A DNA stretch of 64,000 nt from Wenyingzhuangia sp. 2_MG-2023. GTDB taxonomy: Bacteria; Bacteroidota; Bacteroidia; Flavobacteriales; Flavobacteriaceae. The notes beneath the pieces were generated by a model. The model searched no databases and was not told the origin of the DNA. It worked only from the letters and a program-made list of their open reading frames with translations. The stretch spans positions 1 to 64,000 of the forward strand of contig NZ_JAUOSB010000003.1 in assembly GCF_030548295.1 (NCBI RefSeq), read 5' to 3'. Below are positions 1-64,000 of the stretch, in pieces. A program made the position numbers and the translations under genes. Position 1 is the stretch's first letter. Each line of letters starts with the position of its first letter.

Positions 1-85
1 ATATGATGATGGGTATAGAAGTGTTTTGGTAAGAAATTAATAAGTTTTTACTTGTTTTTTACCACAGTACTTTGTTGTACACTGG

Positions 86-699
86 CTAATTCAGTTTTTT
101 AATGATGAATTTCTTTAGTTTTATTCCATAATTAATTCTCAAAAACATTAATATTTCGAAAATACTAAATATTGAAATTACCCAAAAACCATATATAGGA
201 ATCCTTTTCGATTGATTTAATGAGTATAAAACTTTATTGTCGGTTGAAATAATTTTATAAACATAGGGTTCTTTTTCTTCAAGTTCATTGGTATTTATAA
301 AAATAGAGATTTCTTTAATTTTATTTATTTGTCGGTTAATTGTTTCGTAGGTATAACTATAACATTTAGAAGTATTTTTCGGAAATTTCAAAGTAGATTT
401 TTCGTTATAATTTAGTTCATTATACTCAATTTGTTGTGTGCTTTTAAAATCTGAACATTGTCCGATATTTTCTCTCATTGCATAGATTTTATTATCGTTT
501 AAAAGACTAATTATTAAAGTTGCTCTTACTGATTCAGCACCATATTTATCTTTTACTTTTTCATAAAATACTTGTGAATTATTAACTGTTCCTTTTTTTC
601 AATTAATGAGTTTTCTGATGTAAATATTTGAGATCCAAAAAAATAAAATGCAACTAAAGGAAATAAAACTCCAATAAATAAATGCTCTTTTTTTTTTAT
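86..699 (-). pseudogene. Frameshifted small membrane protein, start codon lost
   Basis: The 3' part (478 to 86) is open and ends with a hydrophobic segment (GFWVISIFSIFEILMFL) and a basic tail. The same frame stays open upstream of 478 to about 590 (residues NSQVFYEKVKDKYGAESVRA). A second frame upstream encodes a hydrophobic N-terminus (HLFIGVLFPLVAFYFF). The two frames meet at a run of seven T at 593-599; one more base there would join them into a protein of about 204 residues with one membrane segment at each end. The natural start position (697-699) reads ATA, where KKKEHLF would follow an ATG. This is either a decayed gene or a homopolymer sequencing error plus a lost start. Family not recognised. 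Confidence 0.5.
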
Positions 700-710
700 T
701 TTTTGCTTGT

Positions 711-840
711 GTACAACGGTCTCGGCTATGAGTGGTTGCGTGGTTTAGCACTTAACTTTGCAAGTACACACCAAGCTGAAAATCCGCGAGGATTTTCAGA
801 AGTAGGCGAGAACAAGCAATTACTTATAGCCATTGTTAGC
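711..840. repeat. attC-like palindromic element
   Basis: A 130-bp element with nested inverted repeats. The outer arms are ACAACGG plus TCGGCTATGAGT (713-733) and ACTTATAGC plus CATTGT (822-836). The centre holds a perfect 10-bp stem with a GCGA loop (776-799, CTGAAAATCC / GGATTTTCAG). Read on the - strand it starts AGCTAAC and ends GTTGTAC, each one base away from the attC core consensus RYYYAAC / GTTRRRY. It lies directly after the stop of the - strand gene at 842 and before the next - strand gene, the position an attC has after a gene cassette. Calling it attC-like is inference; it could also be a Bacteroidota-specific dispersed palindrome of unknown origin. Confidence 0.55.
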
Positions 841-841
841 T

Positions 842-1381
842 TTAGTTTTTTAATTCATATGCATATTTAGCTCCTAATTCTCGTAAGTCAGATATAAGTG
901 AGTTTAATTTTTTTTCAAATTCAGGAGTGACACCTTTATCTATTCTCAACTTAATAAAATCTAAAAGCGTTTCTGGTTTTCCATTTCTAATTTGAACCAT
1001 ATTTAATTCTACAGGATATTCATCATCTGTTAGAAGGTCATAGAAAATTTCAAAATTAATTTGAGAAACAGCCCGTTTGTAAAATTGCTCGTTGTCAAAA
1101 AGTGCAGTTGTGTCTGCTTTAGAGCATATTAATATCTCTCCATATTCGTTTAAAAAATCAATAACAATCTTTTCCCAAGGTTTGTAATCTTCAGGGTAAC
1201 CTTTTAGTTTTAAAACAAATTTAGTCAATTCTTCTAGTGGATCTTTTCCTTGAATAGAAGCACCTCCATAAGCTCTACAAGCGCAGCTCACTATTTCTCT
1301 TTCGGATAATTTTGAATAATCAGTTTGTGCGTTTACAGATAAAGAAATTCCTAATATTAAAAGGACTAAAATATTTCTCAT
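842..1381 (-). CDS. Secreted protein of unknown function
   Basis: 179 residues. The N-terminus is a clear Sec signal peptide (MRNILVLLILGISLSVNAQ, probable cleavage after NAQ or just before), so the protein is probably periplasmic or attached to the cell envelope. The mature part is charged and helical, with two cysteines (CAC) near residues 33-35 and no motif I recognise. The gene is bounded by a short inverted repeat, GTTAGCTTTA at 834-843 and TAAAGCTAAC at 1398-1407, and is followed by the attC-like element, so it looks like a single-gene cassette. Real-gene confidence comes from the signal peptide, the length and the ordinary codon use; the function is unknown. Confidence 0.7.
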   Translation of the reverse strand: MRNILVLLILGISLSVNAQTDYSKLSEREIVSCACRAYGGASIQGKDPLEELTKFVLKLKGYPEDYKPWEKIVIDFLNEYGEILICSKADTTALFDNEQFYKRAVSQINFEIFYDLLTDDEYPVELNMVQIRNGKPETLLDFIKLRIDKGVTPEFEKKLNSLISDLRELGAKYAYELKN

Positions 1382-1401
1382 AGAACTTGTTTTTTAATTA
1401 A

Positions 1402-1550
1402 AGCTAACTCGTTATATACTCACCAAAAGTTACGTTATCCATTCACATTCACAGACAACATTACTTTATTAGTATTTTTATCAGTTCTAAAAGTATTGTT
1501 TTTTAAGGAATTCTAAGTGCTGTTTTAGAATAAAACTGAGGATTGTTATT
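1402..1550. repeat. Dispersed intergenic repeat, copy A
   Basis: This stretch resembles 27380-27530 over about 150 bp. Shared blocks include CTAACTCG against TTAACTCG, then TTATATACTCACCAAAAGT, then TTTTTATCAGTT, AAAAGTATTGTTTTTTA and a final ACTGAG.ATTGTTATT. Both copies lie just upstream of a short - strand gene of unknown function (here 842-1381). The rest of the gap to 1757 shows no supported gene or terminator. Confidence 0.6.
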
Positions 1551-1757
1551 TTATTTTCATTTTTTAAATGCTACTAAAGACAAGTCATGTGGCAGTTTAG
1601 ATCCAAAATTCTTTAAAAATGTTGCTGTGTTGGCTATTGATTTTTAGGAATCAAAAAAGTAAAAATGAAAGAAGAATTCTATAGAAAATAGTATCTTTTA
1701 CTCGTGATAAATCACAAACTATACAAGAATTGTATCAACTGTAAAAAAGAGAAAAAA

Positions 1758-2072
1758 ATGATCATTACAACAACAGAAACCATTCCAAACAAAGAAGTAA
1801 TAACCATTTTAGGAATTGCAAGAGGAAGCACTGTAAGAGCTAAAAGTGTGGCGAGTGATTTTGTGGCGGGACTGAAAAATTTTGTAGGTGGAGAATTGAA
1901 TGAATACACCAAACTACAAGCTCAATCTAGAGAGCAAGCAATGCAAAGAATGGTAGACGATGCTGAGAAATTAGGAGCAGATGCAATTCTGAACGTAAGA
2001 TTAACAACATCTACTATTACACAAGGAGCTTCGGAAATTTTAGCTTACGGAACTGCTGTTAAATTGAATTAA
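1758..2072 (+). CDS. YbjQ/UPF0145 family protein
   Basis: 104 residues from the ATG at 1758; an in-frame ATG at 1704 would add 18 lysine- and cysteine-rich residues that the family lacks. The family pattern is visible: a beta-start MIITTTETIPNKEV, then ILGIARGSTVRAKS, the helix REQAMQRMVDDAEKLGADAI and NVRLTTS near the C-terminus. YbjQ (DUF74) proteins form small pentameric rings, sometimes called heavy-metal-binding; no enzymatic role is established. A small membrane protein gene starts 3 bp after the stop, so the two are probably co-transcribed. Confidence 0.85.
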   Translation: MIITTTETIPNKEVITILGIARGSTVRAKSVASDFVAGLKNFVGGELNEYTKLQAQSREQAMQRMVDDAEKLGADAILNVRLTTSTITQGASEILAYGTAVKLN

Positions 2073-2074
2073 GT

Positions 2075-2212
2075 ATGGAAAAGGGTATCGGTTTTTTTAT
2101 GCTTTTTGTCTACGGTTCTTTCTTTTTGGTATCCTTAGTTATTGTTATTTATTTAATTGCCAAAAGATTGAAAAACGATGGAAAAGAAGGTTTTGAGGAA
2201 CGAGACAATTAA
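2075..2212 (+). CDS. Small single-span membrane protein
   Basis: 45 residues, starting 3 bp after the YbjQ-like stop. One membrane segment spans residues 6-29 (FFMLFVYGSFFLVSLVIVIY), followed by a charged cytoplasmic tail (AKRLKNDGKEGFEERDN). The tight spacing and the clear hydrophobic/charged layout support a real gene coupled to the upstream one. No family recognised; an anchor or partner for the YbjQ-like protein is only a guess. Confidence 0.55.
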   Translation: MEKGIGFFMLFVYGSFFLVSLVIVIYLIAKRLKNDGKEGFEERDN

Positions 2213-2542
2213 TTTTTAAGCGCAATACAAAATGACTATTTATCAGGTATATGCTTTTACTCAAGAACTTTTTAAGATTAATCCTGGGGGAGTTATGCTT
2301 TTAAAAGTGTTGCATGCAAAATTAAACGGAAATTATGTAGAGATTTCTAGGGAGTGTTGTTGTCTTTTTTAAATCAGAATTCAGTTTGTAACTATTTTTA
2401 GAACTAAGAAAATATAACAGATATTTCTGGAAAAATGTTTGTTAACACAGAATTGTGTAACAAAAAAAATACTCTTCATTTTTTTAATGATGAGTTTATA
2501 CTTGATAAAAGGAATCAAAATAGTTAAATAAGATATAGAGTT
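2213..2542. other. Intergenic region with one doubtful short ORF
   Basis: An ATG-started frame of 46 codons (2232-2372, MTIYQVYAFTQELFK...) ends in CCCLF and looks like neither a known family nor a membrane peptide; it may be a gene remnant. The rest is AT-rich and presumably contains the promoter of the acetyltransferase at 2543. No terminator hairpin was seen. Confidence 0.3.
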
Positions 2543-3088
2543 ATGGATAGAAACGTTATTTTTCCAATTCTAGAAACCGATAGATTGCGTTTAAGACAAT
2601 TTTCTGAAAAGGATATCGATAATATTTTTAAAGGATTGTCTCATCCAGATGTGATTAAATATTACGGAATTAGTTTTTCTACTTTAGAAGCTACAAAAGA
2701 ACAATTGGAGTGGTTTCAGAACTTAGAGAATGACCAAACGGGAATTTGGTGGGCAATTGAAATAAAAACTACAGGTGTTTTTTGTGGAGCAGGAGGTTTT
2801 AACAATTTAGACAATTTGCATAAAAAAGCTGAAATAGGCTTTTGGTTGCTTCCTGATTTTTGGGGTAGGGGATATATGAAAGAGGCAATGTCAGAAATTT
2901 GTGATTTTGGTTTCAAAAAACTCAAACTACATAGAATTGAAGGTTTTGTAGAAACAGAAAACTCCAACTGCAAATCGGGATTGAAAAAACTTGATTTTCA
3001 ATACGAGGGAACTATGAGAGATTGTGAAATAAAAAAAGGAGGTTATATCAGTTTAGACCTATATTCCAAGCTTAATTTGAGAACGTAA
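2543..3088 (+). CDS. GNAT family N-acetyltransferase (RimJ/RimL-like)
   Basis: 181 residues. The N-terminus LETDRLRLRQFSEKDID is the typical start of the Acetyltransf_3 (RimJ/RimL-type) subfamily. The acetyl-CoA binding motif A is LLPDFWGRGYMKEA near residues 108-121, and motif B follows as FKKLKLHRIEGFVE..N. These enzymes transfer acetyl groups from acetyl-CoA to protein N-termini, ribosomal proteins or small amines in the cytoplasm; the substrate here cannot be told. It stands alone, with pepE 70 bp downstream on the same strand. Confidence 0.88.
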   Translation: MDRNVIFPILETDRLRLRQFSEKDIDNIFKGLSHPDVIKYYGISFSTLEATKEQLEWFQNLENDQTGIWWAIEIKTTGVFCGAGGFNNLDNLHKKAEIGFWLLPDFWGRGYMKEAMSEICDFGFKKLKLHRIEGFVETENSNCKSGLKKLDFQYEGTMRDCEIKKGGYISLDLYSKLNLRT

Positions 3089-3159
3089 TTTTGTGAAATG
3101 TATTTATTTTTAGAATAACTCATCAAACAATAATTTATATCTTTCAAGAAAAAAAATGT

Positions 3160-3861
3160 ATGAAGAATTTAATCTTAGCAAGTTCAGGAAGCGTTCATGG
3201 TTCTGAGTATTTAGAATATTTGTTGCCAAGTATAGATAAGTTGTACAAAGGAGTAGAAAAAGTATTGTTTATACCGTTTGCTCAACCCGGAGGTATTTCT
3301 TACGATGCATATACAGACCAGGTTCAAGCAGCTTTTAACGGTTTGGGAATTCAAGTAAAAGGGATTCATGAATATAAAAATTACCAAGAAGCCATTCAAC
3401 AATCACAAGGGATTTTTGTAGGGGGAGGAAATACTTTTTTATTGGTTTCTAAGTTGTATGAATTTAAATTGTGGTCATTCTTAAAAACTGCAATTAATGA
3501 GGGAATTCCTTATTTGGGAACGAGTGCAGGAACTAATATTGTAGGATTGAATATGAAAACAACCAATGATATGCCCATTGTATTGCCTCCAAGCTTTGAA
3601 ACTTTAGGAATTGTACCCTTCAATTTTAATGCACATTATATTGAGCCAGAAACAAATAGCAAACACAAAGGAGAAACTAGAGCTACTAGAATTAAAGAAT
3701 TTCAAGCTTTGAACAATGTTTCTGTTATGGGGTTGAGAGAGGGGAGTTGGTTGCGAATTTATGGAGAAGATATTTTTTTAAGAGGAGGATTGCCTGCTGT
3801 TTGGTTTGTAGATGGAACCTCTAGAGTTGTAGATGCAAATACAGATTGTAAAGATTTATAA
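3160..3861 (+). CDS. pepE: Alpha-aspartyl dipeptidase PepE (peptidase S51)
   Basis: 233 residues, close to the roughly 230 of Salmonella PepE. The enzyme hydrolyses dipeptides with N-terminal aspartate in the cytoplasm. The nucleophile serine lies in GTSAGTNI (near residue 122), preceded by the family block IFVGGGNTFLLV. A downstream FNAHYIEPE supplies the histidine, and the closing segment SVMGLREGSWLRIYG is also typical of S51. It is followed by a strong hairpin terminator and is not in an operon with the convergent ribB. Confidence 0.9.
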   Translation: MKNLILASSGSVHGSEYLEYLLPSIDKLYKGVEKVLFIPFAQPGGISYDAYTDQVQAAFNGLGIQVKGIHEYKNYQEAIQQSQGIFVGGGNTFLLVSKLYEFKLWSFLKTAINEGIPYLGTSAGTNIVGLNMKTTNDMPIVLPPSFETLGIVPFNFNAHYIEPETNSKHKGETRATRIKEFQALNNVSVMGLREGSWLRIYGEDIFLRGGLPAVWFVDGTSRVVDANTDCKDL

Positions 3862-3879
3862 TAGCTACATAAAAAACAA

Positions 3880-3909
3880 AAAAGACTGCTTTTTCAAGCA
3901 GTCTTTTTT
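3880..3909 (+). terminator. Rho-independent terminator after pepE
   Basis: The stem AAAGACTGCTT pairs with AAGCAGTCTTT across a TTTC loop, and a T run follows. The A run on the left side makes it usable on the - strand too, for the convergent ribB that ends at 3930. Confidence 0.85.
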
Positions 3910-3929
3910 GTGATGGGAGTATAGTTTTT

Positions 3930-5078
3930 TTAGTAGTTGATTCTCTCAATAACTTCCAAACCGTATCCTGTAATTCCTACACGTTTTTTACTAGCAGGAG
4001 AATTGGTTAATAATTTTAGTTTGGTAATATCAATATTGTGTAAAATTTGAGCTCCAATTCCAAAATCTTTTTCATCCATAGGAGCAGAAGAATCCTCTTT
4101 CGTAGCAATTCCTTTCTGCGTGTTTTTCAAATCTTGCAAACGTTTTGTCAAGTTAAAGGTTAACTGCTCTTGGTTGATAAAAACCACAGCTCCTTTTCCT
4201 TCTTCATTTATTTTGTCAAAAATTCTAGTCAACGTATCTCCTGGTTCTTTGGTCAATGTATTCAATACATCGTTTCCAAAGGCATTAGGTGTTACTTTAC
4301 AAAGCACGGTTTCATCTTTGCTCCAAGATCCTTTGGTAAGTGCAATGTGAATTTGATTGTTGGTGGTTTGGTTGTAAGCTCTCAATCTGAATTTTCCAAA
4401 ACGAGTATCTACATCAAAATCTTCAATTTTATGAATCAAAGAATCGTGTTGCATGCGGTAAGACACCAAATCTTCAATAGAAATCAATTTCAAATCAAAT
4501 TTTTTGGCTACTTCGGTTAGCTGAGGCAAACGAGCCATGCTACCATCTTCGTTTAAAATTTCTACTAAAATCCCAGCAGGTTTTAATCCCGCCAAACGTG
4601 CTAGATCTACACTTGCTTCTGTGTGTCCAGTTCTTCTTAAAACTCCACCTTTTTTAGCTTTTAGAGGGAATATATGTCCAGGTCTTCCTAAGTCAGAAGG
4701 TTTGGTTTCTTTTTGTGTTAAAGAGTAAATGGTTTTAGCTCTATCTTGTGCAGAAATTCCTGTAGTACAACCGTTACCAATCAAATCTACAGAAACTGTA
4801 AACTGAGTATTGTGCAACACGGTATTGTTGTTCACCATCATGTTCAATCCTAATTCATCACAACGTTCTTCTATCAACGGAGCACAAATCAATCCACGAC
4901 CGTATTGTGCCATAAAATTGATCATTTCTGGAGTTACTTTTTCTGCAGCAGCAATAAAATCTCCTTCATTTTCTCTGTCTTCATCATCTACTACAATCAC
5001 CATTTTACCATTTCTAATGTCCTCAATGGCTTCGGGTATGCTATTCAATTGTATTTTATTTTGTTCTGTACTACTCAT
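3930..5078 (-). CDS. ribB: 3,4-dihydroxy-2-butanone-4-phosphate synthase with a degenerate GTP cyclohydrolase II-like domain
   Basis: 382 residues in two domains. Residues 1-210 are DHBP synthase, which makes the four-carbon precursor of riboflavin from ribulose 5-phosphate. The metal and active-site blocks [28 protein letters not shown] and [17 protein letters not shown] are intact. Residues 215-382 have the length and closing motifs of GTP cyclohydrolase II ([22 protein letters not shown]). The three-cysteine zinc site of active RibA (C-x10-C-x-C) is absent; only one Cys is present in this part. The C-terminal half is therefore probably catalytically dead and a separate RibA is expected elsewhere. 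Its start overlaps the end of the lptF-like gene by 8 bp, so it is the last gene of the ftsK operon. No FMN riboswitch is visible. Confidence 0.92.
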
Positions 5079-6510
5079 CTTTTTTTTTCAATCTGTTGAT
5101 TAATTTTTTAAATGGGGTTAAAATTACACCAAAATTTAAGAACCCTCTATCTTTTGATGCGCTTATCGTAAAAAAGATCGCTAAAGGACTCATAATAAGT
5201 GTTCCTAACCATCCACCCATAATAGCGGTTATACTGCTTTCTTCTGCCATATTTTTCCCAAAGGTGTTGGTAAAATGATAAGCCACATAAATAACAATGG
5301 CAATCACCATTGGAAATCCAAAACCTCCTTTTCGAATGATAGATCCTAAAGAAGCTCCTACAAAGAACAACAAAAGACAAGAAATAGAACTGGTCAAGAT
5401 AAAATGAAATTGATAATCGTGATTGTTGAGTTCTTTACGTTTTCTCTTAAAGTAGTCTTTATAGCTTTGAATGTTAGATAGTTTGCTGTTGGCTGTGTTT
5501 TCAGCTTGCTGCAAAATATTTATTTGCATAACAGTTTCAAAGTTTTCTAAAATGTTTGGGTTGATGGTTTTTACAATTGTACTGTCTATAGGTTCTGACA
5601 TTTTATCGGCTAGAATTTGAGCCTTCATAGACTTGTATTTTAAATCTACATAATTGTCATAAGAAGCTTTCAAACTGTCTGAACTTGCTTGCAATTGTCC
5701 CATGTTTTTCATGGTGTAATGGTATTTGTATTTCTCTTCTTCTAAATCTGCACTGGTCAAATCTGAAATGTCAATATTTACCGTATATTTTTCAAACTTA
5801 GCCATAGAAGCTGGCATTTGTTCTTTGTCTTTTCTTTTTTGTTTGGCACTAGTATGGTCTTCAAAATAATAGCCATCTTCCAAAATTAAGGTCATGTATT
5901 TACTACCTTCTTCGGTGGTGATTTTTCCTCTTTTTGCAGTAATGTTAATGTGGTCATCTTTATTTCCATCGGTGTCAATAATCAAAACATCTTTTAACAA
6001 GTTGTTTTCTTCTCCGTATTTTTTAGCAAACTTGATGCTGTATCCTGGAATTTCATCGTTAAAACTACCTTCTATCAAAGCCATCGTAGGCTGTGTTTTT
6101 TTGATGTTTAGAATCAAATTCTTTTGTTTCAAACTAGCATAAGGATAGGTGTAGTTGATCAAAAAGAAATTGGCTATAGAAATAATTCCTACAGTAATCA
6201 TTAAAGGTCTTAAAAATCGGAAAAAAGAGATTCCAGAAGATTTGATAGCAGCCAGTTCATAATTTTCACCAAGATTTCCCATGGTCATAATAGCAGACAA
6301 TAGTACGGAAATTGGCAAAGCTTGTGGTGTTACAAACAAACACATGTACCACAAGAATTTAAAAATAATGACGATTTCTATTCCTTTACCCGCAATGTCG
6401 TCAAACACCAACCATAAAGCTTGCATAACCAATACAAACATTACAATAAGGAAAGAAGCTGAAAAAGGAATTAAGAAACTTTTGACTAAATATTTATCGA
6501 GTGTCTTCAA
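5071..6510 (-). CDS. lptF: LptF/LptG-family permease
   Basis: 479 residues. It starts with the family signature [22 protein letters not shown], has three N-terminal membrane segments, a large periplasmic middle (about residues 130-360) and three C-terminal membrane segments ending near residue 470. LptF/LptG form the inner-membrane channel that hands LPS to the LptABC transport system. Whether this copy is F or G cannot be told. It is longer than E. coli LptF (about 366 residues) because of an enlarged periplasmic part. It follows the LolA-like gene by 12 bp and overlaps ribB by 8 bp. Confidence 0.88.
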
Positions 6511-6522
6511 GGAAACGTGGTA

Positions 6523-7155
6523 CTATTCGTTAATAATATAACCCAAAGCTTTGTATTTAGCTTTGTCAAAAACAAATGTATTTGCGGCTAAATCTTGATT
6601 GGTTTGGTAAGAAGTAATGGTAAAACTAGTATTGGTACCGTTGTTTCCAACTTCTAACAAAGACGTAATTTGGTATTTATTTGTGTCAATTCCTAACAGT
6701 ATGTGAGAAACTTCATCAGATTCTTCAGTAGGAATCAATTTGATGTATTGAACAACTCCTTCTTTTTTGTCTAACTGATACGTATATCCTTTTTTGTAAA
6801 AAGAAAGCATTTTAGAAGGTGTTAAACTTTCATCATCTATATCTTTTACAGGAGTGATGTTTACTTCTTCATTTTCAGGAGAAATTACATAATTGTTCAC
6901 TTTGTCAAACAGAATAACATTGTCTAAATAGTTGACCAAATAGTTATCTCCTTGAATAATTGCAGATCCTTTGCTAGATTGTTTGATGTTGACCATCTTG
7001 TTTTCTAGAGTATGGGTAAATTCTAAGCGAATGTTCTTTTGCTGTGCTAAGTTCTCGCTTACTTTGTTTAAAATGGTTTCTGCTTTGGCATTGTTTTGAC
7101 CAAAACTAAAAGAGGTTACTGCCAAAGTAATGGCAAAAATTATTTTTTTCATCAT
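6523..7155 (-). CDS. LolA-like outer-membrane lipoprotein carrier
   Basis: 210 residues with a Sec signal peptide (MMKKIIFAITLAVTSFSFGQ). The mature protein has the LolA layout: an N-terminal helix (AETILNKVSENLAQQKNIRLEF) followed by an all-beta half barrel. Periplasmic LolA carries lipoproteins from LolCDE to the outer membrane. It lies 1 bp after the ftsK stop and 12 bp before the lptF-like gene, and this ftsK-lolA-lptF linkage is common in flavobacteria as I know them. The second ATG (7152) is an equally possible start. Confidence 0.82.
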   Translation of the reverse strand: MMKKIIFAITLAVTSFSFGQNNAKAETILNKVSENLAQQKNIRLEFTHTLENKMVNIKQSSKGSAIIQGDNYLVNYLDNVILFDKVNNYVISPENEEVNITPVKDIDDESLTPSKMLSFYKKGYTYQLDKKEGVVQYIKLIPTEESDEVSHILLGIDTNKYQITSLLEVGNNGTNTSFTITSYQTNQDLAANTFVFDKAKYKALGYIINE

Positions 7156-7156
7156 G

Positions 7157-9634
7157 TTATTTGTTCTTTTCGTTGTCTAACAACTGTTCTAATGAGGTCA
7201 AATCGGTAATCAATACTTGTCTTGCTTTGCTTCCTTCAAAAGGTCCTACAATTCCTGCAGCTTCCATTTGATCAATCAATCTACCTGCTCTGTTGTATCC
7301 TAATTTTAATTTACGTTGTAATAAAGAAGCAGAACCTTGTTGCGCTATTACAATAGTTTCTGCGGCTTCTTTAAATAATTTATCTCTATCAGCAATGTTG
7401 TTATCAAGTTCTGTACCACTTCCATCTTCACCTATGTATTCAGGTAGTTGGTAAGCTTCTGGATACGCTCTTTGTGAGCCAATAAAGTCGGTAATTTTTT
7501 CTACTTCTGGAGTGTCTACAAAGGCACATTGTACACGAATCAAATCGTTACCACTAGAGATCAATAAATCTCCACGTCCAATCAATTGATCTGCTCCAGG
7601 AGCATCTAAAATGGTACGAGAATCTATTTTAGAGGTTACTCTAAAAGCAATTCTTAATGGGAAATTGGCTTTTATAATTCCCGTAATTACGTTTACGGAT
7701 GGTCTTTGCGTAGCCACAATTAAGTGAATACCAATAGCACGAGCTAATTGTGCCAAACGTGCAATAGGTGTTTCTACTTCTTTACCCGCAGTCATAATCA
7801 AATCTGCAAACTCATCAATTACCAAAACAATGTATGGCAAAAATTTATGACCATCGTTCGGATTCAATTTACGAGCTTTGAATTTTTCGTTGTATTCTTT
7901 AATGTTACGAACCATGGCATCTTTTAACAGGTCGTAACGGTTGTCCATTTCTATACACAAAGAGTTTAAGGTATGCACAACTTTGGTGGTATCGGTAATA
8001 ATGGCTTCGTCTGTATCTGGCAATTTTGCCAAGTAATGACGTTCTATTTTGTTGAACAAAGTCAATTCTACCTTTTTAGGATCGACCAGTACAAATTTTA
8101 TTTCAGCGGGATGTTTTTTATAAAGTAGAGAAGTCAATATAGCATTCAAACCTACCGATTTTCCTTGTCCTGTAGCACCTGCCATCAATAGGTGAGGAGC
8201 TTTAGCCAAATCAAACACAAAGGTTTCGTTAGAAATGGTTTTTCCCATGGCAATAGGCAACTCCATTTTAGATTGTTGAAATCTGTTAGAAGCAATAACG
8301 GAATTCATAGAAACAATATTGGCATTCTGATTTGGAACTTCAATACCAATGGTTCCTTTTCCTGGAATAGGAGCAATGATACGAATACCCAAGGCCGACA
8401 AAGACAAGGCAATGTCATCTTCTAAATTTTTAATTTTAGAAATTCTAATACCCGCTTCTGGAACAATTTCATACAATGTAATGGTAGGCCCTACAGTTGC
8501 TTTTATTTGTGCAATTCCAATTTTGTAATTGTTTAAAGTATCAACAATTCGGTTTTTGTTGGCTTCTAATTCTGCTGAATCTACAGAAATACTCTCATCG
8601 TATTCTCTTAATAAGTTTAATGTAGGGAATTTAAAATTACCCAAATCTAATGTAGGATCAAACTCTCCAAAATCTTTGACCAATTTATCGGATAAATTTT
8701 GTGTGCTGGTTTCTTCCTTTTTAATTTGTTCAACGGTCAATTCTCCTGATTTTTCACTCTCTTTTATAGTATCTTCCTTAGAAGTTTCTTTTTTAATAGT
8801 TGAGTGATTTTTGATCGTAGGAGTTACATTTTTAACTGCCATTTCAAAAGAAGTCAGCGGTTTGTCGGTTTCTTCAAATTCATCCAAAGAAATAATTTTT
8901 TCTTCTACCAATTCCCCTTTGTCATCAATCGTGTTTTCTTCTTCAATAGGAGTGTTTTCTTCTATAGTTTTTGCAGTTTCTTTAACTGCCGTTTTAGGAG
9001 TAGTGCTTTGCAAATCAGATTGTAGATCTTCAAAAACTTTTTTCTCTGGCAACCAACTTTTTATTTTTTCTGGAGTGATTTTAAAACGGATGACTAAATA
9101 AGTTACGTAACCAAACAAGAGTATAATAATCAACCCAAAAGAAGCTAAGTAAGGAATTAAAAATTTGTTGAGTTCTACACCTACTACACCTGCAACAAGA
9201 GGATTTTTGTCTGCTAAAAAACCAAAGGATGTAGCGTTCCACAGCAAACCTAGTAATGCCCAATTCCAAGATTTCACTATTTTTTTAATAGGTTTTTTTA
9301 CGAGTATATAGATTCCTGTAAAAAACAAAAGGATGGGAATGACAATGGCAGAAATTCCAAAACCACGATAAATAAAAAAGTGACTGATATTGGCACCTAT
9401 TTTACCTAAAATGTTTTTAGCAATAACTGTTTTGTCTCCCAATTGGGAAAGTGTGCTTTGGTCTGCTTTCCAAGTAAAAAAGAAAGATAAAAAAGAGGTG
9501 AATAAATAAATACCCAACAAGCAAATAAACAAACCAACAACTGTTTGAGTTTGTCTGTTGTTGATAAACTCTTGTAGTTTCTCTTTTTTAGAAAGTTTCT
9601 TTTCGGTGGTTTTTGCGTTACTTTTTCTAGGCAT
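7157..9634 (-). CDS. ftsK: DNA translocase FtsK/SpoIIIE
   Basis: 825 residues. Four membrane segments lie within residues 28-185, followed by an acidic, Glu/Thr-rich linker (about 200-330), the FtsK alpha/beta motor (about 340-740) and a C-terminal gamma winged helix (ASLLQRKLKLGYNRAGRLIDQ). Walker A is GATGQGKSVGLN near residue 486 and Walker B is YIVLVIDEFADLI. FtsK pumps chromosome ends through the closing septum and activates XerCD at dif. It heads the operon ftsK - lolA-like - lptF-like - ribB, with 1-bp, 12-bp and overlapping junctions. Confidence 0.95.
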   Translation of the reverse strand: MPRKSNAKTTEKKLSKKEKLQEFINNRQTQTVVGLFICLLGIYLFTSFLSFFFTWKADQSTLSQLGDKTVIAKNILGKIGANISHFFIYRGFGISAIVIPILLFFTGIYILVKKPIKKIVKSWNWALLGLLWNATSFGFLADKNPLVAGVVGVELNKFLIPYLASFGLIIILLFGYVTYLVIRFKITPEKIKSWLPEKKVFEDLQSDLQSTTPKTAVKETAKTIEENTPIEEENTIDDKGELVEEKIISLDEFEETDKPLTSFEMAVKNVTPTIKNHSTIKKETSKEDTIKESEKSGELTVEQIKKEETSTQNLSDKLVKDFGEFDPTLDLGNFKFPTLNLLREYDESISVDSAELEANKNRIVDTLNNYKIGIAQIKATVGPTITLYEIVPEAGIRISKIKNLEDDIALSLSALGIRIIAPIPGKGTIGIEVPNQNANIVSMNSVIASNRFQQSKMELPIAMGKTISNETFVFDLAKAPHLLMAGATGQGKSVGLNAILTSLLYKKHPAEIKFVLVDPKKVELTLFNKIERHYLAKLPDTDEAIITDTTKVVHTLNSLCIEMDNRYDLLKDAMVRNIKEYNEKFKARKLNPNDGHKFLPYIVLVIDEFADLIMTAGKEVETPIARLAQLARAIGIHLIVATQRPSVNVITGIIKANFPLRIAFRVTSKIDSRTILDAPGADQLIGRGDLLISSGNDLIRVQCAFVDTPEVEKITDFIGSQRAYPEAYQLPEYIGEDGSGTELDNNIADRDKLFKEAAETIVIAQQGSASLLQRKLKLGYNRAGRLIDQMEAAGIVGPFEGSKARQVLITDLTSLEQLLDNEKNK

Positions 9635-9656
9635 CTAAACATTCAATTGGAGTGAC

Positions 9657-9664
9657 CAAAGATA
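9657..9664 (-). promoter_or_regulatory. Probable -7 box for the ftsK operon
   Basis: On the - strand the sequence reads TATCTTTG, an exact match to the Bacteroidota -7 consensus TAnnTTTG, 23-30 bp upstream of the ftsK start. A good -33 TTG at the usual spacing was not found, so the call rests on the -7 box and its position. Confidence 0.4.
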
Positions 9665-9669
9665 CAGAA

Positions 9670-10056
9670 TTACAGATTGAAGTAAAGTATAATTTTGGGG
9701 ATATAAATAATTCCGACTACAATAGCTCCAAATACTCCCGAAAACAAAACTGCTCCCGCACTTACATCTTTGATAGTTCCTATTTTTTCATCAAAATTGG
9801 GTTGGATAAAATCAGCAATTTTTTCTACAGAAGTGTTCAATGCTTCTATACTAATAACCAAACCAAGGGTTAAGAATTGGAACATCCACTCGGTTGCGTT
9901 TAGCTGAAATATAAATCCTATTATGGTTAATAAAATAGTGCTGAATGCGTGTACTTTGATAGCGTTTTCGGTTTGTAATAAAAGCAATAGTCCTTTAATT
10001 GCATAGCCTAAACTGTAAATTCTATCAACAACAAGATTGTGTTTTTTTGTTTTCAT
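9670..10056 (-). CDS. dgkA: Diacylglycerol kinase family protein (DgkA-like)
   Basis: 128 residues, the usual length. Three membrane segments follow an amphipathic N-terminus. The active-site block EALNTSVEKIADFI and the later IKDVSAGAVL match the prokaryotic DgkA pattern (E..NT..E and KD..A.AV). The enzyme phosphorylates diacylglycerol, or undecaprenol in related Gram-positive forms, in the inner membrane. It lies 35 bp upstream of ftsK on the same strand but the ftsK promoter box sits between them. tpx upstream ends in its own terminator, so it may be a single-gene unit. Confidence 0.88.
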   Translation of the reverse strand: MKTKKHNLVVDRIYSLGYAIKGLLLLLQTENAIKVHAFSTILLTIIGFIFQLNATEWMFQFLTLGLVISIEALNTSVEKIADFIQPNFDEKIGTIKDVSAGAVLFSGVFGAIVVGIIYIPKIILYFNL

Positions 10057-10059
10057 AAG

Positions 10060-10097
10060 AAAAAAAGAAGACTTGCTAAGTAATTAGCAAGTCTTTA
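10060..10097 (-). terminator. Rho-independent terminator after tpx
   Basis: Read on the - strand, AAGACTTGCTAA pairs with TTAGCAAGTCTT across a short loop and is followed by a T-rich run (TCTTTTTTTCT). It lies between the tpx stop and the dgkA start. Confidence 0.8.
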
Positions 10098-10109
10098 AGA
10101 TAAGTTTTA

Positions 10110-10604
10110 TTAAAGAGCATCCAAAGCTGATCCGTAATCAGGTTCATCTGCAGTTTCGCTAACTTGTTCAGTATAGACTACATTTCCTTCGGTATCTACA
10201 ACAACTATAGCTCTAGACAACAACCCTTTTAAAGGACCGTTTGCAAAGGTAAGTTCGTAGTTTTTTCCAAAATCTCCAGAAATATCAGACAAGCTTAACA
10301 CGTTTTCAATTCCTTCAGCACCACAAAAGCGTTTGTGGGCAAATGGTAAATCTTTAGAAATACATAAAACTTTTGTGTTGTCTAAAGACGCTGCTTTTTG
10401 GTTAAATTTTCTGATTGAAGTAGCACAGGTACTTGTATCTACACTAGGAAAAATATTTAAAATTAAATTGCTTCCTAACAAGTCTGTCGATTTAACTTCA
10501 GATAAATCTGTATTTGTCAATGTAAATTCAGGAGCTTTGGTCCCTATTTTAGGTAAATCTCCTATCGTTTCTATAGGATTTCCTTTTAAAGTGATATTTG
10601 CCAT
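10110..10604 (-). CDS. tpx: Thiol peroxidase Tpx
   Basis: 164 residues, standard Tpx length. It reduces H2O2 and alkyl hydroperoxides with thioredoxin as electron donor. The peroxidatic cysteine lies in PSVDTSTCATSIRKFN (near residue 61) and the resolving cysteine in VLCISKDLPFAHKRFC (near 95), the two-cysteine arrangement of atypical 2-Cys peroxiredoxins. It has its own terminator. There is a CBM48 gene upstream on the same strand, separated by another terminator, so tpx appears monocistronic. Confidence 0.93.
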   Translation of the reverse strand: MANITLKGNPIETIGDLPKIGTKAPEFTLTNTDLSEVKSTDLLGSNLILNIFPSVDTSTCATSIRKFNQKAASLDNTKVLCISKDLPFAHKRFCGAEGIENVLSLSDISGDFGKNYELTFANGPLKGLLSRAIVVVDTEGNVVYTEQVSETADEPDYGSALDAL

Positions 10605-10633
10605 TTTGTTGTTTTTTTGAAAACTAAATATAT

Positions 10634-10665
10634 AAAAAATGCCTTTAACAAGGTTAAAGGCATTC
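10634..10665 (-). terminator. Rho-independent terminator after the CBM48 gene
   Basis: AATGCCTTTAAC pairs with GTTAAAGGCATT across a 3-base loop. On the - strand the hairpin is followed by TTTTTTATA. It separates the CBM48 gene from tpx. Confidence 0.8.
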
Positions 10666-10685
10666 TAGTTTCTGTATTAAATTTT

Positions 10686-10982
10686 CTACAATTCTATCAA
10701 TGAGTTTTCTGCATTTGCAAACTCATTAAAAACCAAAGCTTCAGGTTCTTCGTCGTTCACGTAAGTTCCGTCAGCAATGTATTTGTATTGATATGATTTT
10801 TCTATTTCTAAATCTACAACAACCTTAAATAATCCACTTTTTAATTTTTTAAGCGGTGTAGCAGTAGCATCCCACTCATTAAAGTCTCCAACCAAAAACA
10901 CTTCTGTTGCCTCTGGAGCCATATGTGAAAATGTTACTTTACATACAGGTTTTGTTTTTAATTTTTTTTTCGTGATAGCCAT
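10686..10982 (-). CDS. CBM48/AMPK glycogen-binding-like domain protein
   Basis: 98 residues forming a single early-set (isoamylase N-terminal type) beta-sandwich. The typical strands and the carbohydrate-contact motif are visible: VFLVGDFNEWDATATPLKK, then GLFKVVVDLE and YQYKYIADGTYVNDEEPEA. The domain binds alpha-glucans such as glycogen in AMPK beta subunits and branching enzymes. As a stand-alone protein its role is unknown; it may be a cytoplasmic glucan-binding adaptor. The basic N-terminus (MAITKKKLKTKPVCK) is not a signal peptide. Confidence 0.85.
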   Translation of the reverse strand: MAITKKKLKTKPVCKVTFSHMAPEATEVFLVGDFNEWDATATPLKKLKSGLFKVVVDLEIEKSYQYKYIADGTYVNDEEPEALVFNEFANAENSLIEL

Positions 10983-11230
10983 AATTTTATTTATTTATTG
11001 TACAAAATTAATAATAATTACAATACAAATCCCTCTTTTTCTTGGGAACAGATTGATTTTTAATAATTTGATAATTTAGGTATGTTGACATTCGTTAATT
11101 GTTAAATCTGTATGTCTTTTTTTGGTTAATGAATAGAAATAAATAAGCCTTGAATCTTTATACAATGAACTGTTGTTATTTTTTTATCTTTAAACGACAA
11201 AACAGGAGTAAAATCGTGAAAAAAACATAA

Positions 11231-11737
11231 ATGATTGAGGATATTGTAAAAAATTTAGAAAAAGGGAAATATTTATTAAACAACATTACAGACGATAAAT
11301 ATTCCAACAAAAGCATTCCGCCATATTACTCTAGTATTGGAGCTCACACCCGACATGTATTAGATATGTTTCAATGCATTTTTATAGGGGTAGACAAACA
11401 ATATGTAGATTTTACCAAAAGAGAACGAAATTTAGAAGTAGAAACTTATACTTTAAGCGGTATTGAGTATTTTGATAAGATTATCAATTGTTTGAAAAAG
11501 TTGCAAGAAAGTGAATTAAAATTAACATTAGAAGTTGCAGATGATTTAGGAAGTGGAAAAGTAGTAGTGACAAGCACATTAGGAGCAATGTTGTCTCAAG
11601 CCCATTGTCATGCTATACATCATTATGCTTCTGTAGGTTACCTTATGCATATTTTAGAGATTTATTTGCCTATTGATGGTTTTGGAATAAACGCTACCAC
11701 TCCTAAAGAAAAGCCTTGTTTGCATAAAGACAAGTAA
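11231..11737 (+). CDS. DinB-like four-helix metal-binding protein
   Basis: 168 residues. Histidines sit where DinB/YfiT-type proteins bind a divalent metal: GAHTRHVLDMF near residue 40 and QAHCHAIHHYASVG near residue 125. DinB-like proteins of this type often act as thiol-dependent transferases, but no substrate can be read here. It is transcribed away from the CBM48 gene and convergent with the beta-helix gene at 11780. Confidence 0.7.
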   Translation: MIEDIVKNLEKGKYLLNNITDDKYSNKSIPPYYSSIGAHTRHVLDMFQCIFIGVDKQYVDFTKRERNLEVETYTLSGIEYFDKIINCLKKLQESELKLTLEVADDLGSGKVVVTSTLGAMLSQAHCHAIHHYASVGYLMHILEIYLPIDGFGINATTPKEKPCLHKDK

Positions 11738-11773
11738 AAGAACGTTTCCAAAATTGACTGAAAACGCTCTTTG
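11738..11773. terminator. Probable bidirectional terminator
   Basis: AAGAACGTTT and AAACGCTCTT form an imperfect stem (one mismatch) around a loop of about 14 bases, with A/T runs on both sides. It lies between the convergent DinB-like and beta-helix genes. Confidence 0.45.
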
Positions 11774-11779
11774 TGTAAT

Positions 11780-12940
11780 TTATTTTATTCGGATATAATT
11801 TTCTTTTTCTTTGGTTTCCATTTGTTTTATTTCACTGTATTTTTTGCCTTTGATGGATGTTTTGTCGTCAATTTCAAAATGCATGTTTTTAGAATTAAAA
11901 GTATTGATTCCTTTATTTTTTGATAAGATGGTGTTGTTTCCAAATATTTTAAAATAACCTTTTCCATAACCTACTGAGATAGCAGCATCTACATTTCCGG
12001 AGGTTATTGTGTTGTTGTCTAAAGTAATATTTCCTGAACCTGACTCTGTTTTTTCTGCTTCTGTCAAGCGTCTACCTGTTCCGTGACCAATTTTGTCGGT
12101 AGCATACAGTAATATTGCAACATCAGCCAAGCATTTTATTTTATTATGTACTACCCATACGTTTTTTGTTCTGTCTTCAAAATGCAAAGCCTGTGAGTAA
12201 GGTCCTGTTCCTCCTGCAAAATTACAATTAGAAATAGTAACATTTTGTGTGTTTGCCAAAGCAATGTTAAAACGTGTAGATAGGTTAAAAGTGGTGTTTT
12301 TTATCACAATGTTTTCATGCTCTAAATTGGTAGCATGTGGGTTGTCTAAACTGATTTGATGATCTCCTTTGTAGAATATACAGTGATCTACAGTAAAGTT
12401 TTTTAATATTCTACAATCCATAGTTTGCAAGCTGAATTTGCAATTTTCAAAAGAGGTGTTTTTAATTTCAGTGTTTTCAAAATTACCTCTAAAATCAACT
12501 CCAGTGTATTTTCCGTTTTTAAAATAACAGTTGATTATTTTACTATTTTTAATACTGATTTCTTCTTTTTTTCCAAAAACAACTTGTTGAGTTCCGTTTG
12601 TGAAAAGAAGGTTTTCTAAGGTAATATTAGAGCCTGTAATTCGTAAATGAATGTTTTTATTATTGGTTCTTTCTAGTTTGTACTTCCCCTTATTTTTTAT
12701 CTTTCCTTTAAAGGTAAGGTTTGATTTGTTAATTGTAAGTGGATTGTCACTTTCTTCAAAAATAACATCAATATCAACTAAAATTACATCACCAGATTTA
12801 GCTTGATTGTATGCAGTAACTAGTTTTTCTTTGGATGAGTTTGCTTTTTGTTTGGATACATAAATATCTTTAGCAACTAAAGTTTGAATACCTAGAATCA
12901 TCATTGCAAAAGCAATAGAAAATAGCGTTGTGTTTTTCAT
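11780..12940 (-). CDS. Secreted right-handed beta-helix protein (polysaccharide lyase 6-like)
   Basis: 386 residues with a signal peptide (MKNTTLFSIAFAMMILGIQTLVA). The mature part begins like chondroitinase-B/alginate lyase PL6 folds (DIYVSKQ.., AYNQAKSGDVILVDIDV, NKSNLTFKG). It runs as repeated short strands rich in Asn and Gly (NITLENLLFTNG, NTEIKNTSFENCKF, VDHCIFYKGDHQISLDN, NVTISNCNFAGG), the parallel beta-helix pattern. A PL6-type role in alginate or glycosaminoglycan degradation is possible. It is shorter than most characterised PL6 enzymes and has no neighbouring SusCD or other polysaccharide genes, so the substrate is open. Confidence 0.7.
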   Translation of the reverse strand: MKNTTLFSIAFAMMILGIQTLVAKDIYVSKQKANSSKEKLVTAYNQAKSGDVILVDIDVIFEESDNPLTINKSNLTFKGKIKNKGKYKLERTNNKNIHLRITGSNITLENLLFTNGTQQVVFGKKEEISIKNSKIINCYFKNGKYTGVDFRGNFENTEIKNTSFENCKFSLQTMDCRILKNFTVDHCIFYKGDHQISLDNPHATNLEHENIVIKNTTFNLSTRFNIALANTQNVTISNCNFAGGTGPYSQALHFEDRTKNVWVVHNKIKCLADVAILLYATDKIGHGTGRRLTEAEKTESGSGNITLDNNTITSGNVDAAISVGYGKGYFKIFGNNTILSKNKGINTFNSKNMHFEIDDKTSIKGKKYSEIKQMETKEKENYIRIK

Positions 12941-13065
12941 GGAGTTTTTTATTTATAGGTTCCATGCATAATTACGTTCTTTTGATTTTTAGTACAAAAA
13001 AAGAGGAGATAGTCTAGATTTAAAACACAACACAAATGTTTTAAAAACACTTATGTTTTTTGATT

Positions 13066-14100
13066 TTAGTTGGTTGTTTTTACTTTGTTGATGGTAAAAG
13101 TCAATTCATTAAAGCGTTCTTTGGTTTCGTTAATTCTAGAATTGGTGTAATACAATTCATCTTTGTAAATGCTAAAAGTATCTGCCCATTTTACGTTGTC
13201 TCCTTCTACAAAAACTTCTAAAACACGAGTTGAAATATTTAGTTTCATGATGCGATTGTTTTCCAAATCAGCAAAATAAAGATTGCCAAATTTGTCAAAA
13301 ATCATTCCGTCTGGAGCAGCTGTTTTTTGTATAAATTGCACGTTTTTTTCAATTTCAGCATTAGTACCGTTGATAAGAGTTTTAGTAGGTATTGCGTACA
13401 AACTATATCCTGTTAAAGCATGGTAATAAAGCATGTCATTGGTAGTGTCTAATGCAATTCCGTCTGAATGAACGGTTGCATTCCATTTGCTTTCTCCAAA
13501 AGTTAGTCCATCTGTTTCAGCAAGGGTCGATGGATGATTGTCCAACACTCTTTTTGAATTTCCAGAATCTAAATCTAACACTAAAAGACCTGCATGTCCA
13601 GAATCTGTTAAGTAGGCTTTGTTATTTTTTGAATCAATTCTTAAATCGTTGATGTAAGAGTTGTTGTGATAGCTACTTTCGGAAAAAATATAAATTCTTT
13701 TTAAAGTATTTGTAACCAAGTCAAAAACAAAAATTCTAGGAGCATCTTTTACTCCTTTAAATAAAGGGTTTCGGGTGTCTAAAACGTACAAATTATTTTT
13801 AAAAGCAACTACAGATTGTACAGCAACAAAAACGGAATCATTAATAGAATTGTTTATTTCCCAAGAATTCCATTTTTCATTAGGATAAGATACTGATTTT
13901 CCATTTTCAGACACTTCTACAACAGAGTTTTTTACTCCTTCTCTCCATCTAGGAAAGTTTGCAAAAATTCTTCCATTACTACTAACGCTTACTCCCGTAA
14001 CTTGCTGTTGATGGAAAGCAGCAACGGTCTTAATTTTTTGTTTGCTAGGAGTACAGCTAGCTATGGTAACGATGCAGAAAAGAGCAAATAGATTGTTCAT
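13066..14100 (-). CDS. Major royal jelly protein/yellow-family lipoprotein
   Basis: 344 residues. The N-terminus MNNLFALFCIVTIASC is a lipoprotein signal with Cys16 as lipidation site. The mature part shows six-bladed-propeller features of the MRJP family: VTGVSVSSNGRIFANFPRW, the NDLRID..NNKAYLTDSG block, HSDGIALD, and PDGMIFDKFGNLYFADLENN. Bacterial members are often annotated as L-dopachrome tautomerase-related, but no enzyme activity is established for them. The 30-50 bp upstream and downstream gaps contain no clear terminator. Confidence 0.8.
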   Translation of the reverse strand: MNNLFALFCIVTIASCTPSKQKIKTVAAFHQQQVTGVSVSSNGRIFANFPRWREGVKNSVVEVSENGKSVSYPNEKWNSWEINNSINDSVFVAVQSVVAFKNNLYVLDTRNPLFKGVKDAPRIFVFDLVTNTLKRIYIFSESSYHNNSYINDLRIDSKNNKAYLTDSGHAGLLVLDLDSGNSKRVLDNHPSTLAETDGLTFGESKWNATVHSDGIALDTTNDMLYYHALTGYSLYAIPTKTLINGTNAEIEKNVQFIQKTAAPDGMIFDKFGNLYFADLENNRIMKLNISTRVLEVFVEGDNVKWADTFSIYKDELYYTNSRINETKERFNELTFTINKVKTTN

Positions 14101-14146
14101 GATTTGTGTTTGAAAGAGATTGAATTTATGGTTGTGAACAGTTGGT

Positions 14147-14593
14147 CTACAAGATTTTTTTCTTGCTTTTCATAACAGCGTTACCAATACGTTTGTAGGC
14201 TACTTTTTTACCATTTGCACAAAAGTGATACAAACCACGTTCTTTTTGTTCGGAAACAAATAGTAAAATAACCTCTTCTGGATTACAGTTTAGGTCTTTT
14301 GCCACACGTTTTTTAATGTAAGGTATGGAAGATTTTCCACGCTTTAGCTGATTCTGAATTTTACCATTCAACGCAGGTTCTTGGTAATTTGCACCCAAGT
14401 TGCAAGCATCTGTTTTTATCTCAGGAAGTTGAGATTCTGTTTCAGTTTTTACCTCTTCAAAATTTATATATTCCCAAGTGTGATCTGCTTTTAACAAAAT
14501 AGATTTTCCATCAGCTGTTTTTATAATGGTGTTTTTTTGTGAAAAACCAACGACAGAAATCATAAAAAAGAAAAACCAAAAATAGTTAAACAT
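14147..14593 (-). CDS. DUF3157-like secreted protein
   Basis: 148 residues with a short hydrophobic signal (MFNYFWFFFFMISVVGFSQ). After it comes KTADGKSILLKADHTWEYI, the typical opening of DUF3157 proteins of Bacteroidota. The C-terminal half is basic, with two cysteines (DLNCNPEEV and YHFCANGK) that could form a disulfide. No function is known for the family; I assign it from recall of the N-terminal pattern. Confidence 0.6.
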   Translation of the reverse strand: MFNYFWFFFFMISVVGFSQKNTIIKTADGKSILLKADHTWEYINFEEVKTETESQLPEIKTDACNLGANYQEPALNGKIQNQLKRGKSSIPYIKKRVAKDLNCNPEEVILLFVSEQKERGLYHFCANGKKVAYKRIGNAVMKSKKKIL

Positions 14594-15064
14594 AAGAGCA
14601 ATGTTATTAAGTTCTCTTCAAAAATACAATTTATTTTAAGCAATGTGTGCTTGTGGCTTTTTGATTGTTGGAAGATTTATGAACGGATTGTGGACAAAAA
14701 AAAAGAAAAAATTTAATTTTTTAATTTCATCAAACCAAAGCAATAACATCTGGTAATTTGTAAATAGAAACAAAACTATAGGCAAGCACTAAAATCCGTA
14801 TTAATTTTAGACATATTGGTCGTTTTTTAGAAACTTGAGGCAGTTAATATAGGAATAGAAATAATGACTGAAAACTTCTTTCTAAAAGAGGTATTAAAAT
14901 AGGGGTCTATTTTACGTGTTATCTTAATCATTTTTATTTAGCAAGATATGGATTGATAACTATTTTTTACTAAGTTTTGGAATTTTTGATAAAATCCAGA
15001 ACACTTTGAAAAGCCTAAAACCTGCATTAAACTAAATAAGGTGTTGTGTGGCTAATGTCGGTAA
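14594..15064. other. Intergenic region with a dispersed repeat copy
   Basis: No credible gene in 470 bp. Positions 14760-14810 carry a third copy of the GTAAATA....ACAAAACT.....CACTAAAATCCGTATT....TTTAG element that also bounds the XRE-ImmA module at 24.85 and 26.9 kb. The remainder is AT-rich and shows nothing I can name. Confidence 0.5.
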
Positions 15065-15772
15065 TTAGATTAAATACTTGTAGAGCAAACCTATTAGTAT
15101 TGAGAGTCCAAAACTAACTAATGATCCAATAAGCATGTATTCTGTTAATTTTCTGTCTTTTGCTCTAGAAAGATCACCAAATCTAAATACAGATTTAGCG
15201 GCAATCAGCAATCCAATAGCACTCCATTGATTTAGAATTATAAAACTAAAAACAAAAAGACGTTCTAAAATTCCAATATACATTCCTGCATTTTGTAGTG
15301 AGTCATCAGAATTATCTTCTTCTAGCTCCCACTTACTCATGATCATTTTCATGATGATTGATGATACGAACGTAACAGAGAGTAGTGCTAGTAGCAACAA
15401 TAAAGACTCTTTAGAATATATCTTCTCTATGTTTATTCTGTACGGATGTTGTAGATAGACGACACTACTTATTATAATTAGGTGTACTATTTGGTCTATT
15501 ACAAATAGTATTCTGTTATTAATCTTGTCAATAAGATTTAATTTGATCAGATCAATGATTAGATGACTAATAACAATAAATAATACATATGGCCAATAAG
15601 ACCAATTAAATTTTAGGAATACAATTAGGGCTATAAAGTGAACTAAGCCGTGTATGTATAAAAATTTTGATTTATGTTTTTTCAAATTCTTGTCTGCAAC
15701 CCATTTGTCTGGTTGTAGTACAAAATCACCAATTATGTGTGCTATTAACAATTGAACAATAAAAATAATCAT
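15065..15772 (-). CDS. DUF3307 membrane protein
   Basis: 235 residues, almost entirely hydrophobic, with about seven membrane segments. It begins IIFIVQLLIAHIIGDFVLQPDKWVADK, the DUF3307 signature with conserved HxxGDFxxQ. The function is unknown. It follows satD by 2 bp in the same operon; the SatD-DUF3307 pair recurs in many bacteria, so the two probably act together. It is presumably controlled by the three operator-like repeats upstream of satD. Confidence 0.85.
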   Translation of the reverse strand: MIIFIVQLLIAHIIGDFVLQPDKWVADKNLKKHKSKFLYIHGLVHFIALIVFLKFNWSYWPYVLFIVISHLIIDLIKLNLIDKINNRILFVIDQIVHLIIISSVVYLQHPYRINIEKIYSKESLLLLLALLSVTFVSSIIMKMIMSKWELEEDNSDDSLQNAGMYIGILERLFVFSFIILNQWSAIGLLIAAKSVFRFGDLSRAKDRKLTEYMLIGSLVSFGLSILIGLLYKYLI

Positions 15773-15774
15773 AA

Positions 15775-16368
15775 CTAAAATAATTGGTTTTTATAATAAT
15801 TATTCATGTTCATAATCTCATCAAACCCTCCTCTTTTTAGAGCTTCACTAATACTACTTTGCGACTTATTTAGAAGGTGTGCAATTTCTTTTTGCGTAGT
15901 GTTAGAGTTTTCAATCATCTTTTTTACTACTTCCGAAACCGTATTGCTCCAATTATTTGCAGATAACAATGCCAAGCTTAGCATTAGATTTAATGTGGTG
16001 TCTAGTTCAGAATTGTGTGATTTTATTGCAAGAGTTTGTTTTTTTAACGATTCAAAACATTCTCCTGACCTTATGTAGGCGGAACCATTTGACTCTGTGG
16101 TTTTATTGGAGTTGTATTTTATTTTACCAATACCAATTCCCATTCGAACATCTTGTGATTTTGTTTGTTTGATTGCTGATTTAATATGAAAAGCTGCTAA
16201 TATAGCCTCTTTGGGAGCAATTGATAATTGAAAACTATCACCTCTAAATATTTCCCAGTCTGCGGGTTCTTGTCCGTATTGGTTTAAAACTTCTTTTAGA
16301 AGTGGTAGCCATGTTTCAACTTCTCCTTTTCTAGAGTTTATAATGTCTCCTGTTATGATTGCTATCAT
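15775..16368 (-). CDS. SatD-family protein with C-terminal HTH
   Basis: 197 residues. The N-terminal part (1-130) opens MIAIITGDIINSRKGE and contains WEIFRGDSFQLSI, RMGIGIGK and SNGSAYIRSGECFE. This SatD core is reminiscent, by my reading only, of nucleotide-cyclase-like folds. Residues 155-185 form a helix-turn-helix (TQKEIAHLLNKSQSSISEAL). It heads an operon with DUF3307. The HTH and the three phased palindromic repeats just upstream suggest it is a DNA-binding autoregulator that senses a ligand through the N-terminal domain. Confidence 0.82.
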   Translation of the reverse strand: MIAIITGDIINSRKGEVETWLPLLKEVLNQYGQEPADWEIFRGDSFQLSIAPKEAILAAFHIKSAIKQTKSQDVRMGIGIGKIKYNSNKTTESNGSAYIRSGECFESLKKQTLAIKSHNSELDTTLNLMLSLALLSANNWSNTVSEVVKKMIENSNTTQKEIAHLLNKSQSSISEALKRGGFDEIMNMNNYYKNQLF

Positions 16369-16387
16369 TTCATCTTTTTAACAAATA

Positions 16388-16463
16388 TATCGTATTTAAA
16401 CCCGATAATCAATAATATCGGCTCTAAACCCGAATTTGGTTGTTATCGGCTCTATGTCCGAAT
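16388..16463 (-). promoter_or_regulatory. Three operator-like repeats, 28 bp apart, upstream of satD
   Basis: Three 20-bp units start at 16388, 16416 and 16444, exactly 28 bp apart. They read TATCGTATTTAAACCCGATA, TATCGGCTCTAAACCCGAAT and TATCGGCTCTATGTCCGAAT. Each is a dyad of the form TATCGg-N8-cCGAta; the first has perfect TATCG/CGATA ends. They begin 20 bp upstream of the satD start. Binding by the SatD HTH is inference. Confidence 0.65.
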
Positions 16464-16491
16464 TATCCTTTTTCACAATATTTCTTCAAAT

Positions 16492-16742
16492 TTATTCTCT
16501 TTGCTTATTTCCTAATTCTACTGCTTTTTTAAAATCATTACAAGCTTTATTGGGTTCATTTAATTCAATATATGATTCCTCTGTAATTGTATGCATTAGA
16601 ATGTTTACATGACAAAGAAATTACTTTAGTTAAATGTTGAACAGCCAAATCTAATCTGCTCATTTTCTTGTAAACAGTTGCTCTATGATAATAGTTAAAA
16701 TAATAATTTGGCTTAGTTTTTATTAATGAATTCCATTCTTAT
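16492..16742 (-). pseudogene. TPR-repeat protein remnant
   Basis: Two frames encode adjoining pieces of a tetratricopeptide protein. The upstream piece reads KPNYYFNYYHRATVYKKM then DLAVQHLTKVI, and stops at GIIY. The downstream piece reads YIELNEPNKACNDFKKAVEL and ends normally with GNKQRE. At least one frameshift separates them, and no start codon precedes the first piece, so this is a decayed C-terminal fragment. It fills the gap between the SDR gene and the SatD operator region. Confidence 0.65.
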
Positions 16743-16757
16743 AATGATTCATCAAGC

Positions 16758-17609
16758 TTAGTTTTTAGTTTTGAACTCTTGAATCATTTCTAATGCAGAA
16801 ATGTGTTTTCTTCCAGTTGCTTTTTCAAAATCAGAAGAAATATCATTAGCTCCATTTTTAATTCCTTGATAAATTCCAGCAATTATAGTTCCAATAAAAT
16901 CACCTAATTCGGTTTTTCTTTCAACTAAATAATCTTTTTCTGAAATTGAATTGAATTTTAATTCAGTACCATATACTTGGTTGATATAATCTGCCAGTTG
17001 TGCCTGTGTTATTGGTTTGCCCACTAAATTATAAGTTTGTCCATTGTGTTTATTTTCTATCAATATTTTAGCGTAAGCATAGCCTAATTCTTGACGACTA
17101 GTGTAGGTACATTTACCTTCGCCTGCACAATTTCTTATTTCTCCTTCTTTTTTATAAGTATCCAAATATTCTAAATCGGGTTCAATGTAAATTCCATTTC
17201 TACCAATAACATAATCTAATCCCGATTCAATAACGTCTCGTTCAGTTTGCCTATTGGTTTGTACTATCGGGCTAAATGCATTGCCTTCTTCAGCTCCCAC
17301 AATACTAGTATATACAATTTTGGCAACTCCGTTATTTTTTGCTGCTTCTATTACATTTCTGTGTTGTTCAATCCTTTTTTGGGGTTCGTCCATTCCAGAA
17401 ATCAATAAAACTTTGTCTATGCCTTGTAAAGCTAAATTAAAATCTTCACGACTGTTGTAGTCGCCTTTTCTAATTTCTACACCCAAGAATTGTGCTCGTT
17501 CTGGAGTTCGTGCAATTCCAATTACATTTTCTTTTCCAACTTCTTGAATTAAATGCTGTACAATGGAAGCTCCTAATTTTCCGCTTGCTGATGTTACTGC
17601 TATTTTCAT
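16758..17609 (-). CDS. NmrA/QorB-like NAD(P)-binding oxidoreductase
   Basis: 283 residues, an atypical short-chain dehydrogenase. The N-terminal Rossmann motif is KIAVTSASGKLGASIVQHL (pattern TGASGxLG with Thr-Ser variants). It is followed by VIGIARTPERA, DKVLLISGMD and IVYTSIVGAEEG. The C-terminus (HISALEMIQEF) and the length fit the QorB quinone oxidoreductase/NmrA group, which use NAD(P)H or sense it. It is the last gene of the egt cluster and overlaps the racemase-like gene by 4 bp. Its role there is unknown; reduction of a cluster intermediate or a quinone is possible. Confidence 0.8.
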   Translation of the reverse strand: MKIAVTSASGKLGASIVQHLIQEVGKENVIGIARTPERAQFLGVEIRKGDYNSREDFNLALQGIDKVLLISGMDEPQKRIEQHRNVIEAAKNNGVAKIVYTSIVGAEEGNAFSPIVQTNRQTERDVIESGLDYVIGRNGIYIEPDLEYLDTYKKEGEIRNCAGEGKCTYTSRQELGYAYAKILIENKHNGQTYNLVGKPITQAQLADYINQVYGTELKFNSISEKDYLVERKTELGDFIGTIIAGIYQGIKNGANDISSDFEKATGRKHISALEMIQEFKTKN

Positions 17610-18298
17610 TGAATGTTTTTGTATTTAATAGTATGTTTTAAAACCGTTTTTACGGCTTCTTTAATTTGTAATTCTACCATGTCTAATACATCTTTTTTGT
17701 TAGGTTTAAAGATGGATAATTCTGTACAAGCCAATATTACAGGATAATTTTCTGTGTATTTTTCTATGGTTGAATGGTATTTTTTGATCAATTCATTGGT
17801 TTGTTTTTCAGCATACACATCTTTCCTAACTTGATCTATAAATTGCATATCTTCTTCCGAAGGAAGTATTATTTCTATATTATTTTTAGCAAAATTATTT
17901 CGAATATAATGAGATTTCATTGTGTGAATAGAACCGAACAGAGTTACCTTGTTCCAGTTGTTTTCTTTCAACTTTGTAAGACAAATATCTAACGGATGAA
18001 GTATAGATGTATTCAATTTTAGTCTGTCAATTGTTTCGTGAAGTGTGATGTTTGGAATTAAAATATATTCAATTTCACTGTTTTCAATTTCTGAAATAGA
18101 AGCTTGAACGATTTCATTTAATTCTTCCGATACATTTGGTAAAAGGGAATTAATGGTGTCAAAATTGGTGTTTAATAAAACAAACGGACAAGTACTGTAA
18201 CCACCTTTTATTTCATTAAAAACACGATTCAACTCTTTCAAATAAAAAGCTGTAGTTTGACTACCAAGTCCTAATATGCCAAGTGTTGTTTCTTTCAT
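17606..18298 (-). CDS. Aspartate/glutamate racemase family protein
   Basis: 230 residues. It shows the family layout: LGILGLGSQTTAFYLKELN at the start, SCPFVLLNT-like STCPFVLLNTNFDT near residue 40, and VILACTELSIF near residue 190 carrying the second catalytic cysteine (ACTE). In place of the first catalytic Cys motif (N.CNT.H) I see LIPNITLHETID, so the first cysteine seems to be missing and racemase activity is doubtful. It lies 3 bp after egtD and overlaps the SDR gene by 4 bp. A link to histidine or ergothioneine metabolism is inferred only from position. Confidence 0.75.
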   Translation of the reverse strand: MKETTLGILGLGSQTTAFYLKELNRVFNEIKGGYSTCPFVLLNTNFDTINSLLPNVSEELNEIVQASISEIENSEIEYILIPNITLHETIDRLKLNTSILHPLDICLTKLKENNWNKVTLFGSIHTMKSHYIRNNFAKNNIEIILPSEEDMQFIDQVRKDVYAEKQTNELIKKYHSTIEKYTENYPVILACTELSIFKPNKKDVLDMVELQIKEAVKTVLKHTIKYKNIQ

Positions 18299-18301
18299 TG
18301 T

Positions 18302-19249
18302 TTAGTTTCTTTCTAGAATATAATCGGCAAAATATTCTTTTTCATCCGTTATTTTATGTTGCAATACAAAATCTGTGTTTTCAATGATTTTATTCAGAAT
18401 TGCATCGTTATATTTTCTTGAAATCTCTGTATGAATTTTTTCTCCTTTAGTAAATGTATACGATTTTCCAGTTGCTTTTATAGTGACCGTTATATTGGCT
18501 GTACTCACAATATAACTTTTGGCAATTCCTTCTTTTTGGGTGTATTCAGGTTGATGCACAAAATTACTTAGATCAAAATTAGCTCCCAATTCATTGTTAA
18601 TTCTATCCAGTAAATTTAAATTGAATTTTGCCGTAATTCCTTTGCTATCATTGTAGGCTGGCAATACAATGTCTTGCGTTTTAATCAAATCTACACCCAA
18701 TAAAATTTTATCACCAGCTTGTAAGTTAACGCCTAAATTGTAAATAAACGTAGAGGCCAAACTATCATTCATATTTCCAATATTAGACCCTAAAAACAAA
18801 ACCACTTTTGGTTGTTTGCTGTTTTTTAAAGATGCTAATATTTTAAAATAATCACCTTCTTGCGTTTGTACATTTAAATTAGGGATTTCAGTATTTAAAT
18901 CTTCTTTTAAAAGTGCTAAAGCATTAGCCGAGATATCGATAGGGAAGTAGTCAAAATTGTAATTTTCTTGGTCTAGAACCTTCAGTAATTCTTTGGTTTT
19001 TGTGCCATCACCGGCTCCCAATTCTATCAATTCAAAATAGGAGTTTTTTTGTACACCAAAGGATTCAATTAATTCTTGGGTTTTATTCTGAAAAATATCT
19101 AACTCGCTACGCGTTAAGTAATATTCGGGTAAATTCATTATTTCTACAAAAAGAGCATCTCCTTTTTTGTCGTAAAAATATTTAGAGGGAAGCGTTTTTG
19201 GATCAGACGATAATCCTTGGTGAATTTCATTTTTAAAAGTACTATTCAT
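18302..19249 (-). CDS. egtD: L-histidine N-alpha-methyltransferase EgtD
   Basis: 315 residues, matching EgtD (about 320). It trimethylates L-histidine with SAM to give hercynine, the first step of ergothioneine synthesis, in the cytoplasm. Visible blocks: KYFYDKKGDALF and EYYLTRSELDIF at the N-terminus, SAM-binding ELGAGDGTKTKELL near residue 75, and VVLFLGSNIGNMN near residue 150. The C-terminal beta domain carries FVLQHKITDEKEYFADYIL. It starts 1 bp after egtB, so the two enzymes are made together. Confidence 0.92.
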   Translation of the reverse strand: MNSTFKNEIHQGLSSDPKTLPSKYFYDKKGDALFVEIMNLPEYYLTRSELDIFQNKTQELIESFGVQKNSYFELIELGAGDGTKTKELLKVLDQENYNFDYFPIDISANALALLKEDLNTEIPNLNVQTQEGDYFKILASLKNSKQPKVVLFLGSNIGNMNDSLASTFIYNLGVNLQAGDKILLGVDLIKTQDIVLPAYNDSKGITAKFNLNLLDRINNELGANFDLSNFVHQPEYTQKEGIAKSYIVSTANITVTIKATGKSYTFTKGEKIHTEISRKYNDAILNKIIENTDFVLQHKITDEKEYFADYILERN

Positions 19250-19250
19250 A

Positions 19251-20399
19251 TTATTTTGTTAATCGAATTCCAGTAAATTGCCATCTTTCTATAGGAGTGA
19301 AAAAATTTCTATAGGTGTTTCTACTATGATTTTTTGATGTGGCTACAGAAGCTCCCCGAAGCACCATTCGGTTGCTCATAAATTTGCCATTGTATTCGCC
19401 AACCGCTCCATTTTCTTTTTCAAAATTTGGATAAGCTAGATAGGCACTATTTGTCCATTCCCAACGTTTTCCCCAATTAAATTTTTGTGAAGCTACTTCC
19501 CATTCAAATTCAGTTGGTAATCTCATTCCTTTCCATTCGGCAAAGGCATTGGCTTCGTAATAATTGATGTGGCTCAATATGGCTGTTCTATCTACTTTTT
19601 GCAATCCTGCAAGGGTGTAATAATGCCATTCTCCTTTAATTTTATGCCAGTACATTGGTGCATTTATGTTGTTTTTATTCACCCAATTCCAACCATCATC
19701 TAACCAAAGGTTAAAATCTGAATAGCCACCAGCTTCCATAAATTCAAGGTATTCTCCATTAGTTACTAACTGTTTGTTTATTTCAAAATTAGGTACATAA
19801 ACTTTGTGTACACCTAATTCATTATCGTAACAAAAATCAGTTCCTTGATAGCCAATTTTATATACTCCTTCCGCTATTTTTACGCTATCGGTTTCAGAAT
19901 TGATAGCACTCACCAAGTTATAATCATGATGAAAAACAGGGAACAGCGGATTGTGTCCCAGCATATATTTCACGTCCGTAATCAGTAATTCTTGATGTTG
20001 TTGTTCGTGATTTAAACCTAAAACAACCAAATCTAAAATAGTTTTATCGTTTGTGACCGCTAAGAAATTTTGCATTTTCTCATCCACATATTTTCTGTAG
20101 GCAAAAATTTCATCGGTACTAGGACGAGACATATTTCCACGGTTGGCTTGCAGAATTCTATCGCCAACATTATTGTAGTAACTGTTAAACAAAAAGTTGA
20201 AATTTGCATCAAACTCCTTATAATTATCATTGTAATTTTTAAGAATAAACGTTTCAAAAAACCAAGTGGTGTGTGCTAAATGCCATTTGGCAGGACTTGC
20301 AAATTTCACCACTTGTATGGTATAATCTTCGGGCTGTAAATGTTTGCAAAAAGTAACTGTTTGCTGTCTTATTTGCTGATATTTTATGCTTAATGCCAT
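19251..20399 (-). CDS. egtB: Ergothioneine sulfoxide synthase EgtB
   Basis: 382 residues from the ATG at 20399, which overlaps the upstream stop as TAATG; a longer frame to 20429 would run into the upstream gene. EgtB joins hercynine to a cysteine-type sulfur donor using O2 and a non-haem iron. The DinB-like N-terminal domain carries the iron ligands: WHLAHTTWFFETF near residue 43 and the H-x3-H-x-E motif NHEQQHQELL (H131, H135). Residues 165-382 are an FGE-type sulfatase-modifying domain ending RGASVATS, RNTYRNFF and GIRLTK. No EgtA, EgtC or EgtE is seen nearby, so the donor may be free cysteine, as in some non-actinobacterial EgtB types. Confidence 0.9.
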   Translation of the reverse strand: MALSIKYQQIRQQTVTFCKHLQPEDYTIQVVKFASPAKWHLAHTTWFFETFILKNYNDNYKEFDANFNFLFNSYYNNVGDRILQANRGNMSRPSTDEIFAYRKYVDEKMQNFLAVTNDKTILDLVVLGLNHEQQHQELLITDVKYMLGHNPLFPVFHHDYNLVSAINSETDSVKIAEGVYKIGYQGTDFCYDNELGVHKVYVPNFEINKQLVTNGEYLEFMEAGGYSDFNLWLDDGWNWVNKNNINAPMYWHKIKGEWHYYTLAGLQKVDRTAILSHINYYEANAFAEWKGMRLPTEFEWEVASQKFNWGKRWEWTNSAYLAYPNFEKENGAVGEYNGKFMSNRMVLRGASVATSKNHSRNTYRNFFTPIERWQFTGIRLTK

Positions 20400-21127
20400 T
20401 ATTCTAATCCTTTTTTTAATGGATTCCAAAACGGATTAATTTTTAGTTGTTTTGGACTATAACCTAATACTTTTTTAAGATACTGATTTAAATTTACACA
20501 AACTCTGCTATCTCCTGATATGTATATTATTATGGAACCATTAAACTTTGATAATTTTTCTTTTACAATTATTTTTATTTCTTCTGAAGGATGCTCTTGA
20601 AATTCATAAAAACTCAACGGTTGCGTGTTATCAATATCATTAAACAAATTCGATGCATTATTACTATAAATGACACTTTCTACAGATTTGTTTTTAGGAA
20701 GATTTCTATTAATTACATACAAATGTGATAAGGCGGATAAATCACCAATCATTAGGTAATTGTCTGCAGAATTATCTAGCAAAAAATTACCTTTCTTCCA
20801 TTTATAATATACCAAATCACCTAGATTGCAATTCATAACCCAATTAGCACCAACACCATTGCTTTCTGTAGCAATTGCTAGATCTAGCCAGCCTTCTTCT
20901 TTATTAATATTCCAAACTGAATAACTTCGTACTTTATCTTTAAAATCGAGATCTTCTTGACCAATACCTACACCTAATCTTAAAAAATATCCTGGTATAA
21001 ATTCGGCTTTTTTAATGCTATCGCCTTTTAATCTAACTTTATAAACAAAAGCTGATAATTGCTCTTTTTTTATAATTGTGGCTTGATCTAAAACTACTTT
21101 TTTTAATACGTTTTCTAATAAACTCAT
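20399..21127 (-). CDS. FAD-dependent reductase (siderophore-interacting/ferredoxin-reductase-like)
   Basis: 242 residues. An FAD-binding barrel (RLKGDSIKKAEFIPGYFLRL, then the flavin motif RSYSVWN) is followed by a shortened NAD(P)-binding half (NYLMIGDLSALSHLYVINRNL, IIIYISGDSRVCVNLNQYL). This matches the siderophore-interacting protein group that reduces Fe(III)-chelates or passes electrons to a partner. It overlaps the YedZ/MsrQ-like membrane gene upstream by 4 bp and egtB downstream by 1 bp. A flavin reductase plus haem membrane subunit is the natural pairing, and the position suggests electron supply linked to the egt enzymes. Confidence 0.78.
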   Translation of the reverse strand: MSLLENVLKKVVLDQATIIKKEQLSAFVYKVRLKGDSIKKAEFIPGYFLRLGVGIGQEDLDFKDKVRSYSVWNINKEEGWLDLAIATESNGVGANWVMNCNLGDLVYYKWKKGNFLLDNSADNYLMIGDLSALSHLYVINRNLPKNKSVESVIYSNNASNLFNDIDNTQPLSFYEFQEHPSEEIKIIVKEKLSKFNGSIIIYISGDSRVCVNLNQYLKKVLGYSPKQLKINPFWNPLKKGLE

Positions 21128-21699
21128 ACAGCTTTACGGTTTTGTCTCCATTGTAAAATATTATGCTTGATAAATGGAATTCTTATGATAAATCCAATCC
21201 CTACTATGATGGCATAAATCAACCAAGTCTTGTCTAAAATAGCAATATGCAATAAGCTCAAGAATATAATTAGGTAGGCAAAGCGTTGTAATTTTTTCCA
21301 ATTAGTTTTTAAAAAACGCATGGATATTCTATTGGAGGTAAGTAGTAAAGGAATCAATAGCAGTACAGCCACAAAACCGGCTACGTAATTAAATTGTGTA
21401 AATGTTTCTAAAAAACCTTCTGCCCAAATAAACAAAATAAAATGTAGTAAACTCCATACGGCTGTGGCAATTCCCATAGCTTGTCTTACAAACAAATTAG
21501 TTACACCAAAAAGAATAAAAAATGGTGTACAGGTAAGTACAGCAGTCATCCATCTAATGGAAAATTCCCCTGAAATATGATACAACATATCTATATTTTC
21601 TTTACCTCCATCAAAACCAGTTTTTACTAATGGAATTAAAGGTAGTGTTGCTAAAACAGATACAATAAGCCATCCATAATTTTTTTTGAAAAATGCCAT
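21124..21699 (-). CDS. YedZ/MsrQ-like ferric-reductase transmembrane protein
   Basis: 191 residues with six membrane segments. Histidines placed for haem binding are visible: MLYHISGEFSIRW, WSLLHFILFIWAEGF, and AYLIIFLSLLHIAILD. MsrQ/YedZ is the haem b membrane subunit that feeds electrons from flavin or quinone to a periplasmic partner (MsrP), and eukaryotic ferric reductases share the fold. No MsrP lies nearby; the FAD reductase gene overlaps it by 4 bp and is the likely electron donor. Confidence 0.8.
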   Translation of the reverse strand: MAFFKKNYGWLIVSVLATLPLIPLVKTGFDGGKENIDMLYHISGEFSIRWMTAVLTCTPFFILFGVTNLFVRQAMGIATAVWSLLHFILFIWAEGFLETFTQFNYVAGFVAVLLLIPLLLTSNRISMRFLKTNWKKLQRFAYLIIFLSLLHIAILDKTWLIYAIIVGIGFIIRIPFIKHNILQWRQNRKAV

Positions 21700-21897
21700 T
21701 TACGATTTGTTTTTCAATTCGTTCACTTCTTTTTCTAAGGCTTCGGCTTTCTCTTTAAACTTCTCCATCGCTTTTTTTAGTTGACTTACTTTTTTCAAGA
21801 TTTCATCATCTTGAATGGCTTGGTAACTTATTTCACCATTTGTTTCTTTAATCTTTGATTTTCCGCCACATTTTGGGCAATTTGCTACTTTACTCAT
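21700..21897 (-). CDS. Small zinc-ribbon, coiled-coil protein
   Basis: 65 residues. The N-terminus carries one CxxC pair (MSKVANCPKCGGKSK) and residues 32-62 form a heptad-rich coiled coil (KKAMEKFKEKAEALEKEVNEL). A lone CPKCGG could bind zinc as a dimer through the coiled coil. It lies 1 bp from each neighbour, so it is a true member of the egt cluster. A truncated second copy of its 5' end sits at 22424-22483. The function is unknown. Confidence 0.72.
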   Translation of the reverse strand: MSKVANCPKCGGKSKIKETNGEISYQAIQDDEILKKVSQLKKAMEKFKEKAEALEKEVNELKNKS

Positions 21898-21898
21898 T

Positions 21899-22342
21899 TT
21901 ATTTTATTTTTAAATGATCAATAACTCCTGTTTGAAATACAGTTTTTAAAGTTCTTTCAGGTTTGTTTTCGTAACCTACGATGATTGAGCTATGTACAAT
22001 CATTTTTTCGAAATCTACAACAAGAGTTAAATAATCCTTTTTATCTGTCTCATGCCAATTTATTAGGAACAATTTTTTGCCTATTTTACGTGAACGATAG
22101 GGGATATCTGAATTGCCTCTACCTTTTCTAGGTCCTAGAATCCATTCGTAATTAGCTTTACCTTTGTCAAACTCCATATGAATGGCTTTACCATCTTGGT
22201 ATTGAAAGTTGAACGAGTATCCGTCAAGAAAGTGCTCCGCTTCACCAAATTGAAATTTGTTGTTTTCTGCTTGATCTTGTGCAAAAAGATGACCAAGACT
22301 TAATAGTCCTAAACAAATAAATGCGATAAATTTTGATTTCAT
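21899..22342 (-). CDS. MoaF-like lipocalin-fold exported protein
   Basis: 147 residues with a signal peptide (MKSKFIAFICLGLLSLGHLFAQ). The mature protein has the MoaF/phenolic-acid-decarboxylase-like calycin pattern: FNFQYQDGKAIHMEF, YEWILGPRKG, LFLINWHETDKKDYLTLVVDF, then HSSIIVGYEN. These small beta barrels bind hydrophobic ligands; the MoaF role is unsettled. It is the first gene of the eight-gene egt cluster, 1 bp before the zinc-ribbon gene. Only this member is exported, so it may act on a product outside the cytoplasm. Confidence 0.65.
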   Translation of the reverse strand: MKSKFIAFICLGLLSLGHLFAQDQAENNKFQFGEAEHFLDGYSFNFQYQDGKAIHMEFDKGKANYEWILGPRKGRGNSDIPYRSRKIGKKLFLINWHETDKKDYLTLVVDFEKMIVHSSIIVGYENKPERTLKTVFQTGVIDHLKIK

Positions 22343-22423
22343 TTTTATTGATTTTTAAAGTCTGTTATTAAAAATTATATTTTCAGTTTTCTTTTTTATT
22401 TCTGATGGTTCTATAATGGTAAT

Positions 22424-22483
22424 TCAATACTTATACCTCTTTAATTTTCCACCATATTTTGGGCAATTTGCTACTTTACTCAT
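22424..22483 (-). pseudogene. Truncated duplicate of the zinc-ribbon gene start
   Basis: The frame reads MSKVANCPKYGGKLKRYKY and stops. Its first 12 codons match the zinc-ribbon gene at 21897 except that the second cysteine of CPKC is Tyr. The nucleotide identity also extends over the bases before the start. Its ATG overlaps the O-methyltransferase stop (TAATG). It marks an old duplication or insertion that separated the O-methyltransferase from the egt cluster. Confidence 0.7.
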
Positions 22484-23109
22484 TATTGTTTTATTTTTAT
22501 GATGGCTGTTTTTCCGTTAAACTTTGATTCAATTTGATATTTTTCTGTAGAAACAGAGGTTAAAAACTTTTGACTGTCTACAGCATTTGCATTATCTACA
22601 TAAATAATGGTGTTGTTATTAAAATTAGGTTCAAGTATTTGAAATAAGGGATGGTACAAATCCATCCAGCCATCTAATAGTAATAAATCTATGTGGTTAG
22701 AGTGGCTTTTTAAGGTTTCTAAAGCATCACCTATTCTTACATCAATATGATTTTCTACACCAGCTTTTCTAAAGTTTTCGATAGCTATTTTGGCTTTAGA
22801 CTCCAACAATTCGGTAGTAATGATATGTCCATTTGTTTCTAAAATTCCTTGAGCTAAAAACAGTGTTGAAATTCCGAATGATGTTCCAAATTCCACAATG
22901 TTTTTAAGATTGTTTTCTTTAATAATCTGCACCAAATCTTCTCCCTGTTCTTTTGATATAGCAAGATATGCTTCCTCAAAATTTTCGGGTTTAAAAGACT
23001 TGAAAAAACTTTTTGCAGCACCCTTTATCATTTTTAATTTGTCATATTTAGCATCTTCATAAAGTGCATGTGTTATTGCAGTAAGTTTCTTTTGTTGCTC
23101 AATTATCAT
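22483..23109 (-). CDS. Class I SAM-dependent O-methyltransferase
   Basis: 208 residues. The SAM-binding region is VEFGTSFGISTLFLAQGI near residue 75, followed by GHIITTELLESKA, DVRIGDALETL and IDLLLLDGWMDLY, the order found in catechol/caffeoyl-CoA-type O-methyltransferases (Methyltransf_24). The substrate is unknown. The duplicated zinc-ribbon start just after it suggests it was once directly joined to the egt cluster. About 90 bp separates it from the AraC gene upstream. Confidence 0.82.
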   Translation of the reverse strand: MIIEQQKKLTAITHALYEDAKYDKLKMIKGAAKSFFKSFKPENFEEAYLAISKEQGEDLVQIIKENNLKNIVEFGTSFGISTLFLAQGILETNGHIITTELLESKAKIAIENFRKAGVENHIDVRIGDALETLKSHSNHIDLLLLDGWMDLYHPLFQILEPNFNNNTIIYVDNANAVDSQKFLTSVSTEKYQIESKFNGKTAIIKIKQ

Positions 23110-23198
23110 TTTAGATTTATTTTATTTCAATACAAATTTGCACTGATTTTAATCTAAACAGGTAATACAAATGAAGTTAAAAATGGTAAATATGGGAA

Positions 23199-24068
23199 TT
23201 ACTGATTTTGTGTAGTTTTGAAAACCTTAGGACTAACACCCGTTTTCTTTTTAAAAAACTTAGTAAAATTGGTGACCTCGATAAAGCCCATTTCAAATGA
23301 AATTTCTTTGATGTTTTGGTTGCTTGTAATAATTCTTCGTTTGGCCTCTAACACCAAATAATTATCAACAAACATTTTGGAGGTGTTCAGGGTAAATTCT
23401 TTGACTATTTGGTTTAATAACTTTCTAGAAATAAGTAGCATTTCGGCATAGTCTTTTACATTTCTGGTGTTTGTATAATTTTTTTCTACCAGGTTTTTAA
23501 ACTTGATAAAGATGTCAAAATGCCTTTGATTGTAATTTTTTAACGTTTTATTCTTAGTTTGTCTTTCTAGCTGTAACAAATAGATATTGATGAGGGAAGC
23601 AATGATGTTTTTTTGTGTGATTGTACTCTCTTCCGTCGTTTCTTTTTTTAATTGATTTAAAAATGATTCATTTAGGTCGGTTTCATTAGAAATAGGAGAG
23701 GTAAGGTGGTAGTTATACAAATGTGAAATTAAATTGATGGAAGACTTTGAAAAATAATGAATCACAAAATCTTCGGTAAAAATTATCAAATAACCTTCAT
23801 AAGTTGGATTCTTTTGAAAAGCATGTACTTGACCTTTGGCAATTTTTAATACAGTTCCTGCCTTTAGTTCATAATTTTTTAAATCTATTTGATGGTATCC
23901 CGTTCCTTTGATAACAATTAATAATGAGAAAAACGAAATTCTATGAGGTTGAGTAGGGTTGTGGTCTTGTATGTTGGGCAATTTTGCAAATAAAGAACGA
24001 AGGTTCAACAACTCAAAATCTTTTGTATTTTCAGTGCTTTGAAACGATATGTTGGGAATGTTTTTCAA
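23199..24068 (-). CDS. AraC family transcriptional regulator
   Basis: 289 residues. An N-terminal cupin-like ligand domain (IKGTGYHQIDLKNYELKAG, KIAKGQVHAFQKN) is followed by the two C-terminal HTH motifs of AraC proteins (VKDYAEMLLISRKLLNQIV, then IKEISFEMGFIEVTNFTKFF). The closing KKKTGVSPKVF is the usual end. It lies upstream of and on the same strand as the O-methyltransferase and egt genes and may control them, which is inference from position. Confidence 0.9.
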   Translation of the reverse strand: MKNIPNISFQSTENTKDFELLNLRSLFAKLPNIQDHNPTQPHRISFFSLLIVIKGTGYHQIDLKNYELKAGTVLKIAKGQVHAFQKNPTYEGYLIIFTEDFVIHYFSKSSINLISHLYNYHLTSPISNETDLNESFLNQLKKETTEESTITQKNIIASLINIYLLQLERQTKNKTLKNYNQRHFDIFIKFKNLVEKNYTNTRNVKDYAEMLLISRKLLNQIVKEFTLNTSKMFVDNYLVLEAKRRIITSNQNIKEISFEMGFIEVTNFTKFFKKKTGVSPKVFKTTQNQ

Positions 24069-24114
24069 ATGGTTAATTTGCTTCTCTAGTTTGGTTTCTT
24101 TGTTGGGAGTAGCG

Positions 24115-24837
24115 TTATTCGTCTTCCTCTACAATATCTTCATTTTCATCAATCCATTCTATTGAATTCATTAGAGAATCTATTTCTTTATGAGTTAATG
24201 ATTCGAGACTTGCTGTTCTACCAGTTGCACAGATTACTACTTCTTCTATTTCAGGAATTTTAGCTTCCATTTTTATTTTTAAATCTTCAGGTAAGGGTTT
24301 GTAATTTATGGTATTAGATTTAAAACCCACAAAGTCAAAATGAATAAAGATAGCTGTTATGTTGTGTTTTTTAGTATCAATCTCTAATTTAAAATTACCA
24401 TTAGAATCACTAGTTGTTGAATAAATAACTTTTTTATTTATTGTTGCTGTCACTTCAACGTGTGCCAGGTTTTTACCAGTTTTATTGTCTATTATTTTTC
24501 CTTCAATTGAAGTTGTCTTATTTTGATCAATGATATTTGATTGATTATAAATTTCATTTGGAATTTCAGCTTTTATATCCGTTACTACTAACCCCAGAAA
24601 AGCAAGCAACGTTATGGGTTTAGAATAAATGGACGTTTTGTGAATTCTTCTAATGTAGTCTAGTTGGCTCAAATTGTATCTTCCACAACCTGTTTCATTT
24701 ATGATGTTTTTAGACCTTGTATAATCTTTAACATTTTCGTTGCATTGGGAACAAAATTTCATATCAATTCCTATGTTTGTCATTGAATCAAATGACTCAG
24801 AGCAGCAAAATGACAAAGATTTTTTTTTCGTTTTCAT
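24115..24837 (-). CDS. Membrane protein with CarboxypepD_reg-like domain
   Basis: About 240 residues from the ATG at 24837; the longer frame to 24861 runs into the adjacent repeat. The N-terminus has a cysteine-rich cytoplasmic part (MKFCSQCNENVKDYTRS and GCGRYNLSQLDYI) common in Bacteroidota. A membrane segment (ITLLAFLGLVVTDIKAE) and a beta-sandwich CarboxypepD_reg domain (TSIEGKIIDNKTGKNLAHVE, TTSDSNGNFKLEID, IHFDFVGFKS) follow, then an acidic tail. The function is unknown; the CxxC...CGR start resembles anti-sigma or redox-sensing segments. Confidence 0.65.
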   Translation of the reverse strand: MKTKKKSLSFCCSESFDSMTNIGIDMKFCSQCNENVKDYTRSKNIINETGCGRYNLSQLDYIRRIHKTSIYSKPITLLAFLGLVVTDIKAEIPNEIYNQSNIIDQNKTTSIEGKIIDNKTGKNLAHVEVTATINKKVIYSTTSDSNGNFKLEIDTKKHNITAIFIHFDFVGFKSNTINYKPLPEDLKIKMEAKIPEIEEVVICATGRTASLESLTHKEIDSLMNSIEWIDENEDIVEEDE

Positions 24838-24845
24838 AGCAACAA

Positions 24846-24921
24846 ACAACGGTTTTGGCAACTCATGTAAATATATACAAAACTTTGAGTAATAACTAAA
24901 ATCCGTATTGAGTTTAGTTGT
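24846..24921. repeat. Boundary repeat, left side of the XRE-ImmA module
   Basis: The core GTAAATATATACAAAACTTT then GAGTAATAACTAAAATCCGT is shared with 26909-26960 and 14760-14810. Around it ACAAC...AACTCA (24846-24865) and TGAGTTTAGTTGT (24909-24921) form an inverted repeat. The beginning CGGTTTTG also matches the right-hand copy at 26780. Confidence 0.55.
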
Positions 24922-24941
24922 TTTTTCGTGTTATATTTCTG

Positions 24942-25003
24942 AGGGTAATTTCCCTTTTTTTTAACATTATCCAAATAAAACACTATATTTGCAAGGGTAA
25001 ATT
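24942..25003 (+). promoter_or_regulatory. Promoter of the XRE-ImmA operon flanked by operator-like repeats
   Basis: TATATTTG at 24984-24991 matches the Bacteroidota -7 box, 20 bp before the start at 25011. AGGGTAATTT (24942-24951) and AGGGTAAATT (24994-25003) are direct repeats that bracket it. The first extends to GGGTAATTTCCC, a near palindrome. Binding by the encoded XRE domain is inference. Confidence 0.5.
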
Positions 25004-25010
25004 CTCTTTT

Positions 25011-26204
25011 ATGGAAAATTCTAATATTGATGATATTTTAAAATCTATTTTTTCAGAAAGCAATTCTCTTAATGTACGAGAAATGTTCGATGAAAAATTG
25101 AAAACAATAAATGTAAGTAAAACTAAGGTTTTAAACTTATTAAAAATAGATAAAGATGTCTTTGAACAAATTATTAATGGAACTGCTAAACAGCCTAATT
25201 TAATTCACGTTATAAAGATAGCTGATTTTTTAAATTTATCTATTGACAGATTTATAGAGGCTGTATTAAAAAATCAAAGCGTAGAGAATATACGTTCAAT
25301 AGAAAATGCTCAAAATGCTACTTTTTTACTGAATAATTTTGATGTTAAAACGTTAACAAAGTTTGGTTTTTTCGAAAGTAAAGCAGATACAAATGAATTA
25401 GTAAATAAAGTATTAACATTTTTTGGATTTGAATCAATACGTGATTATGAATCCGAATTAAATAGTCCTTTGTATAGTAGTTCAAAAAGAAATTTTTCAG
25501 ATAAGATGAAAGATTTTTGGATTAAATCAGCATATCAAACTTTCAGAATAATTAATAACCCAAATGATTATAATAGGGCTAGATTAAAAGATCTGATAGT
25601 TAAAATTAAGCCTTATTCTCAAGATCTTAAAAATGGTCTTTTTACAGTATGTAAAGCTTTGTATAATGTAGGTGTTACTGTTGTTTTTCAAGATTATTTG
25701 TCTACAACTCAAGTAAGAGGAGGAACCTTTATAATTGATGATAAACCCTGTATTGTTCTAACAGATTTTAATAAAAGTTATCCTACTTTATGGTTTACAT
25801 TATTACATGAATTACACCATGTTTTATTCGATTTTGATTTAATAAAAAGCAATAATTTTCATTTAACGGGTGATGCTGATTTATTTTTGATTGAAGAGAA
25901 TGCTGATTCTTTTGCTAGAGATTTTTTTATGTCAGAAGAAAAATTTAACTACATAAAAATGTACATAAAAAATCCTTTTCTAGTTTCTAAGTTTGCTATT
26001 GAAAATGAAATACATGTTTCAATGGTTTATTCTTTTTTTACTTGGTATCAAGATAAATTATATGGTAAAAAATATTATGGAGCTTTTAAAGAGTTTTATC
26101 CTGACTACAAAACTTCAGTAAGTAAATTGAGTCCGTTATCGTGGAATGACGATAGTATTAAAACAGCAGGGTTAAGAATTAAGAAAATTTTAGAAATAAA
26201 TTAA
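25011..26204 (+). CDS. XRE HTH / ImmA-IrrE metallopeptidase fusion
   Basis: 397 residues from the ATG at 25011; the in-frame ATG at 24918 lies upstream of the promoter box and is rejected. Residues 20-75 are a helix-turn-helix (VSKTKVLNLLKIDKDVFEQI, LIHVIKIADFLNLSID). Residues 215-330 form an ImmA/IrrE-type peptidase with the zinc motif LLHELHHVLFD and a downstream glutamate in EENADSFARDFF. Such proteases cut repressors or antitoxins in response to stress or phage. It is followed 10 bp later by a partner gene. The codon use is very AT-rich, and the pair is bounded by repeats, suggesting transfer. Confidence 0.88.
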   Translation: MENSNIDDILKSIFSESNSLNVREMFDEKLKTINVSKTKVLNLLKIDKDVFEQIINGTAKQPNLIHVIKIADFLNLSIDRFIEAVLKNQSVENIRSIENAQNATFLLNNFDVKTLTKFGFFESKADTNELVNKVLTFFGFESIRDYESELNSPLYSSSKRNFSDKMKDFWIKSAYQTFRIINNPNDYNRARLKDLIVKIKPYSQDLKNGLFTVCKALYNVGVTVVFQDYLSTTQVRGGTFIIDDKPCIVLTDFNKSYPTLWFTLLHELHHVLFDFDLIKSNNFHLTGDADLFLIEENADSFARDFFMSEEKFNYIKMYIKNPFLVSKFAIENEIHVSMVYSFFTWYQDKLYGKKYYGAFKEFYPDYKTSVSKLSPLSWNDDSIKTAGLRIKKILEIN

Positions 26205-26214
26205 ATAATAAAAT

Positions 26215-26760
26215 ATGTCTGAGAATAAGAAAATTAAGAAAAGTGTCGAGCTTTCTGAAGCAGATATTGAGAGATTAGAACTTTTGCAAAAGGCTAATGA
26301 AAAAGTAGGTAAACAATTATCTATTAATTCTGAGCTGGGAAGTTTAGAAGAGATTGATGAATTAAGAGAGATTGTAGGAAAAGAATTTGAGAATCCTGAA
26401 GAAAAATATAATATTTATTATAAAGGAATTAGAAAACTTTTAATGGATTTCTTACCTAAAGGAAAAGAATTTAAAGAAGTAAGAGATATAATATATGATG
26501 AAAAAAATATTTTTCTAAATCTAGGTAAACGTAAGTCTGATAATAATGGAATTAGGGGAGGAGATAGTAGAATGACTTTTCAACCTGTAATGAATGAAAT
26601 ATTAGATATAATAATTAAATGGGTTGCTGAGTCTCAAAATCCTTTTGATATTTATAGAGCTTTCTTTGATTTGAATGAAAAATATGGATACGGACATGAG
26701 GAATATGATAAATCTGCTTTAAGTATTTCTAAAGCGATGATGGAACTTAGTAAAAAATAA
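26215..26760 (+). CDS. Partner protein of the XRE-ImmA peptidase, unknown family
   Basis: 181 residues, soluble, highly charged, helical at both ends, with GIRGGDSRMTFQPVMNEILD in the middle that may be a functional loop. No signal peptide, membrane segment or named motif is visible. Its start lies 10 bp after the ImmA stop, so the two are one operon. It may be the substrate, antitoxin or effector of the peptidase, but nothing in the sequence settles this. Confidence 0.7.
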   Translation: MSENKKIKKSVELSEADIERLELLQKANEKVGKQLSINSELGSLEEIDELREIVGKEFENPEEKYNIYYKGIRKLLMDFLPKGKEFKEVRDIIYDEKNIFLNLGKRKSDNNGIRGGDSRMTFQPVMNEILDIIIKWVAESQNPFDIYRAFFDLNEKYGYGHEEYDKSALSISKAMMELSKK

Positions 26761-26776
26761 TTTCCACAATTTTACT

Positions 26777-26961
26777 CAGCGGTTTTGACTAGGATTAGTG
26801 CAGGTAAAAATCGCCAGGATTTTCGGGCTGTTACTAAGCCGAAGCTTTTTGTTTGGATTTATTTCTTTTAATTTCACAAAACCAAATCAAAAAGGTTTTA
26901 GCGACCTAGTAAATATACACAAAACTTTGAGATAGCACAGAACCCGTATGAAGTTTAGCCA
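26777..26961. repeat. Boundary repeat, right side of the XRE-ImmA module, with cruciform arms
   Basis: Its last part (26909-26960) repeats the left boundary: GTAAATATACACAAAACTTT, then GAGATAGCACAGAACCCGTA. Before this, ACTAGG (26788) pairs with CCTAGT (26905), and CTTTTTGTTTGG (26845) pairs with CCAAATCAAAAAGG (26882), giving nested arms. The left-hand copy lacks this middle part. The gap 26961-27081 shows no gene. Confidence 0.55.
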
Positions 26962-27081
26962 ACTTAAGTTTACAAAATAATAATTTTAATATATAAACGA
27001 GAAAGCACATAAGAGAGGCCTAATTCATATTTGTTTTCAGGTTTTGAGTAAATAAATCTAATAATATTTAATATGTTCTGC

Positions 27082-27285
27082 TCAGAACTCTCCGTCTTTA
27101 ATTTTAATATAAAAGTATATTACTCCAACAAGAACAACACCTTGCAAAATAAAATATAAAAAATATTCACCAAAACCATCTACGGATTTACTACCATACC
27201 ATCTTGGCATGAACATAACAAGTGCTATTATAAAAATTATTAACGCAACAATTCCACAACCTTTATTACTTTTTTCTTTACTCAT
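27082..27285 (-). CDS. Small two-span membrane protein
   Basis: 67 residues. Two hydrophobic segments (GIVALIIFIIALVMFM and LYFILQGVVLVGVIYFYI) flank a short loop, with a lysine-rich N-terminus (MSKEKSNKGC). No family recognised. It is preceded on the - strand by repeat copy B, the same arrangement seen for the small gene at 842-1381, and so may belong to the same kind of cassette. Confidence 0.6.
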   Translation of the reverse strand: MSKEKSNKGCGIVALIIFIIALVMFMPRWYGSKSVDGFGEYFLYFILQGVVLVGVIYFYIKIKDGEF

Positions 27286-27379
27286 AGAATTAGACTATTT
27301 TTCCCAACTTTTTATCATATGTATTATTTAAATTATAATTTCAATGCTAAAATGTGTTCAATTCGTTTTCCAAAATTAC

Positions 27380-27530
27380 AGTTAACTCGTTATATACTCA
27401 CCAAAAGTAATGTTCTCCAATTAATCCTTAAGAGCAACACATCTTTAGCTGTTTTTATCAGTTTTAAAAGTATTGTTTTTTAGTCATTTAATAAGCTTGT
27501 TTAAATAATAAAAACTGAGTATTGTTATTA
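27380..27530. repeat. Dispersed intergenic repeat, copy B
   Basis: Matches 1402-1550 over about 150 bp (see the blocks TTATATACTCACCAAAAGT and AAAAGTATTGTTTTTTA). The region from 27531 to 27642 also holds a 30-codon frame (27564-27656) that I do not consider a gene. Confidence 0.6.
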
Positions 27531-27642
27531 AAGAAAAGCAAAAAGAAAATAAACTCAACTAAAATGGAAAGGACATTATCAAAACAGCTATTTGTTTTTG
27601 ATGACTTTGAGTATTATTTTGTTGAGAAAAAAAACTGTTTTC

Positions 27643-28010
27643 TCAATCTATATTGATTATAAAAAGGTTTATTTGATTGACCAACTTGGTTTCGTCCAGA
27701 TCTGCTTGGGTTTTTAATGTACAAAAATCTTCTGTCCATTTAGAAGTTCTAATTCTTAACGGAGGGTTTTCATTTAGAGCTATATGTAAAAAACTCTTCC
27801 ACTTATAGTCCTGTTTGATAAAATTGTTCATTTCCTTGGCTTGCTCTTTTTTGATTTCCTGTCATATAATTTTCAAAAATTGGTAGGTATTCTTCTGTAG
27901 AAAATTGTCCATTTATAGCAGTTTTTCCGATAGCAGAAGTCATAAACTCTGTAGCAATTCCAGCAGGTTCTACAATGAAATCATCATTCCAGATTTTTTG
28001 TTTTAAGTCT
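27643..28010 (-). pseudogene. C-terminal remnant of a short-chain dehydrogenase
   Basis: Two frames together read like the end of an SDR oxidoreductase. The first piece reads IWNDDFIVEPAGIATEFM, then AIGKTAINGQFSTEEYLPIF and ENYMTGNQKRASQG. The second reads ALNENPPLRIRTSKWTEDF then CTLKTQADLDETKLVNQI, and ends normally. A frameshift lies near 27800. The catalytic and NAD-binding N-terminal two thirds are absent; the fragment begins right after the stop of the gene at 28018. Confidence 0.75.
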
Positions 28011-28017
28011 TAATGGC

Positions 28018-29193
28018 TTATTTATTAACAAGTTCGTATTGTTTTTCTAAAGGAACTCCATAGAGTCCTTCTAACTCAGACTTGTTCTTTTTGAAGAATT
28101 TAGTATCGGGCGGTGAACTCAAAGCTTGCCAAAATTCAGGATGATAAGGCAAGTCTAAAGACCCCATATCTTTATCTATACCATATTCATCGATACGACT
28201 TTTCTTTTTATCTGTTTCTACATTCAAAACAAATGCTTCAATTCTATAACTTAGAGTTTCTGCTGGAGTGTTTAAATATTCTTGTGGAATCATGTTTTTT
28301 GGATAGCTCCATTCATTTTTAAAATAGCTCAAATGCACTTTTCCACTTTTGTGTTTTTTATAGATGTATAATGTTGGACCACGCTCAATTCTATATATAT
28401 TGTAACTATCTATACCTACATATAAGATTATTTTTTCCCATTTTTTCTTAGGATTTGCACCTTCCAAAATTAAAACATCTTCCCCTTCGTAAGAAGAGCT
28501 TTCTATTTTTTTCCAATCAAATTTTTTCAAATTTACTGCATGTTCAGAATCATTGGGGGTTAATGGGTTTACTTCAATCATATTGTTTATAGAATGTCTC
28601 CATTGGGTGTGTTTCCAGTATCTGTAGTCAGCAGATTTTCTCGCTTCTGTAATTTGAATTGTTCCCATCCAGTTTGCAGGACCTCGATCTCTTAGTTTGA
28701 TGAAATTTTCAACAAAAAATTTTGCTTTTCCTTCTTCAGAGGCTGCTCTTCTGTACAGTATTTCTTTAACATGTGTTTTGCTCAGCGTGTTTTTTCGTAA
28801 GTTTTTAATCGCGTTTTCTACATAATCATTGGGACTTAAAAGGACCAATTCGTTTAGACTTACTACATTTTCTATCAATACAATTTTCCTGTTCTTTTTA
28901 GCTAAAAAATCTTGAATTTTTATTTTATAGGTATCAAAACCTAAGGAAGATACATAAAGCGTGTCTTGTAGCTCTTGTTGGGTAATGTAAAAAGAAAATT
29001 CACCATCTTCTGTACTAGCTGTACCAATGGTCTTGTTAACAACTCCTACGGTTACAAATGGTATGGTTTCGTTTGTTTCATCAATAACAACTCCTGAAAC
29101 TTCTTTTCTTTGCTGTGCAACTAATGATATAGAAAGAAATAAGGAAAATAATACAATGTGTAGATTTTGAGCCTTAATAAGATTAAACAACAT
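28018..29193 (-). CDS. Exported CarboxypepD_reg-like protein
   Basis: 391 residues. A signal sequence (HIVLFSLFLSISLVAQ) precedes a CarboxypepD_reg-like domain (EVSGVVIDETNETIPFVTVG, GTASTEDGEFSFYI, LYVSSLGFDTYKIKI), the domain usually found before TonB plugs. There is no receptor barrel after it; instead comes a DUF of about 270 residues with LSPNDYVENAIKNLRKN and YRIERGPTLYIYKK. Proteins of this build are common in Bacteroidota outer envelopes and have no settled function. The start at 29193 gives a slightly long N-region; a later start is possible. Confidence 0.75.
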   Translation of the reverse strand: MLFNLIKAQNLHIVLFSLFLSISLVAQQRKEVSGVVIDETNETIPFVTVGVVNKTIGTASTEDGEFSFYITQQELQDTLYVSSLGFDTYKIKIQDFLAKKNRKIVLIENVVSLNELVLLSPNDYVENAIKNLRKNTLSKTHVKEILYRRAASEEGKAKFFVENFIKLRDRGPANWMGTIQITEARKSADYRYWKHTQWRHSINNMIEVNPLTPNDSEHAVNLKKFDWKKIESSSYEGEDVLILEGANPKKKWEKIILYVGIDSYNIYRIERGPTLYIYKKHKSGKVHLSYFKNEWSYPKNMIPQEYLNTPAETLSYRIEAFVLNVETDKKKSRIDEYGIDKDMGSLDLPYHPEFWQALSSPPDTKFFKKNKSELEGLYGVPLEKQYELVNK

Positions 29194-29373
29194 ATGTTTT
29201 GTTTTAAATTTAATAATAAGAGTAAAACTATGTGTAAACGTTTTATTTTTGGAGCAAAATAAGACAGATTAGTATAACAAAAGGTGATGTATTGATTTAT
29301 TGATAATTTTAAATATGCGTTAAAACAGAAACAATTAAAAGGATTATTGGTCTAGAAACAGGCTAGTAGTTGT

Positions 29374-30429
29374 CTATCTATTTTCAGAAGTTTCTTGAAT
29401 ACCTTCAGCAATTAATGTGTTGGTTTCTTTTAGAGTATCAGAATTTATAGAGTTGTTTTTAGAGTTACTTTTATTAGTTATAAAAAACTCAATATACAAT
29501 GGTAAATGATCAGAACCTATAGGTTTTAATGTTTTAAGACAGCTAATGTTAATGTCTTTTGAGTGGTAAACAAGGTCTATAGGAATTCTAAAAATAGGAT
29601 AATTGGCAGGAAATGTAGAAATAAATCCACGTCCAATTCGTCCGTCTTTTAAGCCAGATACTTTCGCAAATAATTTGGTAATTCTAGACCAAGCAACACT
29701 ATTAAAATCACCCACAACAATAGTTGTTTTGTTTTGCTTACTGCTTTTTTTGGCTATTGACATCAATTCCCCATCTTGTTCCTTAGAATTTGGTTCTTCG
29801 GTTGGAGTAGCAGGAGGTGGATGAATTCCGTACAATACAAAATCATTTCCGTTGGCAGTTGTAAGATGTACTTCTATAGAAGGAATGTCATCAGCTACAA
29901 AAAAATGTGTCTTTAGATTGCTAACCTCTATGTTGGAATAAAAATGCATTCCGTACGTATTTTCTAAAGCTATTTTTTGATGGTATTTGTATTCATTGTC
30001 TAAAACAGAAAGTGCATCTTCCCAATCTTTATTACTTTCTATAGTTAAAAAAATATTAGGTTTTACGTTGTTTACAAGTGCAATTAGTTTTTGATATTGT
30101 TGGTTGTATTGATATACATTTACGGATAAAATTGAAATGGTTTCTTTTTTTTGAGTAGCAGTTTTTTTAGATTCAAAGTTGATATAAGGAAAAAGAAAAA
30201 TTGCTTGATATATTGTAGAAGCAAGCAGAAAAAATAATAGTAAAATGGTTGCAGAGGTAAAGCTATAACTCAATATATAAATCAAAAAAGGAAGCGTTAG
30301 CAATTGAAGAGCGATGATTTGCAACCGACCAAAATCTGGAATTCTAAAAAACCAATGTTGGTGTTTGACCAATGGTAAAAAAGTTAGCGCACTAAGCAAA
30401 ATAACCCAGATAAAAACAATAAATTCCAT
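29374..30429 (-). CDS. Membrane-anchored endonuclease/exonuclease/phosphatase family protein
   Basis: 351 residues. Three membrane segments lie in residues 1-90, followed by the EEP fold with its catalytic blocks: ILSVNVYQYNQQ (first Asn), FLTIESNKDW (metal-binding Glu), VLYGIHPPPATP (His), VVGDFNSVAWS (GDFN) and PIGSDHLPLYIEF (SDH). Substrates in this family include DNA, phosphoinositides and sphingomyelin. The active domain would face the periplasm or cytoplasm depending on topology, which I cannot fix. No operon partner is evident. Confidence 0.85.
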   Translation of the reverse strand: MEFIVFIWVILLSALTFLPLVKHQHWFFRIPDFGRLQIIALQLLTLPFLIYILSYSFTSATILLLFFLLASTIYQAIFLFPYINFESKKTATQKKETISILSVNVYQYNQQYQKLIALVNNVKPNIFLTIESNKDWEDALSVLDNEYKYHQKIALENTYGMHFYSNIEVSNLKTHFFVADDIPSIEVHLTTANGNDFVLYGIHPPPATPTEEPNSKEQDGELMSIAKKSSKQNKTTIVVGDFNSVAWSRITKLFAKVSGLKDGRIGRGFISTFPANYPIFRIPIDLVYHSKDINISCLKTLKPIGSDHLPLYIEFFITNKSNSKNNSINSDTLKETNTLIAEGIQETSENR

Positions 30430-30503
30430 TGTGTAAGTTTATAAAATAAAAATACAGGTATCGTTATATGTTTTACCTGTATTTTTTTATTTCTTTTTAT
30501 GTT

Positions 30504-31739
30504 TTAATACCAACGTTTTTTCTTGGCTTTAGAAGCTTCAGATTTACGTCCTTTTTTGTATTTACTACCTTGTTTCTTATGAACTTCAGGTTTTGCTTTA
30601 GGGTCTAACGGATAAGGATGATTTTCTTCTACAGGAATTAATTTTCCTATCAATTGTTGAATATCCTTTAAGTAAGGTTTTTCATCTGCAGAACAAAAAG
30701 ACAAGGCTCTCCCTTCTTTTCCTGCACGTCCTGTACGTCCAATTCGGTGTACATATCCTTCTGGAATGTTTGGCAAGTCAAAATTGATAACAATGTCTAA
30801 ATTTGGAATGTCTATTCCACGAGCAGCCACATCGGTAGCAATTAAAATATTAACATCGTTATTTTTAAATTTGTTCAATGCTTTGGTTCTTGCTGCTTGT
30901 GTTTTGTCTCCATGAATGGTATCTACTTTGTATTTGTTTTTCAACAACGTTTCTTCCAATTTATCCACACCAAATTTGGTACGTCTAAAAATAATGATGT
31001 TTCCACGCAAATCGTTACGCAACAAATGCAAACACAATTCTATTTTTTTAGGTTTGGGTACTAAATACAATTCCTGACTAATGGTTTTGGCCGCAGAAGA
31101 AATAACAGATACCGAAACTCTTTCAGGTTCATTCAACAATTCATTTGCCAAGCTTTCTATTTTTGGAGGCATGGTAGCCGAAAACAGTAAAGTTTGTCTT
31201 TGAGAAGGACACAATTTGGCTATTTTTTTTACATCGTCTATAAACCCCATGTCCAACATCATGTCAGCTTCATCTAACACTAAAACTTGAATAAAATCTA
31301 GATTGATAAGATCTCTTTTATGCAAATCTAACAAACGTCCAGGTGTAGCCACCAAAACATCAACACCTTTGGTCAAAATATCTATTTGAGGATCCATAGC
31401 CATTCCACCATAAATAGAAGTTGTTCTTAAATTGGTGTAGGTACTATACGTTTTAAAATTTTCTTCTATTTGTATGGCCAGTTCTCTTGTAGGACTGACA
31501 ATCAACGCTTTTATTTTTTTATTTCCTTTTAAAGCATTTTGTTGTGGAATCAATCTGTTTAAAATAGGCAAAGCAAAAGCAGCTGTTTTTCCTGTTCCTG
31601 TTTGTGCACAACCTATCACATCTATACCGTCAACCACCAAGGGAATGGTTTTTTCTTGAATAGGAGTGGGAGTGGTGTAATTTTGTTCTGCTACTGCTTT
31701 TAATATTTTAGCGTCTAAATGTAAGTCTTTAAAGGTCAT
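30504..31739 (-). CDS. rhlE: DEAD-box RNA helicase (RhlE-like)
   Basis: 411 residues. All helicase motifs are intact: the Q motif PTPIQEKTIPLV, Walker A AQTGTGKTAAF, PTRELAIQ, TPGRLLDL, DEAD at LVLDEADMM, SATMPP, and HRIGRTGRAGKEG. A short basic tail (KKQGSKYKKGRKS, KKKRWY) will bind RNA. RhlE-type helicases remodel RNA in ribosome assembly and decay. TATCTTTG on the - strand at 31762-31769, 23 bp before the start, matches the -7 box. Confidence 0.92.
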   Translation of the reverse strand: MTFKDLHLDAKILKAVAEQNYTTPTPIQEKTIPLVVDGIDVIGCAQTGTGKTAAFALPILNRLIPQQNALKGNKKIKALIVSPTRELAIQIEENFKTYSTYTNLRTTSIYGGMAMDPQIDILTKGVDVLVATPGRLLDLHKRDLINLDFIQVLVLDEADMMLDMGFIDDVKKIAKLCPSQRQTLLFSATMPPKIESLANELLNEPERVSVSVISSAAKTISQELYLVPKPKKIELCLHLLRNDLRGNIIIFRRTKFGVDKLEETLLKNKYKVDTIHGDKTQAARTKALNKFKNNDVNILIATDVAARGIDIPNLDIVINFDLPNIPEGYVHRIGRTGRAGKEGRALSFCSADEKPYLKDIQQLIGKLIPVEENHPYPLDPKAKPEVHKKQGSKYKKGRKSEASKAKKKRWY

Positions 31740-31761
31740 ATAGGATATTTACTTATAATGG

Positions 31762-31769
31762 CAAAGATA
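31762..31769 (-). promoter_or_regulatory. Probable -7 box of the DEAD-box helicase gene
   Basis: TATCTTTG on the - strand, an exact TAnnTTTG match, 23-30 bp before the start codon. No convincing -33 TTG was found at the normal distance. Confidence 0.4.
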
Positions 31770-31869
31770 CGGAAAGTATAGGTTTGATAATTACATAATT
31801 TAGACTTCAAGAAATTACACTATTTATCTCTAGATAAAAAATAGATTTTATGTTCAACTTTATTGTTTG

Positions 31870-32469
31870 TTATTTTCTACATTTTATCAAAAACATAGGC
31901 TGGTCTTCTTGTATTTGAATCTTTTCAAAAAGACCAAATTTTTCAAATTCCGTTAATATAGATTCATCATCATAATAAAATATAGGAACCCCTTTATGAA
32001 ATTCATAACAGTCTTTATAAATAAGAGTTCCTTTTCCGTAATTAGACGCTTGTTTACTAATAGCAGTAAAAAATAGATAGCCGTTTTTGTTTAATTGCTG
32101 ATAACAATTTTGAATGAGTTTAGCTCTTTCCTCTTTGTTTAGAAGATGAATTAAAGCATGGCAAAAAACGCCATCATATGTAGCATTATCATAAGGCATG
32201 TTGTTTACAGAGCCTTGGTAAATGTTTGTTTTGTTTCCATAATGCTTTTTTGCCAACTTAACAGCTGTTTTAGAAATTTCAATTCCTGTTACTTTCATTC
32301 CTTGATTTATAAAAACTTGAGCATTTCTGCCATAACCAATTCCTGGAATCAATATTTTTTTAAGACCTTTTTCTGTAAAAAAATCTTTTGTGATTATAGC
32401 CGATTTTGAGGGTTTTAATCCCCACATTTCTTGTTTTTGGTTAAAATTAGTTTCCCAAAACTCTGTCAT
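31870..32469 (-). CDS. Class I SAM-dependent methyltransferase (TPMT-like)
   Basis: 199 residues. The start FWETNFNQKQEMWGLKPSKS and the glycine-rich SAM site ILIPGIGYGRNAQVF resemble thiopurine-methyltransferase-type proteins. Motif II is VTGIEISKTAVKLA and motif III DGVFCHALIHLL. The last operon member after the flavoprotein and the small protein; it overlaps the latter by 1 bp. In this family substrates include thiols, selenium and tellurium compounds, which fits a redox or detoxification role without proving it. Confidence 0.78.
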   Translation of the reverse strand: MTEFWETNFNQKQEMWGLKPSKSAIITKDFFTEKGLKKILIPGIGYGRNAQVFINQGMKVTGIEISKTAVKLAKKHYGNKTNIYQGSVNNMPYDNATYDGVFCHALIHLLNKEERAKLIQNCYQQLNKNGYLFFTAISKQASNYGKGTLIYKDCYEFHKGVPIFYYDDESILTEFEKFGLFEKIQIQEDQPMFLIKCRK

Positions 32470-32714
32470 TAGCTACAAATTTTATCTTTCATGATTTTAC
32501 AAACAATACCTTGGTTTTGAATGATATTTATTATTTGTTGTACGTTTACAGCTATAGTCTCAACTCTAATCACGGTATGACCGCAAGGAAAATCTAAATC
32601 AGATTCATTCATGTCATAATCAATAACTAAATTTTTAAATTTCTTTTTAAGTTGATTTGTTATTTTTTTTGCTTCCTGTTCACTTTTTATATTGGTGATA
32701 AAAACTTCGATCAT
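32469..32714 (-). CDS. Small ferredoxin-fold-like protein, unknown function
   Basis: 81 residues. The strand-helix-strand pattern (MIEVFITNIKSEQEAKKITN, LVIDYDMNESDLD, TVIRVETIAVNVQQIINII) resembles HMA/copper-chaperone-like folds but lacks their CxxC. Three cysteines (DFPCGHT, GIVCKI and KICS) could bind metal. It lies between the flavoprotein and the methyltransferase with 6-bp and overlapping junctions, so it belongs to that operon. Confidence 0.6.
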   Translation of the reverse strand: MIEVFITNIKSEQEAKKITNQLKKKFKNLVIDYDMNESDLDFPCGHTVIRVETIAVNVQQIINIIQNQGIVCKIMKDKICS

Positions 32715-32720
32715 TTTATT

Positions 32721-33641
32721 TTAAAATTTTTCATCTACTAATTCTTTATTTAACATTGCTCCAGATATGGTTCCACTATTGATTGCGTTAGATACGGAGC
32801 GCATCATAATAGAATTGTCTCCGCATGCAAAAATTCCATCAACGGTAGTTTTTTGAAAATCAGTTACATTGATATGACCACTATCAGTAAGTTCGCAACC
32901 TAGTGATTCAGGAATGTTTGAATGTTGAGTAAATGGTACAACTCCGTAGGCCGCCTTAAAACTTTCTTTACTACCATCTTTAAAAATCACGTTTTTCATA
33001 ACTCCCTTTTCGTGCACAATTTCTGAGATTTCTTTTTCAATAATTTTTATATTATTTTTTTTAAGTTTTAATATCTGTTCAGCATCTAATTCCGATGTTC
33101 CGTTTGTTAGCACCGTAATATCATCGGTAAGATTGTTCACAAGTGAAGCCAAATGGATGGCATGTGCACCATTGCCAATAATTCCTGTTTTTTGATTTCT
33201 AATTTCATAACCATGACAGTAAGGGCAATGTATTACCGATATTCCCCAACAATCAGAAAACCCTTTTATACTAGGCATGGTATCTTTTATTCCTGTAGCA
33301 AAAATCAATTTTTTAGCGTTAATTTTTTTTCCAGATTTAGTGATGATGTGAAAGTTATTATTGGTTCCATATCCCTCAATAGCTACATCTTCTAAAAATT
33401 GTACAGTGCTATATTTTAAAACTTGAAGTTTTGATTTTAACGTAATTTCACTGGGTTTTACTCCATCAAGAGTAATTACATTATGAGATTTTGGTGTTTG
33501 TTTGTTACAAGGCAAGCCGCTATCAATAATTAATACTTTTCTTAAAGAACGACCCAAAGCCATTGCAGCAGAAAGTCCTGCATAACTACCACCAATAATG
33601 ACGACTTCATAATTTTCTTTATTATCCATAAACAGATTCAT
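32721..33641 (-). CDS. Thioredoxin-reductase-like FAD/NAD(P) oxidoreductase
   Basis: 306 residues. FAD site IIGGSYAGLSAAMALGRS near residue 15, the redox pair in VIHCPYCHGYE (CxxC near residue 138), the NADPH site TGIIGNGAHAIHLA, and the closing FAD motif DGIFACGDNS. This is the low-molecular-weight thioredoxin reductase fold. The CPYC sequence and the adjacent methyltransferase gene point to a dedicated disulfide or flavin redox role rather than housekeeping TrxB. It heads a three-gene operon preceded by two palindromes. Confidence 0.85.
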   Translation of the reverse strand: MNLFMDNKENYEVVIIGGSYAGLSAAMALGRSLRKVLIIDSGLPCNKQTPKSHNVITLDGVKPSEITLKSKLQVLKYSTVQFLEDVAIEGYGTNNNFHIITKSGKKINAKKLIFATGIKDTMPSIKGFSDCWGISVIHCPYCHGYEIRNQKTGIIGNGAHAIHLASLVNNLTDDITVLTNGTSELDAEQILKLKKNNIKIIEKEISEIVHEKGVMKNVIFKDGSKESFKAAYGVVPFTQHSNIPESLGCELTDSGHINVTDFQKTTVDGIFACGDNSIMMRSVSNAINSGTISGAMLNKELVDEKF

Positions 33642-33644
33642 TTA

Positions 33645-33716
33645 AATGCGTTTTTGTCGCATTATATTTATTTACAAATATAATATCTTTTTATTTAATG
33701 CAACTTTGTTGCGTTA
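33645..33716 (-). promoter_or_regulatory. Promoter with two palindromic operators for the flavoprotein operon
   Basis: On the - strand TATATTTG (33682-33675) is a perfect -7 box. A -33 TTG (33703-33701) lies inside the palindrome TAATGCAACTTTGTTGCGTT (33696-33715). A second palindrome AATGCGTTTTTGTCGCATT (33645-33663) lies downstream of the expected transcription start. Both have the form ATGCg/a-N-CGCAT and could bind one dimeric regulator, not encoded here. Confidence 0.6.
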
Positions 33717-33811
33717 ATATTTTTAATGTAAATGAAATGAGTATAAGTGAATTAAATTGTTTTTGTGCGTTAAAACCCATAACTCAACAATTCATTTAAA
33801 ACAATTCTATT

Positions 33812-34828
33812 ATGAAAAAACAATTACTTACAATTTTAGCATGTACATTCTTTGCTTTCTTTTCTAAAGCAGAAGCACAAACAGATTACAAATTAGCTTT
33901 TAACAGCGCAGACGAACAACGATTAAGATATCTTACTACAGAAGATGATATTTTAGAAACTAAATTAAATGGTGCTACAGATTATACCATTGAAATTTGG
34001 ATAAAACCAACAAGTGAAACTTTTCATAATTCTGTAATTCTTAAAAGATGGAATCAGTTTGCATTGACCTTGTATCAAGATGACAACAAACGTATTTACT
34101 TTACACACTACGGAGCTTCAAGCACTTATGTAAATAGTGTCAACAATGCTTTTATTCTTAATGAATGGAACCATATTGTGGTTATCTGTAATTCAGCTAC
34201 TAATAGTGTAAAACTATACGCTAATGGAGTAGATGTTACTTTAGGAACACAAACGGCTTTAACTTTAGCAGCATCACCTTCAGGAGCAAATTTCTATTTA
34301 GGAACTACTGGTTCTGGAGGTGGATATTTTACTGGTCAAATGGATAAAGTAAGAATAAAAAATACTGCTGAAAATATTGCAAGTTTACAAGATGATATTA
34401 CAGATGCAGACTACGTTACCGATGCAAATACAGCATTATTGTATAATTTTGAAGAGGGTAGCGGTATAGTAACCAAAAATGAAGCAGATAATGAAAATGG
34501 AACATTACAATGTTCAAATGGAACTTGTACTACTCAAGTTTGGTGGGTAAATGACGAATCATTATCAAATACCATAGCAGAAACAATAGATTTTAAAATC
34601 TATCCAAATCCAGTGATAGATGATGTATTTACAGTACAAACAAGTAGTGACGAAAGCCTATTGAAAATTGAAATATTTGATGTTTTAAGCAAACAAATAA
34701 ACTCAATTACTTACACTGAAAATACAACTTCAGCTAGTGTTAATATAGCAGATTTACAAACAGGTGTTTATTATGTAAAAGTTCATACTAGTAAAGGAAT
34801 GGGTATAAAAAGTATAATTATTAAGTAA
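33812..34828 (+). CDS. Secreted LamG-domain protein with type IX secretion tail
   Basis: 338 residues. Signal peptide MKKQLLTILACTFFAFFSKAEAQ; a LamG/concanavalin-like domain over about residues 25-220 (TIEIWIKPTSE, WNHIVVICNSATNSVKLYAN, FTGQMDKVRIKN); and a C-terminal Por sorting domain (KIYPNPVIDDVFTVQ, LKIEIFDVLSKQI, LQTGVYYVKV). Such proteins leave the cell through the type IX system and bind sugars or other cells. It is a single gene with its own terminator. Confidence 0.9.
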   Translation: MKKQLLTILACTFFAFFSKAEAQTDYKLAFNSADEQRLRYLTTEDDILETKLNGATDYTIEIWIKPTSETFHNSVILKRWNQFALTLYQDDNKRIYFTHYGASSTYVNSVNNAFILNEWNHIVVICNSATNSVKLYANGVDVTLGTQTALTLAASPSGANFYLGTTGSGGGYFTGQMDKVRIKNTAENIASLQDDITDADYVTDANTALLYNFEEGSGIVTKNEADNENGTLQCSNGTCTTQVWWVNDESLSNTIAETIDFKIYPNPVIDDVFTVQTSSDESLLKIEIFDVLSKQINSITYTENTTSASVNIADLQTGVYYVKVHTSKGMGIKSIIIK

Positions 34829-34864
34829 CATTTTTAATGTTTTATCTATCTAAATAATTTTGTA

Positions 34865-34902
34865 AAAAAGGCCTTTCATTCGTTTGAAAGGCTTTTTGTT
34901 TT
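34865..34902 (+). terminator. Rho-independent terminator after the LamG gene
   Basis: AAAAGGCCTTTCA pairs with TGAAAGGCTTTTT (minor mismatch) around a short TTCGTT loop, followed by a T run. The rest of the gap up to 35135 is AT-rich and empty as far as I can see. Confidence 0.75.
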
Positions 34903-35135
34903 TCAAGTATATAGTAAAAGGCCATGTTTTATATAAACTTTTTATAAGAGATTTTATTCCTAATAAAGACATTATAAATTAATTAAGTTGTTGGAATACA
35001 GAAAGATATGGCTATGGGTTCATGATTAGCTCTCCTTCAATTAAAAAAATTAAACAAAACAATTATTATATTATTGTTTGGAGAGTGGTAAAGGATTTTT
35101 ATTAGGTGTTTATATATTTTTTGAATGAGAAATAG

Positions 35136-35336
35136 TTATTCATTCCTAATACTGAGCAAATCAAATGCTTCTTCTTGCCAAATTTTCTCGTATTTGGTGT
35201 AGTCTTTTAGGTTGATATCAAATTTATCAGAAAGAATTTTTAAGATCAATTGGTTGTTTACATGATTCACAATTTGCAAGTACATCATACTTGTTTTGGA
35301 ATCAATCATTTTATTTTCTAAATCTTCTAGTTTCAT
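35136..35336 (-). CDS. Small soluble protein of unknown function
   Basis: 66 residues, charged and probably all-helical (MKLEDLENKMIDSKTSMMY, then LQIVNHVNNQLILKILSDKF). No motif or signal peptide is visible. The frame has a normal codon pattern and an ATG with an A-rich leader, but nothing else supports it. Confidence 0.45.
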   Translation of the reverse strand: MKLEDLENKMIDSKTSMMYLQIVNHVNNQLILKILSDKFDINLKDYTKYEKIWQEEAFDLLSIRNE

Positions 35337-35573
35337 TAATTTCTATTTTTAGGTTTTATTAAAACTATAAAAAATAAGCCTTAAATAAAATTTTGAGACT
35401 TAATTATAATTGAATGCTGTTTTTTAGGTATCATTATTTAGAAATAATCTTCTTGTAACCAATGTTACTGTACAAAGAATAAATAGATTGTAATTTTATA
35501 TCTTCTGAGAAGAATAAAGAATGATTGAAACAATTAATAACAAAAAGAGAATGTAAAAAGTTCTTGTTAAAAA

Positions 35574-36206
35574 ATGAAAAAAACAGAAAAAAAACTTCAT
35601 GATTTTTGGGATGAACGATACAGACAAGAGTATTTTGTCTATGGAGAACAGCCTAATGAATATTTAAAAACAAAATTGTCTAACATTCCCGTAGGAAAAG
35701 CATTATTCCCAGCTGAAGGAGAAGGGAGGAATGCTGTTTTTGCATCGGAATTAGGATTTATAGTTTCTGCTTTTGATCAAAGCGAAGTTGGGAAGAAAAA
35801 AGCTGAATTATTAGCTAAAAAGAAAAGAATAGAAATAAATTACATAGTTTCTGATGTTGAAAACGTTCATTATTTAGAAAATTCTTTTGATGTTTTGGTT
35901 TTAATATATGCTCATTTTCATACCAATCATAGAAGAGATTATCATAGAAAGTTAAGTTCGTTTTTAAAAAAGGGAGGAGTTCTTATTATGGAGGCATTTA
36001 GCAAGTTTCAGATAAAAAATCAACAAGAAAATCCAAATTCTGGAGGACCTAAAGACATCAATATGCTTTATGATTTAGAAGAAATAAAGTTAGATTTTAA
36101 TGAGTTTGAATTTAAAGAGGTAAAAGAAAGCACTATCGAATTAAACGAAGGTAATTACCATTTTGGAAAAGCATCAGTTACAAGAATTGTAGCAATTAAA
36201 AAATAA
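35574..36206 (+). CDS. Class I SAM-dependent methyltransferase (TehB-like)
   Basis: 210 residues. KKLHDFWDERYRQEYFVYGE at the start and PAEGEGRNAVFASELGF as SAM motif I resemble the tellurite-resistance/thiopurine-type methyltransferases. Motif II is VSAFDQSEVGKKKAELL and motif III SFDVLVLIYAHF. It is followed 50 bp later by a DUF6132 gene and a thioredoxin gene on the same strand, a redox-flavoured trio. The substrate is unknown. Confidence 0.78.
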   Translation: MKKTEKKLHDFWDERYRQEYFVYGEQPNEYLKTKLSNIPVGKALFPAEGEGRNAVFASELGFIVSAFDQSEVGKKKAELLAKKKRIEINYIVSDVENVHYLENSFDVLVLIYAHFHTNHRRDYHRKLSSFLKKGGVLIMEAFSKFQIKNQQENPNSGGPKDINMLYDLEEIKLDFNEFEFKEVKESTIELNEGNYHFGKASVTRIVAIKK

Positions 36207-36256
36207 AAAGGAGTAGAGCAAATAGTATTGAAAAATAATAAATAAAACATTATAAT

Positions 36257-36490
36257 ATGAAAACCCTTTTAAAAAGAAATATTTTAACCTTTATTGGAGT
36301 TGGAATTGGTGCCTTAGCAGGGTACCTTTATTGGTTCTATGTGGGTTGTAATAGTGGAACTTGTGCTATTACTTCTAATTCTGTAAACAGTACTATTTAT
36401 GGTTCTGTAATGGGGGGCTTATTATTTTCAATGATTAAAATACCTAAAAAAACAAATAATGACATTTCAAGAAATCATCCATCAGAATAA
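36257..36490 (+). CDS. DUF6132-like small membrane protein
   Basis: 77 residues with two membrane segments (NILTFIGVGIGALAGYLYWF and STIYGSVMGGLLFSMIKI) joined by a short loop with two cysteines (GCNSGTCAIT) that could form a disulfide on the periplasmic side. The end of the gene overlaps the thioredoxin gene by 32 bp, which suggests coupled expression. The family name comes from recall. Confidence 0.7.
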   Translation: MKTLLKRNILTFIGVGIGALAGYLYWFYVGCNSGTCAITSNSVNSTIYGSVMGGLLFSMIKIPKKTNNDISRNHPSE

Positions 36491-36752
36491 ACCCGTTCTT
36501 GTAGATTTTTATGCAGAATGGTGTGGCCCTTGCAAAATGCAAACTCCCATTTTAGAAGATCTTAAAAAACGCATGGGAAATACAGCAGCTATTATTAAAA
36601 TTAATATTGATAAAAACCCTCAAGTGGCTGCTCAATATCAGGTAAGAAGTGTTCCTACACTTATTATTTTTAAAGAAGGTGTACTCAAATGGAAACAGTC
36701 TGGAGTATTTCTAGCAAATGAACTAGAACGTTTGATGAAGGAGAATCAATAA
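36459..36752 (+). CDS. trxA: Thioredoxin-family protein
   Basis: 97 residues, slightly shorter than usual thioredoxins. The active site is AEWCGPCKMQ near residue 20 and the cis-proline lies in RSVPTLIIF. There is no signal peptide, so it is cytoplasmic. It overlaps the DUF6132 gene by 32 bp and may supply electrons to that protein's cysteines or to the upstream methyltransferase pathway. Whether it is the cell's main thioredoxin cannot be told. Confidence 0.9.
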   Translation: MTFQEIIHQNKPVLVDFYAEWCGPCKMQTPILEDLKKRMGNTAAIIKINIDKNPQVAAQYQVRSVPTLIIFKEGVLKWKQSGVFLANELERLMKENQ

Positions 36753-36753
36753 A

Positions 36754-36793
36754 AAAATCTCAAAGGATTCAAGTCCTTCGAGATTTTTGTTTT
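36754..36793 (+). terminator. Rho-independent terminator after the thioredoxin gene
   Basis: AATCTCAAAGGA pairs with TCCTTCGAGATT around a TTCAAG loop and a T run follows. The rest of the gap to 37030 shows no gene and probably marks the left edge of the defence island. Confidence 0.75.
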
Positions 36794-37030
36794 ATAATGG
36801 TGGCTTTGAATACCAATAATGTGAGAGTCTCAGACACCGTATATAGAAACTACTTCCCGATACAGTAAGTGTTAAGTAGTTGATAGTTAGTTGTTAGTAT
36901 TGTTTATATTGTAGTATAGGTGTAATTTTTTTGATGGTTTATTAGACGAATTAAAATAGGTGGAAATGATATCAAACTTATTTGTTTTGAAAGTAACCTA
37001 TCGGCTAATCATATTTGTAGAGATCTTAAT

Positions 37031-37087
37031 AACCATTATATTGGTTCTTTTTATTGATTATATTGTATATTTACCAATATAATGGTT
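37031..37087 (+). promoter_or_regulatory. Paired operators and promoter of the XRE-HNH-HIT module
   Basis: AACCATTATATTGGT (37031-37045) and ACCAATATAATGGTT (37073-37087) are exact reverse complements and each is itself a near palindrome, ACCAwTATAwTGGT. Their centres are 42 bp apart, four helical turns. TATATTTA at 37066-37073 resembles a -7 box between them. They fit autoregulation by the XRE protein that follows. Confidence 0.7.
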
Positions 37088-37093
37088 GAATAT

Positions 37094-37357
37094 ATGTTAG
37101 AAATTATTACAATAAAAGATATCAAAGTAAAAATAGGTAAATCTTGTGTTCTTCATAGAAAATTAAATGGAGTGTCTAGAGAACAGCTTGCTGAGGCATT
37201 GGGAGTATCTAGCACAACGATACAAAATATAGAAAATGGTAAGAATACTACATTAGATAATTTATTAAAAGTAGCCAATCATTTTAGTTTATTAGGTTCA
37301 ATTTCAAAAGAACTAGATAAGTCTATCAATCAACTTAATAATAAATCATTATACTAA
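37094..37357 (+). CDS. XRE-family HTH regulator
   Basis: 87 residues from the ATG at 37094. The in-frame ATG at 37082 lies inside the second operator and just at the expected transcription start, so I prefer the later one. The HTH spans about residues 15-65 (REQLAEALGVSSTTIQNIEN, then TLDNLLKVANHF). It is the likely autorepressor of the HNH-HIT genes 30 bp downstream, acting at the paired operators. Confidence 0.85.
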   Translation: MLEIITIKDIKVKIGKSCVLHRKLNGVSREQLAEALGVSSTTIQNIENGKNTTLDNLLKVANHFSLLGSISKELDKSINQLNNKSLY

Positions 37358-37386
37358 ATTATGTCTTTTTATATTACAAAATAAAC

Positions 37387-38418
37387 ATGCATTTACCACA
37401 AGAACAAAATATATCAATTTCTAAGCTTACATCTGTATTTAAAAACACTAGTGCAACATATAAATTTTACTGGTTTTGGGCAATATTAGAATGTGTTGAC
37501 GAAGGAAAGATTGAAATCAATAAGAAGGAAATTTTTGCTAGAATGCTAACTTTATCTTGGTATACTGTGAATTATTTTCATGTCTCATTTGGTAAACAGG
37601 ATTTAATACAAGATGCTGTTCGTACAATAAAGGATATTGAGGATCTTAATATTGATTCTAAGAAAAGTACGATTTTGGAGAAACTCTTAAAGTCGAAAAA
37701 TACGACTACTAATTCAATACTACATCATTTTGACAAAAACGTACCTCATAAATTTTTAAGCCCATGGCTTGGTACAGGATCCAAAGCAGAGGTATATTAT
37801 AGATCCTTGGATAAAAACATAAATGCTCCATATGTTCTCTTGAAAGACTCAATAATTATATTAGATAGTTGGTTAGAATATTTTAGGGGAAATAGTGGTA
37901 TATTAAAGACATTCTGTTATTGGAATTTAACTTTGTTTTTACAAGCTAGAAATCCTAATGTACCTGATATTCCAAATAAAATACAAAGACCAATTATAAG
38001 AGGAAGTCTAAATAATCACAAAAAAATGTTTTGGGACTTGGTTATAAATGAATTAGGTTATATAAATTGTATTTATACTGGGGAAAAATTAGTATTAGGA
38101 GGTTATATTATTGAACATTTTATACCACACCAATTTGTTGCACATGATTTAATGTGGAATTTAATACCTGCTGAGTCTAGTTTTAATTCTAGTAAAAGTG
38201 ATAAACTGCCCAGTTTTGAAACTTACTTTGATGATTTTTATAAGCTTCAAAAAGAAGGTTACGATATTATTAAAACAATTAGACCTAAAAATAAATTTCT
38301 TCAAGATTACTTATCCATATTTCCTAATCAACAGTTTAGTAAATTGAAATATGAAGAACTAATAAAACCAATGCTTACTATTGCTCATAATAATGGTTTT
38401 CAATATATGAACTCATGA
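37387..38418 (+). CDS. HNH endonuclease domain protein
   Basis: 343 residues. The C-terminal third holds an HNH-type site: CIYTGEKLVLGGYIIEHFIP, then HQFVAHDLMWNLIPAES and SKSDKLPSF, with the conserved histidine-asparagine pattern. The N-terminal 200 residues are helical with no known domain. The zinc-binding cysteine pairs usual in many HNH proteins are absent. It overlaps the HIT gene by 4 bp (ATGA). Probably an anti-phage nuclease whose activity is tied to the HIT protein. Confidence 0.75.
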   Translation: MHLPQEQNISISKLTSVFKNTSATYKFYWFWAILECVDEGKIEINKKEIFARMLTLSWYTVNYFHVSFGKQDLIQDAVRTIKDIEDLNIDSKKSTILEKLLKSKNTTTNSILHHFDKNVPHKFLSPWLGTGSKAEVYYRSLDKNINAPYVLLKDSIIILDSWLEYFRGNSGILKTFCYWNLTLFLQARNPNVPDIPNKIQRPIIRGSLNNHKKMFWDLVINELGYINCIYTGEKLVLGGYIIEHFIPHQFVAHDLMWNLIPAESSFNSSKSDKLPSFETYFDDFYKLQKEGYDIIKTIRPKNKFLQDYLSIFPNQQFSKLKYEELIKPMLTIAHNNGFQYMNS

Positions 38419-38780
38419 AAAATTTCTTAAATATTCCTGAAACTGCAATCATTTTTAAAAATAAATACTTTTTTATCATAAAAGATACTTTTCCTGTTTC
38501 TCCTGGACATCTTTTAATTATTTCTAATGAGCTACGAAAAGATTATTTTGATTTGACTAAAGATGAAATAGATAGCTTACCAGAAGTTATAAGCCAAGCA
38601 AGATTGTTAATTGATAAGAATAATTCTCCAGACGGCTATAATATTGGAATGAATTGTGGAAAATATGCTGGACAAACCATTTACCACTTCCATTGTCATG
38701 TTATTCCAAGATACAAAGGAGATATTGAATATCCTGAAGGAGGGGTTAGAGGTGTGATACCTAGTAAGATGAAATATTAA
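38415..38780 (+). CDS. HIT-family protein
   Basis: 121 residues. The histidine triad is HFHCHVIPRY near residue 92. HIT proteins hydrolyse or transfer nucleoside monophosphates from adenylylated or dinucleotide substrates. The ATGA overlap with the HNH gene shows the two are translated together, so this may be a nucleotide-signal hydrolase or an off-switch for a defence nuclease rather than a housekeeping enzyme. Confidence 0.9.
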   Translation: MKNFLNIPETAIIFKNKYFFIIKDTFPVSPGHLLIISNELRKDYFDLTKDEIDSLPEVISQARLLIDKNNSPDGYNIGMNCGKYAGQTIYHFHCHVIPRYKGDIEYPEGGVRGVIPSKMKY

Positions 38781-38850
38781 GTTATTCTTTTATTTATCTT
38801 AATTCTATTAATAACTCTAAATATAAAAAGATATTTAATGTTTAATAATT

Positions 38851-38948
38851 ATACCCAATAGGGTATTTATTGGTTTGTATATTATCTAAATATACCCTTT
38901 TGGGTGTATTTATGTTTTATTTTAGTATATTGCACCCATAAAGGTATA
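38851..38948 (+). promoter_or_regulatory. Three HipB-type operators
   Basis: ATACCCAATAGGGTAT (38851-38866, perfect palindrome), ATACCCTTTTGGGTGT (38892-38907) and CACCCATAAAGGTATA (38933-38948, weaker) are spaced about 40 bp apart. The last ends 3 bp before the hipB start. TATATTG at 38926-38932 could be part of a -7 box. They fit cooperative autorepression by HipB. Confidence 0.7.
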
Positions 38949-38951
38949 AAT

Positions 38952-39194
38952 ATGGAGGAGCGAAATAGAAATAATGACATTGCTTTGTTTGTAAGAGAGA
39001 GCCGTAAAAAAGCAAACTTAACTCAAGTTGAATTAGTAGATATAACAGGAGTCGGTTTACGTTTTTTACGAGAACTAGAACAAGGAAAACCTAATTTAAT
39101 GACTGATAAAATCAATCAAGTATTATTGTTTTTTGGTCACACATTAACTATCAAACCTATAAGCGATGAGACAAGGAGAAGTATGGGTTCATGA
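38952..39194 (+). CDS. hipB: HipB-like HTH antitoxin
   Basis: 80 residues from the ATG at 38952; the upstream in-frame ATG at 38904 lies inside the operator region. The HTH is ALFVRESRKKANLTQVELVD then TGVGLRFLRELEQGK. The C-terminal strand VLLFFGHTLTIKP is typical of HipB. It overlaps hipS by 29 bp and is the expected autorepressor and antitoxin or co-repressor. Confidence 0.88.
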   Translation: MEERNRNNDIALFVRESRKKANLTQVELVDITGVGLRFLRELEQGKPNLMTDKINQVLLFFGHTLTIKPISDETRRSMGS

Positions 39195-39486
39195 TCAGTT
39201 TGCAGGGCTGTTAACTGAAAACGAAGAAGGTTATGTATTTTGTTATGATACAGATTATCTAAAAAATGACTCAGCAAAAGCTGTTAGTCTAACACTTCCT
39301 TTGCAATCTAAACCTTTTGAAAGTAGATATATGTTTTCTTTTTTTGATGGACTAATACCGGAAGGTTGGTTATTAGAAATTGCTCATAAAAATTGGAAAT
39401 TAAACCCTAGAGATAGAATGGGGTTGTTATTAACCACTTGTAGAGACTGTATAGGTAATATAAGTATAATTCCTGTAGACTTATGA
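39166..39486 (+). CDS. HipA N-terminal subdomain protein (HipS-like)
   Basis: 106 residues containing only the N-subdomain 1 of HipA: GEVWVHDQFAGLLTENEEG, VSLTLPLQ and the FFDGLIPEGWL block. In HipBST systems this piece is a separate antitoxin that restrains the kinase. It overlaps hipB by 29 bp and the kinase gene by 4 bp. Confidence 0.85.
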   Translation: MRQGEVWVHDQFAGLLTENEEGYVFCYDTDYLKNDSAKAVSLTLPLQSKPFESRYMFSFFDGLIPEGWLLEIAHKNWKLNPRDRMGLLLTTCRDCIGNISIIPVDL

Positions 39487-40439
39487 TTTGTTTAGCTTGT
39501 TTAAAGAAAATAGAACCAAATACTGGAATTGCTAATTACCATAAAAATTGTTTGAAAGAGTTTTGGCAAGAAGATGAACCAGTATTTAATTTAGATTATG
39601 AAGTTTCAGAGATTGAGGATTTAGCCAAACAAAATATAGCTCAAAGAGTAATTGTAACGGGGGTACAGCCTAAATTATCTTTAGGGTTTACAGAGGGGCA
39701 AAAAGAATCTAGATTGACTATCGTAGGAGCATTGAATGGAAAATATATTTTAAAACCACCTTTCCAGTTGTATCCACAAATGCCTGAAATAGAGGCTTTA
39801 TCTATGTTGTTAGCTAAAGCTTGTGGTATTGCTACAGTTCCATTTTTATTGATTCCTTTAAAAGATGGTACGTTGGCTTATTTAACAAAAAGGATTGATA
39901 GAGGATTAGGAGATGTTAAGTTTCCTATGGAAGATGCTTGTCAGTTTACTGATAGGCTTACAGAGCATAAGTATAAAGGATCTTACGAACAAATAGCAAA
40001 AGGGATTATAGCTTTTACACAAAACCCATTAATTCATGTAGTTAAGTTTTATGAGCAAGTATTAGTTTCTTTTTTAATAGGGAATAATGATATGCATTTA
40101 AAGAATTTTTCTGTAATAGCTTTAGATCATCAAAATTATCAATTAACACCTGTATATGATATGGTAGCTGTAAATCTTCTAATTCCTGAAGATGAAGAAG
40201 AATTAGCTTTAAACTTAAATGGAAAGAAAAGGAAATTAAAAAGAAGTGATTTTGAAATTGCGATGAACAAAGCTCATATTCCCACTAAAGCTATCAGTAA
40301 CTTGTTTAAGCGTATAGAAAAAGGGATGGAAAAAAGGAGTGAGTTAATCGATGCTAGTTTTTTAACAAAAACTAAAAAAGACCAGCTAAAAAGTATCATA
40401 GCAGAGAGAGCTAAACAGATAGAAATAGATCTATTGTAG
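39483..40439 (+). CDS. HipA-like kinase core (HipT-like)
   Basis: 318 residues. It starts with a zinc-finger-like segment (MICLACLKKIEPNTGIANY, then HKNCLKEFW) that classic HipA lacks. The kinase core follows: the gly-rich/autophosphorylation region VTGVQPKLSL, lysine in GKYILKPP, catalytic NNDMHLKNFSVI and metal-binding YDMVAV. HipA kinases stop growth by phosphorylating an aminoacyl-tRNA synthetase. The three-gene order HTH, N-subdomain, kinase is the HipBST layout. Confidence 0.85.
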   Translation: MICLACLKKIEPNTGIANYHKNCLKEFWQEDEPVFNLDYEVSEIEDLAKQNIAQRVIVTGVQPKLSLGFTEGQKESRLTIVGALNGKYILKPPFQLYPQMPEIEALSMLLAKACGIATVPFLLIPLKDGTLAYLTKRIDRGLGDVKFPMEDACQFTDRLTEHKYKGSYEQIAKGIIAFTQNPLIHVVKFYEQVLVSFLIGNNDMHLKNFSVIALDHQNYQLTPVYDMVAVNLLIPEDEEELALNLNGKKRKLKRSDFEIAMNKAHIPTKAISNLFKRIEKGMEKRSELIDASFLTKTKKDQLKSIIAERAKQIEIDLL

Positions 40440-40528
40440 GTTTTAACTGGATAAAAAATGAAAACAGATGATAAATATTACCTATTGAATGAAAAGTTTA
40501 AGGGCTTTATGTTTTATATTTACTTTTT

Positions 40529-42910
40529 ATGTTGAATGCTATTAATAAAAAAGACCTGTCTGAAAGAGACATATGTACCAAATATATCAATCCTGCTATT
40601 GAAAAATCAGGATGGAATATGCGTACACAAGTAAGAGAAGAAGTGACTTTTACAGATGGTAGAATCATTGTCCAAGGAAACTTATATACAAGAGGTAGAA
40701 ACAAGCGAGCCGATTATATTTTATATTATAAATCGAACATTCCATTAGCAATTATTGAAGCTAAGGACAATAAAAAAGCGGTAGGACATGGAATGCAGCA
40801 AGCATTAGAATATTCTGAAATCTTACAAATACCATTTGTGTTTACTTCTAATGGTGATTCTTTTGTATTTCATGATAAAACTACAACTGATAGTGTTTTA
40901 GAACAAGAGTTAAGTTTAGACAACTTTCCTTCCCCTGAAGTTTTATGGAAAAAATATTTAAAACATCAAAACCTAGATACTCCACAAGCGCAAGAAATAG
41001 TTGAGAAAGATTACTATACCGATGATAGTGGAATGAGTCCTAGATACTATCAGCAAAATGCAGTTAATAGAACTCTAGAAGCCATTGCAAAAGAGCAAAA
41101 TCGAATTATTTTGGTAATGGCAACGGGGACAGGAAAAACCTATACAGCATTTAATATTATCTGGAGACTTTGGAAAACAGGAGTTAAGAAACGTATTTTG
41201 TTTTTAGCCGATAGAAATGCCTTGTTAACTCAAACCAAAAACGGTGATTTTTCTCCCTTTGGGAATGATATCATGCATATCATAAAAAACAGAAAGATAG
41301 ATAAATCCTATCAAATTTACTTTGCCTTGTACCAGGGGTTAACAAGTAATGATGAAGCCAAAAATGCTTACAAAGAGTTTAGCCAAGATTTCTTTGATTT
41401 AGTGGTGATTGATGAATGTCATAGGGGTTCAGCATCTGAAGCTTCTGCATGGAGAGAAGTATTAGATTATTTTTCTTCAGCTACCCAAATTGGATTGACA
41501 GCAACACCTAAAGAAACCAAAGATGTTTCTAATATGGAATATTTTGGAGAACCTGTATATACGTATTCTTTAAAGCAAGGGATTGATGATGGTTTTTTAG
41601 CACCGTACAAAGTAGTTAGAATTACCACAAATATTGATGAAGGTTGGAGACCCACAGCAGGGTTAGTAGACAAATATGGTAACGAGGTAGAAGACCGTAT
41701 TTACAATCTAAAAGATTATGATAGAACTTTAGCGATTGATGAAAGAACCGAAACCATTGCTAAAAAAATCACAGAATATTTAAAAGCTACAGATCGTTTT
41801 GCTAAAACCATTGTATTCTGTACAGATATTGACCATGCCAACAGAATGAGACAAGCATTGATCAATGAAAATGCAGATTTAGTGGCCAAGCATTGGAATT
41901 ATTGTGTGAAAATTACGGGAGATGATGAAGTAGGAAAACAAGAACTAGACAATTTTACTGATGTAGAAGAACGTTTTCCTGTCATAGCAACAACGTCTAA
42001 AATGTTAACTACGGGAATTGATACCAAAATGGTCAAGGTGATTGTGTTAGAATCAAACATTCAATCGGTTACAGAATTTAAACAAATTATAGGTAGAGGA
42101 ACTAGAATACGTGAAGCGGAAGGAAAAGTATACTTCACTATCATGGACTTTAGAAAAGCGACAAATATTTTTGCTAGACCTGATTTTGATGGAGATCCGG
42201 TACAGATTTATGAACCACAACCTGAGGATCCTATCACTCCTCCAGACGAAGCAACATCGTCACAAACAGAGGAAGGTGAAGAACCCGCTCCAAAAGATTT
42301 TAAATCTACAAAACCTAATGTTGATATTGTCGAAAATCCAAATGAGGTAAAAAAATATTACGTCAATCAAATTCCTGTTTCTGTGGTACATGAGCGTGTT
42401 CAATATTATGGGAAAGATGGAAAGTTAATTACGGAATCGTTAAAAGACTATTCTAAAAAGAACATAGAAAAAGAGTTTTCTTCTCTAGATGAATTTATTC
42501 AAAGATGGAATACCTCAGAAAAAAAAGAAGAACTCATAAAAGAGCTTACGGAACATGGAGTATTATTAGAAGTACTCCGTGAAGAAGTAGGTCAAAATTT
42601 AGATGATTTTGATTTAATCTGTCACATTGCCTTTGACCAACCTGTTTTAACCAGACAAGAACGTGCGAACAATGTTCGTAAACGTAATTATTTCACAAAA
42701 TATAGTGATACGGCTCAAAAGGTGTTAAATAGCTTATTAGACAAATACGAGCATGAAGGGATAACTTCTATAGAACAAGGTGCCATTCTTAAAATAAAAC
42801 CATTGAATGAAATGGGATCTCCTGTTGAATTGGTTAGAGCCTTTGGTAAAAAGAAAGACTTTGATGATGCCATCAAAGAATTAGAGAACGAAATTTATAC
42901 TATTGCATAA
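40529..42910 (+). CDS. hsdR: Type I restriction enzyme, HsdR subunit
   Basis: 793 residues. An N-terminal PD-(D/E)XK nuclease (KRADYILYYKSNIPLAIIEAK near residue 75) precedes the SF2 motor: Walker A ATGTGKTYTA, VIDECHRGS, GLTATPKE and motif VI QIIGRGTRIRE. The C-terminal EcoEI-type domain ends near the HNH start. It cuts DNA far from unmethylated sites in a complex with HsdM and HsdS. The stop overlaps the next start by one base (TAATG), so the operon order is hsdR - HNH - hsdM - hsdS. Confidence 0.95.
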   Translation: MLNAINKKDLSERDICTKYINPAIEKSGWNMRTQVREEVTFTDGRIIVQGNLYTRGRNKRADYILYYKSNIPLAIIEAKDNKKAVGHGMQQALEYSEILQIPFVFTSNGDSFVFHDKTTTDSVLEQELSLDNFPSPEVLWKKYLKHQNLDTPQAQEIVEKDYYTDDSGMSPRYYQQNAVNRTLEAIAKEQNRIILVMATGTGKTYTAFNIIWRLWKTGVKKRILFLADRNALLTQTKNGDFSPFGNDIMHIIKNRKIDKSYQIYFALYQGLTSNDEAKNAYKEFSQDFFDLVVIDECHRGSASEASAWREVLDYFSSATQIGLTATPKETKDVSNMEYFGEPVYTYSLKQGIDDGFLAPYKVVRITTNIDEGWRPTAGLVDKYGNEVEDRIYNLKDYDRTLAIDERTETIAKKITEYLKATDRFAKTIVFCTDIDHANRMRQALINENADLVAKHWNYCVKITGDDEVGKQELDNFTDVEERFPVIATTSKMLTTGIDTKMVKVIVLESNIQSVTEFKQIIGRGTRIREAEGKVYFTIMDFRKATNIFARPDFDGDPVQIYEPQPEDPITPPDEATSSQTEEGEEPAPKDFKSTKPNVDIVENPNEVKKYYVNQIPVSVVHERVQYYGKDGKLITESLKDYSKKNIEKEFSSLDEFIQRWNTSEKKEELIKELTEHGVLLEVLREEVGQNLDDFDLICHIAFDQPVLTRQERANNVRKRNYFTKYSDTAQKVLNSLLDKYEHEGITSIEQGAILKIKPLNEMGSPVELVRAFGKKKDFDDAIKELENEIYTIA

Positions 42911-43746
42911 TGTTTAGATACACTGATATACAATGGATTCGTAATGTTAAGCATGAAGGTGGTGAAAACGGAGCTTATTTCGATGATGATAAAGATGAAA
43001 TGATTTTGCATTGGTCATCTTCATATGTAAATCAACCAACACATGCAATGAAACCAAAAGTTGGTGATATTGTTGTCTTGTTTCAGAAATTTAATAATGA
43101 CGACCAAGTTTACTTCACACATTTATTAACTCCAAAAGATTCTGTTGAGAAAGACTGTTTAGAAACAAGTCCAAAGCATCGTTGGGGTAGAAAAATGATA
43201 GTTTTGGCAAGAACAAAAAAAATAATAAAACCATTAAACTTTAATCTTAAAAGCGTTAATCAAGGACATACATACCCTATTGGATTATGTAATAAAAATG
43301 CTACAAAAGAAGATGTCCAAAAAATCATTTGGGATGCTTTTAATCCATTTTTTAGAAAAGATGTTTCAAGTAGATTTATTGAAGAATTATCTAGTAACTT
43401 TTTAGTAAATACTTTAGATGAATTTGAAGGTGAAGAAGGGAAATGGAATTTTGCAATGCATCGATATAGAGAAAGAGATAATAGTTTAATCAGAAAAAAG
43501 AAAGTATCTGTTAAAAATCCAATATGTGAATGTTGTAATTTTGATTTTTCTAAATTTTATCCAAATCATGGAAATGGTTTTATTGAATGCCACCATAAAA
43601 CCCCAATAAGTAAAGGAGAAAGAATAACGAAATTAGAAGATTTAGCTTTGGTTTATGCCAATTGTCACAGAATGCTACATAGAAAAAACAATCAACAGAA
43701 CTATTATACAGTTGAAGAACTTAAAGAAATTATAAGTAATGAGTAA
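42910..43746 (+). CDS. McrA-type HNH endonuclease embedded in the hsd operon
   Basis: 278 residues. The N-terminal half (KVGDIVVLFQKFNNDDQVYF, THLLTPKD) may be an EVE/PUA-like reader domain. The C-terminus is a full HNH: PICECCNFDF, FIECHHKTPISKGE and LALVYANCHRMLHR, with a cysteine-zinc site. It overlaps hsdR by 1 bp and hsdM by 8 bp. A modification-dependent nuclease lodged between hsdR and hsdM would add protection against phages that evade the type I enzyme; this is inference. Confidence 0.8.
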   Translation: MFRYTDIQWIRNVKHEGGENGAYFDDDKDEMILHWSSSYVNQPTHAMKPKVGDIVVLFQKFNNDDQVYFTHLLTPKDSVEKDCLETSPKHRWGRKMIVLARTKKIIKPLNFNLKSVNQGHTYPIGLCNKNATKEDVQKIIWDAFNPFFRKDVSSRFIEELSSNFLVNTLDEFEGEEGKWNFAMHRYRERDNSLIRKKKVSVKNPICECCNFDFSKFYPNHGNGFIECHHKTPISKGERITKLEDLALVYANCHRMLHRKNNQQNYYTVEELKEIISNE

Positions 43747-45169
43747 CATAACAACCAACATAAAAGGAATACGCGATATCATGCGTAAAGATACAGGAGT
43801 AGATGGAGATGCACAACGTATTTCACAAATGGTCTGGATGCTTTTTATGAAAATATTTGCTGATAAGGAAGAAGAATGGGAAATCACCATAGACAATTAT
43901 GTATCCCCTATTCCAGAAAAATTAAAATGGCAAAATTGGGCTGCTGATGAGGAAGGATTAACGGGAGATGCCTTAATGGAGTTTATAGAAACAGAATTAT
44001 TTCCTACTTTAAAAGACTTAGACATTACCATCAGTCCTCAAGCAAAAATTATACGTGCTGTATTTGATGATACCTATAACTTTATGAAAAACGGAACACT
44101 CTTCCGTCAAGTCATCAATGTCATCAACCAAATAGATTTTAATAGTACTTCAGAACGTCATGTGTTTAATGATATTTACGAAACCATTTTAAAAGACTTG
44201 CAGTCTGCGGGTTCATCTGGAGAGTATTACACTCCAAGAGCTGTAACGCAGTTTATGGTAGACATGATCAACCCACAATTGGGTGAAAGTGTTCTAGACC
44301 CTGCCTGTGGAACAGGTGGTTTTTTAACTTGTACAATTGATGGAGTCCGTAACCAAGTAAAAACACCAAAAGATAGAGAAATACTACAAAATTCCATTCG
44401 TGGTATAGAGAAAAAACCATTACCCCATTTATTGTGTACTACCAATTTAATGTTGCACGGTTTTGATGTACCGGTAGTTCGTAGAGATAATTTATTAAGC
44501 AAACCTTATGCGGATTGGGGTGCAAAAGATAAGTTAGACATCATTTTGTCGAATCCACCTTTTGGAGGAGTGGAAGAAGATGGTACCGAAACTAATTTCC
44601 CTCAAAAATTTAGAACCAAAGAAACGGCCGATTTATTCCTAGCCTTAATCATTAAATTGTTAAAAGACAAAGGTCGTTGTGCCATTGTATTGCCTGACGG
44701 TACGTTGTTTGGTGAAGGTATGAAAACCCGTTTAAAGGAAGAATTACTAACCAAATGTAATCTACATACCATTGTACGTTTGCCTAATGGGGTGTTTAAT
44801 CCTTATACAGGTATAAAAACTAATTTATTGTTTTTTGAAAAAGGAACACCAACCAAAGAAATTTGGTATTATGAACATCCGTATCCGGAAGGAGTAAAAA
44901 GTTACAACAAAGGAAAACCCATCCACATTAACGAGTTTGAGACTGAAAAAGCATGGTGGAAAAACCGTGTAGAAAACAAACAAGCTTGGAAAGTTTCTAT
45001 TGATGAGATAAAAAAACGAGGTTATAATTTAGATATTAAAAACCCACACCAAGAAGCAGATACCTTGGCAAGTCCAGAAGTATTGTTAGAAAAATTTAGA
45101 ACTACCGAAGCTAAAATTTCCACCATACAAGACAAAATTATAAACGTATTAACCGAAGCTTTAAAATAG
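43739..45169 (+). CDS. hsdM: Type I DNA methyltransferase, HsdM subunit
   Basis: 476 residues. A helical N-terminal HsdM_N domain is followed by the adenine-N6 methyltransferase core, with SAM motif DPACGTGGFL near residue 195 and the catalytic NPPFGG near residue 275. It methylates the sequence chosen by HsdS. It is separated from hsdS by a 68-bp spacer that contains a dispersed repeat hairpin. Confidence 0.95.
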   Translation: MSNITTNIKGIRDIMRKDTGVDGDAQRISQMVWMLFMKIFADKEEEWEITIDNYVSPIPEKLKWQNWAADEEGLTGDALMEFIETELFPTLKDLDITISPQAKIIRAVFDDTYNFMKNGTLFRQVINVINQIDFNSTSERHVFNDIYETILKDLQSAGSSGEYYTPRAVTQFMVDMINPQLGESVLDPACGTGGFLTCTIDGVRNQVKTPKDREILQNSIRGIEKKPLPHLLCTTNLMLHGFDVPVVRRDNLLSKPYADWGAKDKLDIILSNPPFGGVEEDGTETNFPQKFRTKETADLFLALIIKLLKDKGRCAIVLPDGTLFGEGMKTRLKEELLTKCNLHTIVRLPNGVFNPYTGIKTNLLFFEKGTPTKEIWYYEHPYPEGVKSYNKGKPIHINEFETEKAWWKNRVENKQAWKVSIDEIKKRGYNLDIKNPHQEADTLASPEVLLEKFRTTEAKISTIQDKIINVLTEALK

Positions 45170-45181
45170 AAATTCACAACT

Positions 45182-45225
45182 GATTGCTGTCAGTTCGAGC
45201 ACAGTCGAGAACAAAGCAAGCAATC
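45182..45225. repeat. Dispersed hairpin repeat in the hsdM-hsdS spacer
   Basis: GATTGCT (45182) pairs with AGCAATC (45219), enclosing GTCAGTTCGAGCACAGTC then GAGAAC, a sequence that I recall as a frequent intergenic repeat in flavobacteria. It sits directly before the hsdS start and could affect HsdS translation. Confidence 0.5.
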
Positions 45226-45237
45226 TCTTAATTACAT

Positions 45238-46860
45238 ATGAAACTACTACAACATTTTAAAGAACTTACGGTAAACCCCAAAAATGCCCAAGAATTAAAA
45301 GGATTGATTTTGAAATTGGCAGTTCAAGGTAAGTTAACTGCAAATTGGAGAAAAGAAAACTCAGATATTGAGCCTGCTTCGGAATTATTGAAGAAAATAA
45401 AGAAAGATAAAGCAAAGGGAAATTATGAATTAAGTGAAAAAGAAAAACCGTTTAATTTACCTAACACTTGGGTTTGGAGTTTGCTCGGGAAATTATGCTC
45501 AGTTCAAACAGGGAAAAAGGATGCAAATTACGGTACTGACAATGGACAATTTAATTTTTATACCTGTGCCCAAAAACCAATAAAAAGCCCGACTTATACT
45601 TTTGAAGGTGAGTCAATAATTCTTCCGGGAAATGGTGCAAATGTTGGTTTAGTAACATTTGTAAATGAAAAATTCGAAGCATATCAGAGAACATATGTCT
45701 TAAATAAATTTAATCATTTATATCCTCTGTATATAAAAACAGCTTTAGAAGCTTTATGGAAAGATAATTTAGGTAGACAATATGGTTCTGCAATTAATTA
45801 TATAAAAATGGGAAACATTACAGAGTTTAAGTTTCCCATTCCACCACTAGAAGAACAAAAAGAAATCGTAAACGTAGTAGAAACCCTTTTTAAAGAAGTA
45901 GAACAATTAGAGCAATTAACAGTAGAGCGTATCAACTTAAAAGAAGACTTTGTAACATCTGCATTAAAACAACTCACCACAAATAACACAAACAAAGAAT
46001 GGTCTTTTTTAGAAGCCCATTTTAAAAGTTTCTTTAATGAAACTACCAACATTAAAAAGTTACGAGAAACCGTTTTACAATTAGCCGTTCAAGGAAAACT
46101 AACTGAAGATTGGAGAAATAGTAATCCTGAACTCGTTTCAGGATCTAATCATGCCAACCAACTCCTAAAAAACATTCAAGAAGAAAAAGCACAGCTTATT
46201 GCAGACAAAAAAATAAAAAAGGAAAAAGCATTACCACCAATATCCAAAGAGGAAATTCCTTATGACTTACCTGAAGGTTGGGTTTGGTGTAGGATAGGAG
46301 AGATTTCAAGTGTTAGGGTTGGTGCAACACCCAAAAGAGATATTCAAGAATATTGGAATGGTGAAATTCCATGGGTATCAAGTGGAGAGGTGGCTAATAA
46401 TTTTATTCTAGATACAGAAGAGAAAATTACTGAGAAAGGATTATCTGAGTCATCAGTAACAATTTACCCAATTGGAACAGTTTTAGTAGCTATGATTGGT
46501 CAAGGTAAAACACGTGGTCAAACTTCAATACTTAAAATTAATGCAGGAACAAATCAAAATGTAGGTGGAATAATAATTTTTCATGATTATTTGATTTCAG
46601 AATATTTATGGCAGTTTTTTTTAGGTAGGTATGAGAAAACTAGGTCAAATGCAGTTGGTGGCAATCAGCCTGCTATAAACGGTACTAAATTAAAAATGTC
46701 TGTATTTGGGTTGCCACCGTTAAAAGAACAAAAAGCCATAGTAAAAAAAGTAAATGCTTTAATGGGGTTATGTGACAGTTTAGAACAAGAAATACAACAA
46801 AGCCAACAACATAATGAGCAGTTAATGCAAAGTGTGTTACGTGAGGTTTTTGAGAACTAA
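45238..46860 (+). CDS. hsdS: Type I specificity subunit HsdS
   Basis: 540 residues with two target-recognition domains (about 75-210 and 335-490), each preceded by a repeated segment: ELKGLILKLAVQGKLTANWR near residue 20 and KLRETVLQLAVQGKLTEDWR near residue 276. The helical spacers (LPPLKEQKAIVKKVNALMGL at the end) hold the two domains apart. HsdS sets the bipartite recognition site. The second repeat is followed by NPELVSGS, encoded by a REP-like palindrome. Confidence 0.93.
   Translation: MKLLQHFKELTVNPKNAQELKGLILKLAVQGKLTANWRKENSDIEPASELLKKIKKDKAKGNYELSEKEKPFNLPNTWVWSLLGKLCSVQTGKKDANYGTDNGQFNFYTCAQKPIKSPTYTFEGESIILPGNGANVGLVTFVNEKFEAYQRTYVLNKFNHLYPLYIKTALEALWKDNLGRQYGSAINYIKMGNITEFKFPIPPLEEQKEIVNVVETLFKEVEQLEQLTVERINLKEDFVTSALKQLTTNNTNKEWSFLEAHFKSFFNETTNIKKLRETVLQLAVQGKLTEDWRNSNPELVSGSNHANQLLKNIQEEKAQLIADKKIKKEKALPPISKEEIPYDLPEGWVWCRIGEISSVRVGATPKRDIQEYWNGEIPWVSSGEVANNFILDTEEKITEKGLSESSVTIYPIGTVLVAMIGQGKTRGQTSILKINAGTNQNVGGIIIFHDYLISEYLWQFFLGRYEKTRSNAVGGNQPAINGTKLKMSVFGLPPLKEQKAIVKKVNALMGLCDSLEQEIQQSQQHNEQLMQSVLREVFEN
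46125..46143. repeat. REP-like palindrome inside hsdS
   Basis: TCCTGAACTCGTTTCAGGA is an inverted repeat (TCCTGAA/TTCAGGA, one mismatch) translated in frame as NPELVSGS in the linker between HsdS halves. The same peptide occurs, as I recall, at repeat insertions in other Bacteroidota genes. Confidence 0.5.
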
Positions 46861-46865
46861 AAAGT

Positions 46866-47357
46866 ATGTCAAAAAAGTTAAAACCTATAACTGCATTAGC
46901 AGGAACTATAGATATTCCAGAAGCTCTATACAAGTCTCAATTCGATGCTATTGGTGACAAACTATTAGACGTGAATATGGTACATACTATTGAGCATGAT
47001 TTTAAAGATTTAAAGAACTGTTTAATAAATAATGAAGCGTTACTTGTTTCAGTAAGTTCAAAGGATATCGTTTATTGTATTTGGCAGACAAATGCAAATG
47101 GTAGTTTTGAGAAAACTTATATAGGTCAATCAAAAGCCAAAGGAGCTAGAGCTAGAATAAGAAATCACTTGTTTAAGCAAACAGGTAAAACCAAATCCAA
47201 ATTAGAGCATGTCAAAAAAGCTATTGGTGAAAAAAAACAAATAGGGTTTACTTTTATAGAAATAAACCCTCCATTTTTTAGAGCTGCTATAGAGGAGTAT
47301 TTAATCAAAAAATATTCAGACAGTTTACCTTGGAATGAAATAGGGAAAAATAAATAA
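46866..47357 (+). CDS. GIY-YIG-like nuclease-fold protein
   Basis: 163 residues. A GIY-YIG-type core is visible: DIVYCIWQTNANGSFEKTYI (the YCI...TYIG pair), then GQSKAKGARARIRNHLFKQT and a C-terminal EEYLIKKYSDSLPWNEIGKN with a Glu in the catalytic position. Such domains nick or cut DNA. It starts 5 bp after hsdS, in the same operon, and may be an accessory nuclease of the restriction island. Confidence 0.68.
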   Translation: MSKKLKPITALAGTIDIPEALYKSQFDAIGDKLLDVNMVHTIEHDFKDLKNCLINNEALLVSVSSKDIVYCIWQTNANGSFEKTYIGQSKAKGARARIRNHLFKQTGKTKSKLEHVKKAIGEKKQIGFTFIEINPPFFRAAIEEYLIKKYSDSLPWNEIGKNK

Positions 47358-47416
47358 CAAAGATGTATTTAAGAAATACATCAAAAGAACACTGTGACCT
47401 GTTAATGTAAAGTTAT

Positions 47417-48916
47417 TTGCAGGTGGTTTTTATTGGAGCAAGTAAAAAAAAAGATTTGAAAGAACAAGAAAAAACAATACATGCCGAAATTAAAAAGGTA
47501 AAAGAGGTATTAAATCAAGATTTGCAAATCCCTGATTACCAACGGCCATATCGTTGGACTGAAAAGAATGTATTTCAATTATTAGAAGATATTTATGGTA
47601 GTTGGAAACAAGTAAAAAGTGCTTACAGAATAGGGAGTGTTATTTTGTATAACGATATTAAAAAACCAGAAAGTGGGTTTCAAATTATAGATGGGCAGCA
47701 ACGTATTACTACATTAATTCTAATATTACGTCAATTAGAATCTCCCCAGGCAATAAAATTATCAGAAAAGCTAAAATTTAATCATAGTGATTCCGAAAAT
47801 TGCATCAGAAGAAATAATGAATATATTACCTATTGGTTAGCTGAAAATGTAGCTCAAGAAAAAGCAGATTTTTTAAACTATATACATAAGTTTTGTGAGT
47901 TTGTAGAAGTTAGAGTTACAAATCTATCGGAAGCTTTTCAAATGTTCGATTCACAAAATAGCCGTGGTAAAAGCTTAGAAGCCTATAATCTTTTAAAAGC
48001 GTATCACATTAGAGCAATGGAAGAGGAGCAAGCTCCAGAAATAGCTAAAATGAATAGTGATCGTAAATGGGAAAATGCCACACGATTTGTGGTCAATCCA
48101 TTAAATGCTAACGAACATCCTCAAGATATTTTAAGACAATTATTTAACGAGCAATTGTACAGAACTAGAATTTGGAGCAAAAAACAAGCAGCATACCCAT
48201 TTCATAAAAACACAATAGATGAATTTAAAGGACATACCCTTAAATCTAATGAAGAAATGGAGTTTCCTTTTTACAATAGTCATTTATTACATTCAGTTGC
48301 TTTAAATTATTTTAATAATTTACAAGTGCAGGTTAAAGGAATGAAATCTCGTTTTAACCAAAAACAAATGTCTAATATAAACGATTTTGTTACGATCAAT
48401 CAACCCATTTTAAATGGAACTTCCTTTTTTGACTATATAGAATCTTATGTAGAAATTTACAAACAGCTTTTTATTATAAAGGATGATTCCTTTTTAAAAG
48501 AATTTAAAACTTTTTATGAAGATCACTGTCATTACCCAAAAAGTTATAGAGCAGGAGATCAGTATTTAAGAGAGCTTTATAAGTCACTCATCATGTTGCT
48601 TTTCGATAAATATGGAGAAAAAGGTGTTAATAAATTTTATAAAGAATTGTATGCGGTAGTATATCGTTTACGTCTAGAAAAACAACAAGTAAAATACTCT
48701 GCTGTTGCCAAGTATCCTTCAGAAATAGAGATTTTCGCGATCATAGAACAAAGTAAAAATTATTTTGATCTAAGAGCGATATCAGAACTTGCCAAAAAAG
48801 AAATTATTTGTACAAAAGTAGAAGAAGTGATTATTCGTTTCTTTTTAGATTTTGGAGTGAATATTCAGGAAGGAAAAAGTGATATAAAAATTTCAGAATT
48901 TAAGAAAGAAGTGTGA
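47417..48916 (+). CDS. DUF262-family protein (GmrS-like)
   Basis: 499 residues. DUF262 motifs: QIPDYQRPYRWTEKNVFQLL, IIDGQQRITTLILI and FDSQNSRGKSLEAYNLLKAY. DUF262 uses NTP and is part of type IV restriction (GmrSD). No HNH is seen at its C-terminus, unlike the next gene. There is no ATG in the first 170 residues; the frame starts at TTG 47417 (or GTG 47423), and an in-frame stop lies at 47408. A frameshift in the A-run at 47443-47451 or a lost 5' end is possible. It overlaps the next gene by 4 bp. Confidence 0.8.
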   Translation: MQVVFIGASKKKDLKEQEKTIHAEIKKVKEVLNQDLQIPDYQRPYRWTEKNVFQLLEDIYGSWKQVKSAYRIGSVILYNDIKKPESGFQIIDGQQRITTLILILRQLESPQAIKLSEKLKFNHSDSENCIRRNNEYITYWLAENVAQEKADFLNYIHKFCEFVEVRVTNLSEAFQMFDSQNSRGKSLEAYNLLKAYHIRAMEEEQAPEIAKMNSDRKWENATRFVVNPLNANEHPQDILRQLFNEQLYRTRIWSKKQAAYPFHKNTIDEFKGHTLKSNEEMEFPFYNSHLLHSVALNYFNNLQVQVKGMKSRFNQKQMSNINDFVTINQPILNGTSFFDYIESYVEIYKQLFIIKDDSFLKEFKTFYEDHCHYPKSYRAGDQYLRELYKSLIMLLFDKYGEKGVNKFYKELYAVVYRLRLEKQQVKYSAVAKYPSEIEIFAIIEQSKNYFDLRAISELAKKEIICTKVEEVIIRFFLDFGVNIQEGKSDIKISEFKKEV

Positions 48917-50751
48917 TGGAAGTAAAAGATTTAAATAAAAGTATTCGTGAAATTTTTCAGTCTAACTATGTGGTGCCTTTGTATCAAAGAAACTACGCTT
49001 GGACAGATGTAGAAATACACCAACTGCTAAGAGATATTTACGAGAATTATATCAAAGACTCAAATAGCTTTTACTTTATAGGAACTTTAGTCGTATTAAA
49101 AAGAAAAAATGGAGATTTTGAAGTCATTGATGGACAACAACGGTTAACAACACTTTCATTAATTGCTAAAAAATTAGACCCAACACTTAATACCTCAAAA
49201 TTACAATACGATTCTAGACCAGAAGTTGAGAGTTTTTTAAATACCTATTACCAAATAGGAGAAGTAGCTACCACCACCACAAATCATTTAGTATCTCATT
49301 TTAATGAAGCTATTGAATTTATTGAAAACGTAGATTTAAAAGCAAAAGATCCAAATGAAACATTACGTTTGATTGATTTTATTTCAACCAATGATATAAA
49401 TGGTTTTAAAGAATATTTTTTCAATCAGGTACAATTGGTAAAAGTGGAGATTCCCTCAGATATAGATGTTGCTCATTATTTTGAAGTAATGAATAATAGA
49501 GGTGAACAATTAGAAGAACACGAAATAATTAAAGCAAGACTCTTAGATAAAATAAAAGATTATAAAAAGGGTTCACATCAATTTGCTTTAGTTTGGGATG
49601 CTTGTTCACAAATGAACAAGCCTATACAACGTTTGTTTAAAAAAGACAGAAGTCAGTATTTTGGAGTAAATTACGATAGTTATGATTTTAAAATTAAAGA
49701 AGAACAATCAGGTGAAAAAAGTGACGAAGCTTCAATTAGCATGAGTGATATTCTTTCGGGGAAATCCATCCTGGAAGAAGATGAAAATATAGTCTTTGAT
49801 AAAAATGAAGATTTTGAAGCTATCATTGATTTTCCAAATTTTTTAATGCATGTTTTAAAACTATACTTTTTAGATAAAGAGAAAGATATTCCTTTAAATG
49901 GTGATGAATTATTAAAGTGGTTTGAAGATGTAGAAGATGAAATTGAGCCGCTAAAGTTTATTGATTTTCTGTTGTATAATAGAGTGGTTTTTGATCGTTT
50001 TATAGTTACTGTAGTTGAAGATGAAAAATCTGAGGATAATTCTAAATGGGTATTACATCAGCCTACGATGTACTTCAATAAAAAGAATAATAAAAATTAT
50101 AAAAGGCTCCAATACAATAATACATTTGATAAGCTACAAGAGCCCATTATTAAATGTCTTTCTATGTTACAAGTCACCTTTAGAACTAAAAAATACAAAA
50201 ACTACTTACATGAGATTTTAAGTTGGTTTAATACAGTAGAGGATTTAAATATTAAAGAAGAAGATTACTTAAAAAAATTAAATGCTTTAGTGATTAAAAT
50301 ATTTAATGAAAATAGAAATTACGATAAACTAATAAAAGAGCCACATTATAACGAAGGTACAAGTACTCCACATTTTTTATTCAATTTTATAGATTATTTA
50401 TATTGGTCAGAGAATAAAGATAAGTTCAAGTTTGAGTTTAAATACAGAAATTCTGTTGAGCATCATTTACCACAATCATACGAACAAGATAAAGATGTTT
50501 TAGACTGTTTAGGGAATTTATGCTTAGTAAGTAAAAGTGGAAACTCAAAAATGAACAATGAATCTCCAATAGGTAAAGCCGATACTTCAGGTAAGTATTA
50601 CAAAGAAGAGTTACCAGCTAAACAACTGGTTATGTATAACAAAACGAATGATAAAAAGATATGGGGTAAAGAAGAAATATTAAGTCATTATAATGATGTG
50701 CTAGAACTATTGGAAAGAAAGAATGAAATATTGAATATCCCTTTGGATTAA
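48913..50751 (+). CDS. DUF262-DUF1524 protein (GmrSD-like)
   Basis: 612 residues. N-terminal DUF262 (VPLYQRNYAWTDVEIHQLL, VIDGQQRLTTLSLI, FEVMNNRGEQLEEHEIIKAR) and a C-terminal DUF1524 HNH nuclease (SVEHHLPQSYEQD, LGNLCLVSKSGNSKMNN). Full GmrSD proteins restrict phage DNA carrying modified, often glucosylated, bases. It overlaps the shorter DUF262 gene, so the two may form one complex. Confidence 0.88.
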   Translation: MMEVKDLNKSIREIFQSNYVVPLYQRNYAWTDVEIHQLLRDIYENYIKDSNSFYFIGTLVVLKRKNGDFEVIDGQQRLTTLSLIAKKLDPTLNTSKLQYDSRPEVESFLNTYYQIGEVATTTTNHLVSHFNEAIEFIENVDLKAKDPNETLRLIDFISTNDINGFKEYFFNQVQLVKVEIPSDIDVAHYFEVMNNRGEQLEEHEIIKARLLDKIKDYKKGSHQFALVWDACSQMNKPIQRLFKKDRSQYFGVNYDSYDFKIKEEQSGEKSDEASISMSDILSGKSILEEDENIVFDKNEDFEAIIDFPNFLMHVLKLYFLDKEKDIPLNGDELLKWFEDVEDEIEPLKFIDFLLYNRVVFDRFIVTVVEDEKSEDNSKWVLHQPTMYFNKKNNKNYKRLQYNNTFDKLQEPIIKCLSMLQVTFRTKKYKNYLHEILSWFNTVEDLNIKEEDYLKKLNALVIKIFNENRNYDKLIKEPHYNEGTSTPHFLFNFIDYLYWSENKDKFKFEFKYRNSVEHHLPQSYEQDKDVLDCLGNLCLVSKSGNSKMNNESPIGKADTSGKYYKEELPAKQLVMYNKTNDKKIWGKEEILSHYNDVLELLERKNEILNIPLD

Positions 50752-50770
50752 TTTGAGTTTAAGTAGATAA

Positions 50771-52699
50771 ATGATAAAATATACAAGACAATTAAAATCG
50801 AAAATTTTCAAAATAATCAATTCTCAACCGGTTGCATTTAATGCAAAGGATGGTGATTGGGATAATGACGGAATCATAAGGTTTTTAAATAATATTTGGG
50901 ATTTAAAAACGATGCCAATAGTATCAGGCGATACACGTTGGTCAAATGCTTACGAGGATGCTGTTCAACATTTAGTAAATAATCCTGATGATTGGTCTTA
51001 TGAGCAAACTTTTTTAGATTATTTTAAATTATTAGAAAAAGATGAAGATTTTACTAAGTTTTTGGAAACAGTCGTTCACCCTAATTTTAGAAATGATTTA
51101 GAAGAAATAAATTTACATGTCTCACTAATTAACCTTGAGTTATCTGCTATTAATTATACAATGGCAGTTTCGGATTATCAGGAGGATTTACCTATTTATA
51201 CCTTAAGAGAAAGAAAACAAAATGATAGAGTAGATCTATTAATAAACACAATACCTTTTGTAGTTGATGAGAATAACTCTGAATATCCTTATTTTTATCT
51301 GTTTTCGAATGATTGGGATGATTACGGGAGTAAAACGAAATTTAAGCTATTATATCATGAAGGTGTTAACAATGTTAAAGAAATAGGTTATGTTAAAATC
51401 ACTGATGGTGTAAATGACAAAACTATAGATGTTATTGATAAAAAGTTTACTAACCTGAAGGATTCATTTTGTTCATTGGGTACCAATGAGGAGTATTATA
51501 CAAATCTTCAAAGTATATTTAAGCACAATTTTCAAAGTGTTTTATTTGCTTTAAAAGATTCAGCTTTTTTTATTGATATTAATGATAAATTTAGCTCGAA
51601 TAGTATATATCAAAATTCATTAACCAGAGATGATAGTACAGAACAGTTTTCAAGAAATATCAAGCATATATTAGAAGGAAGAAGTCTTGACGATAAATAT
51701 AAGTTTAAATATAGTTTTATTCCTAACTACTCTGAAACTCCTGTAGAAATAGATTTAAATTTTAAAAACACTCTAGAGTTTTCTGATAGAATATTTGCAG
51801 TAATTGGTAGGAATGGAGCTGGTAAAACACAATTAATAACTAGTTTGCCAATTGATATATCGGAGCAGAATTTAGGTTCTTTTTCACCTGAAATACCTAT
51901 TTTCAGTAAAGTGATAGCAGTTTCTTACAGTGTATTTGATAGTTTTAAAAAACCAAATCAGCACAATGACTTTAACTATGTGTTTTGTGGCTTATTGAAT
52001 GAAGATAATAATATCCCTAATAAAAGGGAGAAAACACAAAGTTTTCTTGAAGCTTATAAGATTATTAAACGTCACAATAGAGTTGATAAATGGAAAAATG
52101 TTTTGATGTCTTTTATAATGAATGACGAATTAGATGATGTTTTTATTAGAAATTTCAATAATGATGCTAGTGATTACAATACATTCAAAATAATTGAGTC
52201 TGAATTTATTAAACTTATTGATAAACTTAGTTCTGGTCAAAGTATTATGTTAGAAATAATGACTAAAATCATAGCTAATATTAGATATGATTCATTAATA
52301 CTTTTTGATGAACCAGAAACACATTTACATCCAAATGCAATTTCTCAACTCATAAGTTCAATTTATGAATTAGTAGAACAATTTGATTCATATTGCTTAA
52401 TCACAACACATTCACCAATAATCATTCAAAATATTTTTGGGAAAAATGTTTATGTAATGGAAAAAGATGAAAACCATCCAATTTTAAGAAAAATAGGAAT
52501 TGAGTGCTTCGGTGAAAACCTAAGTGTCCTTACTGAGGATGTTTTTGGAAACAGAGACATGCAAAAACAATACAAAGTAATTTTAGACAGAATGATTAAA
52601 CAATATGGTGACTATAGTCAAATTGTAGAATTAATTGAAACACACAATCTTCCACTGAGTTTAAATGCTAAAGTATATCTAAAGAGTAAAACATTTTGA
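50771..52699 (+). CDS. ABC-type AAA ATPase (Septu PtuA-like)
   Basis: 642 residues. Walker A IGRNGAGKTQLI near residue 340, ABC signature KLSSGQSIML near residue 485, Walker B LILFDEPETHLHP and the switch TTHSPI. This SMC/OLD-type arrangement with an HNH gene overlapping by 4 bp is the layout of Septu (PtuA/PtuB). The N-terminal 330 residues are longer than in the Septu members I remember and show no domain. The ATPase is thought to control the nuclease in response to phage. Confidence 0.8.
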   Translation: MIKYTRQLKSKIFKIINSQPVAFNAKDGDWDNDGIIRFLNNIWDLKTMPIVSGDTRWSNAYEDAVQHLVNNPDDWSYEQTFLDYFKLLEKDEDFTKFLETVVHPNFRNDLEEINLHVSLINLELSAINYTMAVSDYQEDLPIYTLRERKQNDRVDLLINTIPFVVDENNSEYPYFYLFSNDWDDYGSKTKFKLLYHEGVNNVKEIGYVKITDGVNDKTIDVIDKKFTNLKDSFCSLGTNEEYYTNLQSIFKHNFQSVLFALKDSAFFIDINDKFSSNSIYQNSLTRDDSTEQFSRNIKHILEGRSLDDKYKFKYSFIPNYSETPVEIDLNFKNTLEFSDRIFAVIGRNGAGKTQLITSLPIDISEQNLGSFSPEIPIFSKVIAVSYSVFDSFKKPNQHNDFNYVFCGLLNEDNNIPNKREKTQSFLEAYKIIKRHNRVDKWKNVLMSFIMNDELDDVFIRNFNNDASDYNTFKIIESEFIKLIDKLSSGQSIMLEIMTKIIANIRYDSLILFDEPETHLHPNAISQLISSIYELVEQFDSYCLITTHSPIIIQNIFGKNVYVMEKDENHPILRKIGIECFGENLSVLTEDVFGNRDMQKQYKVILDRMIKQYGDYSQIVELIETHNLPLSLNAKVYLKSKTF

Positions 52700-53529
52700 A
52701 AAACATAAAATCATATACTGGTAGTGATATTGGCTTTCACAATGATATAGTTAATAATAGTTTGAAGAAAGGTGATGTAAAAGACAATCTAATTAGCAAC
52801 AAACATATTATCGAGGCATCTTTTGCTGACTATAAAATTAGATTTGAAAACAAGAATTTATTTGATGTTTCTGCACATGGATTTATAGGAGAAAACAAAT
52901 CAAACTTATTAAAGCTATATTCTTCACAAAGGAAAGCGATCGTAGAATTAAAAACTGAATTAACAACTGACGATAATAACAGAAGGAACAATATCTGCCC
53001 TAATTGTACCATAGAAACAGTTAGTTCTCTTGATCACTTTATTCCAAAAGAAGAATTCCCTGAGTTTTCCGTAAATCCAATTAACCTGATCCCTTGTTGT
53101 ACTACATGTAACTCAAAGAAAAAGGAATTCTGGAAAAACGATGAGCAAATGTTTTTTTTGAATTTGTACTCTGATATCATCCCAAATGAACAATTTTTGT
53201 TTGTTACTATTTATTCTAATATTGACTTTAGTTTTGAGATAAAAAATGTTCACAATATAGATGATGACTTATTTAATGTAATTGAAAGTCATTATGATAA
53301 GTTGGAATTACTTCAGCGCTTCAAAGAGAATGCGGATAATGAAATTTCTGAACTAGAATATTTGATAGATAGCTGTGACGATAAGACTCAAGACGAGTTA
53401 GCTAGATTTCTTCTTGCTCATTATAAAAACAAGGAAGCTAAGTTTGGTATGAATAATTGGAAGATAGTACTTGTTAAAGCTATGATTGAAAGTGGTCTTT
53501 ATTTTAGAGATGAGATGATAAATAATTAA
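52696..53529 (+). CDS. HNH endonuclease (Septu PtuB-like)
   Basis: 277 residues starting at a TTG that overlaps the ATPase stop. The HNH lies in the middle: CPNCTIETVSSLDHFIPKEE, then INLIPCCTTCNSKKKEFW, with two CxxC pairs for zinc. It is the effector nuclease of the pair. It ends 40 bp before the convergent small-protein genes; that gap has no clear terminator. Confidence 0.8.
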   Translation: MKNIKSYTGSDIGFHNDIVNNSLKKGDVKDNLISNKHIIEASFADYKIRFENKNLFDVSAHGFIGENKSNLLKLYSSQRKAIVELKTELTTDDNNRRNNICPNCTIETVSSLDHFIPKEEFPEFSVNPINLIPCCTTCNSKKKEFWKNDEQMFFLNLYSDIIPNEQFLFVTIYSNIDFSFEIKNVHNIDDDLFNVIESHYDKLELLQRFKENADNEISELEYLIDSCDDKTQDELARFLLAHYKNKEAKFGMNNWKIVLVKAMIESGLYFRDEMINN

Positions 53530-53569
53530 AAAGTGTCGAATAATTTTGAACTAAAACTATTCTATATAT

Positions 53570-53821
53570 TTATTTCATCCAATTTAACATATTAGCTTGA
53601 AGTCTTATAGATTCATTAATAGTTAGTAAATTTAATCTTGAGTTAGGTGCAGTTTTAACTTTCTTTAAATGAGGAGCTGTAAATATTAAAATACTTTCTT
53701 TTGAACTTTTATCATTAGATTTTAGCTTTCTTAATGTGTTTTCAAATACTAAAGCAAGATTATGTTCCATTTCTTTTCTTGTTTTTAGTGGTGGCATACC
53801 ACCTAAATTTTTATTTTTCAT
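53570..53821 (-). CDS. Small paralogue 3 of the AVAST-like operon
   Basis: 83 residues, the most diverged of three tandem relatives. The shared core reads LKKVKTAPNSRLNLLTINES then IRLQANML, against KVRYSPN.RIDLNT.NE.VR..AMM in the other two. The N-terminus differs (MKNKNLGGMPPLKTRKEMEH). It overlaps the upstream paralogue by 11 bp and is the last gene of the operon. Confidence 0.75.
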   Translation of the reverse strand: MKNKNLGGMPPLKTRKEMEHNLALVFENTLRKLKSNDKSSKESILIFTAPHLKKVKTAPNSRLNLLTINESIRLQANMLNWMK

Positions 53822-54059
53822 ATTCTTGAGTATCTTTTTGGTTTGAGACCATCATAGCTGTGACTCTAACTAATTCATTTATTGTGTTTAAGTCTATTCT
53901 TTGATTTGGACTATATCTCACTTTTTTTATTGCATCAATACTCTTTGAAGATTCTTTTGTAAAACGAATTTTCCCATCGATTAATACTTCATGTAGGAGA
54001 TTTAAATCTCTTTCAAAATCATATCTACTATCTCTATAATTTTTTTTGTTCTCAATCAT
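53811..54059 (-). CDS. Small paralogue 2 of the AVAST-like operon
   Basis: 82 residues from the ATG at 54059, chosen because it aligns with paralogue 1 and gives the same 8-bp overlap ATGATTGA with the gene before it. The core is IKKVRYSPNQRIDLNTINEL then VRVTAMM, the N-terminus MIENKKNYRDSRYDFERDLN. Both ends match paralogue 1, so the pair arose by duplication. Confidence 0.8.
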   Translation of the reverse strand: MIENKKNYRDSRYDFERDLNLLHEVLIDGKIRFTKESSKSIDAIKKVRYSPNQRIDLNTINELVRVTAMMVSNQKDTQEYEK

Positions 54060-54297
54060 GTTCTTTAAAATCATTTTGATTTGAAGCCATCATAGCCATA
54101 TTTCTAACCATTTCATTAACTGTATTCAAGTCTATTCTTTTGTTAGGTGAATATCTAACCTTAGTAATTCCATCTACAGAGTGTCTTAAACCCTCAGCTA
54201 TGGTTAATTTACCCTGCTCCATTAATTCTGCTAAAAGGTTCAAGTGTCTTTCAAATTCTAGTCTAGAATCTCTGTAGTTCTTTCTACTTTCAATCAT
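54052..54297 (-). CDS. Small paralogue 1 of the AVAST-like operon
   Basis: 81 residues. Core ITKVRYSPNKRIDLNTVNEM then VRNMAMM, N-terminus MIESRKNYRDSRLEFERHLN. No membrane segment. Its start overlaps the STAND gene stop by 8 bp (ATGATTGA). Position and size fit the small second component (Avs1B-like) of type 1 AVAST, though I cannot confirm homology. Confidence 0.8.
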   Translation of the reverse strand: MIESRKNYRDSRLEFERHLNLLAELMEQGKLTIAEGLRHSVDGITKVRYSPNKRIDLNTVNEMVRNMAMMASNQNDFKEHD

Positions 54298-57200
54298 TGT
54301 TTAAAATTTCAAAAATTGTTTTCAGGTTATTCTTATTTACTACGGAGGTAATAGCTGTATTTAAAGCGTGGTTTAATATATCATCGTATCTACCTCTATA
54401 TTGTGTTTCATCGTAAAAACTCCTGCGAAGATATTTGTCTGACTTTATAAGGTCAATAGGTTTTAAAGGATAACAATATTCTTTCACTTTTGAGGTTAGT
54501 ATTTCACAAAACTTCCCGTTTAAAAGTTCTTCATTATTTAATTCTTCTAAAGTGTCATCAATAGGTCTTAGGAAATCTTCTTCTAAGAAAATGTCACCTG
54601 TTTTAATAGGTGAATCTAGAATTGTTTTATTTATCTCATTTTCTAGTTTTTTATAACCTATCTTTTGAATATTATTTGCTAATACGATGTAATTGTACTT
54701 AATTGTGAAATGAGAGAGCTTAGCTATTTGACTCACAAAACCAGGTTCTGTTTCTAGTGTTTTTATTATTATTTCTGGGTTTATCTCCGAAACCCTTTTT
54801 AGTATATGAGAACTTATCTCAGTTGATAATAAAGGGGCTTCAGATAGAGTAGACTCTATTAGCTTCATTATTATTTCTTCTCCTAAATATGTCGCTAATT
54901 CTACTAAAGTATTAAATGTTTTTTCTCTAACATTAGTGAAAGGGTGATTAAGTAGCCATATTAAAAAATCAATGATTTGAGAATTGCTACTGAGTTTTTC
55001 ATTTTCGTTATCTAACCAAGAGTACTTTTCTTTCACAGCGTCATCAGGACGAATAATGTAATGAAAATGGTTATTAACAATTTTATAGATATCTTCTATT
55101 TGTGGTTTTGCTATTTTACCTTCTAAAAACCATATTACTTCTTTACAGACTGACCAAGGAGTTTCATTGAATTTTAATATGTCATAACATAAAGTCTCTG
55201 TTATTTCTGTATCGGTTTCTAATAGTTTTTTTATATTTCTTTTCGATTTACTATGTTCTCCAGACCAGTTGTTATACCATATGCTTATTTTCTCTTTTTC
55301 AAAAGAATTAATCCCAGATTCTACTAATTGTAACCTATTTGTGGTTGAGTTTACAGAGTTATTGAACTTTTCGAATTCTGAAACCTTTTTGTTTTTTTCT
55401 AGTGGTTGGCTTTCTATCGTTTTCTCTTCTTCATTTTCTGAACCCCAAGAAATACCTCTGTTAATTAAATGCGATTTTAAACGAATTATGTTCGAGGATG
55501 TTAAATCAATGTATAGTTTATTTAAAAGAGCTGCTGTGTCATCTTTATTTAGTTCTTGGTCTTCAATAATTTCGGAGAGGCTTTCAGTTATATTTTCAAT
55601 GTAAGAATTATCTAAAGCTTCTATTTTATTTAATACTTTAGCAATTTCCTCTCCATAAGAAATTATATATCTAAAGTTATCATCATTAATAGTGAATACT
55701 TTACATAACGCCCATTTTAAATAGGGAGATAAATCTTCAATATTTTTTAAGATTTTTAGTATACCACTTTGTTCAACAAAATTTCTTGCACCTAGATTAT
55801 AACCATTTCCTATTGTTGGAGCATCAAACGCACTTTTCTCAGCATTGTCTATTAATAATGATGGAGAAGGAAGAATTTCTTGTCTAAAGTATTCTAGTGC
55901 AGAATCTAGTCTACCGTTTATAATCAGACTACTAATAAAACCTTCTTTTTCATACCTTACATATCTCTGAAAAGTCATTTCTCCTGAAGCATAATCTAGT
56001 AAAGAAGCATAGTCTTTAATATATTTGTTAATACTAGTACTATCGTTTTTTAAATAAGAAAGTGTAGAATTCAATAAGTCTAATTGAGCTTCTTTGTACC
56101 AAGTAGGTCCCATGGATGTGTTTAAAACTTCTTGAAACGTATCGTCAAATTCTGATGTTTTACCCAAAAGGGCATATATCTCAGTTATTTTTAATAATTC
56201 TTCGGTACGTTCCCATCTGTTTTGTACTCCATTTAGGATATGTTGTTTCCATAATTGTGCTAAAGATTCTATTTTTGATGTTTCATAATTTAGAAGTAAC
56301 AACTGCTTGATTATTTCATATAATACTTCTCTATAGCCTTCTGAAAAAAGTCCCAATTGATCAGTGGTATTTTGCTTAATATCTTCAAGAAAGGAGTCTA
56401 ATTCATCATTATTGAAGTTATAATATAAGTTGACTAGTTCTTTATATAGTAAAGGAAATACAGCTTCTGGTAACTGATAGCTTCTGTTCCAATGACTTCT
56501 TTCTTCGAATGAAAAATTTAAAGAAGATCTAATCAATTGAAGCTGTACTTTGATAGCTTTAAAACCTTCTGAATCATCTTTAGATTTTAAATTATAAGCT
56601 TTCCCTTCAATAAAATGAAGGAGAACAATTAGACTCTCTAAATAGTATTCCCAACCATTTTCTCCCCATCTATCTTTGACTTTTGGAAATATTCCGTCTT
56701 CATTTATATAGCCTTTACATTTGGATTCGAATTCAATATTTATAAAATCCGGAAAATTAAAATCTACTCCATTTTTGTCTCTTATACTACTTGTGTTTAT
56801 TTCAAAATCAAAATATTTATTAATAAGCTCCCTAACTAGAGAAATATTCTTACTATCTTCTAAAAGAGATTTAATTAGGATTGTAATTTCTGCTTTATCA
56901 TTAATATAACCGTGATTAGAAATTAGATATTCAATATCATTCACGATTTTAAAGCAATTGTCATTTTCGTCATAATAATTAGTATTGTATTGATTAATTT
57001 CGTCATAATGAAGTCTTGCAAGAGCTATCATTTTTGCCCATTTGCTATCTATGGATACGCCTGACATTTCTGAAGCTTCTATAGATGAAACATGAATATC
57101 TCTTGATCTGAGCATGTATGCTTTATTCCAAGATGCACAGAATTCTCTTATTAAATAAAGGTTAGATGTATTATTGTTTTCAGTATCTGCTTCACTTTCA

Positions 57201-59473
57201 GTCTGCATCATTTTTAACAATGATTTAAACTTCATAAAATTCCCATACCCTATTTCAAAATCTTCAAACGAAGACAATGTAAGAGCATTGGCTTGCATTA
57301 TGAAAATATCCATAGGAATTCCTTCTTCATTTCCTTGATCACTGCCTATTTCCTTTCTAAACCTTGCATCGATAGCTTCTAGTAATACATTTGCTTCTTT
57401 AAAAGCCTCAGCTTCATACAATAATTGCAAAAAGATTATGGCTTGATGATTGTCAACTAATAAAATATTTCTCCTTACGATATATTTTAAAGCGTGTTTA
57501 TATTTTTTATTAGCTATTAAAGCTAACGCTATATTTTCTGCATATTCATATAATACATAATCGTATCTAAACTCTATACGTTGTAAAAGTAATAAAAGCC
57601 TAATCAGTTCTGTTGTTTGTTTTAATTTTAGAGATAAGCTGATTGTATTTTTTATATCTAATAAAACTAGATCTGGTTCAATATGATTCAGGGCTAGTTT
57701 ATCTGCCCATTCTTGATTACAATTTTGTAATGCATTTTCAGGGGTATTACTTAACGTATAGTGATGTAATCCATTTTCTATTGAGTATTCATTGTCTATA
57801 TTATTTTCACAGAAAGTAACTATGTTATCATTACAGTCTTTAATAAAAAACTCTACTTTTTTTGTTATGAATTCTTTAAAAGAGTTGTGGAATATTTCAA
57901 TTTTATTGTGTTGTTCAGTAAATAAATATTTTATACTTGGAAATGATGAATAGAAAGAAGCTTTTACGTCTGTTGGTAAAATATGTATAATATTTTCTTT
58001 CTCTAAAGGACTTCTTAATTGAGAAATACTTAGACTTATCCAAAGTTTGTTTTTATCTTCATACAATAAATCCCAAATACTGTTGTAATAGTTTTCTATA
58101 TCCCCTTCAATAACAGGGATTTTCTCTATCCATTCTTCGAAATTATCTTGCCCCTCTTTTAATTCATTATTATTTTTAACAAAATTTATTAAATACCTTA
58201 AGTATAGTGGGTGTCCTTCAGATTTTAGTGCTAGTTGTTGTACGTTTTCAATTTTTAATACTCCACTTCCTATTTCTCTTATAATTAAATGTTCACACTT
58301 TGTCAGATTAATAGGAGTAACCTTTATTAATTGCTCTTCAGTATTTATATAATTTTTTATTTCTCTAGGCAATATTTCTTTAGAGGTACAAGAAAGTATA
58401 ACCTTTATGTTCTTAGGTAGTGTAAAGTTTATAATACCTATGAATTCTTTTAATCCTTCTATTTCATCAAGTCCATCAATACATAAAACTCCTGTTTGTT
58501 TATTTTTACTATAATAAACACTTAAATCTTGAACTAAACTTGGTAGCCTTTCTATCCTTTCGTCTATACTTTTAGTCTCTTTAGGAAGTGTACTTCCGTG
58601 AACTGTAAAGACGATGAGCTCTTCTAACCATTTCAGAAAAAAAGCTCTAGATGTTCTTAAACTTTTAGGTTTGTCGTCGTTAGGTATTTTAACAAAGTAT
58701 TTACCTATAATAGAAATAGTATCATTTTGTGGCTTAAATAAAGCTATATTTAAAGATTTACCTGAACCAGGAGTTCCAGTCATTAAAATCCAGTTTCCTT
58801 TTTTTAAAGTAGCATTTTCAAGACTATCTAATACAGTTTTGTTTTTTACCGAGCGTTGTATTTCGTTGGTGAATTGTGATGGTAAATCAGTATGGTTTTC
58901 TTCTATTTCAAAATCTATGTCGTTTACCGCTAAATAGTCTTTGATTTCATCAATAGAAATAGCTCCTAATTTATCGTCAATTTGTTTTAAGATTATTCCG
59001 ATTACTTTTTCGTTGCTTACTACCGGAGCTCCTGAAAGTCCTCCATAATCATAAGTACTCTCTACTTGTTCTGAATTTAATATGAAATCGTATTTTTCTT
59101 TAGTTTCTTTATGACTAATGGTTCCAAAAAATTTCATAGCATCCTGTTCTCCTTTATTAGGAAATCCGAAGGTTTGCCAATCTTCTTTTATTTTAATACC
59201 AGTTGATTGAGAAGGAAGATAGCTATTAAAGGATTCTTCTGTTTTAATTAAACAAATATCAAGTTCATCATCATATGACAATACTTTTCCTATAATAACC
59301 TCATTATTTTTTAATATGACTATTTTAGAATTATCAATTTCTGCTTCAAGAAAAATATGAAAAGCTGTTAAAATAACATTTTGAGATACAAAAAAACCTG
59401 TACCTTGATTTCCTTTGTATTCAATCTTAATAATACTGTTCTGAATTTGTGAGGGGTCAATTATATTACTCAT
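54290..59473 (-). CDS. Trypsin-like protease / STAND NTPase (Avs-like sensor)
   Basis: 1727 residues from the ATG at 59473, one base after the MBL stop; the longer frame starts at TTG. Residues 1-190 are a trypsin-like protease: His in VILTAFHIF (about 38), Asp in DELDICLI (73), Ser in YGGLSGAPVV (146). Residues 210-520 are a STAND/NACHT-type ATPase with Walker A MTGTPGSGKSLNI and Walker B VLCIDGLDEI. The remaining 1200 residues form a helical repeat superhelix, the likely phage-protein sensor. This architecture next to an MBL gene matches type 1 AVAST as I recall it. Binding would trigger oligomerisation and protease activity. Confidence 0.85.
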   Translation of the reverse strand: MSNIIDPSQIQNSIIKIEYKGNQGTGFFVSQNVILTAFHIFLEAEIDNSKIVILKNNEVIIGKVLSYDDELDICLIKTEESFNSYLPSQSTGIKIKEDWQTFGFPNKGEQDAMKFFGTISHKETKEKYDFILNSEQVESTYDYGGLSGAPVVSNEKVIGIILKQIDDKLGAISIDEIKDYLAVNDIDFEIEENHTDLPSQFTNEIQRSVKNKTVLDSLENATLKKGNWILMTGTPGSGKSLNIALFKPQNDTISIIGKYFVKIPNDDKPKSLRTSRAFFLKWLEELIVFTVHGSTLPKETKSIDERIERLPSLVQDLSVYYSKNKQTGVLCIDGLDEIEGLKEFIGIINFTLPKNIKVILSCTSKEILPREIKNYINTEEQLIKVTPINLTKCEHLIIREIGSGVLKIENVQQLALKSEGHPLYLRYLINFVKNNNELKEGQDNFEEWIEKIPVIEGDIENYYNSIWDLLYEDKNKLWISLSISQLRSPLEKENIIHILPTDVKASFYSSFPSIKYLFTEQHNKIEIFHNSFKEFITKKVEFFIKDCNDNIVTFCENNIDNEYSIENGLHHYTLSNTPENALQNCNQEWADKLALNHIEPDLVLLDIKNTISLSLKLKQTTELIRLLLLLQRIEFRYDYVLYEYAENIALALIANKKYKHALKYIVRRNILLVDNHQAIIFLQLLYEAEAFKEANVLLEAIDARFRKEIGSDQGNEEGIPMDIFIMQANALTLSSFEDFEIGYGNFMKFKSLLKMMQTESEADTENNNTSNLYLIREFCASWNKAYMLRSRDIHVSSIEASEMSGVSIDSKWAKMIALARLHYDEINQYNTNYYDENDNCFKIVNDIEYLISNHGYINDKAEITILIKSLLEDSKNISLVRELINKYFDFEINTSSIRDKNGVDFNFPDFINIEFESKCKGYINEDGIFPKVKDRWGENGWEYYLESLIVLLHFIEGKAYNLKSKDDSEGFKAIKVQLQLIRSSLNFSFEERSHWNRSYQLPEAVFPLLYKELVNLYYNFNNDELDSFLEDIKQNTTDQLGLFSEGYREVLYEIIKQLLLLNYETSKIESLAQLWKQHILNGVQNRWERTEELLKITEIYALLGKTSEFDDTFQEVLNTSMGPTWYKEAQLDLLNSTLSYLKNDSTSINKYIKDYASLLDYASGEMTFQRYVRYEKEGFISSLIINGRLDSALEYFRQEILPSPSLLIDNAEKSAFDAPTIGNGYNLGARNFVEQSGILKILKNIEDLSPYLKWALCKVFTINDDNFRYIISYGEEIAKVLNKIEALDNSYIENITESLSEIIEDQELNKDDTAALLNKLYIDLTSSNIIRLKSHLINRGISWGSENEEEKTIESQPLEKNKKVSEFEKFNNSVNSTTNRLQLVESGINSFEKEKISIWYNNWSGEHSKSKRNIKKLLETDTEITETLCYDILKFNETPWSVCKEVIWFLEGKIAKPQIEDIYKIVNNHFHYIIRPDDAVKEKYSWLDNENEKLSSNSQIIDFLIWLLNHPFTNVREKTFNTLVELATYLGEEIIMKLIESTLSEAPLLSTEISSHILKRVSEINPEIIIKTLETEPGFVSQIAKLSHFTIKYNYIVLANNIQKIGYKKLENEINKTILDSPIKTGDIFLEEDFLRPIDDTLEELNNEELLNGKFCEILTSKVKEYCYPLKPIDLIKSDKYLRRSFYDETQYRGRYDDILNHALNTAITSVVNKNNLKTIFEILNND

Positions 59474-59474
59474 A

Positions 59475-60656
59475 TTATAAATCAAATTTTATAGGTTTCG
59501 AACCATTCATTTCAGTTATCTGATAGTTATATTTTTGCTTTAATTCATCATTTTTAAAAGCTTCAATAGATTCTAATGGATATGTAAAAAACAACTCTTT
59601 AACGTTTGTTGTTTTTTGGTGAATTATTCTAGCTATAGTTTCTTTATCTGGATGATTATGTGTTTTTCCATTGGTTGAAAATATATACTTTTGAGACGTA
59701 ATCATTTTTAATAATTCTAAATTTGTATTATTTTGACTTCCATGATGTGAAACTTTTATTAAATCAAAATATATAGGGAAATCTTCTTCGTTATAATGTG
59801 ATTTAAGACTATTAATAATAATTGAGGGATGAGAATCTGCTAAAAACAGTAGCTTCTTTTTTTTGTATTCTATAACAAATGCTATTGAGCTTCCGTTGGC
59901 GGATCTATCGTCTTCATAGAAAGTAGATTTAGCTAATTCGTCTATATTTAAACCAGTGGTTGATATGTTTTTCTTTTTTAATAATTTTTGCTCTTTTTGA
60001 AGTGCCACTAAAGATTCAAAAGCTATTTCACTAAACCCTTCTAAATCTTCTGTAGTGGAGTATCCTTTTTGATATAACTCTTTTTTCCAATCTTTATTTA
60101 GAGTAGAAAGCTTTTCATTAGAAGGAGATAATAATTTTAATGTAATTTCGTCTGTTAACTTGATAGTTGTTTTAATGTCTATAGAAATAGCTTTACCATT
60201 AAATTCAGCATTCCAATTATATTTATTTTCAAATAAAATTGAAGCTAATGTTGAGCCTTGAACAGAAGAAATATCTTTTGTAGTTTCAGTTTGCTCTTCT
60301 TTTAAATTATAATTAACCTGCAATTCTTTTACTGATTTTCCTTTGAATTTTATATTGGGATTAAACTCCTTTATGTGTTTGAATGAATTGTGCCATATAT
60401 TTTCAATTTGAATAAAAGAAGTACTATTGTTTTCTTTTAGAAGTTTAATAATCCCTGAAATATGATCTCCATCAATGTGAGTAACAACTAGATGATTTAA
60501 TGACAAATCTAAAGAACTTAAATTAAGAAGTTCAGGCTTAATAAAATTATTAAAAGTGTCTACATAACCACCATCTATAAGCATTGTATAGTCATCGATT
60601 TTAATAAAAATAGAATCTCCATTTAAGGAGGGTAAAATACTCACAGAAGAACACAT
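59475..60656 (-). CDS. Metallo-beta-lactamase-fold hydrolase (ComEC-like, Avs1A-like)
   Basis: 393 residues. Metal site VVTHIDGDHISG near residue 60 (HxDxDH in place of the usual HxHxDH), LFLADSHPS, VSHHGSQNN near residue 310 and GKTHNHPDKETI near residue 333, the order of ComEC/Rec2-type hydrolases. No membrane segments are present. It is the first gene of the operon and ends 1 bp before the STAND gene start. It may be the effector hydrolase unleashed by the NTPase. Confidence 0.85.
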   Translation of the reverse strand: MCSSVSILPSLNGDSIFIKIDDYTMLIDGGYVDTFNNFIKPELLNLSSLDLSLNHLVVTHIDGDHISGIIKLLKENNSTSFIQIENIWHNSFKHIKEFNPNIKFKGKSVKELQVNYNLKEEQTETTKDISSVQGSTLASILFENKYNWNAEFNGKAISIDIKTTIKLTDEITLKLLSPSNEKLSTLNKDWKKELYQKGYSTTEDLEGFSEIAFESLVALQKEQKLLKKKNISTTGLNIDELAKSTFYEDDRSANGSSIAFVIEYKKKKLLFLADSHPSIIINSLKSHYNEEDFPIYFDLIKVSHHGSQNNTNLELLKMITSQKYIFSTNGKTHNHPDKETIARIIHQKTTNVKELFFTYPLESIEAFKNDELKQKYNYQITEMNGSKPIKFDL

Positions 60657-60998
60657 TTGGGAAGCAGTTTAGTACAAGGTATAATATATATAATTCTAGC
60701 GAAATTATAAACACCATAAGATAAAGTTATTATTCTATTTAAAGTTTAAGAACTGAAAGTAAGTTTGATATGTGTGCTGTATCTGCATTTTTACTTTGTA
60801 ATTAGCTTTTAAACCAATGATAAAACAATGAATAAAATCATTATTTTATTTTAAGTGTCTGTTTTATAGTTTAATAAATAATGATTTTCAATGATTAAAT
60901 CATTAAAAATTTTTGAGTCCAAATCTTGTCATTTATTTGTATCCGTTAACAACTATTACAAGTGCACTTGTTCATTTATAAATTATTAAACGATTATT
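60657..60998. other. Divergent intergenic region with a 14-bp palindrome
   Basis: 342 bp between the AVAST-like operon and the mobilization genes. ACAAGTGCACTTGT at 60958-60971 is a perfect palindrome just upstream of the HTH gene at 60999 and could be an operator or a recombination site. The rest is AT-rich with several AATGAT/ATCATT runs and no gene. Confidence 0.45.
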
Positions 60999-61292
60999 AT
61001 GAACAGAAATGAATTTAATTTTGAAGAGAGATTTGAAAGACTTGAAAAACTACTATTACTAAATCAAAGAGTCATTAATTTTGAATTAGCCTGTTTGCTT
61101 ACTGGTTTTAGTAAATCTAAGATGTATAAACTCACATCTAATCAAGAAGAGAGTGGTATTCCTGCAAAGAGACCCACAGGAGGAGCTATACTTTTTGATA
61201 AAAAAGAGTTAGAAGATTGGTGTTTAAGGGATGATGCCTCAAATAGCCCTAAGCAAAAAGCTTTAGACTATGTGTTTAACTCTAAAAGATAG
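60999..61292 (+). CDS. Helix-turn-helix/excisionase-like protein
   Basis: 97 residues. After a coiled N-terminus the HTH segment reads INFELACLLTGFSKSKMYKL, then GIPAKRPTGGAILFDKKELE and DWCLRDDA, the pattern of excisionase/MerR-like DNA-binding domains common at the head of Bacteroidota mobilizable elements. It probably controls the following replication and mobilization genes. Confidence 0.8.
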   Translation: MNRNEFNFEERFERLEKLLLLNQRVINFELACLLTGFSKSKMYKLTSNQEESGIPAKRPTGGAILFDKKELEDWCLRDDASNSPKQKALDYVFNSKR

Positions 61293-61298
61293 TCGAAA

Positions 61299-61844
61299 AT
61301 GAGTTTAAACAAAAAATCCCCCATTACTTCAGAAAGTAATAAAGGAAATCTTTGTAAGTCAGATAACAAAGATATCGAAAAAAGACAATTTACTAATATA
61401 AATGATCAAAAATCAGATTTATTTCATAGTGAAAACTCACCTTCTTATTTTGCAATATTACCCGCTAATATAAGATATGACAAAAAGGTAATTCCCTCGG
61501 CCAAATTACTTTTTGCAGAAATTTCTGCATTAAGTAATCTACATGGATTTTGTTATTGTAGCAACAATTATTTCATGAATTTATATAATGTTTCAATCCA
61601 GACCATAAATAATTGGTTAAAAAACTTAGAAGATAGAAACTATATAAAAAGACATAGATTTTACAAGAAAGGTACTAAACAAATTTTGAATAGGTATATC
61701 ACAATAATTGGAATACCCTGTGAAATTAATCTTGATAGGCCTATTAAAGAAATTTTGAATGATAATATTAAAACTAATAATAAAAAAAATATTAATTCTA
61801 ATATTTTTTTTAAAAACAAAAAAGAAAGAGGATGTCTGATTTAA
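61299..61844 (+). CDS. Winged-helix replication-type protein
   Basis: 181 residues. A disordered N-terminus is followed by a winged helix (YFAILPANIRYDKKVIPSAK, then NYFMNLYNVSIQTINNWLK, LEDRNYIKRHRF) like that of plasmid replication or element-control proteins. It lies 6 bp after the HTH gene and overlaps the ATPase gene by 13 bp. It may recruit the ATPase. Confidence 0.7.
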   Translation: MSLNKKSPITSESNKGNLCKSDNKDIEKRQFTNINDQKSDLFHSENSPSYFAILPANIRYDKKVIPSAKLLFAEISALSNLHGFCYCSNNYFMNLYNVSIQTINNWLKNLEDRNYIKRHRFYKKGTKQILNRYITIIGIPCEINLDRPIKEILNDNIKTNNKKNINSNIFFKNKKERGCLI

Positions 61845-62425
61845 AAGAATTTAAGAAAATATTAAATATTGAATCTAAAGATTATTTTTTACAATTAAAT
61901 AGAGAGTTTACAGTAGATAATGATAATAGAGAGTTTTTACATAAAATATCTCTTTACTGTACAAACAATTTAGAATTTGAAAAAGGTGATGGTCAATTGC
62001 AAAAAGGACTTTTAATACTAGGTAATTGCGGTACAGGAAAATCTTCAATTTTTGATATTATTCAAAATATTAGTAAAAAACACAAAATATCTGAATTGTG
62101 GTACAAAAATGTATCTGTTAATGAAATTGTTTCAAAATTTGAAAAGGAAGGTGAATATGTCGTTCAATATCATCAAAAAGGTTGTATTCATTTTGATGAT
62201 TTAGGAACAGAAAAATTAGCGAACTCATGGGGAGTAAAAGAAAATTTAATGGCTAGGATTTTTGAACTTCGTTATGAAAATTTTAAGGCTTATGGTTTGA
62301 AAACTCATGTGACAACGAATCTGACTAAATATGAATTACATAAAAAATATGGGGATCGTGTTATGGATAGATTTTTTGAAATGTTTAATTTTTTGGAATT
62401 AGAAGGTGATTCAAGAAGGTTTTAA
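61832..62425 (+). CDS. DnaC-like AAA ATPase
   Basis: 197 residues. Walker A LILGNCGTGKSSIF near residue 67, Walker B IHFDDLGTEK near residue 128, and arginine-containing GDRVMDRFFEMF at the end. The fold matches DnaC/IstB-type helicase loaders. With the winged-helix protein it may load the host helicase on the element during transfer or replication. Confidence 0.85.
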   Translation: MSDLKEFKKILNIESKDYFLQLNREFTVDNDNREFLHKISLYCTNNLEFEKGDGQLQKGLLILGNCGTGKSSIFDIIQNISKKHKISELWYKNVSVNEIVSKFEKEGEYVVQYHQKGCIHFDDLGTEKLANSWGVKENLMARIFELRYENFKAYGLKTHVTTNLTKYELHKKYGDRVMDRFFEMFNFLELEGDSRRF

Positions 62426-62447
62426 TAATTTATAAGAGATGTGAGTA

Positions 62448-62489
62448 GAGCAAGATGGATGCACGTACGTACAAATCTTGCTTTTGCTC
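62448..62489. other. Candidate origin of transfer (oriT)
   Basis: AGCAAGAT (62449-62456) and ATCTTGCT (62475-62482) form an inverted repeat around GGATGCACGTACGTACAA, which contains the palindrome ACGTACGT. It lies directly upstream of mobC, the usual place of oriT in small mobilizable elements. The nick site cannot be placed. Confidence 0.5.
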
Positions 62490-62506
62490 ATTGAAATTCG
62501 CAAAAG

Positions 62507-62800
62507 ATGAAAAATTATAGAATAGAAATTAGAGTTTCTCTATATGAGAGAAAACTCATTAAAAAAAATGCAGAATTATGTGGATTATCAGTTAGTGAAT
62601 TTTGCAGAAGAAGTGTAAATAATCAAAAGATAATAGAGCGCTTTACTGATGAACAAATAGAGTTGTATAAATCTCTTTTACAATACCATCATCACTTTCA
62701 GAGGATTGGTAATATGTTCTCAAAAAATAATCCAAGTTTAAGTTTAGAAGTAAGAGAGTTGGCTAATCAATTTAAAGAACATTTAAAAGGATTTAACTAA
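62507..62800 (+). CDS. mobC: MobC-like relaxosome protein
   Basis: 97 residues. It begins with a ribbon-helix-helix type segment (RIEIRVSLYERKLIKKNAEL, CGLSVSEFCRR) and ends with the helical part typical of MobC (YHHHFQRIGNMFSK, LEVRELANQFKEHL). MobC melts the oriT region for the relaxase. It overlaps the relaxase gene by 1 bp (TAATG). Confidence 0.85.
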   Translation: MKNYRIEIRVSLYERKLIKKNAELCGLSVSEFCRRSVNNQKIIERFTDEQIELYKSLLQYHHHFQRIGNMFSKNNPSLSLEVRELANQFKEHLKGFN

Positions 62801-63636
62801 TGATAGCTAAAGGAACGTGTCTCTCAAATACCAAAGCAGCATTGCTTTATGGAGACGACATAAATAAAGATGCAAAAATTATTTTTAGTAACTACTTACA
62901 TAGTCAAAAACCTAGTGAAATAGCTAAAGAGTTTAAGTTGTTTCAGGATCAAAATACCTATTGTAAGAAGAATACTTTTAGTTTCATTATTAGTCCAACA
63001 ATAGAAGATGGTAAAAAAATGAATGAAGCTGATTTAAAAAAAATGTGTAAACTTTTTTTAAAAGAGTTAAAACTAGATGAACACCAAGCAGTAGGGTATG
63101 TACATCGTGATAAAGAACATTTACATGCTCATTTGTATGTAAATCGAGTGAATTTTTCAGGAGAAGCATTTGATGCCTGGAGGATAGGTAAAAGAGCTCA
63201 ATTAGCAGCAAAAAATGTGGCTTTACAAATGGGATTAACCACTGTAGAACAAGTTAAAGAACAAAAACAAGAAAACACAAAATTAATAAGAGGAGAAATT
63301 AAATCTATTCATGATTCAATGATGAAACAAAGACCAAAATCATTAAAAGATTACATTAAAAAAATGAAAAATAATAATGTGATTGTAAAACCAGTAATTA
63401 ATAAGCAGAATAAGCTCCAAGGATTTAGGTATGAATACAAAAAACATAGTTTTAAAGGCTCAGAAGTCCATAGAGATATGTCTATCAATAAATTGAATTT
63501 TGAAATCCCTAAAGAGCAGAAAAAAGAGTTAAGTAATAATAAAGGACTATTTAACTACAATAATTTATTATTTGACTATTCAGGAGAGTATGAACCAAAC
63601 AGAAATAAAAAAAGAAAAAACAGATGGCGAAGATAG
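62800..63636 (+). CDS. mobA: Relaxase/mobilization nuclease (MobA-like)
   Basis: 278 residues, a short relaxase. The HUH metal motif is YVHRDKEHLHAHLYVNRVN near residue 100; a tyrosine in the N-terminal segment (KAALLYGDDIN) is the likely nicking residue. The C-terminus is basic. It nicks oriT and pilots the strand to the recipient using a conjugation machine from another element. It overlaps the last gene by 13 bp. Confidence 0.88.
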   Translation: MIAKGTCLSNTKAALLYGDDINKDAKIIFSNYLHSQKPSEIAKEFKLFQDQNTYCKKNTFSFIISPTIEDGKKMNEADLKKMCKLFLKELKLDEHQAVGYVHRDKEHLHAHLYVNRVNFSGEAFDAWRIGKRAQLAAKNVALQMGLTTVEQVKEQKQENTKLIRGEIKSIHDSMMKQRPKSLKDYIKKMKNNNVIVKPVINKQNKLQGFRYEYKKHSFKGSEVHRDMSINKLNFEIPKEQKKELSNNKGLFNYNNLLFDYSGEYEPNRNKKRKNRWRR

Positions 63637-63935
63637 AAACCATAACAGAAATGATTGTAGATGAAATCAATCATATGGAAGCTTTAGTAAAAGAGTTTAA
63701 ACAAGAAAAAGAAGATTTAAAGCAAATTAAAATAGAGCCTAATCTTAATAATTTAGGAAAACTTTTAGAAGCTAATATACAATATTTAAATACTCAAAAT
63801 AAGGAGCATAAAGAGGTAATAAAAGGGACTCTAGTTGAATTAAAAAAACAGAATAAGAAATTTTTATTGTATTTAATACTGATGTCTTTATCAATTGTGA
63901 TGTTGATGATAGAATTATTTGTTTTTAAAATTTAA
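63624..63935 (+). CDS. Coiled-coil, tail-anchored membrane protein of the mobilization module
   Basis: 103 residues: a long coiled coil (MEALVKEFKQEKEDLKQIKI and later HKEVIKGTLVELKKQNKK) ends in one membrane segment (FLLYLILMSLSIVMLMIELF). Its 13-bp overlap with the relaxase gene suggests a helper, perhaps a MobB-like membrane tether for the relaxosome. Confidence 0.65.
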   Translation: MAKIETITEMIVDEINHMEALVKEFKQEKEDLKQIKIEPNLNNLGKLLEANIQYLNTQNKEHKEVIKGTLVELKKQNKKFLLYLILMSLSIVMLMIELFVFKI

Positions 63936-64000
63936 TATTTTTTCTTGTTTATAATCTTGTAGTCAAGATATAAAGTTTCTATTTTAGCGAATAGAAAATA

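Follow-up and report, generated by a model that had tools for sequence, protein, structure and literature searches.

The locus described here raises the question of whether an HNH nuclease and a HIT enzyme encoded by overlapping genes form a defence system, and whether the XRE-type repressor gene in front of them belongs to it. The window is the whole analysed stretch of 64,000 nucleotides from Wenyingzhuangia sp. 2_MG-2023. The sequence-only reading had taken the three genes as one candidate defence unit, in which the HIT enzyme gates the nuclease through nucleotide signalling or adenylylation. The features concerned are listed below.

37031–37045 and 37073–37087, no strand: the two arms of a perfect 15-bp inverted repeat, directly 5' of the XRE start
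37082–37357, plus strand: XRE open reading frame (HTH_3), 91 aa; Pfam HTH_3, 2e-12
37387–38418, plus strand: HNH nuclease open reading frame, 343 aa; Pfam HNH_4, 1e-7, residues 228–275
38415–38780, plus strand: HIT enzyme open reading frame, 121 aa; Pfam HIT, 5e-19
37328–40426, plus strand: 3.1-kb block in common with W. heitensis (L001), containing the HNH, HIT and hipB/S/T-like genes; 89% identity
38952–40439: HipB/S/T-like genes 3' of HIT, by domain matches (Pfam and NCBIfam)

The order XRE, HNH, HIT and the ATGA overlap of the last two genes were as the sequence-only reading had them, according to the coordinates of the open reading frames and the Pfam matches, all three of which are above the family cut-offs. 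Other genes on the 3' side in the window are a type I restriction system, GmrSD-like genes, a PDC-M01 pair and an Avs1-like pair. These restriction and defence genes 3' of HNH-HIT make the window a defence island. The hsdS gene and one GmrSD-like gene are matches of PADLOC models; hsdR, hsdM and the second GmrSD-like gene were named by reading.

The type I restriction operon occupies 40529–46860, with a separate HNH gene (42910–43746) between hsdR and hsdM, and is followed by a GIY-YIG gene and two GmrSD-like genes. The PDC-M01A/B pair (a PtuAB-like ATPase, 1001 bits, and an HNH protein) is at 50771–53529. The Avs1-like pair is on the minus strand at 54290–60656. Its protease-STAND protein matches Avs1b with 812 bits, and its MBL protein matches LmuA with 309 bits and Avs1a with 286 bits. 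The HipB/S/T-like genes, a split toxin locus of HipBST-like type, accompany HNH-HIT in W. heitensis as well.

The HNH–HIT pair is real. It was sought in other genomes, as had been proposed from the sequence alone, and it recurs there with an adjacency far beyond chance. Among 395 Bacteroidota genomes, a sample less biased than the HNH relatives below, the HNH profile matched in 30 (E 1e-3), the HIT profile in 35 (E 1e-25) and both in 20. With a HIT profile built from HITs already adjoining HNH, the genes are adjacent in 20/20 of the genomes that have both (Fisher p 2e-16 when the window genome is left out). The 30 HNH matches cover most of the profile in 11 genomes and the HNH half only in 18, and one is a broken fragment. 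Ten HNH genomes are without HIT, and 15 HIT genomes are without this HNH.

Among 54 HNH relatives, the gene directly 3' encodes a HIT enzyme in 13 and a methyltransferase–HIT (MTase-HIT) fusion in 11. One further fusion, in L019, is cut by the contig end, which brings the paired loci to 25. The fusion is about 286 residues long, and HIT forms its C-terminal half. The 29 unpaired loci include three (L029, L043, and L053) with at most 200 bp of 3' sequence, L029 having 200 bp. When four loci are set aside (two at contig edges, two broken), 50 HNH genomes are left. Half of them (25) have an adjacent HIT, and the other 25, L029 among them, have no strong HIT of this type: a weak match of about 43 bits is present elsewhere in two, and the remaining 23 contain none at E 1e-10.

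Seen from the HIT side in the 395-genome sample, 25 matches reach at least 150 bits (16 fusions and 9 short proteins), and 20 of them touch this HNH family. Three of the 25 (L141, L146, and L149) touch another HNH family (Pfam HNH_2), and two (G532 and G566) touch neither. The HIT gene of G532 is beside a thioredoxin-type gene, and the neighbour of that of G566 has no Pfam match. Motif inspection of the surroundings of weaker HIT matches in 10 genomes flagged no HNH neighbour. In L149, a gene of the second HNH family (PHKPFLLL motif, HNH_2), HIT, Vsr and a C5 methylase stand in a row at 1061–3932.

The companion of the nuclease is variable. On a tree of HNH proteins (48 rows, quick method), the companion states are HIT in 12, fusion in 12 and none in 24, and 5 changes are needed to explain them; none of 200 shuffles gave so few. 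HNH and HIT distances are correlated over 23 pairs (r 0.88; 0/5000 permutations), a correlation that common descent could produce by itself. Flavobacterium clades and L004 stably keep HNH without HIT. Broken HNH genes are found in 5 of the 54 loci, and the HIT beside the broken gene of L022 and of L054 is intact.

Plasmids add further arrangements. The surroundings of seven close relatives of HIT on plasmids were opened, and in four of them HIT directly adjoins an HNH or HNH-like gene. The order is HIT–HNH in Polaromonas and Aromatoleum, with an ATGA overlap in the latter, and HNH–HIT in Hymenobacter canadensis and Persicobacter. The neighbourhoods of the other three (Jeotgalibacillus, Pontibacillus, and Methylosinus) are without an annotated HNH. 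In 18 opened plasmid neighbourhoods of HNH, a separate methyltransferase of about 195–215 aa is beside HNH in five: Pseudoalteromonas HL-AS1, P. donghaensis (0.3 kb off), two Acinetobacter plasmids and Roseomonas. In the remaining 13, neither HIT nor a methyltransferase directly adjoins HNH; in Allochromatium and P. shioyasakiensis, methyltransferases are present at a greater distance. The proteobacterial methyltransferases beside HNH are similar to enzymes of the TehB/UbiG type and have low scores with the MTase–HIT profile; TIGR04096 is not among the matches listed for the five that were scanned (the best 25 of 26 for three of them). On account of these two observations, they are taken as probable separate recruitments. 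Comparison across lineages shows a swapping of the companion, be it HIT or methyltransferase. In viral contigs no HNH relative was found, and four loci match the MTase part only; the phage collection contains one unannotated record with an HNH relative.

The HNH protein consists of an N-terminal winged-helix-like domain with the motif SATYKF and a C-terminal part of the Cas9 HNH type. H244, N258, and N267 are unchanged across 48 aligned sequences, and together with the HNH_4 match above cut-off they give the protein the catalytic motif of type II/IV-like HNH restriction endonucleases. Distant plasmid HNHs have the motif [ST]xxYK and the HNH core in common (13 rows aligned). The AF2 model has a pLDDT of 80 for the full protein and of 92 for the N-terminal 192 residues alone. 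The C-terminal domain resembles the HNH domains of Cas9 in structure (Z about 5) and by profile (E 4e-4). The best structural matches of the N-terminal model are the winged-helix domains of ORC1 and Sir3 (Z 6.0, a weak resemblance), and Foldseek returned no match below E 0.001 for either model. The N-terminal domain is a putative winged-helix-like reader of nucleic acids. By eye, the N-terminus with SATYKF looks like the one with PHKPFLLL in the other HNH family, but profile comparison (probability 0.3%) did not support homology of the two.

The triad of the window HIT is HFHCH, in agreement with the HxHxH of the HIT superfamily, and histidines 91, 93, and 95 are invariant in 25 aligned sequences. 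The triad histidines are lost in two MTase-HIT fusions of the wider sample (L139 and L143), so that the triads are mostly kept. By sequence, the PDB entries nearest to the window HIT are hypothetical HIT proteins, Ap4A phosphorylases and FHIT; the 42 entries listed include none under the name aprataxin. FHIT-type enzymes cleave dinucleotides, and aprataxin removes 5'-AMP from DNA. The only PADLOC match of the window HIT is the ThsC model, which is weak (8e-10). The MTase half of the fusion matches TIGR04096 in its N-terminal part at 6e-16, below the cut-off.

The defence setting proposed for the pair holds for the window, which is a clear defence island, and elsewhere HNH is enriched near restriction-type genes. 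DUF3427 helicase-nucleases, a family picked after being noticed among HNH neighbours, are present in 17/50 HNH genomes and, in 10/50, are no more than 10 kb away from HNH, versus 0.1 expected. An N6 methylase (matches down to about E 1e-9) is within 20 kb of HNH in 7/50 genomes versus 1.1 expected (P 7e-5), and a C5 methylase is within 10 kb in 4/50 versus 0.24 expected (P 1e-4), the latter count being based on 48 of 50 listed matches after two fragments beside already counted matches were dropped. All three expectations assume uniform placement and ignore contig ends. In the phylum sample, a C5 methylase is beside the pair in 4/23 paired genomes and near HNH in 0/9 HNH-only genomes. G353 and G427 are paired genomes with a C5 methylase, and G509 and G558 are such genomes with the other HNH family; the pair in the window has no C5 methylase beside it.

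That the pair occurs mainly outside defence islands, which the sequence-only reading named as its own refutation, is not indicated, though possible. A marker scan found a restriction- or defence-type neighbour at 14/25 paired and 10/29 unpaired loci and none at 30/54 (11/25 of the paired ones), a scan that is partly circular as several queries were taken from the same loci. A pair of a MazG-like gene and a DUF2075-type helicase gene recurs near HNH in L015, L035, L037, L040, L041, and L051; the L015 copy shows GIY-YIG by Pfam.

DndC- or SspD-like genes are near HNH at 5/12 MTase–HIT loci, 0/13 HIT loci and 0/29 HNH-only loci (hypergeometric 2.5e-4). The DndD profile gave nothing over the cut-off in seven relatives, including the five DndC/SspD genomes. 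Phosphorothioation as the general function was rejected on these grounds, and a phosphorothioation link would at most concern a subset or be a relic. In L042 (G622:C124), the genes are dndC, a dndD stub of about 48 codons, RNase H, UvrD, HNH and MTase-HIT; this dnd operon is apparently interrupted by the HNH/MTase-HIT module. An SspD-like PP-loop gene directly adjoins HNH-MTase-HIT in L011 (-1173 to -13) and L032 (+1929 to +3029, relative to HNH), where the surrounding genes are mostly housekeeping-looking.

The XRE gene fares otherwise. Its paired operators, claimed from the letters alone, correspond to the perfect inverted repeat just 5' of its start. The claim that XRE, HNH and HIT are a single unit was not borne out: inspection by eye of open reading frames of at least 60 aa found no comparable XRE gene that directly precedes HNH on the same strand in the 54 relatives, of which L038 offers 73 bp of 5' sequence only. 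In L025 and L030, there is an XRE-like gene, but it is encoded on the other strand. The HNH of W. heitensis is 92% identical to that of the window, and L001 has no XRE gene there; the block in common with it begins at 37328, within the last 30 nt of the XRE gene, and the rest of XRE is outside. At E 1e-8, XRE relatives are present in three other genomes (L113–L115) among 149 genomes of the family. In all three, the relative directly precedes a gene whose product matches HipA_C and Couple_hipA above cut-off. The nearest NCBIfam model for XRE itself is couple_hipB (4e-9, below cut-off).

The XRE gene is thus probably a neighbour rather than a part of the module. The simplest reading of the comparison is that it is an orphan hipB, placed with operators of its own at a cassette junction, and the repressor most likely comes from another locus of hipBA type that has been lost in part. 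The inverted repeat is then a probable operator pair of XRE, not of the module. XRE as a regulator of HNH-HIT is less likely, since it is not conserved in relatives, is outside the block in common with L001 and has kin that precede hipA. Two distant cyanobacterial HNH relatives speak in favour of this less likely reading. The Calothrix protein has an HTH_3 domain at its own N-terminus (28.8 bits, above cut-off), and so has that of Synechocystis (22.0 bits, just below cut-off), which indicates that in other lineages this nuclease has become fused to a domain of XRE type. These HTH_3-HNH fusion genes are at L061 7743–9119 and L064 95–1468.

In the literature searched (open-licence PMC papers), no description of the HNH–HIT pair was found, nor was a published system of the same architecture. 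The modification-dependent (type IV) restriction enzymes ScoMcrA, HhiV4I and the wH-HNH group join a winged-helix reader to an HNH nuclease, according to excerpts of PMC11037411, as the window protein may do too, and ScoMcrA is among the weak structural matches of the full HNH model (Z 5.0). Unlike the enzymes in those excerpts, the window HNH has a Cas9-like HNH_4 core and no SRA/PUA domain by Pfam. A HIT or MTase-HIT companion is a feature of the HNH module, and none is described for wH-HNH enzymes in the excerpts of PMC11037411.

Thoeris type II likewise has a HIT protein, ThsC, in a defence setting (excerpts of PMC8565338), and its model is the one matching the window HIT. Unlike in Thoeris II as given there, the partner of HIT is an HNH nuclease. 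ThsC stands beside ThsA and the TIR protein ThsB; the genes adjoining the window HIT and HNH are XRE, HNH and HipB/S/T-like, and the scanned ones contain neither SIR2 nor TIR. Septu PtuAB and PDC-M01 are likewise two-gene defence systems with an HNH nuclease, and PtuB models give weak matches to the HNH core of some distant HNH relatives. The partner in Septu is an ATPase, whereas that of the HNH module is HIT or a methyltransferase, and the PtuA-like system of the window (50771–53529) is separate from HNH-HIT. The DNA phosphorothioation systems Dnd/Ssp have an accessory methyltransferase, TIGR04096, which the MTase half of the fusion matches below the cut-off. Unlike in Dnd/Ssp, neither DndC nor SspD is near HNH at loci of the HIT form (13) or with HNH only (29). 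DndI appears in the excerpted text of PMC11662687. A reappraisal of Dnd names HNH and helicase-nucleases in its excerpted text (PMC10853773), and the whole word HIT is absent from its main text.

How the companion acts on the nuclease can be read in several ways. One reading is that the HIT enzyme makes or removes a nucleotide signal or an adenylyl group and so switches HNH on during infection. The triad, intact in 25/25 aligned companions, the overlap of the two genes, and the occurrence of the HIT protein ThsC, the sole PADLOC match, in Thoeris II (excerpts of PMC8565338) are in its favour. Nevertheless it is unlikely: 25/50 HNH genomes have no strong HIT of this type, a general domain scan of a few neighbours showed no nucleotide-signal synthase, and proteobacterial plasmids have companions that are methyltransferases only. 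That half of the HNH genomes are without HIT argues against HIT as an obligatory activator or antitoxin, and the obligatory gate envisaged in the sequence-only reading is weakened by it. A toxin-antitoxin pair, with HNH as the toxin and HIT (or the methyltransferase) as the antitoxin, would suit two small overlapping genes with an XRE gene 5', as well as the broken HNH copies (5/54) and the HIT kept beside them in L022 and L054. A toxin should not be kept without its antitoxin, yet HNH is intact in L004 and in whole Flavobacterium clades whose genomes have no strong HIT elsewhere, so HIT is unneeded for survival there; moreover, XRE is not conserved. This makes the toxin-antitoxin reading improbable, although HNH may have another antitoxin.

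The possibility that HNH nicks foreign DNA and that an aprataxin-like HIT removes the 5'-AMP left by ligase, so that the nicks stay open, is very improbable. Helicase-nucleases are neighbours and 5'-AMP-DNA hydrolases exist among HIT enzymes, but the best matches of this HIT are FHIT/Ap4A-phosphorylase-like proteins, with aprataxin not named in the 42 entries listed, and the methyltransferase companions are left unexplained. HNH might also be a selfish, homing-type gene, linked to defence only through common residence in mobile islands. Its sporadic distribution (30/395 genomes), its broken copies (5/54), the housekeeping-looking surroundings of some loci (by eye) and its position behind the dndD stub in L042 would agree with this. 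The recurrent adjacency of HIT or methyltransferase, in both gene orders and across phyla, would be unexpected for a homing gene, and we consider this origin improbable.

Alongside the observed pairing, swapped companions, kept HNH residues, mostly kept HIT triads and enrichment of restriction-type genes, the reading preferred here, held with moderate confidence, is that HNH-HIT represents one variant of an undescribed nuclease module of restriction type with two genes, in which a HIT or methyltransferase companion is accessory or an off-switch. Its effector would be the protein of about 345 aa with an N-terminal winged-helix-like reader and a C-terminal Cas9-like HNH nuclease, which may cut foreign DNA. 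The companion would be the FHIT/Ap4A-phosphorylase-like HIT enzyme from the overlapping gene, in many relatives joined to the C-terminal side of a SAM-dependent methyltransferase, and might hydrolyse a nucleotide or nucleotidyl group, or else act on a methyl acceptor. It would limit the nuclease or clean up after it, as an off-switch or accessory and not as an obligatory activator. The best reading of the genomes compared is that this companion of HNH is dispensable.

A bolder possibility, itself improbable, is that the companion handles a SAM- or adenylyl-containing molecule and thereby sets the activity or the self/non-self choice of the Cas9-HNH-like nuclease. SAM–AMP is a known signal. Candidate substrates would be a SAM-AMP-like conjugate or DNA adenylylated by a PP-loop (DndC/SspD-like) enzyme. 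If this were true, the module would be a new kind of restriction system, controlled by a small molecule or by a DNA adenylate.

The pair of HNH with HIT or methyltransferase, for which no name was found, is present in Bacteroidota and on proteobacterial plasmids, and is a target for phage assays. The natural forms with and without HIT make the role of the companion directly testable. The presence of an MTase-HIT fusion beside a nuclease suggests novel nucleotide or DNA chemistry in bacterial defence.
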